Source of the DNA: an uncultured Thomasclavelia sp.
GTDB lineage: Bacteria; Bacillota_I; Bacilli_A; Erysipelotrichales; Coprobacillaceae
Direction: 5' to 3'
Assembly: GCF_944324745.1 (NCBI RefSeq)
Contig: NZ_CALUXO010000029.1
Span: 1-48,793, forward strand
DNA: 48,793 nucleotides
The position numbers were made by a program, and so were the translations under genes. Numbering within the stretch: position 1 is the stretch's first letter; each line of letters opens with the position of its first letter. Below are positions 1-48,793 of the stretch, in pieces. The notes below the pieces were generated by a model. That model saw only the letters and a program-made list of their open reading frames with translations, was not told the origin of the DNA and ran no database searches.

Positions 1-698
1 ATATTTACAAAGGCTGGACTTGTGTATTGATATCCTCCATCCGAATGACATAAAGGATGTGCATCTTTATTAGCTTGAATTGCTTTATCAAATGTATTAA
101 AAACAAGAATATTATTATTGTGATTACCAACTTCATAACTGACGACTGTTCTATCATAGAGATCAAGAAATGCACTCAAATAAAGCTTATATTCATTATG
201 TGGGCCATATTTGAATTCTGTGACATCAGTTACCCATTTTTCATTTGGTCTTGATGCATTGAAATCTCTATTAAGATTATTCTTAGCTGTGTTGTTATTT
301 TTTCTAACTGTACAACTTCTTCGTTTAGGTCGAATGATGCTTTGAATACCTAATGTCCTCATGATCTTATAGATACGTTTGTCACTATAATGTCTATGAT
401 GATCTCTATTTATTCTATCAGCCATCATTCTATAACCTAATAATCCGTTATATTTTTTATGATATTCTTTGATCAGCTCAGCTATCTCTTCATTTTCCTT
501 GTCTACAATACTCTTTTCATGATGAAGCCATTTATAATAGTTTGCACGTTTGACATCAAGTATTCTACACATAAGTGATATATTTGGTGTGTTTCCTTTA
601 TCTACTTCTTCTTCGCTAATTTCTTTGATTGCTTCATATTCTTCTTCATATTTGCTTTCTCTGTATATCGCCTTCTTTCTATCTCGTCCAATTTTTTT
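1..698 (-). CDS. IS3-family transposase OrfB (integrase core), partial
   Basis: This is the catalytic subunit of the insertion sequence, which joins element ends to target DNA. I translated the -1 frame relative to orfA. It is open from just upstream of the A7 run at 692-698 to the window edge. It reads KKIGRDRKKAIYRESKYEEE, then an HTH_21-like segment with RANYYKWLHH and GLLGYRMMADRI, then an rve integrase core with WVTDVTEF (first catalytic Asp) and LCHSDGGYQY (second Asp). The catalytic Glu lies outside the window. No stop or frameshift is seen in the visible part, so the gene may be intact. It has no obvious start codon with a Shine-Dalgarno site, which fits expression as an OrfAB fusion by ribosomal frameshifting. 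Confidence 0.85.
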
Positions 699-1348
699 AA
701 CATTCTTACCTCCAATAGTGCCATTTCAAGTTCATATTCCTTTTGTTTGAGCTGTCGTTTTAATAAAGTCATTTCATCAACTTCTTCATCAGCTTTATGA
801 TGTCCACGTCTATCACCTAAACCATCTTTGCCGTTTTCCTTATACTTCTTGACCCAATTAAAGACATTAGCGTAAGTTGTTTCAAATACCTTAGCTGTTG
901 TCTTATAGTCCAAATCATGTTCAAGACAATACTTTACAATTTCAATACGTTCTTCTTTATTTACTTTTCTGCTTTTCGCCATATAGATATCTTCTCCTCC
1001 AGGAATGTAATCCTTCAATTCCATATGACTATTATAATCTTTTATCCACTTTATGATAGTGCTATTAGAAGAAATATTATATTTTATTGCCAGATCATCT
1101 AATGAACCTTCGCCGTTTAAATAAGCATCTACAACCATCTGTTTAAATGTTTTAGTATATGCATTATTTGATTTTAAATCATCAAAAGCTGATTCACCAA
1201 AAGCATTGTATTTTTTAACCCATCTATAAACAACCATATTATTTGTGCCAATTTCATCAGCTAATGAATAAGTAGATCCTTCACCATTCAAATAACGTTT
1301 ACATATTTTTATTTTTAGTTCTTTAGAATATTTGCTTTTTCTTCCCAA
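602..1348 (-). CDS. IS3-family transposase OrfA (triple helix-turn-helix)
   Basis: DNA-binding subunit of the insertion sequence, 248 aa, which is long for an IS3 OrfA (commonly about 90-175 aa). The sequence shows three consecutive HTH_Tnp-type units. Unit 1 is around residues 3-50 (SLADEIGTNNMVVYRWVKKY), unit 2 around 60-105 (DLAIKYNISSNSTIIKWIKD) and unit 3 around 125-175 (FETTYANVFNWVKKYKENG). A Leu-rich Lys/Glu coiled-coil follows (about 190-225), presumably for dimerisation. The start is a TTG at 1348 preceded by GGGAGG. That Shine-Dalgarno site is part of an inverted repeat (1355-1402). The end overlaps orfB in the -1 frame. Confidence 0.85.
   Translation of the reverse strand: MGRKSKYSKELKIKICKRYLNGEGSTYSLADEIGTNNMVVYRWVKKYNAFGESAFDDLKSNNAYTKTFKQMVVDAYLNGEGSLDDLAIKYNISSNSTIIKWIKDYNSHMELKDYIPGGEDIYMAKSRKVNKEERIEIVKYCLEHDLDYKTTAKVFETTYANVFNWVKKYKENGKDGLGDRRGHHKADEEVDEMTLLKRQLKQKEYELEMALLEVRMLKKLDEIERRRYTEKANMKKNMKQSKKLAKKK
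692..713 (-). promoter_or_regulatory. Candidate programmed -1 frameshift site in the IS
   Basis: In the orfA frame the minus strand reads TTA AAA AAA TTG, giving the heptamer A-AAA-AAA at 692-698. A Shine-Dalgarno-like GGAGGTAAG (705-713) lies six bases upstream. Slippage by -1 here leads directly into the open orfB frame. An A-rich slippery heptamer with an upstream internal Shine-Dalgarno stimulator is the arrangement known from IS150/IS911-type elements. A downstream stimulatory hairpin was not resolved. Confidence 0.65.
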
Positions 1349-1354
1349 TATAAA

Positions 1355-1402
1355 AACCTCCCGTATCAGTGTTTAATTATTTACACTGTCTACTAGGAGG
1401 TT
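1355..1402 (-). promoter_or_regulatory. Inverted repeat that can bury the orfA Shine-Dalgarno
   Basis: Two pairs of arms are nested. AACCTCC (1355-1361) pairs with GGAGGTT (1396-1402), and CAGTGT (1367-1372) pairs with ACACTG (1383-1388). In a transcript entering from cysK the whole repeat is present, and it would pair the orfA ribosome binding site GGGAGG with the element end. A transcript starting inside the repeat would leave the site free. Confidence 0.55.
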
Positions 1403-1463
1403 ATCATATCAATTTTTACCAATAGCTTTTTAAGATAAATAAGATACTTTGTAATTAAAATAA

Positions 1464-2381
1464 CTATTTAAATAAATCGGTTGATAAATATCTTTCACCA
1501 GTATCTGGTAATAAGACAACAATATTTTTACCTTCATCATTAATTTTACTAGCACCATATAAGGCAGCTCCAGCACTAATTCCAACTAATAATCCTTCTT
1601 TTTTAGCTAAAAGGCGAGAAGCTTCATATGCTTCATCGGTAGTCACGGTAATCATTTCATCAATAATATCTAAATCTAAGATATCGGGAATAAAATTAGC
1701 ACCAATTCCCTGGATACCGTGAGGTCCAGCTTTTCCTTTAGTAATTAATGGCGAATCAGCTGGTTCAATTCCAATAATTTTAATATCAGGATATTTTTCT
1801 TTTAATACCTTTCCAATTCCAGTAATTGTACCACCAGTTCCAATTCCAGCTACAAAATAATCAATTTTTTCATTTTCAAAAGTTTCAATAATTTCTTTAG
1901 CAGTTGTTTCTTGATGGGCTAAAGGATTGTTAGGATTAACGAATTGACCAGGAATAAAACTATTTTCATTTTCTTTAGCTAATTCATTAGCTTTATCAAC
2001 AGATCCCTGCATTCCCAGTTTACCTGGTGTTAAGACAATTTTAGCTCCATAAGCCTTTAATAGTTTTTGTCTTTCTATTGACATGGTTTCAGGCATGGTT
2101 AAAACTAGTTTATTGCCATAGATGGCACAAGCAATAGCTAAACCAATTCCAGTGTTACCACTAGTTGGTTCGATAATTATTGTTTCTTGATTGATTAAAT
2201 TATCTTGATATGCCTGTTCAATTAGTTTTAAGCCAACCCGGTCTTTAACGCTACCACCGGGATTAAAAAATTCTACTTTTGCAAACAAGTTGTTGTTTAA
2301 TTTTTTTTCTTGTTTTAAACGAGCAAGTTCAATGATTGGGGTATTCCCAATTGTTTCTAAAACACTTTTTTTAATATTCAT
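1464..2381 (-). CDS. cysK: Cysteine synthase A (O-acetylserine sulfhydrylase)
   Basis: Makes L-cysteine from O-acetylserine and sulfide; cytoplasmic PLP enzyme of fold type II. It has 305 aa, the usual CysK length. Visible motifs are GNTPIIELARL near the N-terminus, PGGSVKDR with the PLP lysine, the substrate loop EPTSGNTGIG, and the phosphate-binding GIGTGGTITGIG. The start at 2381 is preceded on the minus strand by AAGGAAGTG. The gene diverges from a MocR-type PLP-dependent regulator, which makes it a plausible target of that regulator (inference). No serine acetyltransferase gene is adjacent. The 3' side runs into the insertion sequence. Confidence 0.95.
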   Translation of the reverse strand: MNIKKSVLETIGNTPIIELARLKQEKKLNNNLFAKVEFFNPGGSVKDRVGLKLIEQAYQDNLINQETIIIEPTSGNTGIGLAIACAIYGNKLVLTMPETMSIERQKLLKAYGAKIVLTPGKLGMQGSVDKANELAKENENSFIPGQFVNPNNPLAHQETTAKEIIETFENEKIDYFVAGIGTGGTITGIGKVLKEKYPDIKIIGIEPADSPLITKGKAGPHGIQGIGANFIPDILDLDIIDEMITVTTDEAYEASRLLAKKEGLLVGISAGAALYGASKINDEGKNIVVLLPDTGERYLSTDLFK

Positions 2382-2413
2382 TTTTTCACTTCCTTTGTAT
2401 AGTTATACCATTA

Positions 2414-2436
2414 TTTTAATATTTTAGATATTAAAA
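2414..2436. promoter_or_regulatory. Perfect 9-bp inverted repeat, candidate operator
   Basis: TTTTAATAT (2414-2422) and ATATTAAAA (2428-2436) are exact inverse complements separated by five bases. The repeat lies between divergent cysK and the MocR-type gene and upstream of that gene's -35 box. GntR-family proteins bind such two-fold symmetric sites. The site is entirely A/T, so chance symmetry is possible. Confidence 0.4.
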
Positions 2437-2452
2437 CGATAATTTAATTTTA

Positions 2453-2481
2453 TTGTCATGGTCAAAAGTATCATTTATAAT
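2453..2481 (+). promoter_or_regulatory. Sigma-A promoter of the MocR-type gene
   Basis: TTGTCA (2453-2458), a 17-base spacer and TATAAT (2476-2481). Transcription would begin near 2488, which places the start codon at 2501 and excludes upstream in-frame starts. The predicted leader is only about 13 nt and begins at the Shine-Dalgarno AAGGGGA. Confidence 0.75.
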
Positions 2482-2500
2482 GAAAAAAAGGGGACTGATT

Positions 2501-3814
2501 ATGAAAGATTTTAAATATATACAAGTATATCAGACAATTATAGATGATATTGAAAATGGTTATTTAAAATATCACGATAAAATTCCGTCAATTAGGCAGA
2601 TGGCTAAAAGATTAGATGTAAGTCGTACGACCGTAGAAAGTGCGTATTTACAATTGTTGGTCGAAGGGTATATTTATGCTAAGGAAAAAGTTGGTTATTA
2701 CGTAGATGTTCAATATCGTAGTCAGATGAAAGGGCCAACATTTGATACTAACATAGCGGTTGAAACGCAAAAATATCGCTATGATTTTAGTGGCCGATTT
2801 GTTGACAGTGAAAGCTTTAATCTAGAAATCTGGAAAAAATATATTAAAAAAGCTTTAAATCAAACAGATGAATTAATGTGTTATGGTGAGATTTTAGGAG
2901 AACCTGCCTTAAAACAGGCCTTACAGCGATATAGTCACGAATATCGCGGACTTAGTCGTCCGGTAAATCAATATGTTATTGGTGCTGGATTTCAAATTCT
3001 GTTATATCATATATGTAGTTTATTTGGAAAAGATACGATTGTTGGAATTGAAGAGGGTGGTTTTAAACAGGCGGAAGCTGTTTTTCATGATTGTCATTTA
3101 CAAGTTGTTAAATTACCAGTCGATGATCAGGGAATTACGATTGATGGATTAAAAAAGGCTAATTTAAAGCTATTGTATCTTAATAGTTCTTCAGGGGGAT
3201 ATCATGGTCATCCAATAAAATGGCAGCGACGACTAGAAATAATAAATTTTGCTAGAGAAAATGATGTTTTCATTATTGAAGATGATCATAATGGTGAATT
3301 AAAATTTAACACTAAGCCAATCGATGCTATGTCTAAACTGGATAATGAACGGATTTTTTATGTTGGTTCTTTCTCTAAATTATTATTACCATCCATTCGA
3401 ATTAGTTATATGGCGCTGCCAAATTATTTTACAAAGATATTTTATCAAAAAGTTTCCAGTTATCATCAAACGGCTTCTAAACTAGAACAGTTGGCTTTAG
3501 CCATGTATATTGATGATGGGCAACTGGCCAGACATTTAAAAAAACTAAGAAAACATTATCGAATCAAAGGCAATCATTTATTAACATCACTCCAGAACGC
3601 TTTTCCTAACCATCATTTTGAATTATATGAAACTGCATTAAAGATTACTATGGCGGTTGCTGATGAATTAACTGACCAATATATTGAAACAGCTAAAAAA
3701 CATAATATTCGCGTTACTAAAAATAGTAGTAATCAAATTGTTTTATCATTTTCGGGGATTTTTGAACATGATATTGATGAAGCTATCAATCTTTTAAAAG
3801 AAATTTGGCAATAG
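2501..3814 (+). CDS. MocR/GntR-family transcriptional regulator with aminotransferase-like domain
   Basis: 437-aa regulator. Residues 1-70 form a GntR-type winged helix (KIPSIRQMAKRLDVSRTTVE, then EGYIYAKEKVGYYV). The rest is a class-I aminotransferase fold with the PLP lysine in VGSFSKLLLPS and the cofactor-binding region IEDDHNGELKF. MocR proteins sense PLP or amino-substrates and often regulate a divergent gene; here that gene is cysK. PdxR is another member of the family, but no pdxS/pdxT genes are in view. The start is the ATG at 2501, after AAGGGGA, because the promoter at 2453-2481 covers earlier candidates. Its effector is unknown. Confidence 0.9.
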   Translation: MKDFKYIQVYQTIIDDIENGYLKYHDKIPSIRQMAKRLDVSRTTVESAYLQLLVEGYIYAKEKVGYYVDVQYRSQMKGPTFDTNIAVETQKYRYDFSGRFVDSESFNLEIWKKYIKKALNQTDELMCYGEILGEPALKQALQRYSHEYRGLSRPVNQYVIGAGFQILLYHICSLFGKDTIVGIEEGGFKQAEAVFHDCHLQVVKLPVDDQGITIDGLKKANLKLLYLNSSSGGYHGHPIKWQRRLEIINFARENDVFIIEDDHNGELKFNTKPIDAMSKLDNERIFYVGSFSKLLLPSIRISYMALPNYFTKIFYQKVSSYHQTASKLEQLALAMYIDDGQLARHLKKLRKHYRIKGNHLLTSLQNAFPNHHFELYETALKITMAVADELTDQYIETAKKHNIRVTKNSSNQIVLSFSGIFEHDIDEAINLLKEIWQ

Positions 3815-3845
3815 AAAAAAGGAAGTAGTCACTTCCTTTTTATTT
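3815..3845. terminator. Bidirectional terminator
   Basis: AAAAAAGGAAGT (3815-3826), loop AGTC, then ACTTCCTTTTT. A-tract and T-tract flank the stem, so it can stop both the MocR-type gene and the leftward phosphofructokinase gene, whose stop codon lies inside it. Confidence 0.85.
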
Positions 3846-5078
3846 ATTTAAATGTTTACAGCTATAATAAGCTGGAATACCATTTTTATACTCAATATGT
3901 ACTTCACCTTGAATCAATGGATATAAATAATCATAAAGTTCTTGTGTAATATCATTATGTTCTTCATTGATCCATTCAGTAGGAATTTTTTGCTCTAGAT
4001 TAGCAATGCTACGAACATCACTAGAAACATATTCAATCAAATATGGGTTGTTTGAAACTCGTTTAAAGCCCATTACATGACCAGATTTTCCGGCTATAGC
4101 CGTTTCAATTGCTTGTTGCCCAATGACAAATGATTCATTTAAATCAGTTTTGCTGGCAATATGCATAGCACATCGTTGTAAAACGTTTAATTCAATACTA
4201 CGCACTTTACATTGGAATTCTTTAAAAACTAGTGATTCCAGCATTTTTCCAGTTCCAGAATGCAAAACATGACCAAAGGCATCTTTTTTAGCATACTTTG
4301 AATCATCATCTAAGTAATGACCATTTTCGTCTTTAATTCCTTCACTAACCGCAACAACGACACAACGTTTACGTTTAAATACCTCACGGATATCATCTAA
4401 GAATTTTTGTTTATCAAAAACAACTTCTGGTAAATAAATTAAATCAGGGGCATCGTTATATTCATTACGAGCTAAAGCAGCGGCTGCAGTTAACCAGCCA
4501 GCATTACGTCCCATGATTTCAATAATCGTTACTGATTGTAACTGATAAATTAAACTATCATGAACAACTTCTAAAATTGAAGAAGCAACATATTTGGCTG
4601 CTGAACCAAACCCAGGAGTATGATCAGTTCCCATTAAATCATTATCGATAGTTTTAGGAATCCCAATAAAATTGATATGACTATTGATAGCTTTAGCATA
4701 ATCATCTAATTTCATGACAGTATCCATTGAGTCGTTACCACCGATATAAAAGAAATCAGTAATTTCTAGTTTTTCTAAAATTTCGAATAATTTAAGATAA
4801 GTTTCTTGATTCTCTTCATGAGTTGGTAATTTAAATCTACATGATCCTAAATACATCGCCGGAGTTTGTTTTAAGGCATTGATTTTATCTCCGGTATCAA
4901 ATTCTTTTAATAAATCCATATAACGACCATCTAACAGTCCTTTAATTCCGTTGATCATTCCATAAACATTTTCATAAACACCACTGGTTTTAGCTTTATG
5001 AATGATACCGGCTAAACTTGCATTAATTGCTGTTGTGGGTCCTCCAGATTGTCCAATAATACAATTTCTCTTTTTCAT
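3840..5078 (-). CDS. Phosphofructokinase, pyrophosphate-dependent type
   Basis: Phosphorylates fructose 6-phosphate to fructose 1,6-bisphosphate in glycolysis. It has 412 aa, longer than the ~320-aa ATP-type PfkA. The N-terminal loop is GQSGGPTTAINAS, not the GGDAPGMNA seen in ATP enzymes. At the two donor-specificity positions it has Asp in IGGNDSMD and Lys in IPKTIDND, where ATP enzymes have Gly. This is the signature of PPi-dependent enzymes. The usual GGDD is GGND here. The start is the ATG at 5078, preceded by AAAGGAG; an upstream in-frame extension has no ribosome site. It lies 42 bases after the lipoprotein gene on the same strand and is probably co-transcribed with it. Confidence 0.9.
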   Translation of the reverse strand: MKKRNCIIGQSGGPTTAINASLAGIIHKAKTSGVYENVYGMINGIKGLLDGRYMDLLKEFDTGDKINALKQTPAMYLGSCRFKLPTHEENQETYLKLFEILEKLEITDFFYIGGNDSMDTVMKLDDYAKAINSHINFIGIPKTIDNDLMGTDHTPGFGSAAKYVASSILEVVHDSLIYQLQSVTIIEIMGRNAGWLTAAAALARNEYNDAPDLIYLPEVVFDKQKFLDDIREVFKRKRCVVVAVSEGIKDENGHYLDDDSKYAKKDAFGHVLHSGTGKMLESLVFKEFQCKVRSIELNVLQRCAMHIASKTDLNESFVIGQQAIETAIAGKSGHVMGFKRVSNNPYLIEYVSSDVRSIANLEQKIPTEWINEEHNDITQELYDYLYPLIQGEVHIEYKNGIPAYYSCKHLNK

Positions 5079-5120
5079 CTTTATCTCCTTTTTACGATGA
5101 CATTCTAACATTTTTAGTCA

Positions 5121-5789
5121 TTAAAAAAAAGTAGTTACAGTCTTTTTTAATAAAACGAAAAATAAAATGATGATAATGCCCCCAATTAAAAAACTAGTGA
5201 GTTGCCAGTTTGATGATTGGCTGTTAGAAATAACTTTGATTTGGGTTGCTTTATCTTGATTTAAAAAGTTCAACAGATTAATTTTAACTTGGTTATTGGT
5301 AATAGAGCCATAACTAGTTTCTTGAATGGTTCCAGGAAGTGAGATTGTAAGATTAATATCAAGATTTAGATTTTCTAGTGATGAAATGGAGTAATTGTTA
5401 ATATCGTTTAATTCATTTAGATTAATAATGTTATTGATATCGGTTTTATTGATAATTAACGAATATTGATCATTTTTTTGATCATAGCTTAAAAAGTTTA
5501 ATAAATAGGTCGTGATTTCTTCTGGAGCAATGAGCTCTAAACCGACATAACGACTGCCGTTGATCGTCTTTGCAATTTGTTTGATTTGCCAGGTATTGAA
5601 TTGGCTTGCTAGCAGAGTATTTTGTAATTCATCTAACGAGGTATCATAAGTGGATAAAAGTTTTTCTTGACAATACATGGCAACTTTCAAATTGGCCTGG
5701 TCTCGATTTTGATATTCAATTTCGATATTTCCTTGAACACAACCAGTTAGAAAGAAAGCTAAATATATTAATAATAGTATTTTTTTCAT
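5121..5789 (-). CDS. LppM-like lipoprotein with C-terminal membrane anchor
   Basis: 222 aa. An N-terminal signal with lipobox LTGC (residues about 13-16 of MKKILLLIYLAFFLTGC) predicts lipidation and export. A beta-rich domain follows, with LDINLTISLPGTIQETSYG near the end, and then a C-terminal membrane helix around SFLIGGIIIILFFVLLKK. This layout (lipoprotein, ~170-residue domain, terminal helix) matches LppM/DUF3153-type proteins; the assignment rests on pattern only. The start at 5789 is preceded by AAAGGAGAATTG. It is the first gene of a two-gene minus-strand unit with the phosphofructokinase. No catalytic motif is evident. Confidence 0.65.
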   Translation of the reverse strand: MKKILLLIYLAFFLTGCVQGNIEIEYQNRDQANLKVAMYCQEKLLSTYDTSLDELQNTLLASQFNTWQIKQIAKTINGSRYVGLELIAPEEITTYLLNFLSYDQKNDQYSLIINKTDINNIINLNELNDINNYSISSLENLNLDINLTISLPGTIQETSYGSITNNQVKINLLNFLNQDKATQIKVISNSQSSNWQLTSFLIGGIIIILFFVLLKKTVTTFF

Positions 5790-5932
5790 CAATTCTCCTT
5801 TCAAATAGTATTGTGCCACTTTCTAGTAATTCTATAATTAAAAACTAGACTTATCTTGATTAAATTAATATAATTTAACTATGGTTAACATATAGTTCAT
5901 ATTAACGCTTTACAATAAAGTAGGTGATATCG

Positions 5933-6355
5933 ATGAAAGTAGAAGTATTATATACAAATAAATCAAAACATATCAAACCAGTAGCTGAAGCGATGGCCCG
6001 ATGGGTCAAGACTCATGCTAAGCCTATTGATGCTTTTGATAGTGAAAGCCAAGTTGATCTATTATTAATCGGTTTTGATGATTCGGTAAGAAAAGATGTT
6101 GAACTAGAAACATTTATTAAAAAACTCAATCGTCATTATATCCATAATTTAGCTTTATTTAATGCGTTTTATCTAAATGAAAATAAGATGAATAATATGA
6201 TAAAGCTATGTCAGCAGACTAATTTGCCATTGATGCGAGAGCAATATTCGTTCAAATTGACTTTTAAGCAATTAAAAGAAGTTGATCAGGGCGTAATTGA
6301 CGGGGCTAGATTATATATTGAAGATATGGTAAATATTGTAAGAGATTATTATTGA
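5933..6355 (+). CDS. Flavodoxin-like small protein
   Basis: 140 aa if it begins at the ATG at 5933, which follows AGGTGAT at a normal distance; a GTG at 5924 is in frame but lies inside that ribosome site. The first strand and loop, VEVLYTNKSKHIKPVAEAMA, resemble a flavodoxin beta1-loop-helix with a degenerate phosphate-binding loop. VDLLLIGFDDSV and HNLALFNAFYLNE could be the later strands. The protein is short and lacks a clear FMN signature, so redox function is a guess. It stands alone between a divergent lipoprotein gene and its own terminator. Confidence 0.5.
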   Translation: MKVEVLYTNKSKHIKPVAEAMARWVKTHAKPIDAFDSESQVDLLLIGFDDSVRKDVELETFIKKLNRHYIHNLALFNAFYLNENKMNNMIKLCQQTNLPLMREQYSFKLTFKQLKEVDQGVIDGARLYIEDMVNIVRDYY

Positions 6356-6356
6356 G

Positions 6357-6387
6357 GTAGAAGAGCAGTTCTTCTGCTTTTTATTTA
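6357..6387 (+). terminator. Rho-independent terminator
   Basis: Stem GTAGAAGA (6357-6364) with TCTTCTGC (6370-6377), one G-T pair, five-base loop, then TTTTTATTTAT. It starts right after the TGA of the flavodoxin-like gene. Confidence 0.75.
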
Positions 6388-6458
6388 TCGATAATAGTTT
6401 ATGGTAGAAAAATTTTTTTATCTATGATACAATTTTATCAATTTTAGGAGGAATTATT

Positions 6459-7742
6459 ATGGATAAAAATAAATATGGTTTTGAAACATTACAGATACAT
6501 GCTGGACAACAACCAGATCCAGTTACGAAAGCAACTGGTTTACCATTGTATTTATCAAATGCGTTTACTTTTGATGATGCTGATCAGGCAGCGCGTATTT
6601 TTGCTTTAGAAGAGGGTGGATATTTCTATTCACGTTTATCAAACCCAACAGTAGAAGCTTTACAACAAAGAATGGCTGCTTTAGATGGTGGTGTTGGTGC
6701 TGTAGCTTTTGCTTCAGGAACTGCGGCTATCATGGGATTAATAATGACTATTTGTCAAAGTGGAGATGAAATTATTGCGGCTAATAATTTATATGGTGGT
6801 ACAATTGGTTCTTTATCAGGAACAATGACCGGAATGGGCTTTAAATCTCATTTTGTTGATCCAAATGATTTAGAAACGATGGAATCAATGATCAATGATA
6901 AAACACGTTTAATTTTTGTAGAATCAGTTGGAAATCCTAATGGGGATATGCTTGATTTTGATGCAATTAGTGATTTATGTAAAAAGTATAATTTATTATT
7001 TGTGGTTGATAATACAACACCAACACCATATTTATTTAGACCAATCGAACATGGGGCAAATTTAGTTGTTTATTCAACTACAAAATATTTAGCTGGACAT
7101 GGTAATGTCATGGGTGGTGTCGTTGTTGATGCTGGAAATTTCCAATGGAAAGATAATCCTCGTTATCCGTTATTTAATACCCCTGATAAAGCTTATCATG
7201 ATATTGTTTATGCTGATTTAAAAGAGCAGGCTTTTTGTACTAAAGCAGTAGCTAAAACATTACGTGATTTAGGTGGGTGTATGTCACCATTTAATGCATA
7301 TATGACTTTACTAGGATTAGAAACTCTATCATTGAGAATGAAAAAACACGTAGAAAATTCACGGGCGCTGGCAAAATTTTTAAGTGAATGCCCTGATGTT
7401 GAATGGGTTAGCTATGCTGAATTGCCAGATAGTCCTAATTATCAACTAGCTAAAAAGTATTTCCCTAATGGATTTGGTGGTTTATATACTTTTGGTGTAC
7501 GTGGTGGTGTTGCTGGTGGTAAAACGGTCATCAACAATATTAAGTTATTTATTCATGTTACTAACTTTGCTGATTCTCGTTCTTTATTAACGCATCCAGC
7601 TAGTACAACGCATGCGCAAATGTCAGAAGAAGAACGTTTAGCCGGTGGTGTTAAACAAGAAACAATCAGAATGTCAGTTGGATTAGAAGATGTAGATGAT
7701 TTGATTGCTGATTTAAAGCAAGCTTTTGCTAAAATAAAATAA
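6459..7742 (+). CDS. metY: O-acetylhomoserine sulfhydrylase (aminocarboxypropyltransferase)
   Basis: PLP enzyme of the Cys/Met metabolism family (fold type I) that makes homocysteine from O-acetylhomoserine and sulfide. It has 427 aa, typical for MetY. It shows FETLQIHAGQQPDP at the N-terminus, YSRLSNPTVEALQQR, the AFASGTAAIM cofactor loop and VVYSTTKYLAGHGN with the PLP lysine. The C-terminus has SLLTHPASTTHAQM and the phosphate-binding ETIRMSVGLED. The ATG at 6459 follows TAGGAGGAATT. A weak extended -10 (TGATACAAT, 6425-6433) lies just upstream. No SAM riboswitch or T-box fits in the 100-base gap. With cysK nearby it gives the region a sulfur-assimilation theme. Confidence 0.95.
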   Translation: MDKNKYGFETLQIHAGQQPDPVTKATGLPLYLSNAFTFDDADQAARIFALEEGGYFYSRLSNPTVEALQQRMAALDGGVGAVAFASGTAAIMGLIMTICQSGDEIIAANNLYGGTIGSLSGTMTGMGFKSHFVDPNDLETMESMINDKTRLIFVESVGNPNGDMLDFDAISDLCKKYNLLFVVDNTTPTPYLFRPIEHGANLVVYSTTKYLAGHGNVMGGVVVDAGNFQWKDNPRYPLFNTPDKAYHDIVYADLKEQAFCTKAVAKTLRDLGGCMSPFNAYMTLLGLETLSLRMKKHVENSRALAKFLSECPDVEWVSYAELPDSPNYQLAKKYFPNGFGGLYTFGVRGGVAGGKTVINNIKLFIHVTNFADSRSLLTHPASTTHAQMSEEERLAGGVKQETIRMSVGLEDVDDLIADLKQAFAKIK

Positions 7743-7820
7743 AAAAAGAGCTGATAATCAAAGAAACCTCCTTTATGGGATTTCCATAAAGGAGGTTAAC
7801 TTTTAAAGTTAGCTCTTTTT
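7741..7820. terminator. Long nested bidirectional terminator hairpin
   Basis: The outer arms AAAAAAGAGCT (7741-7751) and AGCTCTTTTTT (7810-7820) form a two-way terminator. Inside is an exact 14-bp hairpin, AACCTCCTTTATGG (7764-7777) with CCATAAAGGAGGTT (7783-7796) and a five-base loop. It separates convergent metY and def and overlaps the stop codons of both. Confidence 0.8.
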
Positions 7821-8389
7821 TATTTAATTACTAATGCATTTTCGATTGGTAATAATGGATTTTCTTTATCAATACGATCATAGAATAAAACACCTTCAAA
7901 ATGATCTAATTCATGTTGTAAACAAATTGATAAGAAACCTCTAGCAACAATCTTAACTTCCTGGTCAGTTAAAACATCGTAACCTTTTACAGTTACTTTA
8001 GCGTAGCGTGGTACATAACCTTGAACTTCCCGATTAACTGATAAGCAGCCTTCACCGTCTTTTAGATATGATTGTTTTTCAGTATAGGAAACGATTTTTG
8101 GATTAACTAAAGCATAATCATCACTATGCGTTACATTTCCTTCTTCATCATAATTTAAAACATGAACTGCTAGCATTCGTTTAGGAACTCCTAATTGAAT
8201 TGCAGCAATCCCAACAGCCGGACGCAAGTCATATTTTTCAGAAATTTCTGGTTCTTGAGAATTGACTAAAAACTCATGCATGTCTAATAATAGTTTTCGA
8301 TCTTCATCACTAAGAGGTAGCTCAACTTCTTTAGAAACTTCACGAATTAACTTATTATTATCATCGATTATATCTTTCATTGTTATCAT
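7820..8389 (-). CDS. def: Peptide deformylase
   Basis: Removes the formyl group from nascent N-termini; metal hydrolase. 189 aa, type-2-like length. The three motifs are present. Motif 1 reads AVGIAAIQLG (consensus GxGLAAxQ, with Ala for the first Gly). Motif 2 is EGCLSV with the metal Cys. Motif 3 is QHELDHFEG with the HExxH metal and catalytic residues. The start is the ATG at 8389 after GAGGTGA; an upstream in-frame GTG lies inside that ribosome site. A TATAAT on the minus strand (8411-8416) gives a likely own promoter. It is monocistronic between two terminators or gaps. Confidence 0.93.
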   Translation of the reverse strand: MITMKDIIDDNNKLIREVSKEVELPLSDEDRKLLLDMHEFLVNSQEPEISEKYDLRPAVGIAAIQLGVPKRMLAVHVLNYDEEGNVTHSDDYALVNPKIVSYTEKQSYLKDGEGCLSVNREVQGYVPRYAKVTVKGYDVLTDQEVKIVARGFLSICLQHELDHFEGVLFYDRIDKENPLLPIENALVIK

Positions 8390-8441
8390 AAATTTCACCT
8401 CATCGACAGTATTATAACATAAAATGAGGTGAAAGAAACAG

Positions 8442-8645
8442 TTATCCGACTCTAATTCGAGAATTTCCGCAAATGATTAACAGTAAAAATACTACTAATA
8501 CGATAGCAAACCAGTTAGTTGAACCAAAGCTGCCACAACCACAGCTGGTAGTACAACTATTGCAACCACAACAACCAAATGGGTTAGTAATATATGGGTT
8601 AAAATTATTGCAACCACAACCAGAATAGTTAAATCCACAGTTCAT
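8442..8645 (-). CDS. Small Cys/Gly-rich membrane protein, YjcZ-like tail
   Basis: 67 aa. Residues 1-42 hold ten cysteines in a Gly/Asn/Ser-rich context (YSGCGCNN, FGCCGCNSC, SCGCGSFG). Residues about 45-60 form one hydrophobic helix (WFAIVLVVFLLLIICG), followed by a basic tail. The hydrophobic end resembles YjcZ/YhaL-type small sporulation-associated proteins, which end in a Val/Leu/Ile-rich helix; the Cys-rich head is unusual for them. A strong Shine-Dalgarno (AAAGGAGGCG) precedes the ATG, so I take the gene as real. Function unknown; metal binding or disulfide cross-linking are possibilities. Confidence 0.6.
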   Translation of the reverse strand: MNCGFNYSGCGCNNFNPYITNPFGCCGCNSCTTSCGCGSFGSTNWFAIVLVVFLLLIICGNSRIRVG

Positions 8646-8755
8646 ATTATCGCCTCCTTTAGTATTATCCTATTCTAATCTTTATCTTTTGATTGGGTTA
8701 TTGTAGATATAAATTCATTTTTAAGTTATAATAGAAAACATTAAGAGGTGAGAAT

Positions 8756-9025
8756 ATGGAATATAACTATCCAATAGATTATACTTGGACAACTCAAGAG
8801 ATAATCGATGTGATTAATTTATATAATGCAGTTGAAAAAGCATATGAGGGTGGCATTAGTAAAAAAGAATTTATGGAAGCATATCGAAAATTTAAATTGA
8901 TCGTTGATAGTAAAAGTGCTGAAAAAAAACTTGATCAGGAATTTTATCATGTTTCACATTATTCGATATATCAAGTAGTTAAGGCAGCTAAGCAAGATCA
9001 AGATTTTATTCAAGTGGGTGAGTAA
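8756..9025 (+). CDS. UPF0223 family protein (YktA-like)
   Basis: 89-aa helical protein of unknown function. It carries the family pattern YPIDYTWTTQEIIDVINLY, then GGISKKEFMEAYRKFK and EKKLDQEFYHVSHYSIYQVV. ATG at 8756 follows AGAGGTGAG; a TATAAT at 8727-8732 is its likely -10. Its 3' end overlaps the possible GTG start of the following ftsW/rodA-type gene, which suggests translational coupling. Members are confined largely to Bacillota. Confidence 0.85.
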   Translation: MEYNYPIDYTWTTQEIIDVINLYNAVEKAYEGGISKKEFMEAYRKFKLIVDSKSAEKKLDQEFYHVSHYSIYQVVKAAKQDQDFIQVGE

Positions 9026-10247
9026 TTTGGCAGGATTAAGAAAATTAAAAAAATTGTTTAAAAGTCGTGGCGTTGATAAAAGTATTTATATCAGCACTTT
9101 CGTTTTGGCAATTTTTGGAATTATTATGATTGGTTCCGCTTCAATTGGTAGTGTTACTCGTTATGGGGTGACTTATGCAATAAAAAATATGGCAACACAA
9201 ACTGTGTTTGTTATTGCTGGAACGGGGGCAATGATATTTATAGCTCGTGTTTTTAAGACAAGATATATAACATATACCTCATCGATGCGGCTATATGTTT
9301 TAGGAATCTTTTTGATGGCAATCTGTTTTTTCTTTAGTGATTCGAAAGGATCCCATGCCTGGATTAAATTTGGCAGCTTATTTAGTATTCAGCCAGCCGA
9401 ATTTATGAAAATCGCAATGATTTTAATTATGAGTTATTTTTTAACGGAAAGTGATCAAGCTTTTGTCGTTAAGGGACGCTTTAAAACGCAAGAGTTAAAG
9501 AGTGCTTTTTATAAACAAAAATTTTTACAGTGCGTTTTTTTGCCAATGATGCTAGTTGTAATTGCGGCAGCAGTAGGAATTTTTATTCAAAATGACTTTG
9601 GAACGACAGCAATATTAGTGGCAATTTGTTTTGTTTGTTTTATTGCTACACCACGGCCATATTTTAAAAAGTACAAGCGAATTGTCTGGGCATTTCTAGC
9701 AATATGTGCTGTTTTGTTTATTATTGCCGGAACGACAGTATTAAAAGGATATCAGACAAGTAGAATTACTACTTGGCTAGATCCTCTATCTGATCCATAC
9801 AATACTAGTCAACAGCTGGTTAACGCTTTGATTGCTTTTAAAAATGGTGGTTTATTTGGTTTGGGATTAGGAAATTCAACTCAAAAATATGGATATATTC
9901 CTGAAGCACATAACGACTTTATTGGCGCTATTGTTTATGAGGAATTAGGAATTATTGGTCTAGGATTGATTATAATTCCTACTTGTATCATTATTTTTAA
10001 ATTGTTAAATTATTCATTAAAGATCAAAGAAAATAAATCCCGGATCATTCTTCTAGGAATTGCCTCATATTTCTTTTTACATCTGTTGATTAACTTAGGT
10101 GGGGTATCTGGTTTGATTCCAATGACGGGAGTACCATTATTGTTGCTTTCAGCTGGTGGTTCTTCAACAGTTACCGCTTTTGTTGCTATTGGAATTGCCC
10201 AAGCAATTATTGCTCGTTATAATCGTCAAAAATATGACACTGATTAA
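9018..10247 (+). CDS. ftsW: FtsW/RodA/SpoVE family peptidoglycan polymerase
   Basis: SEDS-family membrane glycosyltransferase that polymerises lipid II into glycan with a partner class B PBP. About 409 aa with around ten membrane helices. Signature pieces are GSKGSHAWIKFG, SIQPAEFMKIAMIL, PEAHNDFIGAIVYEELGI and PMTGVPLLLLSAGGSS. The last is the FtsW/SpoVE-type loop. The ylb-type neighbourhood favours FtsW, but RodA or SpoVE cannot be excluded. Two starts are possible: GTG at 9018, overlapping the previous gene, or TTG at 9027, which has GGTGAG a few bases before it. A ~75-residue loop with basic residues is present in the middle. Confidence 0.85.
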   Translation: MSNLAGLRKLKKLFKSRGVDKSIYISTFVLAIFGIIMIGSASIGSVTRYGVTYAIKNMATQTVFVIAGTGAMIFIARVFKTRYITYTSSMRLYVLGIFLMAICFFFSDSKGSHAWIKFGSLFSIQPAEFMKIAMILIMSYFLTESDQAFVVKGRFKTQELKSAFYKQKFLQCVFLPMMLVVIAAAVGIFIQNDFGTTAILVAICFVCFIATPRPYFKKYKRIVWAFLAICAVLFIIAGTTVLKGYQTSRITTWLDPLSDPYNTSQQLVNALIAFKNGGLFGLGLGNSTQKYGYIPEAHNDFIGAIVYEELGIIGLGLIIIPTCIIIFKLLNYSLKIKENKSRIILLGIASYFFLHLLINLGGVSGLIPMTGVPLLLLSAGGSSTVTAFVAIGIAQAIIARYNRQKYDTD

Positions 10248-10279
10248 TTAGTTTTACATATAATATACTAGGTGATTTG

Positions 10280-10582
10280 ATGGATGAATTTAAAGAATTT
10301 TTAAAAACGATTCCTAGTATCAAACAGGATGTTTTAAATGGTCGTTATACATGGCAACAATTATATGAAATCTATGTTATGTATGGAAAAGATGATAAAT
10401 TTTGGCAACCATATAAAACTAGCAGCAATCTTAATTTAAATATGCTGATAGACGTAATCAAAAATATTGATTTAAACGCCCTTTCAAATAGCCTGGCATC
10501 AATTGAAAAAGTTTTAAACGTTATCAATACATTTATCGATAAAAAGGAACCGGATAATGGAAAAAAGTGGTATGATGAATGA
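10280..10582 (+). CDS. ylbD: YlbD-like protein
   Basis: 100-aa acidic/helical protein resembling Bacillus YlbD, annotated there as a putative coat protein. The N-terminus MDEFKEFLKTIPSIKQDVLN and then TWQQLYEIYVMYGKDDKFWQ show the family pattern. ATG at 10280 follows AGGTGATTTG; an in-frame TTG at 10277 is less likely. It is first in a compact run ylbD-ylbE-ylbF-rsmD-coaD that matches Bacillus order, and its end overlaps ylbE by about 11 bases. Similarity is judged by eye; a coat function need not hold here. Confidence 0.65.
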   Translation: MDEFKEFLKTIPSIKQDVLNGRYTWQQLYEIYVMYGKDDKFWQPYKTSSNLNLNMLIDVIKNIDLNALSNSLASIEKVLNVINTFIDKKEPDNGKKWYDE

Positions 10583-10754
10583 TGATTTACGCTATTATTT
10601 ACGATATCATCCTAAATGGTATTTAATTCTTTCAAGGTCGCCAGGTGAATATGAGCGCTTATTACAGGAATACAAGGATGATAAAAGTCAGGCTTTTATT
10701 AATAAAATTGAACAGGTATCTTTATTTTTAAATATGATAGAAATGATGTTGTGA
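10572..10754 (+). CDS. ylbE: YlbE-like protein
   Basis: About 60-aa protein with the YlbE pattern DLRYYLRYHPKWYLILSRSP followed by EYERLLQEYKDD. The start is chosen at the ATG-ATG pair at 10572, which has AAAAAAGTGG upstream; an ATG at 10557 in the same frame would add five residues. It overlaps the end of ylbD and ends one base before the ylbF start codon, so translation is probably coupled. No function is known. Confidence 0.65.
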   Translation: MMNDDLRYYLRYHPKWYLILSRSPGEYERLLQEYKDDKSQAFINKIEQVSLFLNMIEMML

Positions 10755-10755
10755 T

Positions 10756-11103
10756 ATGGAAGAAATATTAGACAGATTAATTGAACAAATCAAGTTAGAT
10801 CAGCGTTATCAAGATTATTTTGAGGCTGAAAAAAAATTAGATAAAAAAGAAAATAAACAACTTTTACAAGAATATCATCAAAAGATTGAAGAATATAATG
10901 ATTTAAAAAAATATGAGTCGTATATTGATTTAAATCAGATCAAAGATGAAATTAAACAATTAAAGAAACAAATTAGTTTGAATAAGGATATCGTTGATTA
11001 TTATCAAAAATACCATTGTTTAAATGATTTTTTGGAAGAAATTACTAAAATTGTTTTTGGTAATATTTCAACTGAATTAGATTTATCACGATATGAATTA
11101 TAG
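10756..11103 (+). CDS. ylbF: YlbF/YmcA family protein
   Basis: 115-aa helical protein of the YlbF/YmcA (DUF964) family. In Bacillus the YlbF-YmcA-YaaT complex modulates RNase Y, competence, sporulation and biofilm decisions. The sequence is two long amphipathic helices (LIEQIKLDQRYQDYFEAEKK and EENKQ-type Lys/Glu repeats with LKKQISLNKDIVDYYQKYHC), as in the family. It begins two bases after the ylbE stop and is followed within 8 bases by rsmD. No partner YmcA or YaaT gene is in the window. Confidence 0.8.
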   Translation: MEEILDRLIEQIKLDQRYQDYFEAEKKLDKKENKQLLQEYHQKIEEYNDLKKYESYIDLNQIKDEIKQLKKQISLNKDIVDYYQKYHCLNDFLEEITKIVFGNISTELDLSRYEL

Positions 11104-11111
11104 AGGAAATT

Positions 11112-11663
11112 ATGAGAGTTATTGCAGGAAAATATAAAAGTCGGCCGTTAAAGACCGTTAAATCAAATTTAACGCGGCCAACTACCGATCGAAATAAAGA
11201 AAATATGTTTAATATTATTGGTCCTTATTTTGATGGTGGGGTAGTTTTAGATTTGTTTGCCGGAAGTGGCGGTTTAGGTATCGAAGCTTTATCCAGGGGC
11301 TGTAAAGAGCTCTATAGTGTTGATAAACAATATGCAGCTTTTAAAGTAATTAAAGAAAATTTTGAATTGTTGAAATTAGAAACAGCTCATGTTTTTAAAT
11401 TGGACTATCGTAAAGCATTGGAAAAGTTTGCAAATATGTCATTAAAATTTGATTTAGTTATCTTGGATCCACCATATGGTAAAAATATGGTACCAGATAT
11501 TTTTGCGTATCTATTAGAACATGACATGTTACAAAATGAGGCGATAATTGTAGTAGAAGAATTAAAAGAAGTGACTTTTCCTGAATATCAAAAGTTGAAT
11601 TTATTAAAAAAATATCAATATGGGATAACAGCATTAAATATATTTAAATATGGGGTAGGATAA
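11112..11663 (+). CDS. rsmD: 16S rRNA (guanine966-N2)-methyltransferase
   Basis: Methylates G966 of 16S rRNA using SAM. 183 aa, standard length. N-terminal MRVIAGKYKSRPLKT, then TRPTTDRNKENMFNII, the SAM-binding motif I VLDLFAGSGGLGIEALSRG and the catalytic motif IV LDPPYGK are all present. ATG at 11112 follows AGAGGAAATT. The stop codon shares a base with the coaD start codon (TAATG), so the two are translationally coupled, as in most Bacillota. Confidence 0.95.
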   Translation: MRVIAGKYKSRPLKTVKSNLTRPTTDRNKENMFNIIGPYFDGGVVLDLFAGSGGLGIEALSRGCKELYSVDKQYAAFKVIKENFELLKLETAHVFKLDYRKALEKFANMSLKFDLVILDPPYGKNMVPDIFAYLLEHDMLQNEAIIVVEELKEVTFPEYQKLNLLKKYQYGITALNIFKYGVG

Positions 11664-12145
11664 TGAAAGAAAATATTGCAGTATATGTAGGAACTTTTGA
11701 TCCGGTGACTAATGGACATTTAGATATTATTGAACGCGCTAGTATGATGTTTGATACGCTATATGTTACTATTGGTATTAATCCTGAAAAAAAGGGGCTA
11801 TTTACGATTGAGGAAAGAAAAGCTTTATTAAAAGAAGCTTGTAAACAATTTGATAATGTTATTATTGATTCTTCTGATAAGTTATCAGTTGAATATGCAC
11901 GAGATGTTGGTTCTAAAATTTTAGTTCGCGGTATTCGGGCAACGATGGATTTTGAATATGAATTGCAGTTGGCTTTTTCTAATCAATACTTAGATAAAGA
12001 AGTGGATATGGTTTTTTTGATGACTAAACCATCACATTCTTTTATTTCATCTTCAGCAGTTAAGGAGATGGTCAGTCATCATCGCTCAGTAGCCGGACTA
12101 GTACCACCATGTGTTGAAAAAGCTTTATGGCAAAAGTATCATTAA
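11663..12145 (+). CDS. coaD: Phosphopantetheine adenylyltransferase
   Basis: Penultimate step of coenzyme A synthesis: transfers AMP from ATP to 4'-phosphopantetheine. 160 aa. The nucleotidyltransferase motif VGTFDPVTNGHLDII and the C-terminal FISSSAVKEM (the ISSxxxR/K-type ATP loop) are intact, as is LVRGIRATMDFEYE. It closes the ylb-rsmD-coaD run. No clear T-rich hairpin follows; the next 50 bases lead into the pyr promoter. Confidence 0.95.
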   Translation: MKENIAVYVGTFDPVTNGHLDIIERASMMFDTLYVTIGINPEKKGLFTIEERKALLKEACKQFDNVIIDSSDKLSVEYARDVGSKILVRGIRATMDFEYELQLAFSNQYLDKEVDMVFLMTKPSHSFISSSAVKEMVSHHRSVAGLVPPCVEKALWQKYH

Positions 12146-12196
12146 TCTAATCTTGATCCTGGTTTTCTAATTATTTGATTTTTTCTGGTTTATTAA

Positions 12197-12225
12197 TTGT
12201 CAAAACTGATTGAATTTGATATGAT
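12197..12225 (+). promoter_or_regulatory. Promoter of the pyr operon
   Basis: TTGTCA (12197-12202), 17-base spacer, TATGAT (12220-12225). Initiation is expected near 12232, giving a leader of about 80 nt before the pyrB start at 12314. A second TATAAT at 12251-12256 lacks a -35 partner and doubles as one arm of the putative antiterminator. Confidence 0.7.
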
Positions 12226-12248
12226 GAAAAAAGAAAATAAGATAACTG

Positions 12249-12300
12249 GGTATAATAGAATATTATTTTACCAATTATACCTCGAAAGAGGTATTTTTTA
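12249..12300 (+). promoter_or_regulatory. Putative attenuator: antiterminator versus terminator hairpin
   Basis: Terminator: TACCTC (12278-12283), GAAA tetraloop, GAGGTA (12288-12293) and six T. Competing structure: GGTATAAT (12249-12256) pairs exactly with ATTATACC (12274-12281), which would take up the first half of the terminator stem. The two helices cannot coexist. The T-tract ends just before the pyrB ribosome site GGAGG. No PyrR-binding consensus was recognised in the leader. Confidence 0.65.
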
Positions 12301-12313
12301 TGGAGGCGGACAA

Positions 12314-13186
12314 ATGAACATATTTACATTAAAGGATTTTTCGGTTGAAGAAATCAATCAGATATTGGATGAAGCTGAGGAATTTAAAGCAGGGAAAAAA
12401 GTCGATTTTAATGGGCAGAAAGTTGTTGCCAATCTATTTTTTGAACCATCAACAAGAACCCATTACAGCTTTGATAAAGCAGCTTTTAATTTAGGATGTC
12501 GAACTCAAAACTTTGAAGCAGCTACTTCTAGTGTTCAAAAGGGCGAAAGTCTATACGATACAGTTAAATTTTTTGAATCAATTGGCTGTGATGCTGTAGT
12601 GATTCGTCATCCAAAAGAAAATTATTATGACGATTTAGTCGGGAAAATAAAAATACCGGTTATTAGTGGCGGTGATGGAACGGGAAATCACCCAAGTCAA
12701 TCTTTATTAGATTTAATGACGATTCGTGAAGAATTTGGTCATTTTGAAGGTTTAAAAATTGTTATTGTTGGTGATATTGTTCATTCAAGGGTAGCGCATA
12801 GTAATTATGAAATTATGAAACGTTTAAAAATGGATGTTTATACTAGCGGCCCTAAACAATTTGAAGAACCAGGGTATAATTATGTAGATTTTGATCAGAT
12901 ATTACCAGAAGTAGATATTGTAATGTTGCTTCGCGTTCAGCATGAACGGCATCAAGAGTTGATGCGACTTACTACAGAACAATATCATGATATGTTTGGT
13001 TTAAATCAAAAACGAGTAGATAAAATGAAGAAAGGAGCAATCATAATGCATCCAGGCCCATTTAATCGTAATGTGGAGATTGCTGATGAGATCGTTGAAT
13101 GTTCTCAAAGTCGTATTTTTAAACAGATGACAAATGGTGTTTTTGTACGGATGGCATTATTGAATCGAGTTTTGACAAATGACTAA
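12314..13186 (+). CDS. pyrB: Aspartate carbamoyltransferase catalytic chain
   Basis: Condenses carbamoyl phosphate and aspartate, the committed step of pyrimidine synthesis. 290 aa from the ATG at 12314, which follows TGGAGGCGG; in-frame sequence further upstream is the untranslated leader. The carbamoyl phosphate motif FFEPSTRTHYSF, the QKGESLYDT loop, GDGTGNHPSQSLLD and MHPGPFNRNVEI are present. No pyrI regulatory chain follows, so this is the unregulated trimer type, consistent with control at the leader. Its last codons overlap pyrC by 8 bases. Confidence 0.95.
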   Translation: MNIFTLKDFSVEEINQILDEAEEFKAGKKVDFNGQKVVANLFFEPSTRTHYSFDKAAFNLGCRTQNFEAATSSVQKGESLYDTVKFFESIGCDAVVIRHPKENYYDDLVGKIKIPVISGGDGTGNHPSQSLLDLMTIREEFGHFEGLKIVIVGDIVHSRVAHSNYEIMKRLKMDVYTSGPKQFEEPGYNYVDFDQILPEVDIVMLLRVQHERHQELMRLTTEQYHDMFGLNQKRVDKMKKGAIIMHPGPFNRNVEIADEIVECSQSRIFKQMTNGVFVRMALLNRVLTND

Positions 13187-14447
13187 GATATTGTTTAAAA
13201 ATGGTAATGTATTTTATCATGGCAAGTTACAAAAATTAGATGTTTTAATTGAAGATGAATTTATCACTAATATTGCTGAAGAAATTAATGATGAAGCTGA
13301 TGTTATTGATTTAAAGGGTAAATTATTAACCCCTGGTTTAGTGGATATGCATGTGCATTTAAGAGAACCAGGATTTGAACATAAAGAAACGATAGCTACA
13401 GGAACTAATAGTGCTAAATATGGGGGATATACCCATATTGTTGCTATGGCTAACACGAAACCTTGTATGGATGATGTCGAAACGATAAGTGATTTTACAG
13501 CGCGTGTTAATAAAGACAGCCAAGTTCATACATATACCTATAGTGCTATTACTAAAGATTTAAAAGGACAAGAATTGGTTGATTTTAAGGCCAATAGTCA
13601 AATGGCTATTGTAGCTGGGTTTTCAGATGATGGAAAGGGTGTCCAGTCAAAAGAAATGATGGAAGCCGCCATGAAAGCCTGCAAGGAAACTGGTAGCATT
13701 ATTGTAGCGCATTGTGAAGATGAAAGTGAATTAGAGCCAGGTGCCTGTGTTAATTTAGGTCCTTATTCTAAAAGTCATGATTTAGTAGGAATTAATAATG
13801 CTTCTGAATACAAACAGGCTACAAGAGATCTAGAGTTGGCAGGAATGATCAAAAATCGTTATCATATTTGTCATATTTCTACTAAAGAAACAGTTTGGGC
13901 TTTAAAAAAAGCCCGTCAAAATAATCAATTAGTAAGTGGTGAAGCCTGTCCGCATCATTTGATTTTGACAGATGAAAATATTAAAGATATGAATCCTAAT
14001 TACAAAATGAATCCACCACTTAGAAGTAAGGAAGATTTAGAAGCGTTAATTCAAGGAATCAATGAAGGAGTAGTTACGGTGATTTCAACCGATCATGCTC
14101 CTCATGCTCCTCAAGAAAAGATGCAGCCGATTTCTAAAGCTCCATTTGGAATTATCGGAATCCAGCATGCCTTTAGTTTGATGTATACATATATTGTAAA
14201 AAAAGATTTAATTCCATTAGAAACGGTTTTAGCTTGTATGACAACTAATCCAGCTAAAGTTTTAGGAATTAAACATGACCTAGAAATAGGATATAAAGCT
14301 AATCTGGCTGTTTTTGATCTTGATGAAGAATATACTATTACTAAAGAAAGTATTAAATCCAAATCAATAAATACGCCATTTTTAGATACTAAATGTTTTG
14401 GTGCTTTAAAATATCATGTCTTAGATGGAGTAATTACGAAAATTTAG
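13179..14447 (+). CDS. pyrC: Dihydroorotase
   Basis: Cyclises carbamoyl aspartate to dihydroorotate; Zn amidohydrolase. 422 aa, class I type. Metal ligands are seen in DMHVHLREPGFEHKET, HCEDESE, HICHIST and STDHAPHAPQEK. A conserved C-terminal NPAKVLGI and ANLAVFDLDEE follow. ATG at 13179 overlaps pyrB; 9 bases separate it from pyrK. Confidence 0.95.
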   Translation: MTKILFKNGNVFYHGKLQKLDVLIEDEFITNIAEEINDEADVIDLKGKLLTPGLVDMHVHLREPGFEHKETIATGTNSAKYGGYTHIVAMANTKPCMDDVETISDFTARVNKDSQVHTYTYSAITKDLKGQELVDFKANSQMAIVAGFSDDGKGVQSKEMMEAAMKACKETGSIIVAHCEDESELEPGACVNLGPYSKSHDLVGINNASEYKQATRDLELAGMIKNRYHICHISTKETVWALKKARQNNQLVSGEACPHHLILTDENIKDMNPNYKMNPPLRSKEDLEALIQGINEGVVTVISTDHAPHAPQEKMQPISKAPFGIIGIQHAFSLMYTYIVKKDLIPLETVLACMTTNPAKVLGIKHDLEIGYKANLAVFDLDEEYTITKESIKSKSINTPFLDTKCFGALKYHVLDGVITKI

Positions 14448-14456
14448 GAGGAATTT

Positions 14457-16122
<1,666 letters not shown>

Positions 16123-16129
16123 TAAATCC

Positions 16130-16160
16130 AGAGAATTGGTTAGTCCAATTCTCTTTGTTT
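16130..16160 (+). terminator. Terminator of the pyr operon
   Basis: Exact 10-bp stem AGAGAATTGG (16130-16139) and CCAATTCTCT (16145-16154), five-base loop, then TTGTTTT. Confidence 0.85.
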
Positions 16161-16186
16161 TCAATAACTATATCTAAAAATATAAT
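16158..16186 (+). promoter_or_regulatory. Promoter of pcrA
   Basis: TTTTCA (16158-16163), 17-base spacer, TATAAT (16181-16186); the start codon lies 21 bases beyond. Confidence 0.55.
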
Positions 16187-16206
16187 AAAATAATGGTGGT
16201 GATTAA

Positions 16207-18351
16207 ATGGATTTAGATAAACTGTTAAATAAAAAACAAAAGGAAGCAGCTGTTTATCTGGATAGTAATTTAAGAATAATTGCTGGAGCTGGTTCCGGTA
16301 AAACTCGGGTGGTTACTTATCGGATTGCCTATTTAATTGATGAAATTGGAGTAGCTCCATATCGTATATTGGCGATTACCTTCACTAATAAAGCGGCTAA
16401 TGAAATGAAAGAAAGAGTGGCTAATCTTTTAGGCCCTCATGGGATGGGAACAGTTATTTGTACTATTCATTCATTATGTGTTAGAATTTTGCGTCAGCAT
16501 ATCAATGTTATAAATTATCCTAGTAATTTTATGATCATGGATGAAGAAGATCAAAAGGCTTTATTGAAAAAAATTTATACCCAACTATCAATTGATACTA
16601 AAGCCATTAGTTTAAAAAGTATGCTTTCAACTATCTCTGATTATAAAATGGCTAATATTACGCCACAAAGAGCAATCGAGTTGGCTGGAGAATTTCAAGG
16701 TGAATTAAAAAAAGCTAAAGTTTATCAAAAATATCTAGAATATCAAGAAAATCATTTCTTGTTAGATTTTGATGATTTATTATTAAAAACCGTTTATATT
16801 TTTGAAAATTATCCCGATGTATTGGAAAAATGGCAACGTAAATTCCAATATATTCATGTTGATGAGTTTCAAGATGTGGGAAATATTGAATATCGTTTAG
16901 TTAAACTAATGTCAAAACAGGCAATCACTTGTGTTGTTGGTGATCCTGATCAGACCATCTACTCTTTTAGGGGTGCTGATGTTAATTATATTCTGGATTT
17001 TGATAAAGATTTTAAGCCATGTAAGACAGTTATTTTGGATCAAAACTATCGTTCGACAGGTAATATTTTAAATGTTTCCAATAATTTGATCCGTAAAAAT
17101 GAACATCGTCTAGAAAAAGATTTATTTACTCAAGAAACCGGTGGTGCTGAGGTAATTCATTATACTGGTAAAAATGAACAGGATGAAGCTGATTATATAT
17201 GTGAGCAAATAGAAAAGATCATTAGTGAGGTTGAAGGAGTTAATTATAAAAACTTTGCCATTTTATATCGAGCTAATTATCTATCAAGAACGATTGAACA
17301 GGCCTTAATTGCCCATGGTATCGATTATCGTATTTTTGGTGGCTTAAAGTTCTTTAATCGTAAAGAAGTTAAAGATGCTCTTAGTTATCTGCAACTAGTT
17401 TGTAATGATGAAGATTTAGCTTTTGAACGAATCATAAATGTTCCCTCACGAGGAATTGGAAAAAAGACATTGGAAAATATTCAACTAGTAGCGTTAAATA
17501 ATCATGTTAGTTTATATGAAGCCTTAACCTTATTCAGTGATCAAATTAAATTATCTAATAAAGCTAAAGGTGAAGTGAAAAAGTTTGTGAAGGCAATTGA
17601 AGAAGCTAAAGCTTCTAAATTACCATTACATGAAATGTTTGAAAAATTAATTGAAGATGTTGGGTATATCGATATGCTAAAACGGGATTTAGAAGATAAC
17701 CGCATTAATAATATTCAAGAATTGCAAAATTCAATTTATACTTTTACTATGCAAAACCCCGATATTGCTACAATTGAAAACTATTTACAGGAAATTTCAT
17801 TGTATACTGACAATGATACGATCGATGATGATCAGTATGTAAGTTTGATGTCAATTCATATGGCTAAAGGATTAGAATTTGATTATGTCTTTGTCTTAGG
17901 ACTTTCAGAAGGAATTTTCCCAAGTTTTCGGACTTTAAGTGAATCTGATGATGGTCTGGAAGAAGAACGACGATTAGCTTATGTTGCCTTTACCAGAGCT
18001 AAAAAACAATTATTCTTGACAGATAGCGAAGGCTATAGTTTTGTAACTGATTCTCCTAAAACCGCCAGTCGTTTTATTGACGAAATGGGAATTGAAGGAG
18101 TTAAGCATTTAGGAGTCAAGCCTCGATTTAAAACAGCTAATTATATCGATAGTAAACCAACTAAAGAAGAATTAATCGGTGACAATCAGGTAAAAGATTG
18201 GGCTGTTGGTGATTTTGTCATGCACGACACTTTTGGTAAAGGGGTTGTCGTGAAGGTCAACGGTAAAACTTTAGATATTGCTTTTGAATTACCGGCTGGA
18301 TTAAAAACTTTGATGGCTGGACATAAAGCATTAAAAAAACTGACAAATTAA
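16207..18351 (+). CDS. pcrA: ATP-dependent DNA helicase PcrA (UvrD/Rep family)
   Basis: 3'-5' SF1A helicase of repair and plasmid replication. 714 aa, close to the usual 720-740. Motif I GAGSGKTRV (about residue 28), motif Ia TFTNKAANEMKERV, motif II VDEFQDVG, motif III VGDPDQTIYSFRGAD, motif IV DQNYRST, motif V MSIHMAKGLEFDYVF and motif VI EEERRLAYVAFTRAKK are all present. The C-terminal WAVGDFVMHDTFGKGVVVKV is the Tudor-like tail that binds RNA polymerase in PcrA/UvrD. ATG at 16207 follows GGTGGTGATTAA. Confidence 0.96.
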   Translation: MDLDKLLNKKQKEAAVYLDSNLRIIAGAGSGKTRVVTYRIAYLIDEIGVAPYRILAITFTNKAANEMKERVANLLGPHGMGTVICTIHSLCVRILRQHINVINYPSNFMIMDEEDQKALLKKIYTQLSIDTKAISLKSMLSTISDYKMANITPQRAIELAGEFQGELKKAKVYQKYLEYQENHFLLDFDDLLLKTVYIFENYPDVLEKWQRKFQYIHVDEFQDVGNIEYRLVKLMSKQAITCVVGDPDQTIYSFRGADVNYILDFDKDFKPCKTVILDQNYRSTGNILNVSNNLIRKNEHRLEKDLFTQETGGAEVIHYTGKNEQDEADYICEQIEKIISEVEGVNYKNFAILYRANYLSRTIEQALIAHGIDYRIFGGLKFFNRKEVKDALSYLQLVCNDEDLAFERIINVPSRGIGKKTLENIQLVALNNHVSLYEALTLFSDQIKLSNKAKGEVKKFVKAIEEAKASKLPLHEMFEKLIEDVGYIDMLKRDLEDNRINNIQELQNSIYTFTMQNPDIATIENYLQEISLYTDNDTIDDDQYVSLMSIHMAKGLEFDYVFVLGLSEGIFPSFRTLSESDDGLEEERRLAYVAFTRAKKQLFLTDSEGYSFVTDSPKTASRFIDEMGIEGVKHLGVKPRFKTANYIDSKPTKEELIGDNQVKDWAVGDFVMHDTFGKGVVVKVNGKTLDIAFELPAGLKTLMAGHKALKKLTN

Positions 18352-18372
18352 GCACTTAAGGTGCTTTTTTTG
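18351..18372 (+). terminator. Terminator after pcrA
   Basis: AGCAC (18351-18355), loop TTAAG, GTGCT (18361-18365), then seven T. A TATAAT at 18374-18379 follows at once and is the likely -10 of the next gene. Confidence 0.75.
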
Positions 18373-18400
18373 TTATAATTTAATTATGTAAGGAGATTAG

Positions 18401-19333
18401 ATGATGACAAAAGTCGTGTTTTTAGATATTGATGGAGTAATTGCTCCAACTGAAAGCAGTAAATTTCCGGTTTTAAAACCGGATAAAAAAGGGAAATATG
18501 ATCAAGAATATTATCATACGATGGCCAGTAATTATCAAAAGAAAAATCAGATGGATTTTTTAGATGGTTATGATATGTACATTGTAGAAACTGGTTGGTC
18601 ACTTACGGCTTGTAATCGAATCCGACAGCTGCTTAAACAAACTAATAGTAAAATAGTCATGGAGAGTTCTTGGATCCATGCTTATGGTAAAACTAGTATG
18701 CCAGGCCTTTTGAAGATGGTCCATTTAGACCAGGATTATATTGATATTGCTCCAGGTAATGATAAATTAGATGGAATCCAGCGGTATCTGAAAAATCATC
18801 CTGAAGTAGATGATTTTGTGATTATTGATGATGAAGATTATTGGAACTTATCAAAACAGTTTGGTTATCATTTAATTAGAACTAATGATTATTTTAATGA
18901 TGAGGATTTTGATTTGGCTAAAATGATCTTAGATGGTGCTTTTGAATATAAGATCGATGCTAATAGTTTTAATATATCAGTTTTGAATAATCTAGCTTTA
19001 ATAGCTAAATATCATCTTTGTAGCAGTGATCATGGTCAAATGCTTTTGGTTGATCAGGTCGTTATTTTAAATTTAAATCTGCAAAGATTATTGATGCGAT
19101 TTTTGATTCAGGAATTATCACATTTAGCTTTTAAATTAGATTGTGATGATGGTTATGTTTTAGTAGCTAAAAAAGCTTATTTTAATGGCATCAAAATTCA
19201 TTTTTGGTATAATCTAGTTTTAGAACGGTTAAATATCAATCATCAATATTTAACTAATGATGATCAGGCAACTTTAATTCATAGTGAGTATAGTCCCTAT
19301 AATTATGAAAATGAATGGAAAAATGAGGTTTGA
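18401..19333 (+). CDS. HAD-superfamily SAK-type domain protein with unknown C-terminal domain
   Basis: 310 aa. Residues 1-185 look like the HAD domain found in Swiss Army Knife RNA repair proteins. VVFLDIDGVIAPTES carries the nucleophile and acid Asp pair, KIVMESSWIHAYG the second motif, and DFVIIDDEDYWN the acidic metal site. Residues 190-310 form a separate, largely hydrophobic-helix and aromatic-rich segment (NLNLQRLLMRFLIQELSHLA, then YFNGIKIHFWYNLVLERLN) that I do not recognise. It sits between pcrA and ligA, each with its own promoter and terminator. Start at the first of two ATGs after AGGAG. Substrate unknown; nucleic-acid end repair is suggested only by the family and by the neighbours. 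Confidence 0.7.
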   Translation: MMTKVVFLDIDGVIAPTESSKFPVLKPDKKGKYDQEYYHTMASNYQKKNQMDFLDGYDMYIVETGWSLTACNRIRQLLKQTNSKIVMESSWIHAYGKTSMPGLLKMVHLDQDYIDIAPGNDKLDGIQRYLKNHPEVDDFVIIDDEDYWNLSKQFGYHLIRTNDYFNDEDFDLAKMILDGAFEYKIDANSFNISVLNNLALIAKYHLCSSDHGQMLLVDQVVILNLNLQRLLMRFLIQELSHLAFKLDCDDGYVLVAKKAYFNGIKIHFWYNLVLERLNINHQYLTNDDQATLIHSEYSPYNYENEWKNEV

Positions 19334-19346
19334 CCTCATTTTTTGA
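19321..19346 (+). terminator. Terminator after the HAD protein gene
   Basis: Exact 9-bp stem AAATGAGGT (19321-19329) and ACCTCATTT (19333-19341), three-base loop, T tail. It overlaps the stop codon. Confidence 0.8.
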
Positions 19347-19378
19347 TAAATAAAAATTTTATTGTTTTATCCTGGTAG

Positions 19379-21412
<2,034 letters not shown>

Positions 21413-21421
21413 GTAAAATAA

Positions 21422-21430
21422 TGCTATAAT
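21422..21430 (+). promoter_or_regulatory. Extended -10 promoter of camS-gatCAB
   Basis: TGCTATAAT ends 28 bases before the camS ATG. It would make camS and gatCAB one transcription unit, since no terminator is seen between them. Confidence 0.55.
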
Positions 21431-21458
21431 GCACTGTATAAAGGAGGAAACTACCAAG

Positions 21459-22532
21459 ATGAAAAAAATAATTGCTCTATTAGTGTTAGTGATGTTACTT
21501 GCTGGATGTAGTGATGCTAAAGATACAGTAGAAACGCAAACAGCTAATGATGCTTCATCGACTGATAGTTTAGATGATACGTTTTACCGAATTGTAAAAT
21601 TTGATATTAATGAAAACCGGTCTAGTTATTATCGTTCATTTAATACGGTTGATTTTCAAACTATTGGTAGAGAATTAGAAGTTTTGTCAACCGATGAATT
21701 TTCTACTAGTGATTATTATATGGCTGAAGGACAAATCTTAAAGTATGATAATATGGAACAATTGACAAAAAGAAATAATGATAATAACGACTATGAATAC
21801 TCGTTACAACCAGATTATGGTCGGGTCATTAGTAATGTTACAGCTCCAACGATGGTAAGTACGGTATATGAATTAGATTTTTATAGTCGTAGTGGTGATG
21901 ATTATCAATTGGCTGGAGCTTCATTTGCAATCGTTCTAGACCCTCGGGAAACGAATAACACTCAGCTTTCAACTTATATGGATGAATCTGAAGTAATTGC
22001 TTATGGCCGGGAAGTTATTCCTAAATTATATGATTATTTAAAAACCCTTGATGAAATCAAAAGTTTACCAGTTAATATCTGCGTGTATTATGCTACTAAT
22101 ACTAATGAAAGTGAAATCGATGGTCGTTATATATTAAAATCTTATTGCAATGGTGATGTTGGTGAGATTGAAACATTAGATTATGATATGTTAATGTTTT
22201 CTAGCAGTGAAGCTGCAACTAGTGATGAAGAAACATCATCACAGTTTGAAATTTTTAAAAGCAATATTAAAAATGTGGCTGTAGAAGCTGTTGGTGTAAT
22301 TGGTTATGGTCGTTATCGAGATGGTCAGTTACAATCATTAAGAATTAATATTAATGCCAATGTTAAAACATATACGGAATTGTTACATTTAATTGAAACA
22401 GCCGCTGATGAATTAAATGCTCAATTTGGTAATGAATATGATATAACTGTATTAGTTTATTCTCAAGATCAGTTAGAAAATATTATTATTAAAGAGCGCG
22501 GTGAATCAGCGAAGAGTATTTTGTTATATTAG
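21459..22532 (+). CDS. camS: CamS family lipoprotein (sex pheromone precursor type)
   Basis: 357 aa from the ATG at 21459, which follows AAGGAGG. Signal peptide with lipobox MLLAGCSD (lipidated Cys about residue 17), then an acidic low-complexity linker and a ~300-residue extracellular domain with FYRIVKFDINENRSSYYRSF and SFAIVLDPRETNNTQLS, as in CamS/YerH proteins. In enterococci and staphylococci the cleaved signal peptide can act as a pheromone. It lies between ligA and gatCAB, the expected family neighbourhood. Function in the cell is unclear. Confidence 0.85.
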   Translation: MKKIIALLVLVMLLAGCSDAKDTVETQTANDASSTDSLDDTFYRIVKFDINENRSSYYRSFNTVDFQTIGRELEVLSTDEFSTSDYYMAEGQILKYDNMEQLTKRNNDNNDYEYSLQPDYGRVISNVTAPTMVSTVYELDFYSRSGDDYQLAGASFAIVLDPRETNNTQLSTYMDESEVIAYGREVIPKLYDYLKTLDEIKSLPVNICVYYATNTNESEIDGRYILKSYCNGDVGEIETLDYDMLMFSSSEAATSDEETSSQFEIFKSNIKNVAVEAVGVIGYGRYRDGQLQSLRININANVKTYTELLHLIETAADELNAQFGNEYDITVLVYSQDQLENIIIKERGESAKSILLY

Positions 22533-22541
22533 GAGGAAAAT

Positions 22542-22832
22542 ATGGAAAGTAAAGAGGCAATGTTAAAAAAACTTGGTTTAAAAACTATGTTTAATATTAG
22601 TGATGAAGAAATGCCTGAGCTAATTGAAGAATATGATATTTTTATGAACCATGTTGCAGTATTGGAAAAAATCGATACTGATGGTGTAGAACCATTACCT
22701 TATCCTTATGAAATTGAAACATCATTTTTACGTGAAGATGAACCAGTTGACATCATAAGTTTAGATGATGTTTTAAAGAATGCTAAGTGTGTTCAAGATA
22801 ATCAAATTAAAGTTCCAAAGGTGGTGAAATAA
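22542..22832 (+). CDS. gatC: Asp-tRNA(Asn)/Glu-tRNA(Gln) amidotransferase subunit C
   Basis: 96-aa clamp subunit that holds GatA and GatB together. The family pattern EEMPELIEEYDIFMNHVAVL and IDTDGVEPLPYPYE is clear. ATG at 22542 follows AGGAGG. Its stop overlaps the gatA start by one base (TAATG). Confidence 0.92.
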   Translation: MESKEAMLKKLGLKTMFNISDEEMPELIEEYDIFMNHVAVLEKIDTDGVEPLPYPYEIETSFLREDEPVDIISLDDVLKNAKCVQDNQIKVPKVVK

Positions 22833-24280
22833 TGAAAGTAATGTCAATCGAAGAATTGCATCAAAAGATTGTAAATGATGAAATTGATTTATCAAAATAC
22901 TATGAAGAATTATTTGAAGAAGTAGAAAAGCAACAAGAACGATTGAATGCTTTTGTTACGATTACTAAAGATAAAGCATTTGATAATATTAAAAATATTG
23001 AAGTTAAAGAAAATGAAATGCTTAAAGGAATTCCGGGAGTATTTAAAGATAATTATAATACTAAAGGAATCAAGACAACGGCATCTAGTAAGATGTTAGA
23101 AGACTATGTACCGGTTTATGATGCAACTGTAGTGGAAAAACTATATGATGCCGGAGTTAGTCTAATTGGAAAATCAAGTATGGATGAACTGGCTATGGGT
23201 GGTACTAATAAATCAGCTTTAACCGGGCCAGTCTTTAACCCTTGGGATTCGTCACGAATTGCCGGTGGTTCATCAGGGGGGAGTGCTGCTTTAGTTGGAA
23301 GTGGAGTTGTTCCATTTGCTTTAGGTAGTGATACTGGTGATTCGATTCGTAAACCGGCTGGTTTTTGTGGGGTCGTTGGCTTTAAACCAACTTGGGGACG
23401 GATCTCTCGTTATGGTGTAATCCCTTATGCCTCTAGCTTGGATCATGTTGGGGCTTTTACTCGTAATGTACGTGATATGGCAATTGTAACCGAAGCCTTA
23501 GCTGGTCGTGATGATCGCGATATGACTTCAAGCAGTTTGCCAGTTCCTCATTATTTAGATAATTTGACTGATGATATTAAAGGCTTGAAAGTTGCTGTTT
23601 TAACTACAGTAAGCAATGAAATTAGAAATACTGATATTAAAGAAAATTTTGAACATGTAATTAAAACATTTAAAGATTTAGGAGCTGAAATAGGTGAAGT
23701 TACAATTCCACTATATTTAGCTAAAGCTATTTTGCCAACTTACACTATTATTGCTAATAGTGAAGCGACTAGTAATCATTCCTGTTTAGATGGAATTAAA
23801 TATGGTGATCGTCAAAGTGGTAGTTCAACTGATGAAGTAATGATCAATTCACGAACTGATGGCTTTGGTGCACATATCAAACGTCGTTTTATTTTAGGAA
23901 ACTTAGCGCTGGCAACAGAAAATCAAGAACGGATGTTTAGAAAAGCACAACGTGTACGGCGGTTGATTGTTGAAGAATTGAATAAAATTTTTAAAGATTA
24001 CGATATTATCTTAACTCCAAATAGTGGGGCGATAGCTCCTAAATTAGATGAGGCCAATGATGACCGTTTATCTGATGAATACATTATTTTAGAAAATCAT
24101 TTGGCTTTAGGTAATTTTGCTGGAACACCAAGTATTTCGATTCCATCAGGTTTTAGTGAAAATATGCCAATTGCGGTTAATCTGATGGGAAGAATTTTTG
24201 AAGAACAAACAGTATTAAATGCAGCCTATGCTTTGGAACAGGCTCTAGGCTTTGCTAATCAGTATTCAAGAAAGGGGTAG
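22832..24280 (+). CDS. gatA: Asp/Glu-tRNA amidotransferase subunit A (amidase)
   Basis: Glutaminase subunit of the GatCAB complex that converts Glu-tRNA(Gln) to Gln-tRNA(Gln); ammonia is released here and channelled to GatB. 482 aa. The Ser-cisSer-Lys triad is visible: Lys in GIPGVFKDNYN, cis-Ser in AGGSSGGSAAL, and the nucleophile Ser in GSDTGDSIRKPAG. In most GatA the last motif reads TGGSIRQPA; here the residue before the nucleophile is Asp and the Gln is Lys. The reading frame is otherwise intact and in an operon, so it is presumably active. Confidence 0.95.
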   Translation: MKVMSIEELHQKIVNDEIDLSKYYEELFEEVEKQQERLNAFVTITKDKAFDNIKNIEVKENEMLKGIPGVFKDNYNTKGIKTTASSKMLEDYVPVYDATVVEKLYDAGVSLIGKSSMDELAMGGTNKSALTGPVFNPWDSSRIAGGSSGGSAALVGSGVVPFALGSDTGDSIRKPAGFCGVVGFKPTWGRISRYGVIPYASSLDHVGAFTRNVRDMAIVTEALAGRDDRDMTSSSLPVPHYLDNLTDDIKGLKVAVLTTVSNEIRNTDIKENFEHVIKTFKDLGAEIGEVTIPLYLAKAILPTYTIIANSEATSNHSCLDGIKYGDRQSGSSTDEVMINSRTDGFGAHIKRRFILGNLALATENQERMFRKAQRVRRLIVEELNKIFKDYDIILTPNSGAIAPKLDEANDDRLSDEYIILENHLALGNFAGTPSISIPSGFSENMPIAVNLMGRIFEEQTVLNAAYALEQALGFANQYSRKG

Positions 24281-24286
24281 AAGAGA

Positions 24287-25720
24287 ATGAATTTTGAAAC
24301 AGTTATTGGTTTAGAGGTCCATTGTGAACTTAAGACAAAATCAAAGATGTTTTCAGGTGCCCCAGTTACTTTTGGACAGGCTCCTAATACTAATGTAAAT
24401 ATTATTGATTTAGGGATGACTGGTGCGATGCCAGTATTAAATAAAGCTGGTGTAGAATTTGCCATTAGAGTCTGCAGCGCTTTACATATGGATATTGATG
24501 AATTAGTATGCTTTGATCGTAAAAATTATTACTATTCTGATTTACCTAAAGGTTTCCAGATTACTCAAGATCGCCATCCAATCGGACGTAATGGAACGAT
24601 GAACATTGAAGTTAATGGTCAAAAACAAGTAGTGGAAATTGAACGTTTGCATATGGAAGAAGATACCGCTAAACAATTACATTTTGATGACTATTCTTTA
24701 ATTGACTATAACCGGGCTGGAATTCCATTAATTGAAATTGTCACTAAACCAACTATTCGTAGTGGTGCAGCGGCAGCAGCTTATTTAGAAAAATTACGTC
24801 AAATTTTATTATTTACTGAAGTTAGTGATGCAAAGATGGAAGAAGGATCAATGCGTTGTGATGTTAACGTATCTATCCGTCCTTTTGGTAGTGATAAATT
24901 TGGTACTAGAACAGAAATAAAGAACTTAAATTCAATTTCTAATGTTCAAAAGGCAATTGAATATGAAGTGGCTCGTCAGGAAAAAGTGTTGATCAGTGGT
25001 GGTGAAGTGTTACAGGAAACTCGTCGTTATGATGAGGATAAAAAAGAAACAGTAGTTATGCGAGCTAAAGGTGATGCGGTTGATTATAAATACTATCCAG
25101 AACCTAATATTTTACCAATTCGGTTAGATCATCAATGGGTTGAAGATATTATTGCTAAAATACCAGAGATGCCTGAATCACGGGTTGAACGCTATATCAA
25201 TGAATATCAAATTCCTAAAACTGATGCCTTGATCTTAGTTGCCACAAAAGAAGTATCTGATTTCTTTGAAGCGGTAATTAAACAGACTAAACACTACAAG
25301 ATTGCTTGTAACTGGATCTTAGGCGAAGTGCAGGCTTATTTGAATAAGCATAATTTAATCATTACAGAAACTAAAATGACACCGGAATATTTAGCTAAAA
25401 TGATTAATTTTATTCAAGATGGAACAATTTCTAGTAAACAAGGAAAGAAAGTCTTTGAAATCTTGATGAAAGAAGGAAAAGATCCTGAAGTAATCATTGA
25501 AGAAAATCATATGAAACAAATTTCTTCACCAGAAGAATTGACAGTGATCATTAATGAAGTTTTAGATGCTAATGAACAATCAATTGAAGATTACCGCAAT
25601 GGTAAAGATCGAGCTGTTGGCTTTTTAGTTGGACAGATCATGAAGAAAACTGGAGGTCAAGCTAATCCAGCAGTGACTAATAAATTATTAGTGCAATTAT
25701 TAAAACAGAGAATTTCATAA
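24287..25720 (+). CDS. gatB: Asp/Glu-tRNA amidotransferase subunit B
   Basis: Binds the misacylated tRNA and performs the kinase and amidation step. 477 aa. FETVIGLEVHCELKTKSKMF, YYYSDLPKGFQITQ, DYNRAGIPLIEIVTKP and RTEIKNLNSISNVQKAI mark the catalytic cradle, and the C-terminal YqeY-like tail has RAVGFLVGQIMKKTGGQANP. ATG at 24287 follows AAAGGGGTAGAAG. Last gene of the gat set. Confidence 0.96.
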   Translation: MNFETVIGLEVHCELKTKSKMFSGAPVTFGQAPNTNVNIIDLGMTGAMPVLNKAGVEFAIRVCSALHMDIDELVCFDRKNYYYSDLPKGFQITQDRHPIGRNGTMNIEVNGQKQVVEIERLHMEEDTAKQLHFDDYSLIDYNRAGIPLIEIVTKPTIRSGAAAAAYLEKLRQILLFTEVSDAKMEEGSMRCDVNVSIRPFGSDKFGTRTEIKNLNSISNVQKAIEYEVARQEKVLISGGEVLQETRRYDEDKKETVVMRAKGDAVDYKYYPEPNILPIRLDHQWVEDIIAKIPEMPESRVERYINEYQIPKTDALILVATKEVSDFFEAVIKQTKHYKIACNWILGEVQAYLNKHNLIITETKMTPEYLAKMINFIQDGTISSKQGKKVFEILMKEGKDPEVIIEENHMKQISSPEELTVIINEVLDANEQSIEDYRNGKDRAVGFLVGQIMKKTGGQANPAVTNKLLVQLLKQRIS

Positions 25721-25728
25721 TATACAAA

Positions 25729-25749
25729 TACCAAGATATTTGGTACAAT
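25729..25749 (+). promoter_or_regulatory. Promoter overlapped by a small inverted repeat
   Basis: TACCAA (25729-25734... offset by at most one base) and TTGGTA (25740-25745) are inverse complements with a five-base centre. The second arm contains the TGG of an extended -10, TGGTACAAT (25741-25749). No T-tract follows, so a terminator is unlikely and an operator is possible. Confidence 0.4.
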
Positions 25750-25769
25750 TATCAAAGGAGGTTATGAGT

Positions 25770-26462
25770 ATGGCTCACGAAAGATTTAGCTTTGATGATG
25801 AATTTGAAAGCGTAACGGGGACTCCTGAAGTTAATACGTCGCAAAAAAATGCTGAAGATGATTTCAACTCTGTTAATGACAATGGGAAAAATAGTAAAAA
25901 GAAGATGAAGAAAAAGAAAAAAGGTAAATTTAAAATTAAAAAGTGGCAAATAGCTTTAATTATTTTCTTATTGTTAATAATTGGCTTTGTTGTTTATGTT
26001 TTTATTGCTGGAGATAATGATGGTCCAGTTTATGGTGATCGTTGTGCTTCTTTGATTGCAATTGATGAAACTCAATTTGATTCGATTGAAACAGCAATCG
26101 AAGCTGATGGTAATATAAATAATGTTGAAATTGAAGTTGATTGTCGAATTATGAAAGTTTCGATTGATTTTATCGATAATACAACTACAGATACCGCTAT
26201 TCAGTTAGCTACGAATGCTTTACATACGATAGATGATTCATTTGGGCAACCAAAAGCTGATGATGCTGTTTATAGTGAACTGTTTGGAACTGCCAATGGT
26301 CGGGGACAATATAATGTGGAATTTGTTTTAACAAGTAATGGCGATACTAATTTTCCAATATTTGGAACTAAACAACCAACTAGTGATGAAATTAGTTTTA
26401 CCGGTGCTAATGTTAAAGATCAGGCTGCTACCGATCGGGCAACAAGCACTTTGGAACAATAG
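25770..26462 (+). CDS. Single-pass membrane protein, unknown function
   Basis: 230 aa from the ATG at 25770, eight bases after AAAGGAGG. Residues 1-45 are an acidic, presumably cytoplasmic segment beginning MAHERFSFDDEFESVTGTPE, followed by a Lys cluster and one membrane helix (WQIALIIFLLLIIGFVVYVF, about 57-76). The outer part (80-230) is an alpha/beta domain with two cysteines (YGDRCASLIA and EVDCRIMKV). The C-terminal 50 residues are Thr/Asp/Ala-rich. I do not recognise a family. It has its own promoter and terminator. Confidence 0.75.
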   Translation: MAHERFSFDDEFESVTGTPEVNTSQKNAEDDFNSVNDNGKNSKKKMKKKKKGKFKIKKWQIALIIFLLLIIGFVVYVFIAGDNDGPVYGDRCASLIAIDETQFDSIETAIEADGNINNVEIEVDCRIMKVSIDFIDNTTTDTAIQLATNALHTIDDSFGQPKADDAVYSELFGTANGRGQYNVEFVLTSNGDTNFPIFGTKQPTSDEISFTGANVKDQAATDRATSTLEQ

Positions 26463-26485
26463 ACGAGCATGGCTCGTCTTTTTTA
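26461..26485 (+). terminator. Terminator
   Basis: Stem AGACGAGC (26461-26468) with GCTCGTCT (26472-26479), three-base loop, T tail. It starts within the preceding stop codon. Confidence 0.85.
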
Positions 26486-26497
26486 AAGGAGAAGGAC

Positions 26498-27844
26498 ATG
26501 AAGAAAAACGATTATTTTTATGGTGAATGTGTTGATTTAACTTACGATGGTCAGGGAATTGTAAAAGTTGATAATTTTACTTATTTTGTTAAAGGAATGC
26601 TGGTAGGAGAAACTGGAAAATTAAAAGTTATCAAAGTTTTAAAAAACTATGCTATTGCTCGATTAATTGAATTAGATCAAGTATCACCATATCGAAGTGA
26701 ACCTAAATGTGCAGTTTTTAAAGCTTGTGGTGGTTGCCAATTACAGCATATTAATCAACAGGGGCAACAAAAGTTTAAAACTAAACGCGTTATTGATTGT
26801 TTAGAGCGAATTGGTGATTGTCATGTTCTCGTTAATGATTGTTTAATGATGGAAGAACCATGGCATTATCGTAATAAAGTTCAAATGCCACTAGGTATCA
26901 AAAATAATCATTTAGTAACGGGATTTTATAAAAAGAAGTCAAATGAAATCATTCCTTGTGATAATTGTTTGATTCAAAATAAATTATCTAATCAAATAAC
27001 TAATCGAGTTCGTGAACTAATGGAACAGTTTAATATTCATCCTTATGATAAAATGGCCCATCAAGGAAATATTAAACATATATTAACTAAACAAGGCTAT
27101 CATACTAATGAAGTAATGCTGGTTTTAATTAGTTATCAAGATAAAATCAAACATATAGATAAGTTAGTGCAAATAATAACTCAGGAATTTCCAATGATTA
27201 AAACAGTTATTCAAAATATTAATCCCCGGGTTGATAATGTAATACTAGGAGACATAGAACGGGTTTTATATGGTGATGGTTATATTTATGACTATCTTTT
27301 AGGCAATAAATATAAAATTTCTTTAAAATCATTCTATCAAATTAATCCGGTTCAAGTCGAAAAACTATATCAAACAGCAATTGATTTTGCAAATTTAAAT
27401 GATAATAATATTGTTTTAGATGCTTATTGTGGTATTGGAACGATTGCTTTATCATTGGCAAGACATGTCAAGAAGGTTTATGGAGTAGAAATTGTTCCTG
27501 AAGCGATTGAAGATGCTAAATTTAATGCTAGTAATAATCAAATTGAAAATGTTGAATTTTATTGTGATGATGCGGGCAGATATATGATGGAACTAGTTAG
27601 ACAGGGAATACATTTAGATGTAGTCTTTGTTGATCCTCCAAGAAAGGGTTGCTCAAATGAATTTTTGGATTACTTGATTAAAGCTACTCCTGAAAAAATT
27701 GTTTATATTTCTTGTGATGTTGCTACGCAGGCTCGTGATATCAAATATTTACAAGAACATGGTTATATAGCTAGAAAATGTCAGCCTGTTGATATGTTTC
27801 CGCAAACTACTCATATTGAAAATATCGTTTTGTTAACTAAATAG
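26498..27844 (+). CDS. rlmD: 23S rRNA (uracil-C5)-methyltransferase, RlmD/RlmCD type
   Basis: SAM-dependent methylation of a 23S rRNA uridine (U1939 and/or U747). 448 aa. N-terminal TRAM domain (residues 1-55), an iron-sulfur motif CAVFKACGGCQLQH with a further Cys in PCDNCL, FYQINPVQVEKLYQ, SAM motif LDAYCGIGTIALSLA, VDPPRKGCS and the catalytic VYISCDVATQARD. Bacillus RlmCD handles both sites, so the exact target is uncertain. It is the last housekeeping gene before the large accessory operon. Confidence 0.93.
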   Translation: MKKNDYFYGECVDLTYDGQGIVKVDNFTYFVKGMLVGETGKLKVIKVLKNYAIARLIELDQVSPYRSEPKCAVFKACGGCQLQHINQQGQQKFKTKRVIDCLERIGDCHVLVNDCLMMEEPWHYRNKVQMPLGIKNNHLVTGFYKKKSNEIIPCDNCLIQNKLSNQITNRVRELMEQFNIHPYDKMAHQGNIKHILTKQGYHTNEVMLVLISYQDKIKHIDKLVQIITQEFPMIKTVIQNINPRVDNVILGDIERVLYGDGYIYDYLLGNKYKISLKSFYQINPVQVEKLYQTAIDFANLNDNNIVLDAYCGIGTIALSLARHVKKVYGVEIVPEAIEDAKFNASNNQIENVEFYCDDAGRYMMELVRQGIHLDVVFVDPPRKGCSNEFLDYLIKATPEKIVYISCDVATQARDIKYLQEHGYIARKCQPVDMFPQTTHIENIVLLTK

Positions 27845-27852
27845 TATTTTTG

Positions 27853-27888
27853 AAGTGACATTATACTGTTAATAATGTCACTTTTTTT
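27853..27888 (+). terminator. Strong terminator after rlmD
   Basis: Exact 12-bp stem AAGTGACATTAT (27853-27864) and ATAATGTCACTT (27872-27883), seven-base loop, T tail. It insulates the following operon from rlmD. Confidence 0.9.
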
Positions 27889-27981
27889 GCGTTTATTTAA
27901 ATTAATTTAATCTTGAAAAAATCTTAAGAAAATCGTTAGAAAAATATCATTTTATTTTAAAAATGGTGACAGGTTATTTGG

Positions 27982-28010
27982 TTGACAAAACTTATAGGCT
28001 AAGGTTATAC
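27982..28010 (+). promoter_or_regulatory. Promoter of the 16.7-kb GTPase/vWA/tubulin-like operon
   Basis: TTGACA (27982-27987), 17-base spacer, TTATAC (28005-28010): nearly consensus sigma-A. Initiation near 28017 leaves a ~42-nt leader before the GTG at 28059. The bases 27889-27980 are A/T-rich with no gene. Confidence 0.8.
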
Positions 28011-28058
28011 TTTTACTATAAATCATGTAAAAAATTGAGTGAAAAAGAGGAAAAAACC

Positions 28059-29567
28059 GTGAGAAAAATTAGTCAGGTTAAATACAATAAAATGCATTGC
28101 ACCAGATGTGGTAAGTTTACTGCGGCTGATTTAGCGGGTTTTAATTTTAGTCAAATTTTTGCTAAGTCACTGGTAAATAACGATGTTTATCAGGTGCTAG
28201 CGAGACTGGATTTAAAATTTTATTATACACTTCGAGATCTATGTCAGGAGTTGTCTTTTCAAAAGAAAAATAATGCTATGAGTGTTTTAAATTTAACGGT
28301 CGGTCATGTTATTAAACAAATTGAATTTTTGATGCGACCAGTTACTTTTCAAGAAATTCTCCAAAGTGATCGTAATACTTTGTTATATAATAATTTGTTT
28401 ACAGCTATATATTCTAATCATGAAAATTTTGAAGAAAAAATGCAAGATATTGAACTTTTGATTGACACCTTGTCAAGACATCAATCAGATGAAATTATTA
28501 CTTCAGTTCCAATCGAAATAATTTTTGATTATGATGATTTAAACAATGAAATTCCGGTGGGGATTAGATATTGCGTTAATGACCAGATCCATGAAGAATA
28601 TCAGCGGATTTGTCCTAATTGTGGTAGTGTTTTTGATCGTCAATCGGGATATCATCACGAATTTATTATTGCTATGGTGGGGTTAGGTGATTCTGGTAAA
28701 ACGACATATTTGACAGCTTTGATCGATCAATTAGCTAAAAATATAGATGGAGCCGTTATATCGATTACTGGTGGCAATTGTCAAGCTGTTTTTAAAGATA
28801 ATTTAGATAATTATCATTTAAAAAAAGCTGTGAAGAGAACAACGATCGATAAAATGCCTTTAGTATACTTATCGGTAAAAGTAAATGATAAAGAATTTAA
28901 TTTTGTTTTTGTTGATGTTCCAGGAGATATTTATAATTTTCAAAATGATGCCGGTGCAGATTTTATTAATGAAAAATGTCAGATATTAAAAAATGCTGAT
29001 TTAATTTATTGTTGTGTTGAACCGGCAATGATCAGCTCAAAATATCATAATTTTCATTGGCAACACCAAGATAGTTATGAGGGTTTAGCTAATCTAGCTA
29101 ATAATTTAAATCTTATTTTTTCAAATAAAATACCGGCCGCTATTATATTAACTCAATGTGATTTATTGCAAGAGAGTTATCCTGATATTTATTTACCGGA
29201 AATTGCCGTTTTAGAAGAAGATTTTATTTTAGATGGAAAGTTGAATCTTACTAATGTCAAAGTTCAACAAGAAAAAGTTTGGCAGTATTTTAAAAATATG
29301 AATAGCTTTACTGCTACAATCGATGACTTGTTTGCTGGCTATGCATTCTTTGGAGTTTCTTCTTATGGATTTGATGTTACTGATCCAGCGGTAGTGAATA
29401 AAACACTTAATCCCTCACTGGTTGAATTACCGTTTATTTGGACTCTTGCAGTTTTAGGCTGTATCGATAGTTATGAAATGGATATTAGTAAAAATGTATT
29501 TAAAAAAGAAATAGAACGTTTTAATCTGGTAACTGATAGAAGTAGATTATATTTTAAGGAGCAATAA
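28059..29567 (+). CDS. Zn-ribbon P-loop GTPase, DO-GTPase-like (copy 1)
   Basis: 502 aa from the GTG at 28059, which follows AGAGG at 8 bases; an in-frame ATG at 27963 lies upstream of the transcription start and is rejected. Cys14/Cys17 (CTRC) and Cys185/Cys188 (CPNC) look like two halves of one zinc ribbon split by a ~165-residue helical insert. P-loop GLGDSGKTT at 208-216, Walker B-type FVDVPGD with Asp286, and TQCD at 365-368 in the place of NKxD. The C-terminal SYGFDV...PFIWTLAVLG is shared with the second GTPase of the operon. The style fits the DO-GTPase group of predicted conflict systems; this is from memory of the family. No membrane helix. Confidence 0.75.
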   Translation: MRKISQVKYNKMHCTRCGKFTAADLAGFNFSQIFAKSLVNNDVYQVLARLDLKFYYTLRDLCQELSFQKKNNAMSVLNLTVGHVIKQIEFLMRPVTFQEILQSDRNTLLYNNLFTAIYSNHENFEEKMQDIELLIDTLSRHQSDEIITSVPIEIIFDYDDLNNEIPVGIRYCVNDQIHEEYQRICPNCGSVFDRQSGYHHEFIIAMVGLGDSGKTTYLTALIDQLAKNIDGAVISITGGNCQAVFKDNLDNYHLKKAVKRTTIDKMPLVYLSVKVNDKEFNFVFVDVPGDIYNFQNDAGADFINEKCQILKNADLIYCCVEPAMISSKYHNFHWQHQDSYEGLANLANNLNLIFSNKIPAAIILTQCDLLQESYPDIYLPEIAVLEEDFILDGKLNLTNVKVQQEKVWQYFKNMNSFTATIDDLFAGYAFFGVSSYGFDVTDPAVVNKTLNPSLVELPFIWTLAVLGCIDSYEMDISKNVFKKEIERFNLVTDRSRLYFKEQ

Positions 29568-29570
29568 TTA

Positions 29571-29819
29571 ATGAAATCATTAAAAGAATTAGTTGAAAGC
29601 AAAGAAATTGAATTGGTTGATCATGATCTGATTTATAAATTAATAGCAGTTATGATCATGTTGGGGTTGTTGTTGATTTCATTGGTTATTTGTTTTGATG
29701 GATTTAATAAAATACCGGTTATTGGTAGTGGTTTAAATGCAGTTTTAAATCTAATTAATGAAATAATGGCATTTCTTGCTAATTTAATTAGAAATATTTT
29801 ACAAGTTATCACAAACTAA
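29571..29819 (+). CDS. Small membrane protein of the GTPase operon
   Basis: 82 aa. A charged amphipathic N-terminus (SLKELVESKEIELVDHDLI), one strong membrane helix about residues 24-43 (LIAVMIMLGLLLISLVICF), and a second amphipathic or re-entrant hydrophobic stretch to the end (LNAVLNLINEIMAFLANLIR). Start ATG at 29571 follows AAGGAGCAATAATT, only three bases after GTPase copy 1. Family unknown. Position between the two GTPases suggests a membrane anchor for them, which is an inference. Confidence 0.65.
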   Translation: MKSLKELVESKEIELVDHDLIYKLIAVMIMLGLLLISLVICFDGFNKIPVIGSGLNAVLNLINEIMAFLANLIRNILQVITN

Positions 29820-29842
29820 AAATATGAGTTGGAGGAATAAAT

Positions 29843-31564
29843 ATGGCGTTTCATGTTGTTCATTGTCCCTTATGCGGTCATGTTATGAGTGCTAATGAAT
29901 TAGCCTTTGATTTTGGCGAATTAATTAATATTGCTTTAGAAAAAATGAAAAATCGACATTTTGGTGCTAGTGAAGAGTGGTTTGATCTTACTGGAATCAA
30001 ATTATGTTTATATTTGACTTTAGAAGATTTAGTTAAAGAATATGGTTTTACTAAAGTTAGTGATCATACTTATCAAGGAAAATTTATTTTTACAACCGAT
30101 GATTTAGGGAAACAGTTAGTAAAGATTGCTAATAGCGATAAAGCTTCTATTGATATTTTATCTTTGACAACGGATACGATAGAATACGAGAATCTAACTC
30201 ATTTCATGGCTAAGTCGAAAGATGAAGATCTTGATGAATTAGCAGAAAAAATTCAAGAAATTGCTTATCGAATCAAAAATAATCGGGGTGTGATGATCGT
30301 TAACTTTGATGTAGTCGTTAAAATGCAAGAAGATGACCAGGGCAATCTTTTTGCCAATAAACTCGAAGTCACTTTTGAAGATAAAAAAAATAAAAATATT
30401 TCAAAATTTGTTTGTAAAGGAAAAGATGGTTTTCCTTGTGGTAAAGAATTATATGGTCATGCCGGACGTTATCAGGAAATTATCATCGGTCTAGCTGGAA
30501 CAGCTCGAGTAGGTAAGACGGCTTATCTGGCAGCTTTATTGGCTAGTATCATGAAAGAAGGCAACGGTATTGAATCATTAGGCTTTGATCAAGATGTATT
30601 AATCAATATTGCTTATTCGGGAGAAGGCTGGCGCACATTTAAAGCCGACTTATTAGAACCATATATTTTTGGTAAAAAGATTGCTAAAACACCAGTGTTG
30701 CGGGATACCAGCAGTAATAATAAAGAAGCAGTTCCCTTGTTTTCTTTGACTTTTAGAGTCAATAATCGTCGCAATTATATTTTTACTTTCATTGATATGC
30801 CAGGTGAAGTTTATGATGATGCAATTGATAATGAAACGGGGGCAGATTATGTCAGTGCTCAACGGGAAATTATTAAATCAGCTGATATGATCTGGTTATG
30901 TATTGCACCATCACAAATTGCGAAAAAGCATATTGTTGCCACAGCTGACCAGGTTAATATTAATATTATGGAAGCTTTTGCCAATATTGAAAAAACCATG
31001 CAGGCCATTTCGATGACTAGAAAAATACCAACTGTGGTATTAATTACTCGAAGTGACGAAGCAACAGAGGAATATGGAATCTTTAATCCAGGATTTAATC
31101 CATTTGCTTCGAAGAATAATCCCATGCAATATTTAGAAGATAAAACTAATAAAACCCCTTGGGTCAATGAAAAGGGTGAATTGTTTTATGATAATATGAA
31201 ATGGTTTATTGAAAAATCTTATCGATATTTAAATTTGACCCCAGCAATTCCCGCTACGATAGAAAATATTTTTGGTCCTTTTACTCCATTAGCAGTAGCC
31301 TCATATGGTTTTTCAGTTGATAACCCGCTGGCAGATAAAGCAAGTGGCAGTAATTTACCAACTCCCTCAATGATTGAAGGACCATTTTTATGGACCTTAG
31401 CGACGTTAGAAATTATTCCTGTTTATAAAGAGGAAATGGTCGTTAAAGAACGAAAAAAATTATTTGGATTAGTTAGTGAAACCTATCAGGAATTAGAAAA
31501 TGTTATCGTTAAAAAAGAAGATCTTGATAAAATATTCTATTATCCTTTTCAAGTAGTTAGATAG
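29843..31564 (+). CDS. Zn-ribbon P-loop GTPase, DO-GTPase-like (copy 2)
   Basis: 573 aa; ATG follows TTGGAGGAATAA. Same plan as copy 1: Cys8/Cys11 (CPLC), helical insert, a second pair just before the P-loop (FVCKGKDGFPCGKELYGH), P-loop GTARVGKT at 219-226, FIDMPGE with Asp318, ITRSD at 401-405 for the base, and the C-terminal SYGFSV plus PFLWTLATLE block. A ~40-residue basic extension follows (KEEMVVKERKKLFGLVSETY). The switch and C-terminal blocks are clearly homologous to copy 1 although overall identity is modest. The pair may act as a heterodimer. Nucleotide use is inferred from motifs. Confidence 0.78.
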   Translation: MAFHVVHCPLCGHVMSANELAFDFGELINIALEKMKNRHFGASEEWFDLTGIKLCLYLTLEDLVKEYGFTKVSDHTYQGKFIFTTDDLGKQLVKIANSDKASIDILSLTTDTIEYENLTHFMAKSKDEDLDELAEKIQEIAYRIKNNRGVMIVNFDVVVKMQEDDQGNLFANKLEVTFEDKKNKNISKFVCKGKDGFPCGKELYGHAGRYQEIIIGLAGTARVGKTAYLAALLASIMKEGNGIESLGFDQDVLINIAYSGEGWRTFKADLLEPYIFGKKIAKTPVLRDTSSNNKEAVPLFSLTFRVNNRRNYIFTFIDMPGEVYDDAIDNETGADYVSAQREIIKSADMIWLCIAPSQIAKKHIVATADQVNINIMEAFANIEKTMQAISMTRKIPTVVLITRSDEATEEYGIFNPGFNPFASKNNPMQYLEDKTNKTPWVNEKGELFYDNMKWFIEKSYRYLNLTPAIPATIENIFGPFTPLAVASYGFSVDNPLADKASGSNLPTPSMIEGPFLWTLATLEIIPVYKEEMVVKERKKLFGLVSETYQELENVIVKKEDLDKIFYYPFQVVR

Positions 31565-31573
31565 GGAGGAATT

Positions 31574-33766
31574 ATGATGCAATTATTATATGCAAATGAT
31601 GGAATAAATTATCGAACAATCAGTAAATCAGTTGAACTTACAAGTGGGATTGAACAAGCATTACTACAAACGTATTTAAACTATGATTTTATAGTCAATA
31701 GTTCTAACTATTCATCAATTGAACAGGAACCAGAAACTATTACCTATACAGTTAGTAATTTAAATAATGAATTACCAGAAAATTATTTAATTGTTACTAA
31801 AGCGGGTCATATGAGTAAAATAGCTACACCCAGTTATTACTTTCATGCTTTAATTGAAAAAGTTGACGATGATTTTTTTAAAGAAGATTTTTTTAGGATC
31901 TTTAATTATGAATTTGTTAAAGATCAAGATATCAGTCAATATAATCATCAAAGCATTGATAATTTTCATTTTACAAATAACAATATTCATCAGGTTTTAT
32001 TATCAAAAGAACAAATAGTTTATATTCTAGCAATGTTCATGGATAATGAAAAAAATAATTTAAAAACCAAGATTATTGTTGATGTAAATGGTGATGATTA
32101 TAATCAGCGTTCTCGAGAAATTTTGGCAGCAATTTATTATTATTTACCTTATGGGTTAAGAAAGAGATATGGATTTTCTACTTATCAGCGTCAAGAAATT
32201 ACAAGCGGTAAAATTTCATTTGTCTTATATCCAAAAGAAGAAATAAAAAATATTAATGAGACGTATATTGATTTAAATCAGATAGATTATCAAGCCTTAT
32301 CAGCTAAAATAAACCGCCAATTTTTGGATTATGCTAATTATTTAGTTAATGGTTTAGATGATGTTCAAAGAAAAAAGCATTTTGAAAAATTGTCCCAAAT
32401 TGCCAATCATGGTCGTTTGAAAATTGATGATTGTGTAACTTATTATAATAATTTAAATAAATGGACCAAAGGTCATCAGGAGGAATTATTACCTGAATGG
32501 ATTAATTATGTTGATCAAAATGGTTTTCGAAAAGGCCCATTATTTGAAATGATGCTAGAAATCATAAAATCTAAAATCGATAACCAATATTACAATGATT
32601 ATTTAATTAATCAGGTTTTAAAAGTCCATCAAGAAAAATTATCAGAATTATCGTTAATGGCAGCTAAAACAATTCGTTTTGCTGGTTATTTTGAACATTT
32701 GAAAATTAATCAGGAACAATTTATTAACTGGTATTTTGAATCTGGTAACTTAAAAGAACTAGATAAAACTAATAGTGTTCAAGAAATTATTGAAAATACC
32801 AAAGTCATAGCTGATGAAATTGAACGATTACAGCAGGTAGATATTGGCTCTAAACAGTTACTAGAAATAATTGATCTTATTGTAAATAAACTAACTGATT
32901 TACTAGAAGAAAATAAACAACAACTAGAAGGGCATATCTTAACTGAAGGAGATCGAATTGGTCAGTTGCTTGCTAAGACGACGACCATGAATGTATCAGA
33001 GTTTTCTAATAAAATAAAAGAAATTGAATCTCAAATTGTTTTTGAAGAAAATCAGGAAATATTGCGTTTAGCAATCATTGAATGGCTGGAAAAATACTTA
33101 TCTACTCAAGCTACAAAAAAAGATCTAATGGCGGCAAAGGAATTTGTCAATGATATTCAAGCAACTTTAAGTAATGATGATTATCAAACGATTATGCAGC
33201 AAATAGATATGAAACTAACTGCAATGGCAAAACAAAAACAGCGATTAAATTATCAGATAACTGATCTTAGTTCAGTTTTAAATAATTATCTGCTATTAAC
33301 TGATTATTTGAATAATGGTATGTTTAATAATGATGATCAAGTTAATGTCTTATTTGATAATTTCAATGTTGAAATGGAAGTTAGAATTTTAAAACGATTG
33401 TTAGAGTATTTATTGACAGCTGATCAATATGAAGAGAGCTTTAATCAATATCTTGATCGATTATTTGAATTAAAACTTTTAACACCTGTCCATTTTAAAT
33501 CATTGATAAATGGTAGTAATGATGATTACCAAATCAAAAAGATTACTGATTATTATTTCAAACGTTTTGATCCAATTGAAATATCTGGTAATTATGTTTA
33601 TCAAATTATCGGCGAAGATAAACCGCAACTACTCAAACAATTAGGTAAATATTATCAAAATGATCAAAATTATGAAACTGTAATATTTAGACAGCGAATC
33701 AAAAATAAAGGTGCTGATCAAAATCTAGATAAACTGAAAAAAGGGTTTAAATTATTTAAGAAATAG
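31574..33766 (+). CDS. GAP1-like GTPase-associated protein
   Basis: 730 aa. The N-terminus (MQLLYANDGINYRTISKSVE, then GIEQALLQTYLNYDF) and the later ILAAIYYYLPYGLRKRYGFS with FSTYQRQE resemble GAP1 N-terminal and middle domains, described with DO-GTPases. Residues about 270-730 are almost entirely helical, with coiled-coil stretches (for example 440-560). The tail is basic (LDKLKKGFKLFKK). Soluble, no signal. It begins 9 bases after GTPase copy 2 and its stop overlaps an in-frame GTG of the next gene. Likely role: partner or regulator of the two GTPases. The assignment is by pattern only. Confidence 0.65.
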   Translation: MMQLLYANDGINYRTISKSVELTSGIEQALLQTYLNYDFIVNSSNYSSIEQEPETITYTVSNLNNELPENYLIVTKAGHMSKIATPSYYFHALIEKVDDDFFKEDFFRIFNYEFVKDQDISQYNHQSIDNFHFTNNNIHQVLLSKEQIVYILAMFMDNEKNNLKTKIIVDVNGDDYNQRSREILAAIYYYLPYGLRKRYGFSTYQRQEITSGKISFVLYPKEEIKNINETYIDLNQIDYQALSAKINRQFLDYANYLVNGLDDVQRKKHFEKLSQIANHGRLKIDDCVTYYNNLNKWTKGHQEELLPEWINYVDQNGFRKGPLFEMMLEIIKSKIDNQYYNDYLINQVLKVHQEKLSELSLMAAKTIRFAGYFEHLKINQEQFINWYFESGNLKELDKTNSVQEIIENTKVIADEIERLQQVDIGSKQLLEIIDLIVNKLTDLLEENKQQLEGHILTEGDRIGQLLAKTTTMNVSEFSNKIKEIESQIVFEENQEILRLAIIEWLEKYLSTQATKKDLMAAKEFVNDIQATLSNDDYQTIMQQIDMKLTAMAKQKQRLNYQITDLSSVLNNYLLLTDYLNNGMFNNDDQVNVLFDNFNVEMEVRILKRLLEYLLTADQYEESFNQYLDRLFELKLLTPVHFKSLINGSNDDYQIKKITDYYFKRFDPIEISGNYVYQIIGEDKPQLLKQLGKYYQNDQNYETVIFRQRIKNKGADQNLDKLKKGFKLFKK

Positions 33767-33777
33767 TGGTAATAATT

Positions 33778-34896
33778 ATGGAATATTTATATCAGAAATT
33801 TTTAAATAGCTTAAAAGATTTAAAGCATATTGAATGGTTTGTTGCTCACAGTGACCAATATGAATTTAATTCGATAGAAAGCCAAAGATTAATTGATTCT
33901 TTGTTTAATAAGATTCAAAAGAAAAATATTTTTTATTCGGATATTAAAGCAGAATATCAAAAACTAGTCGGGATGTTTGAAAATAATCCTTTTAACTATA
34001 AATATGATGTATTGCAACGAGATAAAGAAAAGGCAATTACGACTAAATATAAAAATAATTATTTTATCAATATCTCAGATTTACAAGGAAACCAATATCC
34101 AGTGGCGTTTCAATATCTTTTGGATAATCCTCTAGAATATCCATTAGAAAAAATTAACAGTGATTTTGATAATCAGTTAATGAATGATCGAATTATGGTA
34201 GTACAGAATTTTGAAGCTTTACAACAGCGTTATCAACAATACTACAATCAAGATGTTAAGGAAGCTTTAAACGACTATCATAAGATAAACTTTGGTAAAT
34301 CTTATCATTTTATTTCGACAATGATCAGCTTTGTTGTTTATAATTATTTATTGTTTCGTATTGTTTATGAAATCCAATTTTTTAATCTAATTCTCCATTT
34401 TAATCAATATTTTAGTGATAACTATGGTCTGCGTTATTCAGCAAGGCATTTATTAAATGGGCATCCTTATTTAGGTTTAATCATTATCATGTTAATTATA
34501 TATTTTATTTATTTAGATATTCACTATATTTATGGGTTATTTTACAATCTGTATGCCTTTTGTAAATATAACAATATTTATAAACATCATAAAAGAGTAG
34601 TTACTTTATATGACCAGTTTAGTTTTGATTTTAAAGCTTGTCTTAAAGAAAATTTATCTAATCAAATTGTGGTGGCTAATCATCGTGATAATGTCTATCT
34701 TCCATTACTGGAAATGATTAGTCGTAAATATAATTTTTATGGTAAAAAACTAAAACATGAAAAAAGAACTAAGATAAGTGTTTTAGTACCTGATCAAAAA
34801 TTCTACCAAAGGCCTATCTCTCATCAATTAATTAAGTTATTGGTCTTGTTGGTATTGGTAGAAGCTATCTGTCAAGTAACGATGATTATTCAATAG
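33778..34896 (+). CDS. Integral membrane protein of the GTPase operon, unknown family
   Basis: 372 aa if started at ATG 33778; a GTG at 33766 in the same frame overlaps the previous stop and is possible. Residues about 1-170 are soluble and helical (YLYQKFLNSLKDLKHIEWFV). Two aromatic-rich membrane helices lie around 180-215 (FVVYNYLLFRIVYEIQFF) and 235-265 (YLGLIIIMLIIYFIYLDI). A third is at the extreme C-terminus (LIKLLVLLVLVEAICQVTMI). The region between helices 2 and 3 is basic and probably cytoplasmic. No family recognised. It is followed by a 187-base structured leader rather than directly by the next gene. Confidence 0.65.
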   Translation: MEYLYQKFLNSLKDLKHIEWFVAHSDQYEFNSIESQRLIDSLFNKIQKKNIFYSDIKAEYQKLVGMFENNPFNYKYDVLQRDKEKAITTKYKNNYFINISDLQGNQYPVAFQYLLDNPLEYPLEKINSDFDNQLMNDRIMVVQNFEALQQRYQQYYNQDVKEALNDYHKINFGKSYHFISTMISFVVYNYLLFRIVYEIQFFNLILHFNQYFSDNYGLRYSARHLLNGHPYLGLIIIMLIIYFIYLDIHYIYGLFYNLYAFCKYNNIYKHHKRVVTLYDQFSFDFKACLKENLSNQIVVANHRDNVYLPLLEMISRKYNFYGKKLKHEKRTKISVLVPDQKFYQRPISHQLIKLLVLLVLVEAICQVTMIIQ

Positions 34897-34928
34897 TTTG
34901 AATAGAAAGGGGAATTGTAAAAGTAAAG

Positions 34929-35067
34929 TTTATTATTAATCGAAAAATAGAGAAATTATCGATATTACTTATGGGTAAAGCAGACGGTATCGTGCATTTT
35001 AATTTATTTAGATTAATAATAAATTAAAGTTTTAATTACTTGTTTGTGTCCGCTTGTAAAGACGGAC
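34929..35067 (+). promoter_or_regulatory. Candidate structured leader RNA inside the operon
   Basis: An exact 13-bp helix is formed by TTTATTATTAATC (34929-34941) and GATTAATAATAAA (35011-35023), enclosing 69 nt. Inside it CGATAT (34960-34965) pairs with GTATCG (34987-34992), and TTAC...GTAA forms a shorter stem. Downstream, GTCCGCTT (35048-35055) pairs with AAG-CGGAC (35059-35067, one bulged A) seven bases before the GGAGG of the vWA gene. No T-tract, and no match to a riboswitch class I know. It divides the operon into a GTPase half and a vWA/tubulin-like half. Confidence 0.45.
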
Positions 35068-35083
35068 GGAAATGGAGGAAATC

Positions 35084-37288
35084 ATGAAAAAAAAGATTGC
35101 TGTTTTAATTTTAGCTGTTTCGATGATTTTGACTTTTGTAATCAAACCAGTTGCAGCGACAACTGATGATAAACTCTTAGATGTAGTTTTAGTATTAGAT
35201 CAATCGGGATCGATGAAGACCAATGATCCTGATGGTTTAATGAAAGAAGCTGCTCAAACATTTATCACCATGTTACCAGATAACAGTCGTGCTAATATTA
35301 TTACCTTTAACCGTAGTCGCAGTATGTGGCAAAATGGATTGACTGAGTTAAATGATGATAGAACTACCAGATCAGCAACTGACTGGATCAATGATGTTGA
35401 ATATACTGGCGATACTGATCTTTCTAACGCTATTGGTGATGCTGTCGAGATGTTTGATGTATCTGACAATCGCGTTCATGCGATTCTAGTTTTCTCAGAT
35501 GGTCGTAATGACTTTGGCTTTGATAGAAATGAGGAAGTTGCTGCTGATGAAAGATTAAACGATGCTTTAGCACTTGCCAAAAATAATGGAATTCAAATAT
35601 ATTGTATTGGCTATGGTGATGAAATGGTTAATACTAATGATCAGCCTTATCAAAAGTTAGATAGTGTTGCTATCGCCAATTCGGCTAATCGAATTACAAC
35701 GCAAACCGCTCCAACATCAATCAATGATTATTTTAATACTGTAATTGCTGAATTGATGGATGCTAATTTAATTTTGATAAAAGATAATAAAATTAAAATT
35801 GCTTCTAATGTTAAAGAAGCAAATATTAGTATTACTTGTAATGATGATATTGGTGATGCCGGAATAAAACTATTTGATCCTGATGGCAATGAAATCAATT
35901 TTAACAATAATCAAGATGTCAGTTTGCATTTATATCAACATAGCGCAGTAATCAAACTTTATGATCCTGATCCGGGTACTTATACGATTGAAAGTAATAA
36001 GGATATTGCTATTACAACTACCTATATTCCTTATTATCAATATCAATTAAATACTACGATTTTAGATAGTGCCGGACAAGTAGTTGATCATATTAGTAAT
36101 GGGGTCACTTTAACGATAAATTCTACGATCCAGCAAAATGGCAAAAATGTAACCACAGTCGATACTTATGATAACGTTAAGGCTCAAGCTACAATCACAC
36201 CGTTAGATACTAAAGAAAGTAAAACTGTATCATTAAGCTATCAAAATGGCAGCTTTGTAGGAGAAGCAATTTTAGATCATGTAGCTTTATATAATATCGA
36301 TATTTTAGTAGAATCTGATTCATTTAGATTGACAGATTCTATAGAAATTCAAGCTGATAAACAGCCAATAAGTCTAGATATCGATAAACTGAAAAATCAA
36401 GTATTAGATAAAACCTTTAAAAGCAGTGTTACTAAAGAAATCCCAATAGCTACTTTAAATGGAATTGTTAATGATGTTGATGATGTTGGATTTCAAATTA
36501 CTAATGCTACTTCGACTAATCAAGATAATGTTACCGTTCAGTTAAATGATGATTGTTTGATACTAACTGGAACAAGCTGGGGTTCTTCGACGGTTACTTT
36601 GACTTATGAAGATGGCTTAGGTAATCGTGTTGATGCATCATTTTCAGTTAAAGTTAATGATGTGGCTTTAGTTATTTTCTTTGCATCGATTCCATTTATA
36701 ATTGGTTTGCTTGTTTTGATTATTGCTTTGATAATTATTAGACAATCACGATATATCAAAGGAACCTTTACGGTCAATAGCATTACCTATCATCATGATA
36801 TTGAAACATTTAGTATTTCGAATCAAAAAAGTTATTCAAGCAATATTTTCTTAAAAAGAAAGAAAACATTGGCAACAGGAATCAGCTTATACATAAATGA
36901 TCTTTATCATGAAGCTTATAATGATCGAATTGAAACATTGAATAATTTGTTGAATCAAAATCAGGCAATCAAAAAAGGATTAGATGCTGTTAAGTTTATT
37001 GGAACTTACTTAGGACGCAATGGGCTTAAGTTGGTTGTCAAAGATGCTAATGTTTCTTATTCAAATAATTTACGTTATGGAGTTAAAATTATTGAAAATT
37101 GGAAAGATAGCAAAGATTTTGTTTTCTATCTTAAAGATGAAACAGGTTTAGAAATCTGTATTGAAGGATCTTATACATCTTCGATAATTAAAAAAATAAA
37201 TAATACGTTTGATGATACTAAGATATTTAATGATACTACTAATGACCATCAATCATTTGACGAGTTTGATGATTTTAATGATTTTTAG
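35084..37288 (+). CDS. Membrane-anchored extracellular vWA-domain protein
   Basis: 734 aa from ATG 35084, after TGGAGGAAATC; the ATG at 35072 overlaps that ribosome site. Signal peptide 1-25 (ILAVSMILTFVIKPVAA). vWA domain about 30-230 with a complete MIDAS: DQSGS at 39-43, Thr in GDTDLSNA, Asp in VFSDGRND. Two or three beta-sandwich-like repeats follow to about 520. One membrane helix (about 527-552, IPFIIGLLVLIIALIII) precedes a ~180-residue cytoplasmic domain. The extreme C-terminus is SFDEFDDFNDF (724-734). The tail motif recurs at the N-terminus of the second vWA protein. The topology predicts an outside ligand-binding head and an inside effector contact. Confidence 0.8.
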   Translation: MKKKIAVLILAVSMILTFVIKPVAATTDDKLLDVVLVLDQSGSMKTNDPDGLMKEAAQTFITMLPDNSRANIITFNRSRSMWQNGLTELNDDRTTRSATDWINDVEYTGDTDLSNAIGDAVEMFDVSDNRVHAILVFSDGRNDFGFDRNEEVAADERLNDALALAKNNGIQIYCIGYGDEMVNTNDQPYQKLDSVAIANSANRITTQTAPTSINDYFNTVIAELMDANLILIKDNKIKIASNVKEANISITCNDDIGDAGIKLFDPDGNEINFNNNQDVSLHLYQHSAVIKLYDPDPGTYTIESNKDIAITTTYIPYYQYQLNTTILDSAGQVVDHISNGVTLTINSTIQQNGKNVTTVDTYDNVKAQATITPLDTKESKTVSLSYQNGSFVGEAILDHVALYNIDILVESDSFRLTDSIEIQADKQPISLDIDKLKNQVLDKTFKSSVTKEIPIATLNGIVNDVDDVGFQITNATSTNQDNVTVQLNDDCLILTGTSWGSSTVTLTYEDGLGNRVDASFSVKVNDVALVIFFASIPFIIGLLVLIIALIIIRQSRYIKGTFTVNSITYHHDIETFSISNQKSYSSNIFLKRKKTLATGISLYINDLYHEAYNDRIETLNNLLNQNQAIKKGLDAVKFIGTYLGRNGLKLVVKDANVSYSNNLRYGVKIIENWKDSKDFVFYLKDETGLEICIEGSYTSSIIKKINNTFDDTKIFNDTTNDHQSFDEFDDFNDF

Positions 37289-37309
37289 TAAAAGAAAAGA
37301 GGAAAGAGT

Positions 37310-40300
37310 ATGGCACTAAGTCAAATAAAAAAAGATAAATTAAAAGAATTAGAGCTTAACCGTAATGGAGTTGCTTTTGTCAGTGAAAAATCACATGTCA
37401 AGCCTAATCCAACTATTATCATCAGTTTAGGTGGGCTGGGAGCTAAAACAGTCAATATGCTTAAAGGAAAGTTTGAACGAGAAATTGGACAATCTGATAA
37501 AGTTTTCTTTCGAATTTTGGATGCTGACGTTGAAGATACTGATAAAGTTTGCAAGATCAAAAAAGATGGAACCAAGAATAATGATTTAAATGCCCATATG
37601 GATGCTGGGGAAACGATTCCTTTATATGATCCCATTATTAGTCAATTATTATATAAAGAATCAATTCCGCAAAATATTAAAGCCTGGTTAAATCCGGCTT
37701 TAATTGGTACGCCGTTAAGAAACGATGGAGCTCAGCAGACAAGACAGATTGGTCGGGCGATGTTAGTTAATGATACGGTGTATCATAATATTCGAACTAA
37801 ATTCCATACAGTAATTAATAAAGCTATTAGTAAGGCCAATGAAATTAATGGCAATGTTGATGTGATTGTTATTGCTGGGATTTCTGGGGGAACTGGGTCT
37901 GGAACCATTATTGATATTCCATATATGATTCATGATATTTTCAATGAATTAGGTTTTATTAAATATACATTAGCAGGGTATATTTATACCCCGGATGCTC
38001 AATTTGAAGTAGAAGGAATAAAAAATAATGAAAATATCAAACTTAATTTGCAAACGAATGGTTATGCTGCTTTAAAAGAAATTGATTATTTTATGAATAT
38101 TGAAGAAACTGGCAGCAATTATAGTTTAAAGTTAGGCGTTGGCGAAGTTAATTCTAATCGCAATATCTTTTCAGCTTGTACGTTGATTTCTGGTTATTCT
38201 GAAACTGGGGGAATCAATTCTCTAGATTTAACGATGGGGCGCTTGACTGATCAGTTAATGGATATGCTTACCGATATTTCTTTTGTTGATGCTAGTGGTC
38301 AGCCAGTTCAATTAGCTCATTCTTTGATGTCTAATGCTTCACCAATGTTAAAAGCCTGGTTTATCAATCATCCTAATCGTAAGGATTTTCATCGTTATGC
38401 TTCATACAAATATCAAGTATTAGGATATAATGCGATTAAGATTCCTCGGGATGAAATATTAGCTTATTGTGTTAATAAAATTTATGAAAATGTGTTAACT
38501 GAATTTACAAACTTTAAAAATGTCAATAAGAAAATGCTTGATGAAGTTTATGCCACTACTAGTATTGATAATATTGTTTCGGTTAGACAAATGGTTTTAA
38601 CTTTAAATCCTAATGATCCAATTAATCGAAATATTATTATTGATGAACCGATTAAGAAAAATATGGTTAAAAATAATCAGATGTATGGTTATAGTCTAGC
38701 TTCCAATTTGGCGGGCTACTATGCTCAAAAAATTACTAATGCTTATCGCAGTCAGTTTGAACAAAAACTTTATGATGAATTATCTAAACAAGTCGATCGT
38801 ATTTTTAATACCTATGGACCATTTGTAGCTTTAAAAGCGATCAAGCATCAGTCAATTGAAAAAGGAATTGGTGATCCTAATGACGAACCATTTTCTGGAA
38901 TTGAAGAACAGTTATTAAATTTAAGCGATATTTTTAGACAGCAGGCCAAAAAAGCCAAAAATACTTATACTAACGGGGGACAGCAAAAAGTTATCCAGTT
39001 AGCTAACAATGCTACAGGCTTTACCTCAGGTAAAAAAGAGATGAATGAATATAAAGATACATGTGCCAAACTGGCAGTCATTAACATTATTGATGCTCCG
39101 TTATATGATATGATTGCTGATGGTCTGTATAATGTTGCTGTTGAGATTAATCGGTTAAATAATGAAATTTTTGATGTTTATACCTCAGTATTAACCGAAA
39201 TTCAAAAAATCTTGAATCAGGATGGTCAATACTTTTCACAATCTAGTAAACAGACAATTGGAAATACTACTAATTATTCGATTAATATTCTAGCCAGTGG
39301 TGAAGAAAAAGCTAAACGGCTGGAAAAATATCTTGAAAGTTTTATTTCAACTGTTTCTGTTCAAGAATTGGCGCAAAATTTCATTGAAACAATGCGTAAT
39401 AATCGTGAAAAATGGATTGCTCAAAATAATGAAGACGATTTTGATGTTGTAAGTGAAGTAAGAGAGCTGATGGATCAATGTTTGACTCATAATAATATGA
39501 AAACAGATATCATCGAAAAATTTGTGGCTGTTGCCTATAATAGTCAAGACATCACGGCAGAAGAATTAGATGCTATTTGGTCTGATAATAGTCCAGGTTC
39601 TCCTAAAATGGATGCTTTAAATGCTGCTGCTTTGGAAATTTATAATGCCTTAGAAAATGGAGCTAAAACATTAGCCCAATCAACTGGTATTTCTTTTAAA
39701 CAGTTTACTTCTCAAGTATATATGGGAACTTTAGCTGATACACCATTATTATCAAAAATCTTAGCGGAAATGATTATTCAAAGAGGCAATACACCAGCTA
39801 CAAGTAATGCTAAAAATAAATTTATAGTTACTCAGCGTTATGTCAATTTACCAATGTATATTTTAAAAGGGATGGAGAAGTTAGACGAACATTATAATCA
39901 AAATCCAAGTGCTGGTCGTCATATGGATGAAAACAACGAATATTGGACGCGTTTCCCGAACCCATATACCATCGATAGTGTTGCCAAAGATATTTCTGCT
40001 CGTAATGAAGTTTATGAGGTAATTGAAAATAATTCAGATTACAAATTTTTAATGAAAGTTAAACAAGAAGTTGATTTAGGAATTGATTACTTAAAATCAA
40101 TTGATTTAAGTATCAATCCGCAAACAAATAAATGGGAAATGAAGCTTATGGATATTGTCCGGGAACCAGAATTAGATACTTTTAAGGCCGCATTAACAAA
40201 AAAGATTAAACGGAATCAAGAAATAAATTTGATTGAATTTATGAAAGAAAACGGCTATGTAATTAATGAAGTATTAGTAAGTATTGGTGATACGGATATT

Positions 40301-40966
40301 GATTTGAGTATTCGTGATTTAGAGCGTGATGTCAGTGGTAATGATGCTTTAAAATACCAAGATTTACCAGTTCCAATTGCTGATATGTATAAATGGATTC
40401 GTAAGTCAATTAAATATATGGATATTATTGAAAAAAATAATCCTAAATTCCAAAAAATTCACGATTTAATTGAAGAAATTACCAAAAGTGTTAATGAAAA
40501 TCGACAATTCATTGATAATGTTGAAACATTTGCGTTTTGTCTTAGAACTGGTTTGGTTAAACAAAAAGAAAGTGATAAAAATGTCTGGATGTATCTAAAC
40601 GGTAAAGATCCAGTTACTGTTAATTTAAATATAGCTAAATCATTTGATCGCAAATATTACTTATATAATGTTTTCAAACAGTTTACCAAAACTGACCCTA
40701 ATCGTTTGGCAATGCTAAAACGTCAGGCTATTAATTTAATCGAATCTAGTCAGCAGGTAGATTATCAAACAATTTTAGAACATATCAAATTTGTTTTAAG
40801 TAATGAAGATTTAGGTGATCCATTTAAGTGGGAAGATATTAATGATGAAGCTTTTTTACAAGGGGTAGCTGAAAAATATTGTATTACTGATGAAGAATTT
40901 GATGATGCTAATCCAGCTAAAGATCTGCTACGTTTCTATAAATTAATCTTAACGAATATGGAGTAA
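37310..40966 (+). CDS. Large tubulin/FtsZ-like protein (Tubulin_2 type)
   Basis: 1218 aa; ATG follows AGAGGAAAGAGT. Residues 35-47 (TIIISLGGLGAKT) form the first nucleotide-binding loop, and 190-200 (GISGGTGSGTI, core G193-G198) match the tubulin/FtsZ signature GGGTG[S/T]G. ILDADVED and GYAALKEIDYFMNI are further Tubulin_2-like pieces. Residues about 450-1218 are a long helical extension, far larger than FtsZ (~350-400 aa in total), ending DEEFDDANPAKDLLRFYKLI. No signal or membrane helix, so cytoplasmic. GTP-dependent polymerisation is predicted from the fold and not shown. It lies between the two vWA genes with a 597-aa protein of unknown fold. Confidence 0.75.
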   Translation: MALSQIKKDKLKELELNRNGVAFVSEKSHVKPNPTIIISLGGLGAKTVNMLKGKFEREIGQSDKVFFRILDADVEDTDKVCKIKKDGTKNNDLNAHMDAGETIPLYDPIISQLLYKESIPQNIKAWLNPALIGTPLRNDGAQQTRQIGRAMLVNDTVYHNIRTKFHTVINKAISKANEINGNVDVIVIAGISGGTGSGTIIDIPYMIHDIFNELGFIKYTLAGYIYTPDAQFEVEGIKNNENIKLNLQTNGYAALKEIDYFMNIEETGSNYSLKLGVGEVNSNRNIFSACTLISGYSETGGINSLDLTMGRLTDQLMDMLTDISFVDASGQPVQLAHSLMSNASPMLKAWFINHPNRKDFHRYASYKYQVLGYNAIKIPRDEILAYCVNKIYENVLTEFTNFKNVNKKMLDEVYATTSIDNIVSVRQMVLTLNPNDPINRNIIIDEPIKKNMVKNNQMYGYSLASNLAGYYAQKITNAYRSQFEQKLYDELSKQVDRIFNTYGPFVALKAIKHQSIEKGIGDPNDEPFSGIEEQLLNLSDIFRQQAKKAKNTYTNGGQQKVIQLANNATGFTSGKKEMNEYKDTCAKLAVINIIDAPLYDMIADGLYNVAVEINRLNNEIFDVYTSVLTEIQKILNQDGQYFSQSSKQTIGNTTNYSINILASGEEKAKRLEKYLESFISTVSVQELAQNFIETMRNNREKWIAQNNEDDFDVVSEVRELMDQCLTHNNMKTDIIEKFVAVAYNSQDITAEELDAIWSDNSPGSPKMDALNAAALEIYNALENGAKTLAQSTGISFKQFTSQVYMGTLADTPLLSKILAEMIIQRGNTPATSNAKNKFIVTQRYVNLPMYILKGMEKLDEHYNQNPSAGRHMDENNEYWTRFPNPYTIDSVAKDISARNEVYEVIENNSDYKFLMKVKQEVDLGIDYLKSIDLSINPQTNKWEMKLMDIVREPELDTFKAALTKKIKRNQEINLIEFMKENGYVINEVLVSIGDTDIDLSIRDLERDVSGNDALKYQDLPVPIADMYKWIRKSIKYMDIIEKNNPKFQKIHDLIEEITKSVNENRQFIDNVETFAFCLRTGLVKQKESDKNVWMYLNGKDPVTVNLNIAKSFDRKYYLYNVFKQFTKTDPNRLAMLKRQAINLIESSQQVDYQTILEHIKFVLSNEDLGDPFKWEDINDEAFLQGVAEKYCITDEEFDDANPAKDLLRFYKLILTNME

Positions 40967-40986
40967 TATTAATTAAAGGACGGAAA

Positions 40987-42780
40987 ATGGATATGAATAA
41001 TATTATTAGCGAGGATAAAGAAACGGTTAAAAAAAGTATCAATGCTTTTTGTAATGAATTATATAACTTAGAATATACCGGTTATATTAATGTTCCAGTA
41101 GTCATTATCTTGTATTTAGGCGATGATTCTTTTAAACAAGTAAATGCATCTTTAGAAGATGCATTTACTAATGCTTTTAGTCAGCCACTTCCATTAACGC
41201 AAATGATAATTGAATCTGATATGACCAAAGATAATTTAGTTGATATGATCAAAAATGCGATTAAAGAGGTCTCTAATCAAGGCAAAAATTTCAATGATAT
41301 TCGGATTGGTTTTATTACGATGATGAACGATAGCTTTTTTGATCGAACTAACCATGATTTAATAAATGAAATTGCTATGACTTTTGAAGATTTACAATAT
41401 TTAGGACTGAATTTGTCAAAACGAGCTTTATATGGTTTATTTGATCAAAATTTAATGAACATCAATTATCAAAAAGCCTTTTTATTTATTAATCAGGGTA
41501 AACAAATCTGGAATAACATTTATCATCTTGAGATTCCTTTTGTAGCTAAAGATATTACCAGTCAAACGCAGCTGATAGCTTTAAATATGATTAGGGATAA
41601 ATATCTAAATAAACAAAATACCCTTAATGATGATTATTGCTGGAGCTCGTTATATTTAAATTATTTAAGAATTCCTGAATTTATCACTTGTCGGCTGTTA
41701 AGGGAAATATATGGTCAACAAATTGATAATAAAATTGATACTAGTGATTTAGATGAAAGTGTTAATAATGTTTTAGATTTATTATTTGAAGATCTTTTAA
41801 ATGTTAACGATCAAGGAATTTGGCAATATGTGCCATTAAATTATCAAGAAACGGTTACGCCCAAAAAGAAATTAAGTCTTAGCTTTTTTAATAAAAATAA
41901 ACAGGATATTACACCAGTATATAGTCATGTTTTAAAAGATGAACATGGTATGGAAGAATTAGTAAAGCAATTGTATGCCAAGATTACTATTGATGATAAT
42001 AATTACAGTAAAATAATTGAAAAAATTATTAGTTCAGCTAAAGTTATCGATCCTAATGCGGCCAATATTGGTCATCAAATTATTATGATTTTAAATCGAC
42101 GCCAGGAGCAGCTCGATTATCAAATTAGTCAGTTACAGGAAAAGCAAGTTAGTGATAATGGCATTAAAAATGTTAATGAGTATTTACGCCAAGAATATCA
42201 ATATTATCAAAAAATTATTTCATTGATAAAAGAAAAAGATATTATTGAACAAATTAAAAAAAATATCTCGAATGATATGGTTTTAAAACAAGTTATTGAT
42301 GAAATTGTTAAAGTTAATCATTATTATGCTAATCTGTTAGATGAATTAGCTTTAACAGAATATGGCGGTACTTTGGAAATGTTACATATACATAATTTAC
42401 CGTTATTTGAAGTTAATTTATCAATTGAAGAAATCTTAAAACGAATTGACAAAAATTTTGTTAATGAAATTATTAATAATAATCAGTCATTATTACAGCG
42501 ATTACAGTTATTTTTAAATCATACGCTCTTAAATGATATCTCATATAAGCATAATCTTGGAATCATTAATAAACAATATACTAATATCAAAGATATTGTC
42601 TCATATTTATTATTACCTACTTCATTAGATAATCATATCGATATCAAAGATATTACTAGTAATTATGAAAATCTTTTGAAAGATGTTAATGATATATATC
42701 GAAATAATTCATTTTATCTTATTTCTACTCGTATTTATGATTCTGATAAATATATCGTTAATTATAAAAGGGGTGATTGA
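40987..42780 (+). CDS. Unknown 597-aa cytoplasmic protein beside the tubulin-like gene
   Basis: ATG 40987 follows AAAGGACGG. Residues about 20-150 look like an alpha/beta domain (VPVVIILYLGDDSFKQV, IRIGFITMMNDSFFD). The middle is helical with ALYGLFDQNLMNINYQKAFL and a likely coiled coil about 365-440 (RRQEQLDYQISQLQEKQ). No P-loop, tubulin signature, signal peptide or membrane helix was found. It starts 20 bases after the tubulin-like gene and ends two bases before the next start codon, so it is tightly coupled. An accessory or capping partner of the tubulin-like protein is a guess from position only. Confidence 0.65.
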   Translation: MDMNNIISEDKETVKKSINAFCNELYNLEYTGYINVPVVIILYLGDDSFKQVNASLEDAFTNAFSQPLPLTQMIIESDMTKDNLVDMIKNAIKEVSNQGKNFNDIRIGFITMMNDSFFDRTNHDLINEIAMTFEDLQYLGLNLSKRALYGLFDQNLMNINYQKAFLFINQGKQIWNNIYHLEIPFVAKDITSQTQLIALNMIRDKYLNKQNTLNDDYCWSSLYLNYLRIPEFITCRLLREIYGQQIDNKIDTSDLDESVNNVLDLLFEDLLNVNDQGIWQYVPLNYQETVTPKKKLSLSFFNKNKQDITPVYSHVLKDEHGMEELVKQLYAKITIDDNNYSKIIEKIISSAKVIDPNAANIGHQIIMILNRRQEQLDYQISQLQEKQVSDNGIKNVNEYLRQEYQYYQKIISLIKEKDIIEQIKKNISNDMVLKQVIDEIVKVNHYYANLLDELALTEYGGTLEMLHIHNLPLFEVNLSIEEILKRIDKNFVNEIINNNQSLLQRLQLFLNHTLLNDISYKHNLGIINKQYTNIKDIVSYLLLPTSLDNHIDIKDITSNYENLLKDVNDIYRNNSFYLISTRIYDSDKYIVNYKRGD

Positions 42781-42782
42781 TA

Positions 42783-44132
42783 ATGGATTTTAATGATTTT
42801 GATGATTTTACAGATCAAATAGAGTCCAATAATCAATTTAAAACATCATCAAAAACTAATAAATCATTTGATTTTATAACTTTATTAGTCAGTCTTATTG
42901 GTGGTATAGCCGGTTATTTTATTTCTGGTTATGTCTATCAAGTTATCAATGATAGCTGGTGGTCACCTTTGGCTATAGGAATAAGACTGTTGATCTTTTT
43001 TCTAGTAGTATTCGGATTTGTTTTAGGATATAGTTTGATTAAAGGAAACTTGCAGCAAAGTCGTAATTCAATTGGAAAGAATATAACTTTTTTGATTATT
43101 ACAGCTGTTCTGGTTTTTATTTTAGCAGCATTTTTTGAATTTATTTATGAAATGGATTTTTTCAAAAAACCCATTGTAACTAGTGATGCTTCGGCCTATA
43201 TTTTTGTCATTGATAATTCCTCATCAATGGATAATAATGATCCTGATAATTTAAGATATGCTGCAATTAATGATATTATGGCCGATAAATCGGCTGATTT
43301 CTTGTGTGCTGTTTATAGTTTTAATGAACAAGTAATATGTCAAAGGGATTTTGCGCCTAAGTCTTTATCAAGTGGCAATTTAGAGCCTTTAAATTCCGGT
43401 CAAACATATATCAAAAAGGCATTACAGGAAATCTTAAATGAATATCAAAATAATCGTTTTTCTGCAGCCAAACCAGGACTCAAAGTATTATTTTTATCGG
43501 ATGGAAATGGAAGTGATATTAGTGGAATTGATGATATTTCATCAATCTTAGATGAATATCTTAATAATAATATTGCTATCTCTACGGTTGGATTAGGAAA
43601 TGATGATGAAACATTAATGCAGGAGATTGCTTATCGTACTGGTGGTATCTATGTCAGTATTGATGATGCCAGTCAATTAAGTACGGCAATGACATCAGCA
43701 ATTGAACAATCAAGTAATCCGTATGCGCGTACGCTATTTACTTATCGTAATGTTCCATCTTTAGATATTTTATATGCTTTGATGCGAATTATCTTTACAG
43801 TAGCGTTAGGATTATTGATTTCGGTTTCCATGATTTTTGCAACGGGAAAAGATAACGACTATTCACTGTTGATCATTGGATCAATTATAACTTCTGTAAT
43901 TGCTGGGATATTATTAGAACTGGGTATCAATTTATTTAAATTGGATCCTAGTTTAATGACATTGATATATATGCTTTTAGTAGCCAGTATTTTTGTTTAT
44001 ATGATATCAATTAATATTTCAACCGGGCATCATAATTTATATACTAGTAATCATAAATATCATTCAAGTATCAATAATAATATCAGTAATAAACGAAATG
44101 TTAATAATGGAGATAATAATTTACGTTTTTAA
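42783..44132 (+). CDS. Polytopic membrane protein with extracellular vWA domain
   Basis: 449 aa; ATG 42783 follows AAAAGGGGTGATTG. The N-terminus MDFNDFDDFTDQ is cytoplasmic by positive-inside reasoning. Three membrane helices follow (about 36-55, 62-85, 100-122). Then comes a vWA domain (about 138-310) with complete MIDAS: DNSSS at 144-148, Thr in SGQTYIKKA, Asp in FLSDGNGSD. Three more helices (about 325-350, 355-380, 395-415) and an Asn/Ser-rich tail end the protein. MIDAS context SMDNNDPDN parallels SMKTNDPDG of the other vWA protein, so the domains are probably paralogous. Odd number of helices before the domain places it outside the cell. Confidence 0.78.
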   Translation: MDFNDFDDFTDQIESNNQFKTSSKTNKSFDFITLLVSLIGGIAGYFISGYVYQVINDSWWSPLAIGIRLLIFFLVVFGFVLGYSLIKGNLQQSRNSIGKNITFLIITAVLVFILAAFFEFIYEMDFFKKPIVTSDASAYIFVIDNSSSMDNNDPDNLRYAAINDIMADKSADFLCAVYSFNEQVICQRDFAPKSLSSGNLEPLNSGQTYIKKALQEILNEYQNNRFSAAKPGLKVLFLSDGNGSDISGIDDISSILDEYLNNNIAISTVGLGNDDETLMQEIAYRTGGIYVSIDDASQLSTAMTSAIEQSSNPYARTLFTYRNVPSLDILYALMRIIFTVALGLLISVSMIFATGKDNDYSLLIIGSIITSVIAGILLELGINLFKLDPSLMTLIYMLLVASIFVYMISINISTGHHNLYTSNHKYHSSINNNISNKRNVNNGDNNLRF

Positions 44133-44141
44133 TAGGAGAAA

Positions 44142-44726
44142 ATGATGATTAAGGCAATAAAAGTTGAGAGTAAACATGATTTAGTAAGGGTAGCTAACGC
44201 AGTAAAAGGAAATCCTGATGATGAATTTGATTATTTATTAGAGTTTGTTCCTAATAAAGATTCGGTTAATTTTGAAAATAATGTAATAGTTGGTAAAACT
44301 ATTTTGCGTCATCAAATTAATAGTCAACTGTTAATTTCATATGATTTTAAGCTTAATCGAGGATTATATGATGTAATTGTCACTCAGATTGATTCTGTCA
44401 GTGAAGATGAAATAAAATTAATTGAAAATACTCGTGAAAAATATAATCAGCCGGTAATGGTTGGGGGAAAATATAAAGTTAAAGTTAGTTTGGCTATTCA
44501 AGAGTGTTATGGTTATCAAGGCCTAAAAGTTTCCATTGTCAGTGAAGAAGTCCCTTTAGATTCTAAAACCATTTATTATAAAATATTAAAAGAAGAATTG
44601 AAAGATATTCGTTACTACGTTCCATTTAATAATAGTAAACAAATTGAGTTTTTTGTTAAGGGGGTAGTTAAGGATAATTTTGAATTAAATTTAGAAAATC
44701 CTAGTTTTGAAATTCAATATCTTTAA
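44142..44726 (+). CDS. Unknown 194-aa protein, last intact gene of the operon
   Basis: Begins at one of two adjacent ATGs (44142/44145) after TAGGAG. Cytoplasmic by composition, alternating charged and beta-prone segments (VGGKYKVKVSLAIQECYGYQ, IRYYVPFNNSKQIEFFVKG); no motif recognised. It starts 9 bases after the second vWA gene, so it belongs to the operon. It may be a small adaptor, but nothing in the sequence shows this. Confidence 0.6.
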   Translation: MMIKAIKVESKHDLVRVANAVKGNPDDEFDYLLEFVPNKDSVNFENNVIVGKTILRHQINSQLLISYDFKLNRGLYDVIVTQIDSVSEDEIKLIENTREKYNQPVMVGGKYKVKVSLAIQECYGYQGLKVSIVSEEVPLDSKTIYYKILKEELKDIRYYVPFNNSKQIEFFVKGVVKDNFELNLENPSFEIQYL

Positions 44727-44749
44727 TGTTTATCTTAGAGGAATATTAG

Positions 44750-45358
44750 ATGAAAGAACGAATAAAAATGACTCAAGGATTAAAATATAATCCAGTTAAT
44801 TTAAAATTAGTTTATGATCGATATTATGCCAATAAAATTTGTCAAAAATACAATCGTCAGGTATTTAATGAAATAAATTTACGATCTAGACTGCTTAAAA
44901 AGCTCATTCATGCTCAAGGAAATTTTTGGATCAAACCACCAATTTATTTCGATTATGGCTATAATATTTATCTAGGTAAAAACGTAATGCTCAATTATGA
45001 TTGCGTTATTTTAGATGTATGTTCAGTTACTATTGGTAATGATACTTTAATTGGTCTTGAAAGAGAAACTAGCTTAATGCTTAGAGATACTGTTAAAAAA
45101 TATCAAATGAAAGTTTTAACTCACACTGCTGTTCAAGAAATTAAAGATGATCAAGTAATCATGTCACGTAAAGGAAAAGAATTGGTTTTAGATGAAATTG
45201 ATACAGTTGTAGTAGCTGCTGGTTCTAAATCGGTTAATGATTTAGTGGCTCCTTTAGAAAAAGCTGGAGTGAAAATTACAGTTGTGGGTGATGCTAAACA
45301 AGTTCGTAATGGCTTGGCTGCAGTTTATGAAGGTTATATGGCTGGTTATCAAGCATAA
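44750..45358 (+). pseudogene. Chimeric remnant: maltose O-acetyltransferase head fused to FAD oxidoreductase tail
   Basis: 202 aa made of two unrelated parts. Residues 1-~103 match the start of maltose/galactoside acetyltransferases (NLKLVYDRYYANKICQKYNR, IYFDYGYNIYLGKNVMLNYD, CVILDVCSVTIGNDTLIG). The left-handed helix stops before the active-site His. From about LERETSLMLRDTVKKY to the end it reads like the last ~95 residues of an enoate reductase/NADH:flavin oxidoreductase (DEIDTVVVAAGSKSVND, ITVVGDAKQVRNGLAAVYEG). The join near 45055-45065 is in frame. Both enzymes would be inactive, so I treat it as a deletion-fusion remnant, though the ORF is open and has a start codon. Confidence 0.75.
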
Positions 45359-45375
45359 ATATCGTTAAAAGTTAG

Positions 45376-45410
45376 AGTATCTGATTTTAATATGATCAGA
45401 TACTTTTTTA
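45376..45410 (+). terminator. Terminator at the end of the accessory region
   Basis: Exact 10-bp stem AGTATCTGAT (45376-45385) and ATCAGATACT (45395-45404), nine-base loop, T tail. Confidence 0.85.
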
Positions 45411-45440
45411 TTGCAATTGTTATTTGAAAGCGAATATAAT
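45411..45440 (+). promoter_or_regulatory. Promoter of the DUF5714 gene
   Basis: TTGCAA (45411-45416), 18-base spacer, TATAAT (45435-45440). The leader to 45497 is A/T-rich with no clear structure. Confidence 0.5.
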
Positions 45441-45496
45441 TAGATTGATATAAGAAATTAGTTATTTTAATATTTTATCAAAAGGGTGGGATTAAA

Positions 45497-46189
45497 ATGA
45501 AGGATGAATGTTTAATTTGTCAGGCTCCATTGGAGTATTTGAATCAAGATGAAATGATGGAGTGTGTTATTTGTCATAAAAAAGAATTAAGTAAAACACG
45601 CTGTATTAATGGTCATTATGTTTGTAATGAGTGCCATAGTCAGGGAATTGATACGATCGTTAATGTATGTTTGCAAGAAACAAGTAAAAATCCAATTGAA
45701 ATTTTTGAACATTTAGTAGCACTTCCATTTTGCCATATGCATGGACCAGAACATCATATTATTGTTGGAGTATCTTTACTAACTGCGTATAAAAATGCTG
45801 GGGGAAAAATTAATTTAGAATCGGCATTAGTTGAAATGATCAATCGTGGTAAACAAGTGCCTGGAGGTACATGTGGATTTTGGGGCGCTTGTGGCGGAGC
45901 TATCAGCAGTGGGATGTTTATTTCTATTATTACTAATTCAACGCCATTAAAAGTTAAAGAATGGGGTTTATCTAATTTGATGAGTGCCAAAGCGTTAACT
46001 GAAATTGGAAATGTTGGAGGTCCTCGATGTTGTAAACGTAATTCATATCTGGCAATTAAAAATGCTGTCACTTTCGTTGCTGATAATTTAAAAGTAACTA
46101 TGGAAATAGAACCAATCAAATGTTTTCATTCTAAAGATAATAATCAATGTATTGGTAAAAGATGTCCTTTTAATATAGTTCCTGATTAA
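45497..46189 (+). CDS. DUF5714 Cys-rich protein
   Basis: 230 aa; ATG follows AAAGGGTGGG. N-terminal zinc-ribbon-like cysteines (CLICQAPL, CVICHKKE, CINGHYVCNECH), then the DUF5714 core: HMHGPEHHIIVGVSLLTAYK, GGTCGFWGACGGAISSGMFI, WGLSNLMSAKALTEI, GGPRCCKRNSYLAI. It ends with more cysteines (CFHSKDNNQCIGKRCPF). Around 18 Cys in total suggest metal or iron-sulfur binding. The family occurs in anaerobic bacteria and methanogens, and its function is not known to me. Not part of the GTPase operon: a terminator and promoter separate them. Confidence 0.75.
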   Translation: MKDECLICQAPLEYLNQDEMMECVICHKKELSKTRCINGHYVCNECHSQGIDTIVNVCLQETSKNPIEIFEHLVALPFCHMHGPEHHIIVGVSLLTAYKNAGGKINLESALVEMINRGKQVPGGTCGFWGACGGAISSGMFISIITNSTPLKVKEWGLSNLMSAKALTEIGNVGGPRCCKRNSYLAIKNAVTFVADNLKVTMEIEPIKCFHSKDNNQCIGKRCPFNIVPD

Positions 46190-46262
46190 AACGATACTTT
46201 TTTTTAGAATGAAAAAGTAGTATGATAGTGATATCGATTATAATACAAGGAGATTATTAAAA

Positions 46263-47039
46263 GTGTTAAATAGTTTTGATGGGTATATAGGTGTATTTGA
46301 TTCTGGAGTTGGGGGTATCAGTGTGTTAAAAGAGCTAACTCAATTGTTACCTCATGAAAACTTTATTTTTTATGGAGATTCTGCAAACGCTCCTTATGGT
46401 GAAAAACCAACTGAGGAAGTATATGCTTTAGTTTCAAAGATAGCAGCTAGTTTAGTTGATCAAGGAGTAAAGGCAATCGTTGTTGCCTGTAATACGGCTA
46501 CAAGTGTTGCAATTAATCGCTTACGCCAAGATTATCCCCAGATTCCAATTATCGGTATGGAACCGGCAATTAAATTGGCAGCAATGAAACAGCCACATCA
46601 TAATATTCTAGTAATGGCAACACCAGTAACTTTACGATTAGATAAATATCAGCAATTATCAAATAAATTACAAGATATTTCTAAATTTATTCCAGTAGCT
46701 TGTACTGGGTTGGCTAAAAGAATTGAACAGGGAAATCTTGATGGTGATGATTTAAAGGAATTGTTACATAAATTATTATCATCTTATATTGGCAAAGTTG
46801 ATTGTGTAGTTTTAGGATGTACTCATTATCCATTTATTAAAAAACAGATCCGCCAAATACTTGGTGATCTTCCTTTTTATGATGGTAATATGGGAACGGC
46901 AATGGAATTAAGACGGCGATTAGAAGCTAATCATTTATTAAATACTAGTGAGCATTTTGGTGAAGTAGAATTTCAGTCATCTAAAAACGATGTTGAAGAG
47001 CTGCAATTATATCGTTGGTTTTATCATCAGGAAATCTAG
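46263..47039 (+). CDS. murI: Glutamate racemase
   Basis: Makes D-glutamate for peptidoglycan; cofactor-independent. 258 aa. The two catalytic cysteines are in VVACNTATS and VLGCTHYPFI; the N-terminal IGVFDSGVGGISVLKEL and FYGDSANAPYGEK are diagnostic. Start is a GTG at 46263 with AAGGAG ten to eleven bases upstream. A TATGAT at 46221-46226 is the likely -10; a TATAAT at 46239-46244 lies too close to the ribosome site to serve. Confidence 0.94.
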   Translation: MLNSFDGYIGVFDSGVGGISVLKELTQLLPHENFIFYGDSANAPYGEKPTEEVYALVSKIAASLVDQGVKAIVVACNTATSVAINRLRQDYPQIPIIGMEPAIKLAAMKQPHHNILVMATPVTLRLDKYQQLSNKLQDISKFIPVACTGLAKRIEQGNLDGDDLKELLHKLLSSYIGKVDCVVLGCTHYPFIKKQIRQILGDLPFYDGNMGTAMELRRRLEANHLLNTSEHFGEVEFQSSKNDVEELQLYRWFYHQEI

Positions 47040-47086
47040 TGAATAGACTTGGCTTTTTTGGTGATAATATAAATGGGTGATTTTAA

Positions 47087-48667
47087 ATGCGAAAATTATA
47101 TTATAATGGTGATATTATCACGATGGATAAAGAAAATGAAACAGTAGAAAGTGTTTTAATTGAAGATGATAAAATCGTTGCATGTGGTTTTTATCAAGAG
47201 TTATCATCTTTTAAAGCAAAGCAAATTGATTTAAAAGGTAAGACATTACTGCCAGGTTTTATTGACAGTCATAGTCATTTTATTGGTGTAGCTAATACAT
47301 TAAATCAATGTGATTTAAGCCAGGCTGTTTCTTTTGAACAAATTAAAGATAAATTAGTAAATTTTATAGCAGATAATCATATTAAAGAAGGTAATTGGGT
47401 TAGAGGTTTTAATTATGATGATAATAATCTAATAGAACATTCTCATCCTGATTGCCTTTTTTTAGATACAATTTCATCTAAACATCCAATTATCATTTCA
47501 CATGTTTCTATGCATGTTGGAGTGGTCAATACATTGGCATTAAAAAAGATGCAGATAACAAATGATGTTCTTGATCCTCTTGATGGACATTATGGAAGAT
47601 TTAAAGAGACTAATGAATTAAATGGTTATTTAGAGGAGCAAGCTTTTATAGAATTTAATAAACAGTTACCATTGACTTCATTGGAAGAATTGATGAATTT
47701 AATTGATAAAGCTCAAACGATATATGGAGCTAATGGAATTACGACGATGCAAGAAGGGATGGTCGATCGATCATTGCTAAAATTATTTGAAGCTGCAAGC
47801 GAACAAAAAAAGTTTAAATTAGATTTAATTGGATATTTGGATTTTAAATTAAGGGATTTATTACAAGAAAATCTGTCTTTAAATTATTATCATGATCATT
47901 TTAAGATCGGCGGTTATAAAATTTTTTTAGATGGGTCTCCTCAAGCTAAAACAGCATGGATGTCACAACCTTATTCTAACGGACAGGATGGGTATTGTGG
48001 TTATCCGATTTTATCTGATAAACAGTTGTATCAAATAATTGAACAAAGTGTCAATGATAATCAGCAATTATTAGCACATTGTAATGGCGATCGAGCCTGT
48101 AAACAATATGTTGATCAATGGCAGTTATTTTATCAAAAAAATAACTGTAAGTTACCCAAACGGCCAGTAATGATTCATGGACAATTTGTAACTAAACCAC
48201 AGTTAAAACAAATGACCACTTTTAAAATGATTCCATCATTTTTTATTAGTCATACTTTTTATTGGGGTGATAGTCATATTCAAAATTTTGGCATTGATCG
48301 AGCCAGTGGAATATCTCCGGCTAAAAGCGCCTATGATCTGGGACTTAAAGTTACTTTTCATAATGATAGCCCTGTTGTTGATTGTAATATGCTTAAAACT
48401 TTATGGTGTGCCGTTAATCGTCAAACCAGATCAGGTATTATCTTAGGAGAAAATGAGCGTATCTCGACTTATCAAGCTTTACAGGCTTTAACAATCAATG
48501 GTTCTTATCAATATCATGAAGAAAATCTTAAAGGGAGTATCAAAGCTGGTAAAAAAGCTGATTTTGTTATTTTGGATCAAAATCCCTTAAAGATTTCTGC
48601 TGATAAATTAGATCAAATTCAAGTTTTACAAACAATTAAAGATGGACATCTTTTTTATCAACAATAA
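47087..48667 (+). CDS. YtcJ-like metal-dependent amidohydrolase
   Basis: 526 aa, Amidohydro_3 type. GKTLLPGFIDSHSHFIGVAN carries the HxH metal ligands; HGQFV, LLAHCNGDRACKQYVDQW and TFHNDSPVVDCNML hold later metal and catalytic positions. The C-terminal GSIKAGKKADFVILDQNPL is typical for the superfamily. Substrate unknown; members include exoenzyme-like and N-acyl or formamide hydrolases. ATG follows GGGTGATTTTAA. It lies 47 bases after murI, with a T-rich stretch and GATAAT between them, so co-transcription is uncertain. Confidence 0.88.
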   Translation: MRKLYYNGDIITMDKENETVESVLIEDDKIVACGFYQELSSFKAKQIDLKGKTLLPGFIDSHSHFIGVANTLNQCDLSQAVSFEQIKDKLVNFIADNHIKEGNWVRGFNYDDNNLIEHSHPDCLFLDTISSKHPIIISHVSMHVGVVNTLALKKMQITNDVLDPLDGHYGRFKETNELNGYLEEQAFIEFNKQLPLTSLEELMNLIDKAQTIYGANGITTMQEGMVDRSLLKLFEAASEQKKFKLDLIGYLDFKLRDLLQENLSLNYYHDHFKIGGYKIFLDGSPQAKTAWMSQPYSNGQDGYCGYPILSDKQLYQIIEQSVNDNQQLLAHCNGDRACKQYVDQWQLFYQKNNCKLPKRPVMIHGQFVTKPQLKQMTTFKMIPSFFISHTFYWGDSHIQNFGIDRASGISPAKSAYDLGLKVTFHNDSPVVDCNMLKTLWCAVNRQTRSGIILGENERISTYQALQALTINGSYQYHEENLKGSIKAGKKADFVILDQNPLKISADKLDQIQVLQTIKDGHLFYQQ

Positions 48668-48712
48668 AGGGGCTGTAACGACCTATAAAGAAAAAAAGTA
48701 GCAAAAAAACGC

Positions 48713-48741
48713 AAAAATGTACGAGGAATCGTACATTTTTT
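48713..48741 (+). terminator. Terminator after the amidohydrolase
   Basis: Exact 12-bp stem AAAAATGTACGA (48713-48724) and TCGTACATTTTT (48729-48740), GGAA loop. The T-tract runs directly into the next promoter. Confidence 0.85.
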
Positions 48742-48750
48742 TGGTATAAT
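48742..48750 (+). promoter_or_regulatory. Extended -10 promoter of the last, partial gene
   Basis: TGG plus TATAAT (48745-48750). The predicted start of transcription, about seven bases on, coincides with an ATG at 48757. Confidence 0.6.
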
Positions 48751-48756
48751 TGAAAT

Positions 48757-48793
48757 ATGAAAACAAATAAATTATACAAGAAAGATTATAACT
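48757..48793 (+). CDS. Start of an unidentified gene, cut by the window edge
   Basis: Only MKTNKLYKKDYN is visible. There is no Shine-Dalgarno between the -10 box and the ATG, so the message may be leaderless, or the true start may be downstream outside the window. Family cannot be named. Confidence 0.45.
   Translation, partial: MKTNKLYKKDYN

Follow-up and report, generated by a model that had tools for sequence, protein, structure and literature searches.

The ten-gene cassette and its distribution

The window analysed here, i.e., the whole stretch of 48,793 nucleotides from an uncultured Thomasclavelia sp. (contig NZ_CALUXO010000029.1), contains one run of ten cassette genes at positions 27963-44726, each of them on the forward strand. 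The first gene (27963-29567) encodes a DO-GTPase-like protein of 534 amino acids with a GTG start, CxxC pairs and a P-loop GTPase region at about residues 235-401. This protein scored 26.6 bits with PF19993 and 26.6 bits with PF19975, each against a cut-off of 27 (27.9 bits when the neighbouring frame pieces are included), and 21.9 bits with MMR_HSR1, at the cut-off of that family. It is followed by genes that encode an 82-amino acid membrane protein with a hydropathy segment at residues 18-52 that is kept at the same place in several relatives (29571-29819), a second DO-GTPase of 573 amino acids with an N-terminal CxxC (29843-31564; PF19993, 40 bits, cut-off 27), a GTPase-associated protein 1 (GAP1) of 730 amino acids (31574-33766; PF20014 GAP1-M, 25.2 bits, cut-off 24), for whose N-terminal domain Pfam gave no match to the N2 subtype, and a 376-amino acid protein, conserved in relatives, with membrane segments predicted by hydropathy at about residues 182-259 and 350-376 (33766-34896). 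The next gene (35072-37288) encodes a vWA protein (PF00092, 58 bits) with an N-terminal signal-like segment and, according to its hydropathy, a membrane segment at about residues 525-562; a possible CopC/YtkA-like domain at residues 249-307 (E 0.0067) remained below the cut-off. Downstream of the giant Tubulin_2 protein (P0001) and of its 597-amino acid neighbour (P0008), both discussed below, there is a second vWA protein (42777-44132; PF00092, 36 bits), in which several membrane segments, as judged from hydropathy, lie before as well as after the vWA domain, and the last gene of the cassette (44142-44726) encodes a 194-amino acid protein that has no Pfam match and occupies a conserved place in the gene order of relatives.

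The order GTPase-GTPase-GAP1-vWA-Tubulin_2-597 aa-vWA-194 aa is retained among relatives with 31-71% identity, i.e., as far as a protein identity of about 30%, and the order around the tubulin gene is kept still more widely. The cassette appears as an insertion of about 17 kb (27845-44749) between rlmD and an acetyltransferase gene. In the same-genus genome G002, rlmD is directly followed by the acetyltransferase gene, i.e., this genome shows the empty site. Tubulin_2 genes were found in 11 of 98 related genomes, three of these 11 having a short or divergent type, and in only one of the eight other genomes of the genus Thomasclavelia; a relative with 83% identity is present in the same-genus genome G008 ('Thomasclavelia sp.'). 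Other genomes have the cassette at a different location, as none of the flanking genes of the window was found around it in L014, L017, L018 or L021. The cassette is a sporadic and probably horizontally acquired insertion in Thomasclavelia. To our knowledge, the host bacterium is not multicellular.

Judged by the domains it encodes, the gene set appears to be that of the tubulin-type GAP1-N2 systems described by Kaur et al. (2020), who defined it as DO-GTPase/GAP1-N2 systems, about half of them with a tubulin, and reported for the Firmicutes a form with two genes each for tubulin-coiled-coil and vWA proteins (PMC7159879). The published theme and the cassette share two GTPases, GAP1, a tubulin with a coiled coil, two vWA proteins (one of them with membrane segments around the vWA domain), the occurrence in Firmicutes and the mobile neighbourhood. 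The theme also includes a fibronectin type III protein and a vWA-YtkA fusion, whereas Pfam recognised no fibronectin type III protein in the cassette and the CopC/YtkA match is the one below the cut-off mentioned above. A further difference is that the cassette has one recognisable Tubulin_2 gene, the second tubulin-like gene being so by its predicted fold only and lacking the glycine loop.

The giant Tubulin_2 protein and its predicted interrupted fold

The P0001 gene (37310-40966, forward strand) is an intact open reading frame of 1218 amino acids with an ATG start and no internal stop. The glycine loops that had been claimed for it are present, i.e., GGLGAKT (T1) at residues 41-47 and GGTGSG (T4) at residues 193-198, and in an alignment of 13 relatives spanning 83% to 21% identity these loops show little or no variation at their key glycines. 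Residues 36-396 match the PF13809 Tubulin_2 family with 165.4 bits (E 2.9e-48; curated cut-off, 27 bits) over profile positions 1-355 of 356, and all 13 aligned relatives match this family too. The tubulin/FtsZ-like identity proposed in the earlier note is thus not due to chance. It was likewise right about a size some three times that of FtsZ, since P0001 is 3.3 times as long as the FtsZ of the host genome. This genome has a single PF13809 match and, separately, one ordinary FtsZ of 365 residues adjoining an ftsA-like gene, and therefore P0001 is not the division FtsZ. An FtsZ profile aligned with P0001 from T1 to T4 (P 0.002), but not at T7, and neither P0001 nor its alignment retrieved a match in sequence searches of solved structures. 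An origin from plasmid TubZ or phage PhuZ is unsupported, because no relative was found in the plasmid, phage and IMG/VR viral-contig collections.

On the basis of its family match, P0001 belongs to the already described FtsZl1/Tubulin_2 family, known since 2010. FtsZl1 was described as a protein of about 1050 amino acids with an N-terminal FtsZ-like domain, an extended coiled coil and a helical C-terminal domain, encoded next to vWA and GTPase genes (Makarova and Koonin, 2010; PMC2875224). P0001 has in common with it the FtsZ-like N-terminus with a glycine loop, the long coiled coil, the helical C-terminal part, a length of at least about 1050 amino acids and the vWA/GTPase neighbours. The extra length that had been pointed out as peculiar to this giant relative of FtsZ is real, but its coiled coil and helical C-terminal part were already known (PMC2875224; PF13809). 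In FtsZl1, Makarova and Koonin recognised neither the T6-H7 elements nor a region resembling the C-terminal domain of FtsZ/tubulin, and they did not decide whether these proteins form filaments (PMC2875224). Studies of tubulin evolution have omitted the family, because an alignment of its C-terminal half proved impossible and the arrangement of its domains appeared irregular (PMC9871819, PMC2875224).

An AlphaFold2 model of residues 1-1200, built with 13 sequences, had moderate confidence (pLDDT 68.6, pTM 0.51). The predicted fold contains the tubulin GTPase domain, so that the refuting outcome named in the earlier note, a fold lacking this domain, did not occur; the structural matches are at Z 20-25: CetZ1 aligned with Z 25.1 and an rmsd of 3.1 over 309 of 330 residues (model range 33-867), c-st TubZ with Z 23.3, FtsZ with Z 20-21 and tubulins with Z of about 20. 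Foldseek also ranked FtsZ first, with an E value of only 0.006. CetZ (4b46, 3zid) is thus the closest solved fold, but it has neither the insert nor the tail and shares 9-12% identity with P0001. Each match to a solved structure of the tubulin superfamily extends over the model range from about 31 to 850-879. Since nearly all of CetZ1 is covered by the alignment, residues beyond the coiled coil must contribute to the modelled fold.

The boundaries of the segments were read from the alignment ranges and from the order of secondary-structure elements rather than from coordinates. The first part of the predicted fold (residues 36-400; 37415-38509, forward strand) comprises the nucleotide-binding half, with helix H7 placed at residues 305-319, and the start of the C-terminal domain (strand 368-377, helix 380-400). 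A helical/coiled-coil insert of about 395 residues (about 401-795; 38510-39694, forward strand) follows, including the helices 531-568 and 575-644; its boundary was taken from the fold alignment, which ends at 867-879. The predicted remainder of the C-terminal domain (residues about 796-871; 39695-39922, forward strand) contains a strand at 801-807, a helix at 812-824, strands at 828-832 and 837-847 and a helix at 855-864. The tail of about 340 residues (about 880-1218) is modelled as mixed alpha/beta and helical, with a helix at 1034-1079, and is poorly modelled beyond about residue 1097. The insert and the tail together make up about 60% of P0001. The PF13809 match was observed to end at residue 396, just at the start of the insert.

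According to this model, P0001 seems to have a complete tubulin fold, with a helical insert that splits its C-terminal domain, a prediction that goes beyond the published work that we found and differs from FtsZl1 as described in 2010 in including the C-terminal domain, for which no counterpart was found at that time. The helical extension of about 800 residues reported in the earlier note holds for the coiled coil at about 401-795; however, in the model the tubulin-like part runs to about residue 400, residues 796-870 resume the C-terminal domain, and the tail is mixed alpha/beta and helical. The additional residues would thus be mostly an insert together with a separate tail rather than a single extension. 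The insert could possibly act as a stalk or a lateral-contact element. In the distant branch formed by L059, L060 and L061, an alignment to the completed C-terminal domain was obtained at the expected place, but 43 of 200 shuffles scored as high, and thus this domain is not claimed for these proteins. If residues 796-870 do complete the fold, Tubulin_2 proteins would be full tubulins, and their polymerisation would be directly testable with existing interface models. The interrupted fold would also supply the C-terminal part missed in the 2010 paper (PMC2875224).

In FtsZ and tubulin polymers, an acidic residue of the T7 loop triggers GTP hydrolysis. The inspection of this residue, which had been suggested as a check, gave a negative answer: at its inferred position, which was assigned visually and from the secondary structure, the residues H, E, Q, A, K and D occur among 13 sequences, i.e., the catalytic acid is not conserved there. 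No NxDxxD/E motif was found in P0001 between residues 320 and 367, from H7 to the next strand, and the guanine-contact residues are likewise not conserved in the P0001 alignment. The lack of conservation at the inferred T7 position leaves an FtsZ-like trans-activation of GTP hydrolysis unsupported and makes a classical polymer GTPase doubtful. As both glycine loops are intact, GTP or a related nucleotide is probably a ligand of P0001. The large, decorated filaments envisaged for P0001 are hypothetical.

The 597-amino acid neighbour, a predicted pseudo-tubulin

The P0008 gene (40987-42780, forward strand) encodes a protein of 597 amino acids that matches no Pfam family, and none of its nine orthologues matches any tubulin family. 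Its model is better than that of P0001 (pLDDT 78.8, pTM 0.76). By structural comparison with VIA, this model matched tubulin with Z 14.5 and an rmsd of 4.2 over 261 residues, CetZ with Z 14.3 and BtubB with Z 14.2, and all 50 of the matches listed belong to the tubulin superfamily (Z 13-14.5), spanning residues 36-597. The model places a helical insert (about residues 250-535) between a strand at 219-228 with a helix at 229-247 and a strand at 538-543. The end of the fold has the same order in both models, i.e., strand, helix, helical insert, strand, helix, strand, strand. The GGGTG(S/T)G phosphate-binding loop (T4) is absent from the P0008 family, with MMNDSFF or a similar string at the corresponding position in all nine sequences. 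Taken together, the model, the structural comparison and the alignment predict that P0008 is a second tubulin-fold protein, a pseudo-tubulin that has lost the phosphate-binding loop.

A full-length profile comparison of P0001 with P0008 aligned a coiled-coil stretch only and gave no match of the tubulin regions. When the inserts were removed from the profiles, residues at about 364-400 of P0001 aligned with those at about 214-247 of P0008, which are the structurally equivalent strand and helix, with a score of 22.9 (shuffle mean 15.8, SD 2.7; reached in 6 of 300 column shuffles). A search of solved structures with the P0008 sequence gave a match of 70 residues to angiotensin-converting enzyme (E 0.003), which was judged a chance match because the folds differ.

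The 597-amino acid family was found in 8 of the 98 genomes, each of them with a long Tubulin_2 protein, and in none of the other genomes. Such a co-occurrence is expected, because both genes sit in one cassette, and as a sign of interaction it is weak. Genes for proteins of about 650 amino acids were seen behind Tubulin_2 in L058, L059 and L060; these proteins, which might be pseudo-tubulins as well, share 11-16% identity with the 597-amino acid family and have a hydrophobic stretch.

The prediction of a pseudo-tubulin goes beyond the published work that we found, and the literature searched contained no papers on pseudo-tubulins nor later work on GAP1-N2 tubulin cassettes. It may nevertheless have been partly anticipated by Kaur et al., because these authors mention two tubulin genes in Firmicutes. 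The arrangement of P0001 and P0008 resembles by analogy that of BtubA/BtubB and of alpha/beta-tubulin, where two tubulin-fold proteins are encoded by neighbouring genes. However, both partners bind nucleotide in those pairs, whereas P0008 lacks the loop, and the co-assembly of P0001 with P0008 is putative.

Possible functions of the P0001/P0008 pair

The reading that we tentatively prefer, to which we give slightly less than an even chance, is that P0001 is an FtsZl1-family protein of an acquired DO-GTPase/GAP1/vWA cassette, in which an interrupted tubulin works with the pseudo-tubulin P0008 in a membrane-proximal, GTP-controlled assembly. Some signal at the envelope would be detected by the two vWA membrane proteins, and GAP1 together with the paired GTPases would constitute a switch in the cytoplasm. 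This switch would control a putative hetero-assembly of tubulin and pseudo-tubulin at the membrane, from which the helical inserts would project as arms that contact partners. The family, the gene set, the insertion and the co-occurrence were observed directly and the interrupted fold and the pseudo-tubulin come from models, whereas nucleotide binding, polymerisation, hetero-assembly, sensing, the role at the membrane and the physiological role are inferred. The most specific form of this scheme is a two-protein polymer with a new layout, in which a giant tubulin that binds GTP would require a loop-less pseudo-tubulin as its partner, both with long helical arms inserted at equivalent positions of the C-terminal domain, and the two would co-assemble at the membrane under the control of the paired GTPases; we consider this form unlikely.

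Two published proposals bear on the same cassette, and each of them is compatible with a membrane-proximal switch. Makarova and Koonin proposed a membrane-remodelling machine (PMC2875224); on this view, the tubulin would polymerise alone and shape membranes, the vWA proteins and the GTPases would be accessory, and the 597-amino acid protein would be an adaptor and not a subunit. The several membrane proteins predicted by hydropathy in the cassette agree with this proposal, but the T7 acid is not conserved at its inferred place and it would be left unexplained why a tubulin-like partner strictly accompanies the tubulin, and we consider this proposal unlikely. The other proposal, that of Kaur et al., is an anti-invader conflict system, in which a tubulin effector would assemble upon infection and block the intruder or kill the cell. 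The gene set appears to be the one published for the tubulin theme of GAP1-N2 systems (PMC7159879), and the sporadic presence together with the empty site in a sister genome fits a mobile defence cassette. Many accessory functions are mobile too, however; no nuclease, NADase or pore effector was recognised, and the PADLOC defence models gave nothing beyond a trivial P-loop match. This reading, which we regard as rather unlikely, would refine the GTP-controlled assembly rather than contradict it.

The poor conservation of the T7 acid and of the guanine-contact residues would fit with P0001 being a non-filamentous GTP-binding switch or scaffold, in which the tubulin fold is a regulated platform and the work is done by the insert and the tail, the larger part of the protein. 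The absence of filaments is also an option in the work of Makarova and Koonin, but the characterised members of the superfamily all polymerise (PMC2875224) and a complete tubulin fold is predicted for P0001, and we regard this alternative as unlikely. Finally, P0008 might be an unrelated Rossmann-like protein with a coiled coil, its tubulin match being an artefact of structure prediction. This would be in line with the mixed and weak Foldseek matches of P0008 (tubulin ninth, E 0.12) and with a mean pLDDT above 70 in only two of five P0008 models. Against it, the VIA matches listed are all from the tubulin superfamily and extend over the insert to include the N- and C-terminal parts of the protein, and P0008 has the same layout as P0001, with the shuffle test pointing in the same direction; we find such an artefact very unlikely.

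If the membrane-proximal assembly of P0001 and P0008 is true, the pair of a nucleotide-binding and a nucleotide-blind tubulin would be an uncommon means of building or capping a polymer. No experimental work on DO-GTPase/GAP1 cassettes was found in the literature searched, and the tubulin/pseudo-tubulin pairing would provide a concrete handle on their role. In addition, L020 was seen to contain two Tubulin_2 genes together with a gene of the 597-amino acid type.

The sequence directly behind the cassette

The open reading frame directly behind the ten-gene cassette (window 44750-45358, + strand) gives a two-part match, in which residues 1 to ~100 match a maltose-type acetyltransferase and the remainder matches a pyridine-nucleotide oxidoreductase in its C-terminal part. 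The same-genus genome with an empty site (G002) encodes an intact maltose-type acetyltransferase of 184 aa, and an SDR gene is located behind it (L045 5941-6762); no such SDR gene was seen at the corresponding place in the window. The chimeric frame looks like two genes fused by a deletion.

Related loci in other genomes

The L020 locus (3-6655) encodes two tandem Tubulin_2 proteins that share 33% and 28% identity with P0001, the 1218-aa Tubulin_2 protein of the window, in their best segments. Behind this pair lies a 597-aa-type gene, from the predicted pseudo-tubulin family of P0001's next gene; up to three tubulin-like proteins are encoded at a single locus.

In genome G353, a cassette of another type is duplicated in tandem (L058 6611-19049 and L059 38-10484); it encodes a vWA-like protein, a Tubulin_2 protein, a ~650-aa protein, and a membrane protein of very large size. 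Of the Tubulin_2 copies, the first is broken into two overlapping frames of 432 and 756 aa, a split that is a frameshift or a sequencing error.

Genome G022 encodes a short orphan Tubulin_2 protein of 250 aa (L011 1285-2037) in which the T1 and T4 glycine loops are present. Neither its C-terminal part nor any of the cassette genes was recognised within the 3.4 kb seen, and this protein may be a remnant.

The full cassette is present in L018, from a strain recorded as [Clostridium] spiroforme, a species whose cell chains are helically coiled. A tie between this cassette and cell shape is no more than speculation, because the cassette is sporadic.

A HAD-domain gene elsewhere in the window

The gene at window 18401-19333 (+ strand) encodes a protein with a HAD domain of a type that occurs in 'Swiss Army Knife' RNA repair proteins, and the gene is flanked by genes encoding a UvrD-type helicase and a DNA ligase.
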